DNA of 31,813 nt from a virus: positions 1-31,813 of IMG/VR virus record IMGVR_UViG_3300047564_005479, one strand, 5' to 3'. Positions 1 through 31,813 of the stretch are shown here, one piece after another. Below the pieces are notes generated by a model, which saw nothing but the letters and a program-made list of their open reading frames with translations, had not been told where the DNA came from and made no database searches. Position 1 is the stretch's first letter; each line of letters opens with the position of its first letter. Both the position numbers and the translations under genes were made by a program.

Positions 1-126
1 TCTTCTGGCTCTTCAGGAACAAGCGGAAGTTCCGGTAGCAGTGGAACAAGTGGTACATCAGGATCTTCTGGTTCTTCTGGCTCTTCAGGAACAAGCGGAA
101 GTTCCGGTAGCAGTGGAACAAGTGGT
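1..126 (+). repeat. Gly-Ser/Thr triplet repeat with 54-bp duplicated unit
   Basis: A 54-bp unit at 1-54 recurs perfectly at 73-126, separated by 18 bases of similar sequence. Translated, it gives SSG and TSG triplets with Gly at every third residue, like a collagen pattern but with no proline. The array continues upstream of the window, so the total copy number is unknown. Confidence 0.9.
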
Positions 127-2781
127 AGTCTTACATTGTCCGGCACAACAGATAATGGCGTAATTACATTAAATGGATCTGCTCCTAATGCAACAGTAGA
201 AAGCAATTTAACTTTTAATGGATCTGTATTGTATGTAAATGGTAGTGTTGGTGTAGGAACAAGTAGTCCTGACTGTATTTTAAATATAAATGGAGGTTCT
301 TTATCAACAACATTAAATTCAACATTAACATTAGCTAATTTTCAAAGCAGTAATAGTAATGCATCTTATTTGAGAATAATAGAAAAACGTTTTTCAGCTG
401 GTTCTGATTGGACAACAGCAAGTACAAAAATTCAAAAAACAACTGATGTTACTGATCAAGCTTATATTGAGTTTAATCCTAATGGTGGAAGTTATGGATT
501 GGCATTTGGAGCAGGAACTGCCTCTGAAGCAATGCGAATTATAAATGGAGGCAATGTAGGTATCGGCACAACAAGTCCATTAACTAAATTGGATGTTAGA
601 AGCGGTTCAATTACTGCGGGCACTAATACTTCTACTTTAGGAAGTACAATAATTGCTGGTTATTATACTGATGGAAATCTGACTGTATTAGGAAGTGAAT
701 ATAGCAGCGGCGGTCCATTTTTAGGATATGCTGTTACACCTTCTTTGGCATCAAGTGCTGCATTTTTAAGTTCTACAAGCATAAATGTTGCTAGATCTGC
801 ATATATTCAAGATGGGCCAACTCATCGTTGGTATATCGGCGCTACACAAACTGTTTCTATCGGATCTTCCGCTACGCTTAGTGAAGTGATGCGTTTAAAT
901 AATAATGGAAATTTAGGTATAGGAACAACAAGTCCAACAGAATTACTGCATCTTTCGTCAGCAGGTACAGCAAAATTAAAAATTACAGCTGACACTGATA
1001 ACGTTACGGAAACAGATATTGCTGGTATAGATATGTCACAAGATGGTGGCATTACTACTGCTACATTAACTTTAGATAGTGCAAATAGTTTAGTTATTGG
1101 TGTTAATTCTACAACTTCTCCACATATTTATTTAGGTACAAGATCTGATGGCACAAGTTTTGTAGCATCAACAGATGCTAAATTAACTATATTAAATAAT
1201 GGTAATGTTGGAATAGGTACAACTAGTCCGGTGTCTGTTTTAACAATAATGGCACCGGCTGGAACTGCATTTGGAGATCTAACAGCTGCGAATAGCAATC
1301 TTCCAATTTATTCTAAGGTATATGCAGGAGCGAGTAGTGCTACTAGAAATATTTTTTATGGACATGTTTATACAGCAAATGCTTCCGCGTATGCTGATTT
1401 ACAAATTTTGTTATCAAATACGAATGATAGTTCGGCAAGAGCTGGTTCATTTGTATTAACACAAAATGGATCTTTAGCTTTTAGAAATTCTGCATCTGAA
1501 ATTACAACAGCTGATACTCTTGCTGGTACTGAAAAAATGCGCATAGATACTAACGGTAATGTTGGAATAGGTACAACAAGTCCATCTGGTATTTTACATT
1601 TACAAAGTTCAGCATCAACAACATTATTAAGAGTAGATAATACTAATCCTTCTAATGATGCGGCAATCTTATTAACGGATAGTAACAATTCAACAGGCGA
1701 AGGTTTTAGAGTAACGTACGATTCAAGTGTTGGTGATACTTATTTTAATAATATATTCAATGCAACTTCTGCGTTTCATTTCCAAAGAGGAGATTTTGGT
1801 TCTGGCACAGAGTTGATGCTTATAAAGTCTGATGGTAATGTTGGTATAGGAACAAGCAATCCGGCAGCAACATTACATACAACTGGTGCGGTTAGATTTG
1901 CTACATTGCCATCTGGAACTGGGGCTAATGTTGTATATATAAATTCAAATGGTGATTTAACAAGTGGTGCTGCACCTGCTGGTGGTGGTAGCAGCGTTAC
2001 TTTAAGCGGACCAAATAATGGCATCGTAACAAGAGATGGAGCTGCTGGCACAACATTAATTGCTGAAACAAATTATGAATTTAATGCTAGCACAAGATTG
2101 ATGTACTTGAGTGGTCAGATTGGAATTAATTTTACTGGAAATACTGGTTCAGCAACTCCATTGGAAATACATGGTACTGGAGGAGAATTATTCTCTATTG
2201 ATGATGATTTAAGTTCGTCATTAATGTCTGTAAATACCATTGCTGGTTTACCAGTATTTGAAGCTTTTGCTGATTCAACTGTACAAATGGGTCAATATGG
2301 TAGTGGTGATTTTATAATTACTGGCAATAAAGTTGGTATTGGAACAACAAATCCCCCTTACAGATTTACTGTTAGTGGTGATATTAGTTTTCCTGCATTA
2401 AGTAGCGGCGCGAATACAAGATTATTAAGTATAGCTAGTAGTGATGGTAAATTATCTTATCAATCTCCATATTTTACTGTTTCTGGATATGCTGGAACTG
2501 GTTTGACTTTAGCTTTAGATCATGCAGGAGAATATATAAGAACAACTTCAGCAACTGCTGTTACAATTACTGTACCACCTCAAAGTTCTGTAACTTGGAT
2601 CGATGATGCAGAAATTATGTTTGAACAAGCTGGAGCTGGACAAATTACATTTGCCACTGGAGCTGGTGTTACAATAAATAGCAGCGAAACACTCAAAACT
2701 CAAAAACAATATTCTGTGTGCGCTTTAAAAAGAGCATCATCTAATACTTGGACTTTATTTGGAGAAAGAGAGCTAGTTTAA
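1..2781 (+). CDS. Tail fibre protein with GIGTTSP repeats, 5'-partial
   Basis: The reading frame is already open at base 1, so the true start lies outside the window; the first internal ATG (136) is not a credible start because the same low-complexity pattern runs through it. The visible protein begins with Gly-Ser/Thr triplets (bases 1-126). It then carries seven copies of a GIGTTSP-like motif (codons starting near 247, 556, 913, 1207, 1561, 1840 and 2332), each usually preceded by NGN and followed by a short beta-strand. The C-terminal 90 residues (TITVPP ... ITFATGAGVTI ... WTLFGERELV) have the usual finish of a phage fibre or host-recognition domain. No transmembrane segment or catalytic motif is seen. 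The likely role is a trimeric adhesin at the virion surface that contacts the host. The repeat pattern is directly visible; the fibre role is inferred from family resemblance and from the fibre-associated gene that follows. Confidence 0.8.
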   Translation, partial: SSGSSGTSGSSGSSGTSGTSGSSGSSGSSGTSGSSGSSGTSGSLTLSGTTDNGVITLNGSAPNATVESNLTFNGSVLYVNGSVGVGTSSPDCILNINGGSLSTTLNSTLTLANFQSSNSNASYLRIIEKRFSAGSDWTTASTKIQKTTDVTDQAYIEFNPNGGSYGLAFGAGTASEAMRIINGGNVGIGTTSPLTKLDVRSGSITAGTNTSTLGSTIIAGYYTDGNLTVLGSEYSSGGPFLGYAVTPSLASSAAFLSSTSINVARSAYIQDGPTHRWYIGATQTVSIGSSATLSEVMRLNNNGNLGIGTTSPTELLHLSSAGTAKLKITADTDNVTETDIAGIDMSQDGGITTATLTLDSANSLVIGVNSTTSPHIYLGTRSDGTSFVASTDAKLTILNNGNVGIGTTSPVSVLTIMAPAGTAFGDLTAANSNLPIYSKVYAGASSATRNIFYGHVYTANASAYADLQILLSNTNDSSARAGSFVLTQNGSLAFRNSASEITTADTLAGTEKMRIDTNGNVGIGTTSPSGILHLQSSASTTLLRVDNTNPSNDAAILLTDSNNSTGEGFRVTYDSSVGDTYFNNIFNATSAFHFQRGDFGSGTELMLIKSDGNVGIGTSNPAATLHTTGAVRFATLPSGTGANVVYINSNGDLTSGAAPAGGGSSVTLSGPNNGIVTRDGAAGTTLIAETNYEFNASTRLMYLSGQIGINFTGNTGSATPLEIHGTGGELFSIDDDLSSSLMSVNTIAGLPVFEAFADSTVQMGQYGSGDFIITGNKVGIGTTNPPYRFTVSGDISFPALSSGANTRLLSIASSDGKLSYQSPYFTVSGYAGTGLTLALDHAGEYIRTTSATAVTITVPPQSSVTWIDDAEIMFEQAGAGQITFATGAGVTINSSETLKTQKQYSVCALKRASSNTWTLFGERELV

Positions 2782-2783
2782 TA

Positions 2784-2789
2784 TATAAT
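2784..2789 (+). promoter_or_regulatory. TATAAT box 7 bases before ATG
   Basis: TATAAT is followed by 7 bases and then the ATG at 2797. There is no Shine-Dalgarno. Several other genes in the window have the same spacing. The intergenic sequence is very AT-rich, so a chance match is possible. Confidence 0.3.
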
Positions 2790-2796
2790 ATTATAT

Positions 2797-3306
2797 ATGG
2801 AAACGTTTTTATATAATCTAAATACTCAAAAAAGAGAAGGAGAAATTAGAAATGGCCGCTATCTTGTTGATGGCAAGCCGGGAGTTTTGCCAGATTTTTT
2901 AGTTGAATTAGAAATCGAAAGACGTTCTTCGCCAACATACGATTCTTCAACTCAAACACTTGAGCATACTTCTTATGCTGATTTAAATAATCTGAAATGG
3001 ATAGAAGAAGATTATATTAGAAATTTAACCCAAGAAGAAATTGAACAAAGATTACCAAAAGCTCCTGATAGTTGTACTCCGAGACAATTAAGAATTGCTT
3101 TGATTAAAAATGGTATTTCTCTTTCTGTCGTAGAAAATTATATAAATAATATACAAGACAACGAACAAAAAGAAATAGCACTTGCTGAATGGGAGTATGC
3201 ACTTGATATTAAAAAAGATCATCCTTTGTTGTTAGCTATAGCAAATAATTTAAATCTAGATCAGAAAAAGATTGATGAAATTTTTACTTTAGCAGTAACA
3301 CTATAA
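2797..3306 (+). CDS. Small fibre-associated protein (tail fibre assembly-like)
   Basis: The product is 169 residues. The N-terminal part (METFLYNLNTQKREGEI ... GVLPDFLVELE) resembles the strand-rich start of small proteins found after phage fibre genes. The C-terminal part follows a common phage pattern: CTPRQLRIALIKNGISL, then a WEYA segment, then HPLLLAIANNLNLDQKKIDEIF. That helical module is widespread in proteins encoded just downstream of tail fibres. It follows the fibre gene by 15 bases, which supports a role in fibre folding, assembly or attachment. No enzymatic motif is visible. The function is inferred from position and family pattern; the pattern itself is clear. Confidence 0.6.
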   Translation: METFLYNLNTQKREGEIRNGRYLVDGKPGVLPDFLVELEIERRSSPTYDSSTQTLEHTSYADLNNLKWIEEDYIRNLTQEEIEQRLPKAPDSCTPRQLRIALIKNGISLSVVENYINNIQDNEQKEIALAEWEYALDIKKDHPLLLAIANNLNLDQKKIDEIFTLAVTL

Positions 3307-3310
3307 TTTT

Positions 3311-5359
3311 ATGAGTTTGCCGTTATCAGCGCCAGTTAGAAGAAATAAACCAAAAAGAAATGTAAATTTAATTGCCGCCTCAAATAATGGAAATTCTTCT
3401 TACGCTATACAAAAAAATGGCCGTGCTTGGGCTTGGGGACTTAATACTTCCGGTCAACTTGGCGATAACACTATCGTTAGCAAACTTACTCCAGTGTCTG
3501 TGCTGGGTGCAGTAAAAACTTTTTGTAAGATAGCAGGAGGAAGTAATCATTCTCTCGCAATCGATAAAAATGGCCGTTCTTGGGCTTGGGGAGTTAATAC
3601 TTTCGGTCAACTTGGCAATAACACTGTTATTAGTCAACGTACACCAGTGTCTGTGCTGGGTGCAGTAAAAACTTTTTGTCAGATAGCAGGAGGAAGTAAT
3701 CATTCTCTCGCAATTGATAAAAATGGCCGTGCTTGGGCTTGGGGACTTAATACTTCCGGTCAACTTGGCAATAACACTGTTATTAGTCAACGTACTCCAG
3801 TGTCTGTGCTGGGTGCAGTAAAAACTTTTTGTCAGATAGCAGGAGGAAGTAATCATTCTCTCGCAATTGATAAAAATGGCCGCGCTTGGGCTTGGGGGTA
3901 TAATATTTTCGGTCAACTTGGCAATAACACTGTTATTAGTCAACGTACTCCAGTGTCTGTGCTGGGTGCAGTAAAAACTTTTTGTCAGATAGCAGGAGGA
4001 AGTTTTTATTCTCTCGCAATCGATAAAAATGGCCGTGCTTGGGCTTGGGGAGTTAATGATAACGGTCAACTTGGCAATAACACTGTTATTAGTCAACGTA
4101 CTCCAGTGTCTGTGCTGGGTGCAGTAAAAACTTTTTGTCAGATAGCAGGAGGAAGTAATCATTCTCTCGCAATTGATAAAAATGGCCGTGCTTGGGCTTG
4201 GGGGTATAATATTTTCGGTCAACTTGGCGACGATAAACAATCTATTGAACGACGGACACCATCTTCTATAGTCGGTAACAGAAAAACTTTTTGTCAGATA
4301 GCGGGAGGAAGTAATCATTCTCTCGCAATTGATAAAAATGGCCGTGCTTGGGCTTGGGGAGCTAATCTTTACGGTAATCTTGGCGATAACACTATCGTTA
4401 GCAAACTTACTCCAGTATCTGTGCTGGGTGCAGTAAAAACTTTTTGTAAGATAGCGGCAGGAGATATTCATTCTCTCGCAATTGATAAAAATGGCCGCGC
4501 TTGGGGTTGGGGGAGTAATATTTTCGGTGAACTTGGCGATAACACTATCGTTAGCAAACTTACTCCAGTGTCTGTGCTGGGTGCAGTAAAAACTTTTTGT
4601 CAGATAGCTGGAGGAGGTAATCATTCTCTCGCAATCGATAAAAATGGCCGCGCTTGGGCTTGGGGGTATAATGAATACGGTCAACTTGGCGATAACACTA
4701 TCGTTAGCAAACTTACTCCAGTATCTGTGCTGGGTGCAGTAAAAACTTTTTGTCAGATAGCAGGAGGAGGTAATCATTCTCTCGCAATTGATAAAAATGG
4801 CCGCGCTTGGGCTTGGGGGCTAAATGATTTCGATGAATCTGGTGGTCAACTTGGCAATAACACTGTTATTAGTCAACGTACACCAGTGTCTGTGCTGGGT
4901 GCAGTAAAAACTTTTTGTCAGATAGCAGGAGGAGGTAATCATTCTCTCGCAATTGATAAAAATGGCCGTGCTTGGGCTTGGGGAGTTAATTCTAACGGTG
5001 AACTTGGCAATAACACTACTGATAACCAACTTACTCCAGTATCTGTGTTGGGTGCAGTAAAAACTTTTTGTAAGATAGCGGCAGGAGATATTCATTCTCT
5101 CGCAATTGATAAAAATGGCCGCGCTTGGGCTTGGGGGTATAATACTTTCGGTCAACTTGGTAATACTACTGAAGTTGACCAACTCACTCCAGTGTCTGTG
5201 CTGGGTGCAGTAAAAACTTTTTGTCAGATAGCAGGAGGAAGTTTTCATTCTCTCGCAATCGATAAAAATGGCCGCGCTTGGGGTTGGGGGAGTAATAGCA
5301 ATGGTGCGCTTGGTCAAGATATAATAAATTATACTCCTATTAGAATTTGTAATATTTAA
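3311..5359 (+). CDS. RCC1-repeat protein, probable beta-propeller receptor-binding protein
   Basis: The product is 682 residues. After a short basic N-terminus (PVRRNKPKRN) it is made entirely of RCC1-type repeats of 51 residues, each with the core HSLAIDKNGRAWAWG, then a variable loop, GQLG, TPVSVLGAVKTFC. I count 13 WAWG/WGWG cores. A classic RCC1 propeller has seven blades, so 13 repeats would fit about two propellers, or a longer helical array. There is no signal peptide or membrane segment. Frameworks are almost identical, while the loop after WAWG and a short HS-preceding segment vary, which suits a ligand-binding surface. It lies between a fibre-assembly-like gene and a glycosyltransferase, so a role at the virion surface is likely. 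Only four bases separate it from the previous gene, and no Shine-Dalgarno is seen. The repeat family is certain; binding function is inferred. Confidence 0.85.
   Translation: MSLPLSAPVRRNKPKRNVNLIAASNNGNSSYAIQKNGRAWAWGLNTSGQLGDNTIVSKLTPVSVLGAVKTFCKIAGGSNHSLAIDKNGRSWAWGVNTFGQLGNNTVISQRTPVSVLGAVKTFCQIAGGSNHSLAIDKNGRAWAWGLNTSGQLGNNTVISQRTPVSVLGAVKTFCQIAGGSNHSLAIDKNGRAWAWGYNIFGQLGNNTVISQRTPVSVLGAVKTFCQIAGGSFYSLAIDKNGRAWAWGVNDNGQLGNNTVISQRTPVSVLGAVKTFCQIAGGSNHSLAIDKNGRAWAWGYNIFGQLGDDKQSIERRTPSSIVGNRKTFCQIAGGSNHSLAIDKNGRAWAWGANLYGNLGDNTIVSKLTPVSVLGAVKTFCKIAAGDIHSLAIDKNGRAWGWGSNIFGELGDNTIVSKLTPVSVLGAVKTFCQIAGGGNHSLAIDKNGRAWAWGYNEYGQLGDNTIVSKLTPVSVLGAVKTFCQIAGGGNHSLAIDKNGRAWAWGLNDFDESGGQLGNNTVISQRTPVSVLGAVKTFCQIAGGGNHSLAIDKNGRAWAWGVNSNGELGNNTTDNQLTPVSVLGAVKTFCKIAAGDIHSLAIDKNGRAWAWGYNTFGQLGNTTEVDQLTPVSVLGAVKTFCQIAGGSFHSLAIDKNGRAWGWGSNSNGALGQDIINYTPIRICNI
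3400..5340 (+). repeat. Tandem 153-bp RCC1 coding repeats (about 13 units)
   Basis: Near-identical 153-bp units recur in frame: the GCT/TCT of the (A/S)WAWG core falls at 3425, 3578 and 3731, exactly 153 apart. Two alternative sub-sequences, coding DNTIVSK and NNTVISQ, alternate in blocks along the array. Unit 6 carries a divergent loop (DDKQSIERR). Unit 10 has an insertion (NDFDESG). Confidence 0.92.
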
Positions 5360-5420
5360 TTTTATTATTTTTTCTCTATAAAATTCTTTAGCAATTTTTA
5401 ATTTTTGAATTATTATATGA

Positions 5421-5426
5421 TGTAAC
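5421..5426 (+). promoter_or_regulatory. Weak TGTAAC box upstream of glycosyltransferase
   Basis: TGTAAC lies 11 bases before the ATG at 5438, in the 78-base gap after the RCC1 gene. It resembles the TGTAAT word seen before other genes, but base and spacing deviate. The gap contains no Shine-Dalgarno and no terminator that I can see. Confidence 0.2.
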
Positions 5427-5437
5427 ATATCGACATC

Positions 5438-7039
5438 ATGATCAAAAAGAAAAATCTCGTTTTAACAATATCCATTGGTGATTATTATAATGAACTTTCA
5501 AAATTGACGTTGCCGTCTATACAGGCTTACGCAGAAAAAATTGGTGCTGATTTTTTAAACATCACAGAATTCAATAAATATTACATTACCCAAAAATGGA
5601 ATAAGTTTCATATTCATGAACTTTTAAATCAATATCACAGAATTATTTATTTTGATATTGATATTTTAATAAGAGATGATTGCCCAAATCTTTTTGATAT
5701 TGTGCCCGAAAATAAACTTGGAATGTTTAATGAAGGTAGATATGCGCCAAGATTTGAATATCTTGAGCAAGCTTCAGAATATTACAAGGAACCATTAAAG
5801 AAATGGAATGGTAAGTTTTATAATTCTGGTGTGATGGTTATTTCTCGTATTCACAAACAGATTTTTGCATTACCTCGCGGCATTGATTTTGTTGAAACAG
5901 ATCAGCCATATATAAATCTCAGAATATTAAATGATAAAATCGAAATGCATGATTTGCATTATGATTATAATAGAATGGATATTCTTGATAAATTTTGCGG
6001 TATTTCTCGCTTGAATTCTTATGTCGTGCATTATGCAGGCGCTCCAAAAGATATTCAATCAGATGTCGTAGCTAAAGATATTGATCAGTGGGAAAATGAT
6101 AAATTGGATGGATATAAGTATAAGCGCAATATTGTTATATCTGTTACAGCCGGTATGGGTGATCAATTATGTTCTGAGCCAGCGATTAGATATACACAAA
6201 AACTATATCCAGATGCAAATATTACAGTTGTATCTCATTTTCCAAGATTATTTGAACATTTAAGTTGTCCTGTTGTAAATTTTGATCAATGGAAAGGAAT
6301 AAATGATTCAGTTATTATCATGAATACTTGTCCTGATGATGAAGTATCAGAACATAAAATGTCGCATGTTTTATTTCATCCTACTGATTTTGCTTCAATG
6401 TCAATGATTAAAAGAACTATCCCGCATTCAGAAAAAACAATACAATTAAAATTAGAAGCAGACGACGTATCTTATATTCTTGATTTATTAAAAGATAAAA
6501 ATAAAGAAAAGCCTACAGTTATTGTACACGCAGGAAAATGGTGGCCTTCTAAAACTCTGCCTAAAGAATGGTGGCGAGAAATTGTAAATAAACTATCAGA
6601 AAAATTAACTGTTATATTGATTGGTAAAACAATAGACGAAAAACAAGGATATTTAAATATTGATGTACCGAAAGATGGATATGATTTGCGCGATCTTACT
6701 ACGCTTGGTCAAATGTTTGCTTTGATATCATTATCTCGTTGCCTTGTCACTAATGATTCTTCGCCATTACATATAGCAGGAGCATTTGATAATTGGATTG
6801 TTACATTTCCAACATGCAAGCATGAAGATCATATCTTGCCTTATCGAAATGGCACTCAATCTTATAAAACTAAAGCTTTGAGAAAAGATTTATTATTAGA
6901 TGAGCTTGAAATACGTCATACGGAATTCAAGCATGATACTATTGATCTTATTCCAAAAGGAAAAACATTATACGATTATTTGCCAGACGTTGATACTGTC
7001 GTAAAAGAAGTATTAGAGATTTACGAGAATGACAAATGA
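5438..7039 (+). CDS. Two-domain glycosyltransferase (GT8-like + GT9-like)
   Basis: The product is 533 residues with two apparent transferase domains. Residues 5-205 look like a GT8/GT-A fold: the metal-binding motif YFDIDILI has D73 and D75, NSGVM lies at 129-133, DQPYIN near 155, and a late His in VVHYAG (H198) matches the usual third metal ligand. Residues about 230-520 look like a GT9 heptosyltransferase-type GT-B fold: TAGMGDQL near 237-244, HAGKWWPSK at 364-372, and LVTNDSSPLHIAGA around 437-449 (N439, D440). It would transfer sugar from a nucleotide-sugar donor; donor and acceptor are unknown. It overlaps the following methyltransferase-like gene by four bases (ATGA), so the two are probably translated together. 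Position among fibre and lectin genes suggests modification of virion proteins or of a host surface glycan. Fold calls are family-based; the target is inference. Confidence 0.78.
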   Translation: MIKKKNLVLTISIGDYYNELSKLTLPSIQAYAEKIGADFLNITEFNKYYITQKWNKFHIHELLNQYHRIIYFDIDILIRDDCPNLFDIVPENKLGMFNEGRYAPRFEYLEQASEYYKEPLKKWNGKFYNSGVMVISRIHKQIFALPRGIDFVETDQPYINLRILNDKIEMHDLHYDYNRMDILDKFCGISRLNSYVVHYAGAPKDIQSDVVAKDIDQWENDKLDGYKYKRNIVISVTAGMGDQLCSEPAIRYTQKLYPDANITVVSHFPRLFEHLSCPVVNFDQWKGINDSVIIMNTCPDDEVSEHKMSHVLFHPTDFASMSMIKRTIPHSEKTIQLKLEADDVSYILDLLKDKNKEKPTVIVHAGKWWPSKTLPKEWWREIVNKLSEKLTVILIGKTIDEKQGYLNIDVPKDGYDLRDLTTLGQMFALISLSRCLVTNDSSPLHIAGAFDNWIVTFPTCKHEDHILPYRNGTQSYKTKALRKDLLLDELEIRHTEFKHDTIDLIPKGKTLYDYLPDVDTVVKEVLEIYENDK

Positions 7040-7575
7040 ATAAATTTAATTCTTTTCGCCCACTCATGCACCAACATGAGTATAAATTTATAGAAAAATA
7101 TTTAAATAAAAATGATATTCTTTTAGAATTTGGAAGCGGTAACAGTACTATTTATTTTTCTGGACTAGTCAAAAATGTAATTTCTATTGAACATGATGTT
7201 GATTGGATAAATAATATCAAAAAAATTATTGATGCTTATAGTATTAAAAATATAGAACTAATACATCAACCAGCTCATTCTCCAGATCCTAAGCCTTGTA
7301 GATATGAACAGTTTAAAGATTATATTCATATTCCAGAAACAAGAAAATTAAACTTCACAAAAGTTTTAATTGATGGAAGAGCGCGAAAGTATTGCGCGAA
7401 ATATCTTTGGAACATAATTGATGAAAATGCTATTGTTTTTATTCATGACTTTAATCGTTCAGATTATCAAATGTCATTAAAGTATTATGATTTGATTGAA
7501 ATAATTACTGATGGACAAGGCATTGCCGCATTGAAGAAGAAAAATGAAGTAGTTAAAGAAGATTTCTATTATTGA
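7036..7575 (+). CDS. Class I SAM-dependent methyltransferase-like protein
   Basis: The product is 179 residues. The N-terminal half has a Rossmann-type motif I, LLEFGSGNSTIYFS (residues about 29-42), followed by a beta2 acidic end, VISIEHDVDW. Later strands read KVLIDGRARKYCA and IVFIHDFNRSDY. This order fits a small class I methyltransferase of the kind found in glycan and secondary-metabolite clusters. The start overlaps the glycosyltransferase stop in an ATGA arrangement, which implies translational coupling and a joint role, for example methylating a sugar added by its partner. The substrate is unknown. It is shorter than many full methyltransferases but covers the core fold. Loss of catalytic activity cannot be excluded from sequence alone. 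Confidence 0.65.
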   Translation: MNKFNSFRPLMHQHEYKFIEKYLNKNDILLEFGSGNSTIYFSGLVKNVISIEHDVDWINNIKKIIDAYSIKNIELIHQPAHSPDPKPCRYEQFKDYIHIPETRKLNFTKVLIDGRARKYCAKYLWNIIDENAIVFIHDFNRSDYQMSLKYYDLIEIITDGQGIAALKKKNEVVKEDFYY

Positions 7576-7609
7576 AAAAGATTACGATGCTAAAAAATAC
7601 TTTAAGTAG

Positions 7610-7615
7610 TGTAAT
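7610..7615 (+). promoter_or_regulatory. AGTGTAAT-type late promoter candidate
   Basis: TGTAAT within AGTGTAATTTAATAT lies 7 bases before the ATG at 7623. There is no -35 match at 16-18 bases upstream and no Shine-Dalgarno. The same word precedes four other genes in the window. Confidence 0.45.
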
Positions 7616-7622
7616 TTAATAT

Positions 7623-8363
7623 ATGGCAACACAAAGAGGCCCAAAAATAGTAAGGAATGGATTAGTTTTGTGTTTAGACGCTGCGGATAGAAAAAGCTAT
7701 ACAGGTTCTGGTTCAGCTTCTTGGACTGATTTAAGTGGTAATAATAATACAAGTACATTAACAAATAATCCAACATTTAATTATGAAAATAGTGGAAGTA
7801 TTGTGCTCAATGGTAGTACGCAATATATATTAGACTCAAGCATATCTAATTTTAATGTGGGATGTATTGATCTATGGATTAAACCGACTGCGATTATTAA
7901 TGCATCATCTGCTTTCAGTAACTTATTGCAATTAAAAATAAGTACTCTAGATGCTGATTCTTGGAATATTGCTTTTGGAATCTCTACTGGTTTTTTAACA
8001 AATGAATATATTACAATAGCAGATGGATCTAGTGGTGCATCTGCTAAACGAACCGGCGTTACAGATGGTGGTTCATTAGCGGCTAATACTTGGGTTAATA
8101 TTGTTTTTAATTGGGAATCTACTGTCTATAAAATATATGTTAATAATATCGTTAAAATAACAAGCGCTCCTGCTGGAGGAAATGTTGGTCAATTAACAAC
8201 ACCAAATATATATTTACTTGGAGCGTTTCGATTAAATACTTCAGCCGCTTATAGTGGATTTTTTGGAGGTGCTTTTAGTATTGTAAGAATTTATAATCGA
8301 ACATTAACGGCAACAGAATTATTACAAAACTATAATGCCGTAAAAGGAAGATTTGGTCTTTAG
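7623..8363 (+). CDS. LamG/concanavalin-like lectin protein, copy 1 of 3
   Basis: The product is 246 residues. It opens with GPKIVRNGLVLCLDAADRKSY, continues with WTDLSGNNN and PTFN, then a single beta-sandwich domain, and ends in RIYNRTLTATELLQNYNAVKGRFGL. This is the standard LamG_3/concanavalin A-like layout in phage surface proteins. It has no signal peptide. Its opening and closing motifs are shared with the next two genes, so the three are paralogues from tandem duplication. The likely role is as a virion surface protein that binds a host glycan or decorates the capsid or tail. A promoter-like AGTGTAAT box stands just before the start. The fold is well supported; ligand and virion position are not. 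Confidence 0.78.
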   Translation: MATQRGPKIVRNGLVLCLDAADRKSYTGSGSASWTDLSGNNNTSTLTNNPTFNYENSGSIVLNGSTQYILDSSISNFNVGCIDLWIKPTAIINASSAFSNLLQLKISTLDADSWNIAFGISTGFLTNEYITIADGSSGASAKRTGVTDGGSLAANTWVNIVFNWESTVYKIYVNNIVKITSAPAGGNVGQLTTPNIYLLGAFRLNTSAAYSGFFGGAFSIVRIYNRTLTATELLQNYNAVKGRFGL

Positions 8364-8369
8364 TGTAAT
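8364..8369 (+). promoter_or_regulatory. AGTGTAAT box before second LamG gene
   Basis: TGTAAT immediately follows the stop codon of the first LamG gene and lies 16 bases before the ATG at 8386, a longer distance than at the other sites. An AT tract, TATTTTATATATTTT, fills the gap. Confidence 0.35.
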
Positions 8370-8385
8370 ATATTTTATATATTTT

Positions 8386-9156
8386 ATGGCAGGAATAAAT
8401 GGACCAAAAATAGTAACGAATAGTTTAGCTTTGTATTTAGATGCAGCAGATAAAAAAAGTCTTTCTGGTTCAGGCGCTACTAATTGGAATGATTTAAGTG
8501 GCAGAAGCAATAATTTTACTTTATATAATAGTCCGACTTTTAATAGTAGTTATGGTGGCGAATTAAGATTTGACGGAAGTAACGATTACGCGAGAAGTAG
8601 AAATAATACTATTATAAATAATATAGCTGCAAACGGTACTGTTGAAATATGGTATAGAACATATGACGGAGTATTAGGCGGATCACTTTACGGTCGTTTA
8701 ATTAGCGTGGCTAATGATACTGGTACTGGATCTGACAGCACAAGTACCCAAGGAACAAATAATGATTTTAATACATTTTTTTGTTTAGCTCGTAATAATG
8801 CAGCTAATTATTATAGTTTATGGTATAAAAATAATCCGGGTCCATTTGGCGGTTCTGCAACTTATATAGATAATATATATCGTCAATTAGTATTTAGTTG
8901 GAGTACTAGTGGTGGTACTATAACCTTCAATCATTACATAAACTCAATTAGTCAAGCTTCTACAGGATATACACAAACGGCTTATTCTGGAGCTAATAAT
9001 ATTACAATTGGCATGAACTGTTTAGGTGCTATTTCAAATACTGGTGGTGAAACTAATAAAGGAGCTTATTCAATAGTTCGTTTATACAGCAAAACATTAT
9101 CTCAAGCAGAAGTAACACAAAATTTCAATGCTCAACGTGGGCGTTTCAGTATTTAA
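8386..9156 (+). CDS. LamG/concanavalin-like lectin protein, copy 2 of 3
   Basis: The product is 256 residues. The start is set at the ATG of MAGINGPKIVTN because its paralogues begin the same way. A TTG 33 bases upstream is in frame, but it would add a stretch absent from the paralogues and would overlap the promoter-like box. The protein has the LamG order: LYLDAADKKS, WNDLSGRSNN, PTFN, a beta-sandwich with GELRFDGSNDY, and the closing AYSIVRLYSKTLSQAEVTQNFNAQRGRFSI. It is longer than its neighbours in the central loops (about 95-150), where divergence is greatest; that could alter ligand choice. It is expected on the virion surface. The fold is well supported and the ligand unknown. Confidence 0.78.
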   Translation: MAGINGPKIVTNSLALYLDAADKKSLSGSGATNWNDLSGRSNNFTLYNSPTFNSSYGGELRFDGSNDYARSRNNTIINNIAANGTVEIWYRTYDGVLGGSLYGRLISVANDTGTGSDSTSTQGTNNDFNTFFCLARNNAANYYSLWYKNNPGPFGGSATYIDNIYRQLVFSWSTSGGTITFNHYINSISQASTGYTQTAYSGANNITIGMNCLGAISNTGGETNKGAYSIVRLYSKTLSQAEVTQNFNAQRGRFSI

Positions 9157-9162
9157 TTTTTT

Positions 9163-9885
9163 ATGCAATATGGACCTAAAATAGTAACAAATGGATTAGT
9201 TTTTTATGTAAATGCGGCTGATAAAAAAAGTTACGCAGGAACAGGGACAACTTGGAAAGATATATCAACGAATGGTTTATCTGGCTCTAATTGTTTAATA
9301 GGCAGTCCAAGTTTTAACGCTTCAAATGGCGGTTATTTAACAACAGGAGCTTATAATTCGGGAAAATATTTTAATTGGGGAAGTAATATATCTGCGATTA
9401 ATTTTACAAGTAGTAATTTTACAATAATGGTTATGTTTTTCTCAAATTCTAGTAACTTTACAGGAGGGCAAATTGGTTTGTTCTCCTATGGTCTAACACC
9501 TGTTAGAGGATATCATGTGATGATATCAAAGGGGGAGTACAATAAATTATCTTTTTTTACAAATAATTTTCCAAATCAACAAGAAACACGATCTTCAGAT
9601 TTTTCTGTTTATTCTGGAAAATGGGTTTTTTTAACTATCGTAAGGAATGGAACTTCAGTAAGAATATACGCTAATAATGTTGATATTACGCAAACAGCAG
9701 GAACCCATTCAGATCCAGCAAGTAATACAACTAGTGAGTTAATATTAGCTAATGAAACTCAAGGCAATGCTATAGGATTTACATGGGATGGTAATTTTGC
9801 TTCTTTTGGTATGTATAATCGTGCTTTATCTGCTTCTGAATTGACTCAAAATTTTAATGCTGTTCGCGGCAGATTTGGTCTTTAA
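9163..9885 (+). CDS. LamG/concanavalin-like lectin protein, copy 3 of 3
   Basis: The product is 240 residues and starts MQYGPKIVTNGLVFYVNAAD. It has the same opening and the same close (MYNRALSASELTQNFNAVRGRFGL) as the two preceding genes. The usual LDAAD is VNAAD here, and DLSGN is replaced by DISTNG, so it is the most divergent at the N-terminus. It begins six bases after the previous stop, with no promoter-like box or Shine-Dalgarno, so it is probably read from the upstream transcript. A surface glycan-binding role is inferred from the fold. Confidence 0.76.
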   Translation: MQYGPKIVTNGLVFYVNAADKKSYAGTGTTWKDISTNGLSGSNCLIGSPSFNASNGGYLTTGAYNSGKYFNWGSNISAINFTSSNFTIMVMFFSNSSNFTGGQIGLFSYGLTPVRGYHVMISKGEYNKLSFFTNNFPNQQETRSSDFSVYSGKWVFLTIVRNGTSVRIYANNVDITQTAGTHSDPASNTTSELILANETQGNAIGFTWDGNFASFGMYNRALSASELTQNFNAVRGRFGL

Positions 9886-9912
9886 TATTTACTTCTATCT
9901 ATTTTTATATAG

Positions 9913-9918
9913 TGTAAT
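9913..9918 (+). promoter_or_regulatory. AGTGTAAT-type late promoter candidate
   Basis: TGTAAT in ATAGTGTAATTTAAATATT lies 9 bases before the ATG at 9928. The 42-base gap after the third LamG gene contains no terminator hairpin that I can see. Confidence 0.42.
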
Positions 9919-9927
9919 TTAAATATT

Positions 9928-10473
9928 ATGGAGACAGTTTATATAGAAACTCAGCCAACATCTGAGAAAAATGTTGCAAGTTTAAAAGCAGTATTAAGTA
10001 ATTTTGATTTTATGGGTCCACTCCGTGGGCCTTGCTTGTGGGTTGAAATGATTAATCCAAATGGTTTACCGTTTGATGGTCAATATGTACGTATTGACGG
10101 TGACGATTGGCAAAATTGGCCATGCGATCAAACAGATGAAGAAGATTATAAATATCTTTCAAATGTTATATTACGTAAAGTTGGTTTAGATTGGAGACAT
10201 TATTTAAAATTTACTCAGCATCCTGAATTTAATGTTTATACTGGTGTTGCTGATTATACATTTAGCTGTGCTGTTGAATCTTATCCAACCGGATCTTGTT
10301 CTTATCAATGGAATATAAATGGAACAGAAATAGTCGGCGCGACATCTGATACTTATACTGTTTCTAATGCTGTAGAATCACAAACAGGAGTTTATTCAGT
10401 GGTTGTTTCCAATAACGAATTTACTATTACTGGAAATGGATATTTGTATACATCTGGTTCTGTTTATATCTAA
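9928..10473 (+). CDS. Structural protein with C-terminal Ig-like domain
   Basis: The product is 181 residues. Residues 1-95 are an unrecognised domain rich in aromatic and acidic residues (NPNGLPFDGQYVRIDGDDW, EDYKYLSNVILRKVGLDWRHY). From about residue 98 the sequence reads like an immunoglobulin I-set domain: FSCAVE, SYQWNINGTEIVGAT, TYTVSNAVESQTGVYSVVVSNN. The canonical first Cys and the Trp are present, while the second Cys position (after the G-Y core) is Val, so the usual disulphide is absent. Ig-like domains are common accessory modules on phage capsid and tail proteins and are thought to help surface attachment. It follows the LamG cluster and is probably also exposed on the virion. 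The N-terminal domain is unassigned. Confidence 0.6.
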   Translation: METVYIETQPTSEKNVASLKAVLSNFDFMGPLRGPCLWVEMINPNGLPFDGQYVRIDGDDWQNWPCDQTDEEDYKYLSNVILRKVGLDWRHYLKFTQHPEFNVYTGVADYTFSCAVESYPTGSCSYQWNINGTEIVGATSDTYTVSNAVESQTGVYSVVVSNNEFTITGNGYLYTSGSVYI

Positions 10474-10477
10474 TAAG

Positions 10478-10483
10478 TGTAAT
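10478..10483 (+). promoter_or_regulatory. AGTGTAAT-type late promoter candidate
   Basis: TGTAAT in TAAGTGTAATTATATGT lies exactly 7 bases before the ATG at 10491, within the 17-base gap between genes. Confidence 0.42.
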
Positions 10484-10490
10484 TATATGT

Positions 10491-11006
10491 ATGGTAACAT
10501 ATAGTGTACATGATTTGGCTGATGAAATTTTTGCTAATGAATTTGAATATGATAGCGGTTATGCGCAATTTTATTTTATTAGCGGCTGGTTAGCCAATAA
10601 TGTTGGTCAATTAAATAATCGCATATATAGTTCTTTTGAAGTGGAGAATGGCAATTTTATGCCATCTGGAGCTTTTAGACAAGAGGAACGCGCAATATAC
10701 AAGCAAATGTATTTGTATGAGTTTTATACCAAAAAAACACGCCAAGTGTTACGTGGTGTTGATTCAGCTGTTGATTTTATCTCTTTGCGCGAAGGAGATA
10801 CAGCTATTACTAGAACAAATAAGAACGAACTAGCTAAAACTTATCGTACATTAGCTAATGATGCTATGCAAGAATTGGATAAACTAATTACTTCATATAC
10901 AATTTATCAAGCCGCGCCTCTTCAAGTTGCTGGTGAAGATGGTTCACCATTGTATACAGGTTCTGGTTATTTCTATTATCCTTATGGATATGGAAATTAT
11001 TTGTAA
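10491..11006 (+). CDS. Phage structural protein, possibly neck/connector-like
   Basis: The product is 171 residues. It is mostly helical: HDLADEIFANEF, FYFISGWLANNVGQLNNRIYSSFEV, EERAIYKQMYLYEFYTKKTRQVLRG, then NKNELAKTYRTLANDAMQELDKLITSY. It ends in an aromatic/glycine-rich tail (YFYYPYGYGNYL). The layout of short helices with a conserved ELAKTYR-like segment resembles small head-tail joining proteins found in many marine phages, but I cannot tie it to a named family. Its place next to the neck and tube block agrees with a head-tail interface role. A bidirectional terminator follows. Function is tentative. Confidence 0.4.
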   Translation: MVTYSVHDLADEIFANEFEYDSGYAQFYFISGWLANNVGQLNNRIYSSFEVENGNFMPSGAFRQEERAIYKQMYLYEFYTKKTRQVLRGVDSAVDFISLREGDTAITRTNKNELAKTYRTLANDAMQELDKLITSYTIYQAAPLQVAGEDGSPLYTGSGYFYYPYGYGNYL

Positions 11007-11030
11007 AATAAATTAAATATAGATAATAAA

Positions 11031-11056
11031 AAACCCCAGTCTTTCGACTGGGGTTT
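11031..11056. terminator. Bidirectional intrinsic terminator
   Basis: A perfect 11-bp stem, AAACCCCAGTC with GACTGGGGTTT, encloses a TTTC loop. On the plus strand it is followed by CTTTGTTT; on the minus strand the tail is TTTATTATC directly after the stem, which already ends in TTT. It sits between the convergent genes ending at 11006 and 11072, so it can end transcription from both sides. Confidence 0.88.
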
Positions 11057-11071
11057 CTTTGTTTATATTGT

Positions 11072-12325
11072 TTAGATAATACCGGTTTTTGCGGTTCCGA
11101 GTTTGAAGAAATTATTTACAATAGAATCCGCTGTGAATGAACCTGACATAAAGATACCGTTTTCGATATCGTTTGCGCCACCGATTTGAACTGTATATGT
11201 TAAATCAACAGTTTGATTATCACCTAGATTTTGAGAATAACTTTCTGATTGGAAAATAGCACCAGAAATACCAAACCATAATCTGTTAGTGCTATTGCAA
11301 TCTTTAAGCATGATTTGCATATCACGTTTATCAGCGGAACATAAATTATCAAATATATTTTTGCTTGTTAACTCTGAAACAATAGCGCTTATTGTGATAT
11401 CTACATTAATGGGTACATCGATTACTCTAGCAAAACCGAATGTATTTCCAAGTCTTTGTAATACTGTTCTGCTTAGTGGCAATGTGAAAGAAAATGATTG
11501 AATATGCGCTGAACCATCTCCGTTGATATCAGAAAAACCATCGCTTGTTGAAGGTAAATTCAAAATAATGTCACCGGGGCGTAATGCTGTAATTTGTGAA
11601 GAACCGGTTGTAAATGCGCCAGATAAACCATAAGCAGTTGCAAAACTTGTTAATTTTGTAGCAGGAGAAGCGGTAATGTCAATTGCTGGTGATGTTCCAG
11701 TAATAGCTCCAAGGGAATTACCAACGCCTGCATCAGCTTTAATATTAAAACCTTCTACAGTGACTGAAGCTGTTGGAATTGCGCCAACAGCAGCCTCGAA
11801 AGAGTACTCGCTGATAAAACCGTTACCGATACCAACTACAGTGTTTGTATTTGCTGGTGGTGTTGATGAAGCTGTTCCTACAACATCTTCACCTTCTTGA
11901 ACAGTAAGAATATAATAATTATTACCTTCAAGATCAGCTAATAATCCTGAAACAGATTGAGCATTTAATACTGTGGAAGTATCATTAGTACCACCTGTAA
12001 TATTAAAACCAAGTAGTCTTTCATTTAAACCATCAGTAACATAATAACTGAAATCTAAACCAACTGTTGGGGATTCCATAACAATAGAATCTAAACGAGC
12101 TAGTTTACCAAATTCATTGATGTCTTGACGATTAATGGTAAAATTAAAATTGCAGCTTTGTACGCGATCTAGTTTTTTGAGTAGTCCAGATCCTCCTAGT
12201 AGTTCGGAGCTTGATGTTGGTCCATAAGCACCAACTGTGCCACCAACTTTTGCTACTTGTGCTCCAGTAGAAGTTGGAGCTATAAATAAAGCTTGACTTT
12301 GATATATTACACGATTTCTTGCCAT
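11072..12325 (-). CDS. Major tail tube protein candidate
   Basis: The product is 417 residues. The N-terminal part contains LDRVQSCNFNFTINRQDINEFGKLARLD and SPTVGLDFSYYVTDGLNERLLGF, a pattern typical of phage tail tube proteins. Its middle (about residues 130-270) is rich in Gly, Ser, Thr and Ala (for example FISEYSFEAAVGAIPTASVTVEGF) and may be an added surface domain. The C-terminus returns to beta-rich sequence (ISAIVSEL ... LWFGISGAIFQSESYSQNLG ... VDLTYTVQIGG). It is the last gene of a four-gene minus-strand block and ends at the bidirectional terminator. The expected role is polymerisation around the tape measure protein to form the tube. Known tube genes usually lie just upstream of the chaperone and tape measure genes; here it is upstream in position but inverted. 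Confidence 0.6.
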   Translation of the reverse strand: MARNRVIYQSQALFIAPTSTGAQVAKVGGTVGAYGPTSSSELLGGSGLLKKLDRVQSCNFNFTINRQDINEFGKLARLDSIVMESPTVGLDFSYYVTDGLNERLLGFNITGGTNDTSTVLNAQSVSGLLADLEGNNYYILTVQEGEDVVGTASSTPPANTNTVVGIGNGFISEYSFEAAVGAIPTASVTVEGFNIKADAGVGNSLGAITGTSPAIDITASPATKLTSFATAYGLSGAFTTGSSQITALRPGDIILNLPSTSDGFSDINGDGSAHIQSFSFTLPLSRTVLQRLGNTFGFARVIDVPINVDITISAIVSELTSKNIFDNLCSADKRDMQIMLKDCNSTNRLWFGISGAIFQSESYSQNLGDNQTVDLTYTVQIGGANDIENGIFMSGSFTADSIVNNFFKLGTAKTGII

Positions 12326-12383
12326 ATAGTTTTATTTGTTAAAATGTTAATCTTTTTTACAGTAGATAAATAACATTGTGAAA

Positions 12384-13244
12384 TTATAATCTTGGATAAC
12401 GATAAGCTTTTATATCAAAATCCAAGAAACCAATGTGTATTGTTGGATTCAATTCTTTCAAAACGCTATCGCGAATCTTTGAAGTTTCGACGTGATAAAT
12501 AAATAATCGATTTGAATTGTAAGCTGTGCTTGTAGAATTGTAATCATATCCAGTTGGATATAATCCAGTTTTAATTGCGCCAAACTCACCTAATGGATGT
12601 TTAGTCATTGGTATCAAACTAAAACACTCATTAAATGAATCAGAAAACACGCTTAATAAACCATCTAACTGATATAAGTTTTCACAGAAAGCGACTAATT
12701 TAACATTACAATTCGTTTCATCTTCGCCGCCAAATGCAAAAGGCGTATTATGAGTATTTTCAATTGAAGCGAATATTGCTGGTGTGACAGGATTATAAGG
12801 AGCGATTCCTGTTTCAGTAACTGTGAATCTGCTGTTTAATTCAAATTTACCTTCAATAATTAAATTATCTTCAGGTTGATCAGTTACATAACTATTAAAC
12901 TCTTTAACAGTATAAGTACCTGTTATGTTTAAATTATTAGAAACGCCACTATTAAATAATATTCTACCGTTATCGAAATCAATTGCCATGCCGCTAGTTC
13001 CTGTTGGTACAAAAGAACCATTTATGGTAAAGCCAGATGGTATAGTTGCGCCTGTAATGCTTTTATCATATACCCATTGTTTATATGGAGATGAATATAT
13101 AACTCTACCTCCACCAACTCTGTCATCAGTCATTGGATATAATTTTGTTGTGTAAGTTACATAAGCATCTCCTTTTTTCATTGCAAAATTATCGAACCAC
13201 AAAAAGAAACTATTTAGTACATCATGTGAGAATACCGGTTTCAT
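12384..13244 (-). CDS. Phage structural protein of unknown role, neck/tail-completion block
   Basis: The product is 286 residues and starts MKPVFSHDVLNSFFLWFDNFAMKKG. It is beta-rich, with GGGRVIYSSPYKQWVYDKSITGATIPSGFTI split by turns, then MAIDFDNGRILFNSG, TPFAFGGEDETNCNVKLVAFCEN, and a C-terminal IHIGFLDFDIKAYRYPRL. No enzymatic motif or membrane segment is seen. The start codon overlaps the stop of the preceding minus-strand gene (ATGA), so translation is probably coupled. Being next to the tube gene suggests a head-tail or tail-completion component. I do not recognise a named family, so it is left as a structural protein. Confidence 0.5.
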   Translation of the reverse strand: MKPVFSHDVLNSFFLWFDNFAMKKGDAYVTYTTKLYPMTDDRVGGGRVIYSSPYKQWVYDKSITGATIPSGFTINGSFVPTGTSGMAIDFDNGRILFNSGVSNNLNITGTYTVKEFNSYVTDQPEDNLIIEGKFELNSRFTVTETGIAPYNPVTPAIFASIENTHNTPFAFGGEDETNCNVKLVAFCENLYQLDGLLSVFSDSFNECFSLIPMTKHPLGEFGAIKTGLYPTGYDYNSTSTAYNSNRLFIYHVETSKIRDSVLKELNPTIHIGFLDFDIKAYRYPRL

Positions 13245-13828
13245 ATTACTAATTTTTCTAAATTCTTAATTTTTACATTATATCTATTTATTAGATCAGA
13301 AATGTATTTTGTATTTCTAAATACTACACTTTGTCTTATTTGAGTTTGTGATTGAACGCCAAGTCCAGATCGGCTATTTCTAGATTTTTTCAAATAATAA
13401 CCGAGTCCAGAAATTCCTGTTTCAATACCTTTTGCCCAGCTTCTGCCAACAGCCCAAGGCATAGGTGTTTCGGCAAATATTTGCGCCGATGTTGGTATTT
13501 CAAATACAACAGTTGACACGCTACCTTTTTTTTGTCTTATTATTCTGAAATTAGATTTATTTAATATCATTCTTATTGGTGCTATTGGATCATCTCCTGA
13601 ATTAAAACCAATGAAAGAATATAAATTAGTAATTCCATTTAATGTGCCAGAATAATTTGGCGCATCAATTCCGCCATCAATCTCTCTTGTTATAGGATGA
13701 TTATTAAATTCAGCAATGATTTCACTTTTAATTTCATTAAACTTATCGTTTATTAATTTATCTTCAAATTTTGTATAAGTTGGATCATCATGCAATTGAT
13801 CTAATGCTTTTAATAAGTCTCTATCCAT
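13241..13828 (-). CDS. Neck or tail-completion-like protein
   Basis: The product is 195 residues. An N-terminal helical stretch (YTKFEDKLINDKFNEIKSEI) is followed by a beta-rich core with SGTLNGITNLYSFIGFNSGDD, then PMPWAVGRSWAKGIETGISGLGYYL, and a C-terminal KYISDLINRYNVKIKNLEKL helix. The SGTL ... SFIGF and TPMPWA..RSWA.GIE segments look like conserved family signatures of small tail-completion proteins in related phages, but I cannot name the family. It is coupled by a one-base gap to the preceding gene and by ATGA to the next. Its place in the block suggests it joins head and tail. Confidence rests mainly on context. Confidence 0.45.
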   Translation of the reverse strand: MDRDLLKALDQLHDDPTYTKFEDKLINDKFNEIKSEIIAEFNNHPITREIDGGIDAPNYSGTLNGITNLYSFIGFNSGDDPIAPIRMILNKSNFRIIRQKKGSVSTVVFEIPTSAQIFAETPMPWAVGRSWAKGIETGISGLGYYLKKSRNSRSGLGVQSQTQIRQSVVFRNTKYISDLINRYNVKIKNLEKLVI

Positions 13829-13829
13829 A

Positions 13830-14285
13830 TCATGGATCAGGTTTCAAATATAATGTATAATATTGGCTATCAAATAAGCCGTGACCTCTAAAAGACGAAT
13901 TCAATACAAATCGTTTACCGTCTAAATCAACTCTTCTAGCATCTTTTATATATTCATAATCTTCAGCAGTAATTTTTAATCTTACAGAACCAACAACCGC
14001 TTCAAGTTTGATTTGTGTATTTAATTGACCTTCGCTCCAATATTGTTTTTTGAAATCATCTTCGTATAAAATTCTTGCTTTAAATGTTCTATAAACTGGT
14101 GTATTTATAACAGAAGTAGTTTGACCAACTGTATTATAAAGTGGGTTAAAGTTTGGATCTGTAATAATAACAACTTTTGAAGCGTCTTTATATACAACTA
14201 TATCGCGAGCAAATGTTTCATGAACATCTGCAATAACGGCGTTTAATGCTGATTTTTCAGCCGCTGTTAATAAACTTGTTGCCAT
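13830..14285 (-). CDS. Small structural protein, possible head-tail connector
   Basis: The product is 151 residues and is the first gene of the minus-strand block. Residues 1-25 are a helix (LTAAEKSALNAVIADVHETF); the rest is beta-rich, with VVIITDPNFNPLY, TFKARILYEDDFKKQYW, VVGSVRLKITAEDYEYI and FVLNSSFRGHGLF. The size and pattern (a helix followed by a small barrel-like domain) are usual for head-closure or connector proteins encoded just before tail genes. No catalytic motif is visible. The start is well set: TGTAAT lies exactly seven bases upstream of the ATG. The role is inferred from position. Confidence 0.42.
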   Translation of the reverse strand: MATSLLTAAEKSALNAVIADVHETFARDIVVYKDASKVVIITDPNFNPLYNTVGQTTSVINTPVYRTFKARILYEDDFKKQYWSEGQLNTQIKLEAVVGSVRLKITAEDYEYIKDARRVDLDGKRFVLNSSFRGHGLFDSQYYTLYLKPDP

Positions 14286-14292
14286 ATTTATA

Positions 14293-14298
14293 ATTACA
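14293..14298 (-). promoter_or_regulatory. AGTGTAAT-type promoter for minus-strand block
   Basis: Read on the minus strand: AGTGTAAT, seven bases, then ATGG. It is the only copy of the word in this orientation and lies at the head of the only minus-strand operon. Confidence 0.5.
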
Positions 14299-14328
14299 CT
14301 GGTTGAAAAACTATAGAATATATATTAT

Positions 14329-14334
14329 CATAAT
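14329..14334 (+). promoter_or_regulatory. CATAAT box, divergent plus-strand promoter candidate
   Basis: CATAAT lies seven bases before the ATG at 14342, with no Shine-Dalgarno. Together with the minus-strand box it makes the 56-base region between 14285 and 14342 a divergent promoter region. Confidence 0.35.
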
Positions 14335-14341
14335 TTAAACT

Positions 14342-15121
14342 ATGGCCAAAGTTTTATACCAGTTTACTATTAATAAAATCGCTGAGATCGAAGAAGAAAA
14401 GTCTGAAACGAGTACAAATGAGCAAGGCGAATCAGTAACAAGAACTTATAAGGAAAAAACTAAGAAAGAAGTACCTGTCGAAATTCTTATCAATCAACCA
14501 TCACGAAAGCAAATTCAAGAAGCTGATATGGAATTCAGTATTGAAATGAGCAAGTGCATTCGCAATGGTATTTTGACTAAAGCAATGTTATTGAATAAGT
14601 ATAATGATACGGGCGGTTTAATTAGTGAAGCTGATGCTAAAATCATGATTAATTCGGCTGATGAAATACGAGAATTGCAAGCAAAGCTTACTATTCTTAA
14701 TTTGAAGCCAGAATCAGAACGAGATGAAGATGAAAAGAAGAAGATTGAAGATATTACATCTCAGATTCTTCAAAAGCGTAAGACTTTGATTGAAAAGGAA
14801 ACTAGTTATATTACTTTATTTAATCATACTGCTGATATTAAAGCTCAGAATCGCGCAATTCTTTGGTATGTTTTAAATCTTTCATTTTTCAAGGACACAT
14901 CAAAGAAGAATGCAGAATTCGAACCATTATTTGCTGGTAAGTCTTTTGAAGCTAAGGAAGGTTCAATGCATGAATATGAAGAAAATGAAAATGAAATTTA
15001 TGCAAAGTGTTATAGTAAGCTAGCGAGTATTATTAGTTATTGGTTTTTCACAAGCAATGTTGATAAAGAAGAGTTTGATAGAATAATCGGTGAAATCGAT
15101 GGAAAAATTCCAACAGAATAA
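14342..15121 (+). CDS. Tail assembly chaperone-like protein, first of overlapping pair
   Basis: The product is 259 residues, mostly charged and helical. The N-terminal beta segment VLYQFTINKIAEI is followed by acidic/basic repeats (EEEKSETSTNEQGESVTRTYKEKTKKE), then PSRKQIQEADMEFSIEMSKCIRNGILTKAMLLNKY. That last pattern (a helix that binds or organises, then a SKCI..GILTKAML segment) recurs in phage proteins encoded between the tail tube and the tape measure. The central part EIRELQAKLTIL ... EDITSQILQKRKTLIEKE looks like a coiled coil. It overlaps the next gene by up to 35 bases and is two genes upstream of the tape measure gene, the standard place for chaperones that coat it before tube assembly. 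Confidence 0.55.
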   Translation: MAKVLYQFTINKIAEIEEEKSETSTNEQGESVTRTYKEKTKKEVPVEILINQPSRKQIQEADMEFSIEMSKCIRNGILTKAMLLNKYNDTGGLISEADAKIMINSADEIRELQAKLTILNLKPESERDEDEKKKIEDITSQILQKRKTLIEKETSYITLFNHTADIKAQNRAILWYVLNLSFFKDTSKKNAEFEPLFAGKSFEAKEGSMHEYEENENEIYAKCYSKLASIISYWFFTSNVDKEEFDRIIGEIDGKIPTE

Positions 15122-16097
15122 CTACAAAAAAATATTTAGAGATATTAAAAACGGATTCTCTGAGGTTAAAATCTTAGAGAATTTTTTTTATCTCAAACAT
15201 TTGTCTTTTGATGATCAAGTTGGTATTGAGCTTATTTATAATGAATATTTAGCAGAAGCTAAATCAAAAGGCGTACCTTCGCATAAAGAAGTTCTCAAGC
15301 AATTGATTGAAGAAAAACAATGGACTCAAAATCAAGAAAATAAAATATTGCAATATGAGCAAATGATTGAAAACTTTCTTAAGCAAAAGAAAAACACTTA
15401 TCTTAAATCAGAAATAGAAAGACTTAACAAAGAAATTGAAGATAATTCTAATATATTAAATGATTTAAAAAACACTCGCGCTTCTTTATTTAATAGAACA
15501 GCAGAATCTTATGCTGAAGATAAAGTTAATGATTATTATATTATTAAATGTTTGTATAAAGATAGAGAATTAAAGCATTTAGTTTATGAAAAAGAAGAAT
15601 ACGACGATATTGACGCTGAAAGCTTATTTGCAATAATTAAACAATATAATGAAGTTTATAAAGAAATAAACGACAATAGTATACAAAAAATTATTTTGCA
15701 AGATTTTTTTAATTTGTATATGCCGTTTTGTGAAAACCCTTTAGAGTTTTTTAATAAACCTGTTTGCGATTTAACATATAATCAATTAAAATTACTTATT
15801 TATGCTCGATTTTTTAGAAATATATTTCAGCAGAATGAAAATATGCCGCAAGAAATTCGTTCTGATCCTGATAAGATAATGGATTATATAAATGCAAATG
15901 AAAATGTTAAAAAATTAAGAGATAAAAATGCAAATGCTGAAAATAGAGCGGAATCCATCGTCGGAGCTACAAAAGAAGATCTAGAATATCTTAATATTAC
16001 TAAACCCGGACAGAAGACTTTATCATTAGCAGATGAAGCGAAAAAGAAAGGTGGCAGCCTTTCAATGGATGACATGCTTAAAATATTTGGAAATTGA
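15099..16097 (+). CDS. Tail assembly chaperone-like protein, second of overlapping pair
   Basis: The product is 332 residues from the ATG at 15099; a GTG nine bases upstream is in frame but less likely. It overlaps the preceding gene by 23 bases in another frame. The N-terminus includes FYLKHLSFDDQVGIELIYNEYLAEAKSKGVPSHKEVL, split by charged turns; then comes a long coiled coil (KSEIERLNKEIEDNSNILNDLK); the C-terminus ends SIVGATKEDLEYLNI ... LADEAKKKGGSLSMDDMLKIFG. The protein is almost entirely helical with no enzymatic motif. It lies 26 bases before the tape measure gene, as tail chaperone T-type products do. Whether it is made by its own initiation or by a frameshift from the first gene is not settled; the frame relation would need a +1 or -2 shift. 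Confidence 0.5.
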   Translation: MEKFQQNNYKKIFRDIKNGFSEVKILENFFYLKHLSFDDQVGIELIYNEYLAEAKSKGVPSHKEVLKQLIEEKQWTQNQENKILQYEQMIENFLKQKKNTYLKSEIERLNKEIEDNSNILNDLKNTRASLFNRTAESYAEDKVNDYYIIKCLYKDRELKHLVYEKEEYDDIDAESLFAIIKQYNEVYKEINDNSIQKIILQDFFNLYMPFCENPLEFFNKPVCDLTYNQLKLLIYARFFRNIFQQNENMPQEIRSDPDKIMDYINANENVKKLRDKNANAENRAESIVGATKEDLEYLNITKPGQKTLSLADEAKKKGGSLSMDDMLKIFGN

Positions 16098-16109
16098 TGA
16101 TTTTTATTG

Positions 16110-16115
16110 TGTAAA
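16110..16115 (+). promoter_or_regulatory. TGTGTAAA box before tape measure gene
   Basis: TGTAAA within TTGTGTAAATAATAAAT lies eight bases before the ATG at 16124. The word deviates from TGTAAT in its last base. No Shine-Dalgarno is present. Confidence 0.38.
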
Positions 16116-16123
16116 TAATAAAT

Positions 16124-19100
16124 ATGGCAGTCCAAATCAATGTAGCAGCAAATCAAGCCGCCTTAGTTCAATCAATTCAAGCTGGCGTACAAGCTTACAA
16201 TCAACGATTTGCAAATCAAAATCAGGTCAATCTACAAGTTAATGCTAGAGGTTTTTCTCAACCTCTTGGTAGAATTACAGGTGATGTTAAGGATTTCGAG
16301 GCTGCATTAGCTGCTTCTAATGCGCGTGTTATCGCGTTCGGTGCGTCAACTGCTGTATTAGGTGGTGTTTTACGTGGTTTTAGAAGCATTGCTGAAGTTA
16401 CAGTTGAAGTTGAAAAGAATTTAGCTGATATTAATCGTGTTTTCGGATTAACTACCAAAGAATTACAAAAATTTAGTACAGATTTATTTAATGTTAGTAA
16501 ACAGACAGCAAGTTCTTTTGGCGATGCATCTAAAGCTGCTCTAGAATTTTCACGTCAAGGTGTTAAAGCTGAAGAGGTGTTACAAAGAACAGCAGACGCA
16601 ATGACTCTTGCCAGATTGGCAGGCATGAATGTAAATAATGCTATCGAAGCATTAACTGCTACAGTAAATGGTTTCCAAGCTACAGGAATAACGACAACAC
16701 AAGTTTTAAATAAATTAGTTGCGGTTGAACAAAGCTATGCAGTAAGTGCCGGTGATTTAGCTGAAGCTCTTTCTAGAACAGGTCTAGCAGCTCAAGAAGC
16801 TGGTGTTAATATCGATCAATTAAACGCGCTTGTTACAGCGGCGCAGGAAAAAACTGCGCGTGGTGGTGCTGTTATCGGTAACGCATTAAAAACAATTTTT
16901 ACAAGATTACAGCGTACTGAAACGCTTGATCAGTTAGAAGCTTTTAATATCGGAGTTCGCGATATTCAAGGTAATATTTTACCAGCCGTACAAATATTAC
17001 AAAATTTTGCAGGCGCTTACAATAATTTAGCTGATTCACAAAGAGCGCAATTATCTGAACAAGTTGCAGGTGTTTATCAAGTAAACATATTAAAAGCAAT
17101 TATTGGAGATTTAAATAATAAACAAGGAGCTTATGCTGGAGCTTTACAAAAAGGCGCGATGGCAACAAATGAAGCTCAAGTCGCCGCTGCTAAATTAAAT
17201 CAAACATTAGATGCTTTATTAAGCCAAACTAGCACAGTTGCTCAACAGTTCGCCAATAATGTTGGTAAAGTAACATTTGAACCTTTAGCTAAATATACGG
17301 CAGAATCATTTAAATCATTATTTGAGAATTTAAATGAGATTCTTGAAGGTGAAGGCGTAGGTTCTACTTTTGCAAATGGTTTATTAAAAGGTATTCGAAA
17401 TGTATTAGCTGGTCCCGGAGCAATTGGTGCATTTTTCGTATTATTTAAGTTAATACAAAATTCTTTTACATATCTTTCTCAAGCATTGCCTCAGATTGTT
17501 GGTATAACAACAGAAACACAAAACAGAAAAAATATTGAACAAGCTATTTTGCAAATCATGCAGCAACAAGGACCAGTTGCCCAAGCTTTGGCTGGTCAAA
17601 TGGGTAATCAAACTGCTCAAGCGCAGTTATTATTACAACTAGCAAGACAACAAACAGCAGAATATCAAAGACAACAAGCATTAGTTGCTGCTTTAGCTCC
17701 AGCATTATCCGCTCAAGGTGTTAGCGCAAGAGGTCAACAAGGATTAAGAGTTACAAGAAGTGGTGGATATATACCTAAAGAAGCAAAACTTCAAGAAACC
17801 ATAGGAGCGCTTGCTGGAGGTTATACGCCCGGTCAAGTAATTAAATCTCCTGTTGGTGGAGTAATGAACTCGGCAGAACAAGTAAAATATATGCCAGGTT
17901 TTGCTCAACCATTTATAAATCCACCAGCCAATTCTGATGCAGGAAGAACTCATAGACGCAATTCTATAAATAGAACAGGTGTTGATCCATATATGAATAA
18001 TGGATTTATACCTAATTTTTATATAGATTCAACAGATAAAAAGAGATTTCAATCTGCTAAAATAATTGAGGGTAATTTGTTTGAAAAAGAATTGTATACT
18101 AAATTGGATACTGGAACAGAACCACCCGGTGCAACATTAGATTTTCCAACAGGAAAATTAGAATCAGTTAGATCAAAAAATAGACAAACGACTTTATCTG
18201 TTGGGATTGATGATCAAACTTTATATGGTGATGCAAAGTTATCTTTGAATTCATCAAATATAACCAGCATGATCTCTAAATATATTAGAGCTGGAAATAA
18301 ATTTATTATAGGAGATACTGTTTTTGATGATAAAAATTATTCTATTTTGTATAAATATGGTCCACCTGATAATTTATTAACGAACAAAACTAGAAAATTA
18401 TCTTCTTTATTAAAACATAATCCTTCTTTAATTCATAACATTGGTCATCGATTAATTGATATGAGAACTGGAAATAGATTGAATAAAGCAGGTGAAAATA
18501 CAAAAATTGGTTTGACGTTTTTTGGAGACAAAGTAGATATAGGGCAAACATCTGCTTCAGGATTTATACCTAATCTAGCATCATCACAATTACCAGCTGA
18601 ATACCGCAATCCAATAACAGGTAAATTGAATAACCCTAAAATTGCAGCTGCAATAAGAATGGGTAAATTAGATCCAGCTGTTGCTATGGCTGCTGGCTAT
18701 AAAACATCATCACAGTCTATACAAGAAAGAAAACAAGGAGCATTAGAAAGGGTATTGAGTTCGGGATTCAAAAAAATAGGTATTTCTGGAATTGGAATAT
18801 TACCTAGTAGCACAACAGCTTCTCAAACAAATCCATTTGCAAAAAATTTCGAACGTTTGGCGCTTGAAAAAGCAAAACAAATGTTTGCAACAAATAATAT
18901 TGTTTTTGCTTCAAATTATGAAAAAGGTGGTAAAAGATTTCATGGGGCTCCAGGTAATACCAGAATCGATGCATTAGAAGATAATTTGACTGGTCCTGTT
19001 ATTGAAATGAAGTCTGGTGATACTACGCCTGATGCTAAGGTGAAAACAAAATTTACACAAGCTAAAAATGAATTAATTGAAATGTGGCACAGTGCAATGC

Positions 19101-22100
19101 CTAAAGAAAAATTAGATACTATTGTTCAAAGCATTGGTGCTCGACCTGAGTATTTATTCTATAATGCAGACAAAGAGATCAAAAGAGGAACAGAGCAAAT
19201 TATACAAGCTAGCACTGGTTTCATTCCTAATTTTGCGGCTATTGATAGAAATATTTTGCGAGATATGATTAAATTCAATATTGCAAATGCTTCTTCATCT
19301 ACTAAAGGTTTAAAAAATGTAGAATTAAGCAGAAGCGTTAGAGGAAGAGGAAAACGCTGGCAAAGTCTATCAGAACAATATAATAAAAATATTCCAGAAA
19401 ATGAAATAATAAACGCTGTTTTTGCTTCAAGATATCAAGAAACTGGTAATCCATTTTTTGAAAAACGTTTCACGCAACAAAGCATTGAAGATACAATAGA
19501 GCGTCATCAAAGTGATGTTCCTGATTTTTCTGGTGGAGAAAATTTTAAAAAATCTCCATTTGTTTCTACAAGTTTAAAGAAAAGTTCAGCTTTTGCACAT
19601 GCATCTATAACAGGCGGTGAAATAATAAAACAACAAAAAGTTAGACTTTCTAGGATTTTAAATAAACAAGCGTATTCTTTATTGATAGATAAATATGGAG
19701 AAGAAAAAGTTAAAGAAACAATTTTAAATTTATCAAAATTAAAAGGCGGAAAAGGTATTGGATTTGATGTTAATGACTTTCTTAAAACTCATTATGATAT
19801 AATTCGTTCAAAAGGAAAAGTTGCATATCGCGAATCTGAAAATGAAGTAGCTATTTTAAGTAAAGGTTTTATACCTAATTTTGCTGCTGATTATATAAAT
19901 CAAGTAATGAATCTTGAATCTAATATGAGCGGCAATAAAGCTGTATTAGATACAAAAAGCGGACCTTTTCCATTTATACGTAATAGTTCTCAGCCTAATT
20001 TTGCAGCGGCTATTTCTGATCATGGTGGAATGAACAAGGCTTTAAATGATTCTTATAAAAATCAAGTTGCTGCTGGATTGATGAATAAAGGATTCATTCC
20101 CAATTTTGCACCATTTGATATAACAGGAACAAGTTTACAAAGATCTGGAGGTGGAGCAGTTAGTCATAAAAAAATTAATAAAGCAATTAATGATTATATA
20201 AACAGTATTGATTTAAGTACTACTAGTAACAAAGATATTAGTGATGCTTTATTAACTAAATTACTGCCACAATTTAAGTTAAATCAACAAAGTTTCAATG
20301 AAGTAAGAAGAGCGGCTTTAGATTATGCTAAAGCTCAAAAAGCAGCCGCACAACAAACACAACAACAGACTCAACAAGCATCACAAGGAAAAGGTGGATT
20401 ATTTCCTACATTTAAAAAACTAGGTAATATTGGTTCTAATATAGGAAAAGTTATAAATAGTCCATTGGGTGCAATGATCACATCTCAGCTAGGATCGGCA
20501 ATCGCTGGCCAATTTGCTTTTGGAGATAAGAAAAGATATGAAATGACAGAAAATCAAAGAAAAATGCAAAGTTTTGCTAATACAGGTGTTACCGCTATAT
20601 CTACAGGCGCATTTATTGGAACGGCTGCATTAGGGCCTGGATATGGAACAGCAATTGGTGCTGCTGCTGGTGGTTTGTTTGCATTTATTGAAGCAACTAA
20701 AGCAGCTAAATTAAGTTTATCAGAATTTAGAGATTCAATTTCTGAAAACGCTGAAAAACAAACTTCTATAATTTCTGATTATAAAGATAATTTAGAAAAA
20801 CTAACAAAAGCCACAGAATCTGGAGATAAAAATTTAATAGATAAAGCTACAAGAGATTTATCTGCATCTTTAAGTGGATTAGCTGCCAAAAATTTAACAT
20901 CAAATATTCAAGGTAAATCTGTTGAAGATCTTGATATTCTAATTTCTGATATAAACAAAAAAGCCGCTATGTCAACAAATGTTTTATCTGCTACTGAGAA
21001 AATTGGTACTGGTGCTAAAGAAGTTTCATTTTTTGATAAGTTTAAACAGCAAGCTGGGGAAGCTATTATTAATTTAACAAATATAGTAATTGATACATTT
21101 AAATTTATAGGTAATGGTTTTGTAAAAATAGGAACTGGAATAGTTGAGATGTTTTCTAGTTTGTTAACAAATATAAAGCCTGCTTGGGAAAATATGATGG
21201 ATTTTTTGGGTTCTTCGATTTCTATGTTGGGTTTGAAAATTCAAGCGTTTTATAATGATGTTTTAAGTGGTATAGGATTTAATCGTGATGCAGAAATAGA
21301 ACAAACGAAATCAGCAATTGATATTTATGCGCAAATATATAAAGAATCTGCAAATAAAATATCTGATTCTATAAAAAAAGCTTTAGGTTCTGCGTCTGAG
21401 CTGGCTATTAATTTTGATATAGGAGAATTTAGTAGTAAATTTTTACAAGGTTATGGTGAATTTTTTGGAGTTACAGGCCAAAGAAAAATACAGCAGTATA
21501 ATATGGAAGATATTATTGCTAATTATGTGAAAGAAGGAGGCGCTGGAACATCAGCATTTTATAAAAGGATTTTTAATTTAGGAGAAAAAGGTAAAAAGGG
21601 TCAATTAATGGATGAGCAATTGTATAATGTTATAAATGAAATAGCTGTTTCTCAAGCTTCGAAAGATAGAGCGGCAGCGATTGAAAATTTACGTAGTATG
21701 TTAGTTGATCGAGGAATCAGTGGTGAAGATATTGATGTGCTAATATATCAAATTGAAAAATTTTCCGAAAAAAGCAACTATAAAGGACAATTTATTCTTA
21801 GTGAATTTAAAAATTTTATTTCGAGTTTAATGAGTGTGGATGCTACTTCAAAAGAAATGGCTACGACTCAAGTTAATGCAATTAAAAATTTTACTAAAAT
21901 AAGAAACGATATTGATACTTCTATTAGAGATTATGTTCAAAGATCAGAAATGAATCAAATTGCAATCAACGGAGCAATTGAAAGACAGAAGGTATTGTTA
22001 TCTGAAAGATCAAGAATTGCAGAAGTTTTTGGAAGACCTTTTGAATCTATTAATATTAAACAGCAAGAAAGAATATTGGATATAAATAGATCTTATCAAA

Positions 22101-24046
22101 GCGATTTAGCTAAAAGCAGTGAGAAAACTACTCAATTATTAGATACTTTATCAAAACAATCAACTTATCAAAGTTTAGAAAGCATTCAACAATTGCAGCA
22201 AGCTTTTGTATCTGAAGATTATACACCTGAACAAAGATTGCAATTAATACAACAAAGTTTACAAGCTACAACAGTAGATAAAGAAGGAAAAGCGCAAAAT
22301 TTAATAAATTTTCAAAATGCTTCAGATAGACAAAAATTTCTTGATTTATTAAAAGCTGAATCCGACTCGTTGGATAAAAGAAAAGCTCAAAACGCTGAAG
22401 ATATTAAAACAGCTAAATTAATATATGATCAAGAAGTTAAACGCGCTCAAGAAGCAAGAGATTTTAATTTTCAATTAAGAGCAGGGGTTTTATCTTTATC
22501 TGATGAGGCTGATTTATTATTAGGTCAATTAGGTAGAAAAATACCAAGTGCTTTTGCTGATGGCATGACTAATGCACTTATGCAAGTTGCTAAAGGAACA
22601 CAATCTATAGGCGATGCATTTAAAGATATGGCTATAAATTTTGGTCAAATGTTAATGCAAGAAGTTATGCGAGCAGCAATAGGCAAAGTTTTGGGAAATG
22701 TTCTGACTCCAATGTTTAGTCAAACAGGAGGAATCGTTGGTAAACAAAATGGTGGTATTATTCGTGCTGAAAATGGCGCTTATATACCTGGAAATAGAAC
22801 TGGAGATAGAAATTTAGCGATGTTGGAAGATGGCGAATATGTATTAAATAGAGAAGCGGTTGCAGCGATTGGGGTAAGCAATTTAGATAGTTTGAATTAT
22901 GGAATGGCACCTCGTTTTCAAAGTGGTGGCGGTTTCGGTTTGGCTGCTGAACAAGCTTTAGTTGAAGATGAATTAAAATATTCAGGAATGTTAATGGAAA
23001 GTGGTCGAGCTAATAAACCTATAGATATTGAAGATTATACTTCTTATGCATATGCTGAAGATACGTATTTTAAAGATATGCGTGAAAAAGCAATACAAGC
23101 TGAACAAGAAAGAATACAAAAAGTTTATCAAGACAAGGTTAAAAACTTACAATTGATGACATCGATTATGGGGGCAGTTGGTAGTATTTCATTATCTGTT
23201 GGTATGGCGGGAGTCGCTGCTGCTTCCGCAGCGGGTGAAAGCGCAAAAGGAGCCCAAGCGGGAGCAGCTGGAGCCAGTACAGCGATTAGTTCTGGGGCTG
23301 AAGTTGGTAAACAAACAATTACAGCTGCAACTCCAGAGGTGCAAAAAGGATTAGATCAAGCAATGAAAGGTAGTAATTATGCATTAGGAAGATTTCTTAG
23401 TAAAAATAGCAATGAAATATTAGTCAATGGTCAATCTTTAAAAGGTCTTGCTGTGGGAAGAGATATAGCTAAATATGGATATATGGTGGATCCAAATAAG
23501 TTTGGCAAAGTAACGGGATTATCTGGTTATGCTAACATTCAGTCTATTTTTGGACAAACTCGTAATCAAAATATGTTTGGTAATTTGTTTCCAAATGTTT
23601 TAAGTTCTGGTAGAGATGTGATTTCATCAAATATGCCAAGGCGTCAAACTGGAGGTTTAGTTGGTTATCAATCTGGTGGTTTTATACCATATGGTTCTAG
23701 AATATCTGATAATGTTCCACGTTATATGTCTGGTGGTATTAATTTGATGAATAATAATATGAATAAAAAATATATGATGATGCCATCTGTTGGTATGCAG
23801 TCTGGCGGTTCAACGAGCGGAGTATCTAATACAACAAATAATAGCACAAATTCAACAAATATTGCTATCAATATTGATAAATCAGGAACAACTGTAATTG
23901 GAGAATCTGGTAATAATTATAGCAATAACGATTATCAATTTAGCAAAGACTTGGCAAGAGTTGTTGCTAAAATCGCAGATTCAAGAATTAGTGATGCAAA
24001 AAGATCAGGCGGTTCTTTAGGTAGAGGCTCTTCTTACTCTTCATGA
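16124..24046 (+). CDS. TP901-type tape measure protein with embedded enzyme-like domains
   Basis: The product is 2,640 residues. The N-terminal region (about 105-340) has the TP901-type tape measure core: a SKQTASSFGDASKAALEFSRQG stretch, SAGDLAEALSRTGLAAQEAG, ARGGAVIGNALKTIFTRLQ. Hydrophobic segments occur near 430-445, 1490-1530 and 2345-2385, as expected for a protein that contacts the host membrane. Residues 627-1329 are punctuated by GFIPNF(A) motifs that bracket domains resembling two PD-(D/E)XK nucleases and an ADP-ribosyltransferase (listed separately). After 1330 come Gln/Ala-rich and helical stretches, then AYIPGNRTGD ... LEDGEYVLNREAVAAIG (2219-2250), a common tape measure C-terminal module, and a Gly/Asn/Ser-rich tail. 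It sets tail length and is released on DNA entry. Lambda gpH (853 residues) makes a 135-nm tail; full helical use of this length would give about 400 nm, but the embedded domains probably do not count. The stop overlaps the next start (ATGA). Confidence 0.92.
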   Translation: MAVQINVAANQAALVQSIQAGVQAYNQRFANQNQVNLQVNARGFSQPLGRITGDVKDFEAALAASNARVIAFGASTAVLGGVLRGFRSIAEVTVEVEKNLADINRVFGLTTKELQKFSTDLFNVSKQTASSFGDASKAALEFSRQGVKAEEVLQRTADAMTLARLAGMNVNNAIEALTATVNGFQATGITTTQVLNKLVAVEQSYAVSAGDLAEALSRTGLAAQEAGVNIDQLNALVTAAQEKTARGGAVIGNALKTIFTRLQRTETLDQLEAFNIGVRDIQGNILPAVQILQNFAGAYNNLADSQRAQLSEQVAGVYQVNILKAIIGDLNNKQGAYAGALQKGAMATNEAQVAAAKLNQTLDALLSQTSTVAQQFANNVGKVTFEPLAKYTAESFKSLFENLNEILEGEGVGSTFANGLLKGIRNVLAGPGAIGAFFVLFKLIQNSFTYLSQALPQIVGITTETQNRKNIEQAILQIMQQQGPVAQALAGQMGNQTAQAQLLLQLARQQTAEYQRQQALVAALAPALSAQGVSARGQQGLRVTRSGGYIPKEAKLQETIGALAGGYTPGQVIKSPVGGVMNSAEQVKYMPGFAQPFINPPANSDAGRTHRRNSINRTGVDPYMNNGFIPNFYIDSTDKKRFQSAKIIEGNLFEKELYTKLDTGTEPPGATLDFPTGKLESVRSKNRQTTLSVGIDDQTLYGDAKLSLNSSNITSMISKYIRAGNKFIIGDTVFDDKNYSILYKYGPPDNLLTNKTRKLSSLLKHNPSLIHNIGHRLIDMRTGNRLNKAGENTKIGLTFFGDKVDIGQTSASGFIPNLASSQLPAEYRNPITGKLNNPKIAAAIRMGKLDPAVAMAAGYKTSSQSIQERKQGALERVLSSGFKKIGISGIGILPSSTTASQTNPFAKNFERLALEKAKQMFATNNIVFASNYEKGGKRFHGAPGNTRIDALEDNLTGPVIEMKSGDTTPDAKVKTKFTQAKNELIEMWHSAMPKEKLDTIVQSIGARPEYLFYNADKEIKRGTEQIIQASTGFIPNFAAIDRNILRDMIKFNIANASSSTKGLKNVELSRSVRGRGKRWQSLSEQYNKNIPENEIINAVFASRYQETGNPFFEKRFTQQSIEDTIERHQSDVPDFSGGENFKKSPFVSTSLKKSSAFAHASITGGEIIKQQKVRLSRILNKQAYSLLIDKYGEEKVKETILNLSKLKGGKGIGFDVNDFLKTHYDIIRSKGKVAYRESENEVAILSKGFIPNFAADYINQVMNLESNMSGNKAVLDTKSGPFPFIRNSSQPNFAAAISDHGGMNKALNDSYKNQVAAGLMNKGFIPNFAPFDITGTSLQRSGGGAVSHKKINKAINDYINSIDLSTTSNKDISDALLTKLLPQFKLNQQSFNEVRRAALDYAKAQKAAAQQTQQQTQQASQGKGGLFPTFKKLGNIGSNIGKVINSPLGAMITSQLGSAIAGQFAFGDKKRYEMTENQRKMQSFANTGVTAISTGAFIGTAALGPGYGTAIGAAAGGLFAFIEATKAAKLSLSEFRDSISENAEKQTSIISDYKDNLEKLTKATESGDKNLIDKATRDLSASLSGLAAKNLTSNIQGKSVEDLDILISDINKKAAMSTNVLSATEKIGTGAKEVSFFDKFKQQAGEAIINLTNIVIDTFKFIGNGFVKIGTGIVEMFSSLLTNIKPAWENMMDFLGSSISMLGLKIQAFYNDVLSGIGFNRDAEIEQTKSAIDIYAQIYKESANKISDSIKKALGSASELAINFDIGEFSSKFLQGYGEFFGVTGQRKIQQYNMEDIIANYVKEGGAGTSAFYKRIFNLGEKGKKGQLMDEQLYNVINEIAVSQASKDRAAAIENLRSMLVDRGISGEDIDVLIYQIEKFSEKSNYKGQFILSEFKNFISSLMSVDATSKEMATTQVNAIKNFTKIRNDIDTSIRDYVQRSEMNQIAINGAIERQKVLLSERSRIAEVFGRPFESINIKQQERILDINRSYQSDLAKSSEKTTQLLDTLSKQSTYQSLESIQQLQQAFVSEDYTPEQRLQLIQQSLQATTVDKEGKAQNLINFQNASDRQKFLDLLKAESDSLDKRKAQNAEDIKTAKLIYDQEVKRAQEARDFNFQLRAGVLSLSDEADLLLGQLGRKIPSAFADGMTNALMQVAKGTQSIGDAFKDMAINFGQMLMQEVMRAAIGKVLGNVLTPMFSQTGGIVGKQNGGIIRAENGAYIPGNRTGDRNLAMLEDGEYVLNREAVAAIGVSNLDSLNYGMAPRFQSGGGFGLAAEQALVEDELKYSGMLMESGRANKPIDIEDYTSYAYAEDTYFKDMREKAIQAEQERIQKVYQDKVKNLQLMTSIMGAVGSISLSVGMAGVAAASAAGESAKGAQAGAAGASTAISSGAEVGKQTITAATPEVQKGLDQAMKGSNYALGRFLSKNSNEILVNGQSLKGLAVGRDIAKYGYMVDPNKFGKVTGLSGYANIQSIFGQTRNQNMFGNLFPNVLSSGRDVISSNMPRRQTGGLVGYQSGGFIPYGSRISDNVPRYMSGGINLMNNNMNKKYMMMPSVGMQSGGSTSGVSNTTNNSTNSTNIAINIDKSGTTVIGESGNNYSNNDYQFSKDLARVVAKIADSRISDAKRSGGSLGRGSSYSS
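18041..18559 (+). other. Domain: possible PD-(D/E)XK nuclease fold in tape measure (first)
   Basis: Residues about 640-812. The motif order fits the fold: helix with EGNLFEKEL (E654), then ATLDF (D673), then YGDAKLS (D703, K705 as the (D/E)XK). It ends at GFIPNL. The match is weaker than that of the next domain: the spacing of 30 residues between D673 and D703 is long, and no homology search was possible. It could instead be a degenerate or non-catalytic relative. Confidence 0.4.
18821..19216 (+). other. Domain: PD-(D/E)XK nuclease-like in tape measure (second)
   Basis: Residues about 900-1031. A helix with NFERLALEKAKQMF (E910) precedes TRIDAL (D949), then VIEMKSGD (E961, K963), then a helix with Gln in FTQAKNEL (Q979), and a strand EYLFYNA. 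E, D, E-X-K and Q in this order and spacing are the full active-site set of the PD-(D/E)XK superfamily. The domain ends at GFIPNFA (1032). It would cut DNA or RNA; the target is unknown. Confidence 0.68.
19238..19864 (+). other. Domain: ADP-ribosyltransferase-like (R-S-E type) in tape measure
   Basis: Residues about 1039-1247. The three marks of R-S-E ADP-ribosyltransferases occur in order: a basic ELSRSVRGRG (candidate R1070 or R1073), SPFVSTSLKKSSAFAHA with STS at 1148-1150, and YRESENEVAILSKG with E1239-x-E1241 before a hydrophobic strand. The region between STS and E-x-E is beta-rich, as in the fold. It ends at GFIPNFA (1248). It would transfer ADP-ribose from NAD to a host protein, if active. 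Confidence 0.62.
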
Positions 24047-24855
24047 AAAACGCTATCACAAATTATGAAAATACTTTCTATTTAGAAGGTGTAGCAATAT
24101 CTGGTATTTCTAGTGTTGATGGTTCTTATAGTTTAGATTATAAGCCAATTAATATTTTAGGTAAAGGTTTTGTAAAACAAGTTATTGCTTCTGTGCCGAC
24201 TGCAAGTTTATCTATAAATAGATATTTAATTAATAATGATCCTGTTTTTAGTTTGACTGGTGATGGTCCAAATTATTTAGCTAAATCAACAAGTGGCGGT
24301 TTATATTATAATGATATTTATTTTTCTTTTTCTGGAGCCTATTTAAAATCTTTATCTGTTAGTTGTTCTGTTGGCGAAGTTCCTCAAATTGCATCTCAGT
24401 TTGATATATATGGTAATATAGGACCAGTCACAAATCCTTCGGGAAATAATGCTGCAAATTCTATTTTTGTTCCACAAGTTAAAGACATAACAGTTACTTG
24501 TCGAGATTCATCAACAAATAGAGTAAAAGATTTTAATGTAGACTTTAATTGCGCCAAAAATCCAATCTACGGTTTAACTGGTAGTAATGCTGAATATCCA
24601 ATAGAAGTTCATAATGTTTTTCCTATTGAAGTGGTTGGTTCATTTACTTTGGATATTGATGATTATGAAACAAAAAAAGTGTTTGATGATTTAACTAGTA
24701 ATGGTGATACATCTTTTACTGTAAGAGTTGGTAAAACAAATGAAGTTGTTTTTGCTTTTACAGGAACTAATTCAAAAATAGTTAGTGAAGAAGTTAGTTC
24801 TAGTGCGGATGATGTATTAAGTGTAAAAGTATCATATAAAACATATATAGATTAA
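24043..24855 (+). CDS. Tail-tube-like minor tail protein, paralogue A
   Basis: The product is 270 residues and beta-rich. It begins NAITNYENTFYLEGVAISGI and includes FSFSGAYLKSLSVSCSVGE followed by SQFDIYGNIGP. The last two segments match the next gene (ISGLYPKSISFSV ... ANFDWYGNVSV), so the two are paralogues. The start overlaps the tape measure stop (ATGA), so it is probably coupled to it. In siphophages this place is occupied by distal tail, tail-tip or tube-like proteins that form the ring below the tube. A tube-like fold is my inference from the paralogue pattern and position; no catalytic motif is present. Confidence 0.5.
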   Translation: MKNAITNYENTFYLEGVAISGISSVDGSYSLDYKPINILGKGFVKQVIASVPTASLSINRYLINNDPVFSLTGDGPNYLAKSTSGGLYYNDIYFSFSGAYLKSLSVSCSVGEVPQIASQFDIYGNIGPVTNPSGNNAANSIFVPQVKDITVTCRDSSTNRVKDFNVDFNCAKNPIYGLTGSNAEYPIEVHNVFPIEVVGSFTLDIDDYETKKVFDDLTSNGDTSFTVRVGKTNEVVFAFTGTNSKIVSEEVSSSADDVLSVKVSYKTYID

Positions 24856-24878
24856 TTTTAATTTGATATATTTTTTAG

Positions 24879-24884
24879 CATAAT
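24879..24884 (+). promoter_or_regulatory. CATAAT box before paralogue B
   Basis: CATAAT lies six bases before the ATG at 24891, in a 35-base gap. There is no Shine-Dalgarno. It is similar in word and spacing to the box at 14329, but the gap is AT-rich. Confidence 0.25.
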
Positions 24885-24890
24885 AATAAA

Positions 24891-25685
24891 ATGGCTAGTT
24901 TTTTAAATTATCGAAATACAAGCTTTTCATTGCAAAATGAAACTTATTATGCCAATAAAATAAGCATATCAGCTCAAGCAACTACGCCAGCTGTAGTTTT
25001 AAATGATGGAACTTTATTAAATTATGCGCCTGATGGAGCAGTTGTTGGTAGTTTATCAGCGGATTTTTATTTAACAGGAGCTATACCAGAATATTTAAAT
25101 ATAACAGGAATAAGTGAAACGCCAGTATCTGGTAGATTTGCTAGTGTTTTAATTTCTGGTTTATATCCTAAATCTATTAGTTTTTCAGTTGAACCTTTTA
25201 ATCCAATTTTAATTTCAGCAAATTTTGATTGGTATGGAAATGTAAGTGTTCAAAGTTTTCAAGAAAATAATCAAGGTCAAAAAGACGCAATCGCAATTCC
25301 TGAATATATAGCAAACGGTTATAAGTCTTATATAAATAAACAAAGCTTATCAGGGGTTGAGTATATAACTAATTTTAGTTATGAGTCTTCATGTGATCGG
25401 CCTGCTTTTTTCAATGTAGATGAAAAATTTCCTTTTCGCGTGGCTAAATTAAATAAAAATGTATCGGTAAATTTAAGTTCAAACGATTTAGGTAATTTAA
25501 TAGATATAACAGGGAAAACAGCAGTTTGCCAAATTATATTACAGGATATGTATGGAACAAGTTTAAATACTTTTGATATAAGCGGTGTATTAAACAATCA
25601 AAATTATGAATCCAGTGAAGGTGGATTCTTATTAGCATCAGCTAAAATCGAACAGCTTGTAACAGAAAAGAAAACATTAATATAA
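24891..25685 (+). CDS. Tail-tube-like minor tail protein, paralogue B
   Basis: The product is 264 residues, beginning MASFLNYRNTSFSLQNETYYANKISI. It shares the sG.YpKS.S.S and FD.YGN pattern with the preceding gene and is of almost the same length, so it is a diverged duplicate. The rest differs: SLSADFYLTGAIPEYLNI, FRVAKLNKNVSVNLSSNDL, and the C-terminal FLLASAKIEQLVTEKKTLI. The stop overlaps the next start by one base (TAATG). The role is probably in the tail tip or distal ring, possibly as a hetero-oligomer with paralogue A; that part is inference. Confidence 0.48.
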   Translation: MASFLNYRNTSFSLQNETYYANKISISAQATTPAVVLNDGTLLNYAPDGAVVGSLSADFYLTGAIPEYLNITGISETPVSGRFASVLISGLYPKSISFSVEPFNPILISANFDWYGNVSVQSFQENNQGQKDAIAIPEYIANGYKSYINKQSLSGVEYITNFSYESSCDRPAFFNVDEKFPFRVAKLNKNVSVNLSSNDLGNLIDITGKTAVCQIILQDMYGTSLNTFDISGVLNNQNYESSEGGFLLASAKIEQLVTEKKTLI

Positions 25686-27553
25686 TGAGTTCAATAATTT
25701 CAGGTTTAAATATAAAAAATATTTTTGAATATGATAGTAATAATTCATATTCGAAATATTCTATTGTTGATTATAAATTAGTCACAGGCATTTCAGTTTA
25801 TCCTCCTTATACTGGTTTTGGAATCACTGGTTTAACAACTTGGTTTAATAATGATGATTTAAAATCTTTTAATGTAGATACAGAATTTAATGTAACTGGT
25901 TGGTTAAATTTAGTTCCTTTAAGTGGTAATTTAATACAAGTAAGTTCAAATGAAAGTTTAAGACCTTTTGTTAATTTTAATGAATACTATCTTGATTTAA
26001 CGGGCGCTCAGTTAATGAGCGGCACTGGATTTGCTTCTAGTTCAAGAACGTTTATTACAATGGTTGAAGTTGCAGATAGAGTGACTCCAGATCATAAACA
26101 AAAAATATTTCAATTTTGTAATGCTTCTGGTGATGCTAATGGCATTTTTCAAGTTAGTGGAGCAAATTTAAATGGTTCGGCTAAAGTTATATTAGACGAT
26201 CAGCAATTTAATGCTGTTTGTTCTGTATATGATACTAAAAATATTTTTACAATAATTCAAAATCCATCCACTAGTAGTATCAAAGTAAGACAAAATGGTT
26301 ATGAGATAGGAACTTATAGCAGTTATGATTCTAATTGGAGCGCTAATTCTTTAATATTAGGAGATAATACGGGTACAACTGGATTAAGATATTATGAATT
26401 AATTCATTTTACTGGAGTGTTGTCAGAAACAGAAATAGATTACTATGAAAAATATTTATATGAAAAATATTTTGATACTTCTAGGCTTTATTTTGCTAAA
26501 CAAAGTGTTCCAACCGGTGAATCATATGCTCCTATAACTTATACTGGAAATTTATATTGGACTCAAGATATTGATGAATTGTTTAAAATTTCATATGCTT
26601 CTAATGCTTCTTTTTCATCTAATCTATCGAGTTTAGAAATGGGTGATGGTTATCGTTCTAATGTTGCAAAAAACATAAATACATTACAAACTAAATTTCA
26701 AATTAATTATAACGGTTTAACAGATGAGCAAGCAAAATGTTTATTGGCTTATTTTGAAAATTGCCCAGAAACTGAAAATAAAAGTTTATATGAAGGTTTT
26801 AAGGGTATTGAAATAGATTTGTTCACTCCATATAAAAATAACGCTGAATTATATTTTAAAACAGCATCCCATAAAACTCCATATAATAATATTAATGATA
26901 TAACTATTGAAGCGGAGTCGTTATATGATAGTTCATTAGATTATAAAGGAATGCTTGTTCAATTAGATCAAATTAATATTAGAACTTATACAGATGAGGT
27001 TTATGAATTAGCTTACAATGATGTTTTTTATTATCCTAATAACGCTTACAATAAAAGAGGATATTATTACTATACTGGATCTGGTTTTAGTCAGTCAAAT
27101 AGTGGGGTAACTGGACCTTTAACTATACCGCCACAAAATAGCCCAACTGGTGATCAATCTTGGTTTACTAATAAGTTTTATTTTAAAGGTGATATAAATT
27201 ATGATATAAATTCATCATTGAGATTAGCAGTGAATGATTTAAAAAATTCAACAATTGAATATGAAAAAGATGGTATTAATTATAATATGTTGGAATTTAA
27301 TGTTGCTTTTGAAAAAAGATCTAATGCAGAAACAAGAGCGTTATTAAAATTTTTAGATGATAAAGCTGGATTTAAAATTTTCGAATATGTATTGCCTCAA
27401 CCCTATAATAAAACAATAAATGTTTTTTGTCCTGAATGGAATCATACATATAATTTTTTAAATAATAATAATATAAGTATTAAATTAATTGAAACAAAAG
27501 CGCCAGCAACAGCCACTAGTGTATTTAATACTATAATAAGTTGGAGTCCATGA
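25685..27553 (+). CDS. gpM-like minor tail protein with LamG insertion
   Basis: The product is 622 residues. A short N-terminal stretch (to about 45) is followed by a LamG/concanavalin-like domain (about 46-265): ITGLTTWFNNDDLKSF, TGWLNLVPLSGN, and the close GVLSETEIDYYEKYLYEKYF. The C-terminal half contains two copies of a lambda gpM-type module. The first is near 310-415 (LEMGDGYRSNVAKNINTLQ, TDEQAKCLLAYFEN), the second near 530-610 (EKRSNAETRALLKFLDDKAGFKIFEY, FCPEWNHTY). In lambda, gpM acts at the tail tip, and gpM is followed by gpL, as here (with two genes between). The TAATG start and ATGA stop couple it to its neighbours. The LamG domain may let the tip bind a surface glycan. The gpM call rests on pattern and gene order. 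Confidence 0.6.
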   Translation: MSSIISGLNIKNIFEYDSNNSYSKYSIVDYKLVTGISVYPPYTGFGITGLTTWFNNDDLKSFNVDTEFNVTGWLNLVPLSGNLIQVSSNESLRPFVNFNEYYLDLTGAQLMSGTGFASSSRTFITMVEVADRVTPDHKQKIFQFCNASGDANGIFQVSGANLNGSAKVILDDQQFNAVCSVYDTKNIFTIIQNPSTSSIKVRQNGYEIGTYSSYDSNWSANSLILGDNTGTTGLRYYELIHFTGVLSETEIDYYEKYLYEKYFDTSRLYFAKQSVPTGESYAPITYTGNLYWTQDIDELFKISYASNASFSSNLSSLEMGDGYRSNVAKNINTLQTKFQINYNGLTDEQAKCLLAYFENCPETENKSLYEGFKGIEIDLFTPYKNNAELYFKTASHKTPYNNINDITIEAESLYDSSLDYKGMLVQLDQINIRTYTDEVYELAYNDVFYYPNNAYNKRGYYYYTGSGFSQSNSGVTGPLTIPPQNSPTGDQSWFTNKFYFKGDINYDINSSLRLAVNDLKNSTIEYEKDGINYNMLEFNVAFEKRSNAETRALLKFLDDKAGFKIFEYVLPQPYNKTINVFCPEWNHTYNFLNNNNISIKLIETKAPATATSVFNTIISWSP

Positions 27554-28962
27554 GTACATATTATACAGGAAAATATTTAGATAAAGTACCTACTGGTTTT
27601 GGAGGGTATACAGGATTAGTTTTAACTAACTCTGGTAATTTTTCTGTTACTTATACAGCAACTGTATCTGATACTACTTTGATTGGAGTTGCGGGCGGTA
27701 GTATAGCTGCTGGTGCTAATACGAATACTTTATACATTTCAGATACAACTACTACTGAAAATATAAATGATGATAGTTATGTTTTAACAGCTAATCCTAG
27801 CGAGTCGGCAACTTTTTATGTTTTGCATAGACCATTTACTGGATTTACCGCTGGAAATCAATCAACTGGACTAGAAAAAGCAACTATAACTATTGAAAGC
27901 GTTTCTTCAGCTGGTGATTCTGATTTGCCTATAGTTATAGACATAACAGGACAAAGAGTATTTGATAATCCTACACCGCAAAGAATAGGTAAATTTTATG
28001 CTGTTAAAAGTTATTCTGAAAGTACAGCTTATCAATTAAAATTTCATTGGAATTCTTTATTTGCTACAAATTATGTAAAAGGTTTTGAGTTAGGACTGTA
28101 TGCTGATTCCAGTTTTTCAACTTTAGTGTCAAGTTATAATTATAATGTTCCATTAAGTAATGATTCTAACAAACCGACTTATGGAGATTATAATGGTTTT
28201 ATAGATACAGATTTTTCTTACGCTATGACTTCATTGGACATAGCTCAAGATTATTATGCCAGAATAAGAGGTTTTAATTTTGAAAATGAATATGGACCTT
28301 ATTCATATCCTACAGGTTATTCTTATGAAGATCCAATGTTAGAAACTACAGGGGTTTCTGGTTTATATCCTAGCCCCGGCGCAAATTTACGATCTGATGC
28401 AACAATATTATATTTAAGCAGAAATGATGACTATGAAGAGAATTTTAATATTTATTCTTTCATGAAGCAAAATAATAATAACTCCCCGGATTTCAGAAGA
28501 TATTCTGGAGTTAATATTAAATTCTCTTCTAAAACAGATACTTTATGTAAATATGTCGCAACAGTAACAGGAAGCGGCGGTCTTAATTTTGTTGTTCCTA
28601 ATACTGACAGTTTTAGATATGCTGCTAATGGAAGTAATATTTTTACAGTTGAACTAGAATTTGATAATATTGCTGTTTTAGGAAAAGGTGGAGCAGGATT
28701 AACTTGGAAAAGCGATGGAACATATATAGACGCTCAAAACGGTGGTCCTTGTTTAAATTTTGACGCTTATACTTATAGCGGCAGAAGTTTAGAATTTAGA
28801 CTATATAAAGATCTAAATAGTATATTTTATGGTGGTCCAGGCGGAAGTAAAGGTTGGTTGATTACAGATGAAACAACTAGTAATGTTAATGTAGTAAAAT
28901 TGGATGGTAAATCTTTTGAAAATTTAGATGATGTTGATGTGCAGCAATTATCAAAACCTTAA
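27550..28962 (+). CDS. Tail-tip protein with fibronectin/Ig-like beta domains
   Basis: The product is 470 residues from the ATG at 27550, which overlaps the preceding stop (ATGA); an in-frame TTG nine bases upstream is less likely. The N-terminal part (about 15-140) is an Ig-like region of the kind with LEKATITIESVSSAGDSDLP and VIDITGQRV. A region near 160-265 looks like fibronectin type III: YQLKFHWNSL, VKGFELGLYADSSF, DYYARIRGFNFENEYGPYS. The C-terminus has GKGGAG, GPGGSKG and a hydrophilic end (NLDDVDVQQLSKP). No enzymatic motif is found. Such modular beta proteins are common at siphophage tail tips, between the gpM and gpJ genes. It probably binds the host surface or acts as a spacer. The domain calls are weak. 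Confidence 0.45.
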   Translation: MSTYYTGKYLDKVPTGFGGYTGLVLTNSGNFSVTYTATVSDTTLIGVAGGSIAAGANTNTLYISDTTTTENINDDSYVLTANPSESATFYVLHRPFTGFTAGNQSTGLEKATITIESVSSAGDSDLPIVIDITGQRVFDNPTPQRIGKFYAVKSYSESTAYQLKFHWNSLFATNYVKGFELGLYADSSFSTLVSSYNYNVPLSNDSNKPTYGDYNGFIDTDFSYAMTSLDIAQDYYARIRGFNFENEYGPYSYPTGYSYEDPMLETTGVSGLYPSPGANLRSDATILYLSRNDDYEENFNIYSFMKQNNNNSPDFRRYSGVNIKFSSKTDTLCKYVATVTGSGGLNFVVPNTDSFRYAANGSNIFTVELEFDNIAVLGKGGAGLTWKSDGTYIDAQNGGPCLNFDAYTYSGRSLEFRLYKDLNSIFYGGPGGSKGWLITDETTSNVNVVKLDGKSFENLDDVDVQQLSKP

Positions 28963-28966
28963 TTAT

Positions 28967-30427
28967 ATGGCATTTAACGAACAAGGACAATTTGTTAGAA
29001 AATATTCGCGTGTTAACGGTTCAGTTTCTGTAAATCCAAATGGAGATGTACAGGCAGATAATGATATCGCTATCACAAACAATCCTCCACCAAATAATGG
29101 AGGTAATGCAGGCGCAAATGTAAATACTCCACCTGATATTATTCCTTCTAATGGTACTTCAAATCCAACTAATCCAAACATTACAGCCAATCCGCAAGGA
29201 AGCGATACTTCAAGTGGAGGCGTGAATTCAAATTCAGCTTCTTTTCCAAATATTTATTTTAATTTTAAAAGAAATAATTATTCTAGTTCAAATTTGAAAT
29301 TTAAATTTACTACAGATTCTTTAAATTCAGATAATATTTCTACTAATACTTGGTCTGGGGATTCTGAAGTTAAAGCTGGTAGTGCTAATTTGGTGGGTGA
29401 TAGTGGTTGTTTAACTTCTGCAACTGCTTATGGAAAATATTTTTATGAATTAGGATACAATAAAAGCATAAGTAATAATTCTTTTTTATTGTTCCCAGAT
29501 TATTCTCCTAGTTATGCCGTTTTAGTATTTGCTTTAGCAAACACAAGTACATCCGGAAATATTTATACTGATTTTAAAAAAATATTAGAAACCGCAATTA
29601 TTCATAAATTTTTGCAGACTGAGAGCGATGGATCAGCTGATGATGTTTATAATTTTGGTCTTTCAAGTGCGGTTGTAAATGCTCAAGAAGTAACATTGGG
29701 TAAAGCAGTTTTTACAGCAGGTTCATTAAATTCTTCAGTATATTTTAACAATTATAGTAATGAAACTACTCCAGGTGTTTACAGGGGTAAAAATGGTGAT
29801 AGGTCATTACTAAATCCAAATTCTAATTTTTATTTTGATTCTAAAAATGGTTCTAATAGAAGCGTTTATACCGATGCTGTTTTTAATGATTTAAGACCTT
29901 TTAATTTATATAATTTGCCCACTAGTTTAGGATCGCCAACTGCATTAACAGATGTTGTTGTTACGAAAAGCGGTTCGTCAACAAATTATAAAAATTTTTG
30001 TATGTTTTTTGTTGAAATGCGATCTTATATTGCTCCAACTAGCACATACGCAAATAGTAATCAATTATATTTCGAGACTTATGTAAATGGAGTGTTAACT
30101 TTTCAGGCGTGGATTTTAGCTGATAAAACTTTAAATACAGGAGCAATTAAAAATTATACAATTAGTTTATCAAATAAAAGTGCTACTGGATCAGATCCAG
30201 GTAATAAACTGTTTTTATTTGATTATTTATATGGATCTAGTTATAATATTAATGAGATGCAAAGAGAAAGTAGAAGCACGGTTTCTTCTTTAGTTTCAAA
30301 ATATAGAAATATATTAATTAAAAACACATCAGATTTGCAAATTACAAATTCTAATACCTCTTTGGCTTTTCCTGTAAAATCTAGCCACCCATTTCTCAGT
30401 TTATTTTTGGCTTCTAAAACTAAGTAA
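28967..30427 (+). CDS. Structural protein with Asn/Pro-rich linker, unknown function
   Basis: The product is 486 residues from the ATG at 28967. An upstream in-frame ATG at 28928 would overlap the previous gene by 35 bases; I prefer 28967 because it lies directly after the stop and starts with ATGGC like most genes here. An N-terminal domain (1-45) leads into a low-complexity Asn/Pro/Gly/Ser linker (about 45-90: NNPPPNNGGNAGANVNTPP). A large beta-rich region follows, with NFKRNNYSSSNLKFKF, SFLLFPDYSPSYAVLVFALA, LYFETYVNGVLTFQAWILAD, then a helix and SLVSKYRNILI. No known motif or repeat is found. Position suggests a tail-tip component. It sits three bases before the gpL-like gene. Confidence 0.45.
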   Translation: MAFNEQGQFVRKYSRVNGSVSVNPNGDVQADNDIAITNNPPPNNGGNAGANVNTPPDIIPSNGTSNPTNPNITANPQGSDTSSGGVNSNSASFPNIYFNFKRNNYSSSNLKFKFTTDSLNSDNISTNTWSGDSEVKAGSANLVGDSGCLTSATAYGKYFYELGYNKSISNNSFLLFPDYSPSYAVLVFALANTSTSGNIYTDFKKILETAIIHKFLQTESDGSADDVYNFGLSSAVVNAQEVTLGKAVFTAGSLNSSVYFNNYSNETTPGVYRGKNGDRSLLNPNSNFYFDSKNGSNRSVYTDAVFNDLRPFNLYNLPTSLGSPTALTDVVVTKSGSSTNYKNFCMFFVEMRSYIAPTSTYANSNQLYFETYVNGVLTFQAWILADKTLNTGAIKNYTISLSNKSATGSDPGNKLFLFDYLYGSSYNINEMQRESRSTVSSLVSKYRNILIKNTSDLQITNSNTSLAFPVKSSHPFLSLFLASKTK

Positions 30428-30430
30428 TAT

Positions 30431-31813
30431 ATGTCTGAATTATTTTTATTAAAAAATTCTGAGGTTATAGATTTATTTGAGGTTAAAATAAATGATTTTG
30501 AAGGTTATTTTAGATTTCATGGCTCTAAAAATTTTAATAAAGATGTAGTTTTCCAAGGCCAATCATATATTTATATTCCTTCAGAAATTTCAAATCTCGA
30601 ATATAGTTCAGATGCAAAACAAAATAGACCCACTTTAGTAATTTCTAATATAAATAATTTTATTACTAATTTTATAAAAGATCGTAATGATCTATTGGGT
30701 AAAAGATTTTATAGAAAAAAGATTTTAGCAAAAGATTTAGATGATGTTAATTTTGGTGGTGCAAATAGAAATACTTTAGGCGGTGGCGCTTTCAAATCTT
30801 TTATTGCATCTGACACCTATATTATACATAGAAAAAATTACGAAACTAAAGAGAAAGTAGAATTTTCTTTAGCTAATATATTAGACTTAGAGGGTATTAC
30901 TATACCTGCTAGAAAAGTTTATAATGATTTTTGCAGCTGGCAATATAGAGGTTGTGGTTGCAATTATGGTAAAATATATGGTTATAATGGTCCAACTGTC
31001 GAAACTAATGTAACTCCATATACTTCATTAACACAAATAAATACAGAAGATCCTAATAATAATCTTAGTAGTAATTTATTGATTTGGTTGAGACCTGAAG
31101 GAATAAATACTTCTGGAGAAATACAAATGCAAAGAATAGGATCATTAGGACCAGAAGAGACGATTAAATTTGCTAAGGTTAGCAGTTGGACAAATGAAGG
31201 AACAGCAGCTATTAATCCTGATTTTTCATCTACAAATCCTAAAAAAATAGAAGGGAACACAAACGCTAAAGGTTATTACTCAAATGCAGGAAGAATGAAC
31301 AATCAGGCGGGGGTTTATTTGTCTGTCGATTTTGAAGGTGGAAAAACATTATGTAATCCAATAGCTGATAGAATGTTTATTAATTATGATTTTTCAGGAA
31401 CAGATATTACTATTTTTTATGTTGCTGAAATGGCTACTTTAAAATATAAACCAGGTTCTAAAAATTTAACTCAACTTGATGCAAAAGGAGGTGTAGTAAG
31501 AGGAGGTTTGCGTTGGGGATATAATAATGTTGGTTGGTTAGGTTGGACAAGTGCTCATAGAGGTCAGTTTGCAAAAGATTTTTGGATTAATTCATTGAAC
31601 ATACCATATAATTATATGATAAACGGCACAATGAATGCTAGAAATTATTTGAATACTGGATTTATATTTGGTTTAGCATATCCTCGAAATAATTCAAATT
31701 ATACAAAATTTTATTCAAACGGCAACAGTTTATTTAATCAAAAAATTTCAACTGGAGGTACACCAACTAGTTTGTTTTTTAATGATGACCCCTGTAATGG
31801 TGGCGTGTATGCT
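30431..31813 (+). CDS. gpL-like minor tail protein with LamG insertion, 3'-partial
   Basis: The frame is open from the ATG at 30431 to the window end, 461 codons without a stop, so the C-terminus is missing. Residues 1-200 resemble lambda gpL: the opening LFLLKNSEVIDLFEVKINDF, GYFRFHGS, QGQSYIYIPSEISNLEYSS, RPTLVISNIN, then DLEGITIPARKV and NDFCSWQYRGCGCNYG with C168, C175 and C177, which match the gpL cysteine region that binds an iron-sulphur cluster. From about residue 215 the sequence changes to a LamG-like domain (SNLLIWLRPEGI, ITIFYVAEMATL). The remaining gpL cysteines are probably beyond the window. It follows the previous gene by three bases. The gpL call is fairly strong; cluster binding is from known family data. 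Confidence 0.62.
   Translation, partial: MSELFLLKNSEVIDLFEVKINDFEGYFRFHGSKNFNKDVVFQGQSYIYIPSEISNLEYSSDAKQNRPTLVISNINNFITNFIKDRNDLLGKRFYRKKILAKDLDDVNFGGANRNTLGGGAFKSFIASDTYIIHRKNYETKEKVEFSLANILDLEGITIPARKVYNDFCSWQYRGCGCNYGKIYGYNGPTVETNVTPYTSLTQINTEDPNNNLSSNLLIWLRPEGINTSGEIQMQRIGSLGPEETIKFAKVSSWTNEGTAAINPDFSSTNPKKIEGNTNAKGYYSNAGRMNNQAGVYLSVDFEGGKTLCNPIADRMFINYDFSGTDITIFYVAEMATLKYKPGSKNLTQLDAKGGVVRGGLRWGYNNVGWLGWTSAHRGQFAKDFWINSLNIPYNYMINGTMNARNYLNTGFIFGLAYPRNNSNYTKFYSNGNSLFNQKISTGGTPTSLFFNDDPCNGGVYA

Follow-up and report, generated by a model that had tools for sequence, protein, structure and literature searches.

The closest described parallel to the phage locus reported here is provided by the Podospora het-d/het-e/hnwd WD40 sensors, for which the consulted extracts of PMC1805685, PMC2873952 and PMC12222747 describe near-identical blades, concerted evolution, two seven-blade propellers in a model and hypervariable residues on the interaction surface. 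Active het alleles usually carry 11 repeats plus 3 cryptic ones according to the same extracts, and repeat number is called highly variable in that of PMC1805685. Short-read assemblies of these genes are unreliable, as they may be for the array described here. Highly repetitive propellers with near-identical blades have been described in the RCC1/BLIP-II lineage, with a few viral members and with a warning on assembly, and a 15-blade WD40 protein has been modelled as 7+8 (extracts of PMC9218822). Among phages, three phrog_4219 proteins were detected by mass spectrometry in particles of Escherichia phage W70 (PMC11370258, in extract), an RCC1/BLIP-II domain protein was found in GAP32 particles (PMC5259590, in extract) and phAPEC6 particles contain proteins listed as DNA condensation protein (PMC7247149, in extract), which are taken to be the RCC1-like ones.

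The phage array resembles each of these systems in part. With the RCC1/BLIP-II superfamily (RCC1, UVR8, HERC RLDs, BLIP-II) it shares the repeat signature, a unit of ∼51 residues and, in the model, the seven-bladed fold at residues 322-682, BLIP-II being matched with a Z of about 29. Unlike that superfamily, it combines much higher internal DNA identity and predicted tandem rings with a phage tail-region location. Compared with the highly repetitive propellers in the extracts of PMC9218822, it adds reticulation within the unit and, in related phages, a blade number held at 7, 14 or 21. Its variable loops are predicted to share one face, in parallel with the het-d/het-e interaction surface; however, the fungal proteins as described in the extracts are WD40 immune receptors whereas the phage protein consists of RCC1 repeats, in which Pfam detected no NLR domain, and it is therefore an analogue only. 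The W70, GAP32 and phAPEC6 proteins are separate polypeptides of 30–43 kDa, and the extracts of PMC11370258, PMC5259590 and PMC7247149 do not describe homogenised double-propeller arrays. A phage propeller, the phiKZ gp131 C-terminal domain (PDB 4gbf), is among the structural matches (Z 18.3), with 10% identity, 272 residues and an rmsd of 4.6. Titles and abstract openings among the literature matches listed mention neither homogenised RCC1 arrays as phage adhesins nor a blade number held at multiples of seven; RCC1 text in the extracts of PMC12906663, PMC10218006 and PMC5723332 denotes strain or gene codes and is irrelevant.

The window, the whole stretch of 31,813 bases analysed from IMG/VR record IMGVR_UViG_3300047564_005479, is the tail region of an uncultivated tailed phage. 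Its left part encodes, in order on the plus strand, a collagen-like tail fibre protein (1..2781, the 5' end lying beyond the window; Pfam Collagen E 2.4e-6, PHROG tail fiber protein E 1.1e-21), a small conserved gene (2797..3306; phrog_6034 E 1.4e-19) present in 26 loci, repeat contig fetches counted, the RCC1-type propeller gene (3311..5359, 682 aa, 13 units) and a GT8 + GT9 glycosyltransferase (5438..7039, Pfam), which is a conserved neighbour. These are followed by three LamG/ConA-like lectin genes at 7623-8363 (Pfam Laminin_G_3 E 2.1e-12), 8353-9156 (E 9.4e-4, below the curated cut-off) and 9163-9885 (E 9e-12), and by an Ig-like domain protein (9928..10473; Pfam Ig_3 E 4.4e-5, below cut-off; PHROG Hoc-like head decoration E 1.5e-7). 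A tape measure protein (16124..24046, plus strand; PHROG E 2.7e-46, Pfam PhageMin_Tail E 6.2e-27) marks the tail region, minor tail genes lie close to the right end, and a tRNA search of the window found none. Four minus-strand genes at 11072-14285, inside the tail region, have no Pfam or PHROG match; two of them (11072-12325 and 12384-13244) have protein relatives at ∼40–44% in loci of the L006-L014 type and at 94–99% in the sibling locus L005. The glycosyltransferase of this sibling is 98% identical to that of the window, and its record ends inside its array. DNA of the lectin gene at 7623-8363 aligns with the sibling over 117 bases only and that at 9163-9885 has no DNA match there, indicating that the module next to the RCC1 gene is also variable. 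Antisense ORFs run through the array at 3380-4777 (465 aa) and 4820-5428 (202 aa), both on the minus strand, and would be explained by a repeated unit lacking a stop in that frame.

The first-pass annotation had described 13 near-identical RCC1 units carrying two alternating seven-residue alleles, and both points are borne out. Tandem Repeats Finder reports a 153-bp repeat at 3413..5297 on the plus strand (12.2 copies, 86% matches), and 13 units of the form NGR[AS]W[AG]WG start at positions 3416 to 5267 with a spacing of 51 residues except for one of 52 and one of 55. Pfam RCC1 matches 12 stretches at E 3.4e-136, so that the array is not a chance match; WD40_RLD, an RCC1-like domain, matches at E 3.4e-207, and the best PHROG match is phrog_4219, regulator of chromosome condensation (E 6.2e-77). 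The allele DNTIVSK occupies units 1 and 7-9 and NNTVISQ units 2-5 and 10, in the block order proposed, while units 11-13 carry sequences other than both alleles, a point absent from the earlier description. Unit 6 (4181..4336, plus strand) is unique, with 52 residues and a D-A loop reading GNRK instead of GAVK, and sits where fourteen-unit relatives have boundary units 7-8. Mean nucleotide identity of units 2-12 is 87.2%, the second highest of the arrays compared, after L053 (88.5%); the blades are thus nearly identical in both DNA and protein, as in highly repetitive propellers, and the longest exact repeat is 126 nt. Variation is not confined to positions after WAWG and before HS, as had been claimed: it falls mostly at unit columns 8-12 (end of strand A and A-B loop) and 27-42 (C-D loop, in which the seven-residue allele and the xNxx positions are both found), and to a lesser extent at columns 5, 22, 24 and 45-48.

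Relatives were collected by scanning viral_contigs with the array, of which the best 80 of 128 confirmed stretches were used, and with the glycosyltransferase, giving 123 loci (L002-L124, repeat contig fetches counted). An exact search of viral_contigs with a 33-base framework stretch gave no match, and records of or near the window's own genome may be left out. The neighbourhood is conserved, an RCC1 ORF of at least four units lying upstream of the glycosyltransferase in 76 of the 93 loci having that gene (repeat fetches counted). Eleven of the remaining 17 have fewer than 100 bases upstream of the match and one (L030) has 465 bases containing three RCC1 units; no RCC1 sequence was found in the 1.5 kb and 0.9 kb upstream in L046 and L060 or in the 8 kb upstream in L062, L063 and L066. 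In a host search, 18 genome_contigs stretches matched the glycosyltransferase pattern and none was confirmed. RCC1 units were detected at 59 genome loci, where complete ORFs have 4-8, 15 or 16 units with many gaps; these arrays are too divergent for a fair unit count and are therefore of no use as a control. Other architectures were also encountered: L096 and L103 each carry six separate seven-blade RCC1 genes side by side and no single long array, and bins labelled Clostridia (L126, L130, L137, L146) contain very long ORFs with dozens of spacer-separated RCC1-type units. Among cultured phages, diverged RCC1 arrays are found in Synechococcus phages S-SRM01 and BUCT-ZZ01. L119 has huge adjoining ORFs at 1638-8738 and 8742-18986 in which ∼47 and 52 RCC1-type units were detected; 49 units would equal seven rings, the blades being too diverged for a safe count.

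Blade number is quantised across these phages. Blades per ORF were counted with a profile of the unit and arrays were clustered at 95% identity, yielding 60 complete-array clusters including the window, drawn from the best 80 of 128 array stretches: 31 have seven blades, 24 have 14, two have 21 and three (the window, L048 and L032) have 13. Thus, 57 of the 60 are multiples of seven, although these are not 60 independent lineages as several are paralogues on the same contig (L096, L103, L120, L071, L078). Unadjusted counts for the 66 distinct proteins with complete arrays were 4 once, 7 in 30, 8 in two, 13 in seven, 14 in 23, 21 in two and 47 once. L098, L099 and L102 were raised by eye from 13 to 14 because diverged blades had been missed, and L103 and L096 were lowered from 8 to 7 since the eighth match was only a 17–18-residue fragment at the ORF end; L117 (6+7 with a long insert between), L119 (47 diverged units) and L061 (4 units) were dropped. 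Motif counts equalled profile counts in 29 of 34 arrays with a stricter motif and in 39 of 78 with a loose one, which also matches other segments. Profile scores dip at the expected meeting point of two rings: in 16 of 23 fourteen-unit arrays, a set including the near-identical pair L024/L025, unit 7 or 8 scores worst of the internal units. Unequal crossing-over, proposed in the first-pass annotation, is not supported in a free form by the distribution of blade numbers, which instead implies that most lasting exchange is copy-number neutral or involves a whole propeller.

The 13 blades of the window look like a double propeller minus one blade, lost through either a real deletion or short-read collapse. 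Collapse of a true 14-unit array, which the first-pass annotation had named as a result that would undermine its reading, could account for the number and perhaps for part of the block pattern while leaving the homogenisation real, and we regard it as quite possible, if a little short of probable. Exact repeats in the window array reach 126 nt, close to usual k-mer and read lengths, and records of at least eight distinct relatives end inside the array (L005, L020, L033, L034, L037, L041/L042, L097, L104). The rule of seven holding in 57 of 60 clusters points the same way, and the extract of PMC12222747 describes Illumina-based assembly of the comparable fungal genes as unreliable. In contrast, L048 (13 units) and L035 (14 units) align over 3,375 bases with one mismatch, L048 lacking exactly 153 bases. 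The mismatch is the junction base and the crossover lies within 5 exact bases beside it, or within a tract of 45 nt if the junction base is a sequencing error; 5 bases is too short for assembler collapse at usual k, so that single-blade changes seem real. Collapse is further opposed by the 14-unit assembly of L031, which retains a 294-nt exact repeat, and by L032, whose 13 units contain no exact repeat longer than 32 nt, suggesting that 13 units may be viable. Records of the same phage from differently numbered metagenomes have identical arrays (L011-L014; L017-L019, L021 and L022), indicating that turnover is not fast on that scale. Combined, collapse is possible for the number 13 while single-unit change is seen in L035/L048, and the window count should not be trusted before long reads are available.

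The predicted structure is consistent with this blade arithmetic. AlphaFold modelled the window protein with a mean pLDDT of 82.1 and a pTM of 0.56, confidence being low at residues 270-330 around unit 6, and the 14-unit relative L035 with 88.3 and 0.79, a difference that is not a clean comparison as the alignments had 12 and 20 rows. The window model matches UVR8 with a Z of 58.0 and an rmsd of 1.5 over 357 residues within 322..682, structural matches beginning at about residue 322. On this match a complete seven-bladed second propeller is predicted at residues 322-682 (4274..5356, plus strand), preceded by a first propeller region of six units, one below seven, whose limits we infer as residues 22-321 (3374..4273, plus strand). 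Thus, regarding the choice between one and two propellers that had been left to structure prediction, the model provides one full seven-blade ring while the six-unit part is poorly modelled. In the L035 model HERC2 fits residues 370..708 (Z 51) and one UVR8 chain fits 385..729, whereas ten further UVR8 rows of about 356–362 residues have ends near 15-21 and 739 (Z 56–57). These ranges, which give the first and last residue only and come without coordinates, would be compatible with a first ring that the two termini close together, the second ring lying between them.

Loop variation is distributed unequally between the two predicted faces of the ring. Each window unit forms four strands according to DSSP on the model. 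The geometry of a four-stranded antiparallel blade places the A-B and C-D loops together at one end, opposite the B-C and D-A loops. Mean entropy over window units 2-12 is 0.84 for A-B and 1.02 for C-D and 0 for both B-C and D-A, the deviating D-A loop of unit 6 falling in gap columns and so being uncounted. Over 51 arrays the corresponding values are 1.78 and 1.35 versus 0.69 (B-C) and 0.22 (D-A), and in 50 of the 51 the A-B and C-D loops are each more variable than both others. The variable loops would therefore share one face of the predicted ring, the other face being nearly constant in the window; across arrays this second face does vary, though less than the first. This comparison, together with the nearest-unit comparison below, left out near-duplicates (L020, L025, L034, L041, L043, L048, L099, L124) as well as L002-L004, L117 and L119.

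The history of the units is reticulate. Units 2-12 contain 17 informative biallelic sites; of the 136 pairs that these form, 87 are incompatible under the four-gamete test, and at least 9 events are required. Linkage decays inside the unit, mean r2 falling from 0.33 within 10 bases to 0.05–0.10 beyond 50 (p=0.001), and a weaker decay remains with one site per codon (p=0.0015) or with pairs more than 10 nt apart (p=0.03). Six framework sites alone give the same picture, with 9 of 15 pairs failing and decay at p=0.03. These patterns indicate exchange of tracts shorter than a blade, and exchange between blades is well supported; of the recombination or gene conversion suggested earlier, exchange between units therefore stands while free unequal crossing-over does not. 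Recent amplification of one blade followed by point mutation, with no continuing exchange, corresponds to the model that Pereira and Lupas propose for highly repetitive propellers, those of the RCC1/BLIP-II lineage among them (extract of PMC9218822), and blocks of like neighbours (units 2-5 and 7-9) fit tandem duplication. It is nevertheless an unlikely account of this array given the four-gamete failures and within-unit decay, seen also in the framework sites alone, and given that the odd unit of L005 has window unit 6 as its nearest relative (82%), which indicates that distinct units were already present in the common ancestor.

Exchange has been accompanied by homogenisation. Unit identity is 0.87 within the window array and 0.85 within that of the sibling L005 but 0.80 between them, so the two arrays have been homogenised separately. 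For each of the 11 internal window units compared, the closest unit belongs to the same array. Higher identity within than between sibling arrays, own-array neighbours and reticulation together constitute concerted evolution. Over 62 arrays, in contrast, the nearest relative is in the same array for 185 of 534 units, and strong homogenisation thus marks some arrays (the window, L053, L057, L044) but not all. Six arrays contain DNTIVSK and two contain NNTVISQ, with codons that differ array by array, suggesting that the motifs are old or convergent rather than recently transferred. Higher similarity at a lag of seven units, the pattern expected from whole-propeller duplication, is visible by eye in a few arrays (L078 6329-8599, L059, L017).

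Comparison of loop and framework rates, suggested in the first-pass annotation, gave a divided result. In the window loop pN is 0.34 and loop pS 0.253, against a framework pS of 0.137 and pN of 0.028, and loop pN likewise exceeds framework pS in L053 (0.293 versus 0.156) and L005 (0.327 versus 0.151); this contrast is partly circular because loop columns were picked after seeing the variation in the window, a circularity of which the structure-based face comparison is free. Between the window and L005 arrays, however, loop pS (0.559) exceeds loop pN (0.402), with a framework pS of 0.268. The glycosyltransferases of the same pair differ by a pS of 0.124 and a pN of 0.008, and other shared genes by a pS of 0.064–0.427. 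Older arrays give no uniform order, their loop pN, loop pS and framework pS all being about 0.4–0.7, with either larger. Diversifying selection on the loops is thus possible.

Writing of the loop variation by a diversity-generating retroelement is extremely improbable. At columns 27, 29 and 30 variable codons often differ at their first two positions with the third conserved, as the AAY codons of a retroelement template would give. This third-base pattern comes with neither adenine bias nor a template: variation is no more frequent at consensus-A columns than elsewhere (A 13/40, C 10/27, G 13/39, T 16/47), and column 28, between variable codons, is AAT in all 13 units. In addition, none of 17 records, which may be fragments, has a reverse transcriptase (RVT_1) match, and no array-like DNA occurs outside the arrays in 106 of 107 loci, the exception, L002, having three weak matches.

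The position of the RCC1 gene among fibre, lectin-like and Ig-like genes bears on its function. We consider it rather probable that the array encodes RCC1-type binding propellers, originally two in tandem, of an adsorption module, diversified by blade recombination and limited in number by the ring. Under this model the array would encode seven-bladed beta-propellers, the original state most likely being a tandem pair of 14 blades, and these would belong to the tailed phage's adsorption module. Recombination in stretches smaller than one blade would keep the framework near identical while shuffling the A-B and C-D loops, predicted to lie on one face of the ring, and ring closure would hold blade number at multiples of seven. 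The 13 blades of the window would then represent the 14-blade state minus one, probably from the first propeller. The variable face may bind a ligand on the host surface, loop diversity may be selected for and the protein may be carried on the virion, the window protein matching phrog_4219 (E 6.2e-77), a family for which presence in particles is reported for W70 members only. An extended form of this model, which we find tentative and somewhat doubtful, is a diversity system operating without reverse transcriptase, in which short-tract blade recombination remakes receptor-facing loops and a ring-closure filter holds 7, 14 and 21; arrays of 13 blades would then be snapshots of deletions normally removed by the filter.

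Two other roles were weighed. The propellers could form a scaffold or decoration of the virion, in which loop differences are weakly constrained and not selected for binding. An excess of loop pS over loop pN between siblings and the mixed values of older arrays fit such a role, as does the W70, GAP32 and phAPEC6 proteins being known, from the extracts, only as particle components. It is less easily reconciled with the finding that, in 50 of the 51 arrays, loop variation concentrates on a single face of the predicted ring, or with L062, in which the position upstream of the glycosyltransferase is taken by another protein, as expected of a slot for exchangeable adsorption genes, and we judge it improbable. 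This L062 protein has 639 aa, matches polysaccharide deacetylase weakly (below cut-off) and is encoded close to a collagen-like gene. A DNA-condensing or packaging function is suggested by the PHROG and record names, and the authors of PMC7247149 (phAPEC6) and PMC11370258 (W70) suggest in the extracts a role with packaged DNA and not in adsorption. For the window protein we hold this to be very improbable, as the gene sits amid fibre, lectin-like and tail genes and variable loops would be hard to explain for DNA binding; the best structural match is UVR8, although a fold match says nothing on function.

Combined, these results describe a real feature, the hypervariable repetitive propeller in a phage form, which may have a binding role and, by family precedent, may be carried on the virion. 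Within this family of arrays, a blade number off multiples of seven could serve as an assembly check, flagging likely collapse or recent deletion. If the proposed model is correct, the array would parallel, in a phage, the hypervariable WD40 sensors of fungi, and a copy-number rule set by the fold together with blade recombination would constitute a retroelement-free route to variable phage surface proteins, in which loop shuffling perhaps varies what the phage can grip.
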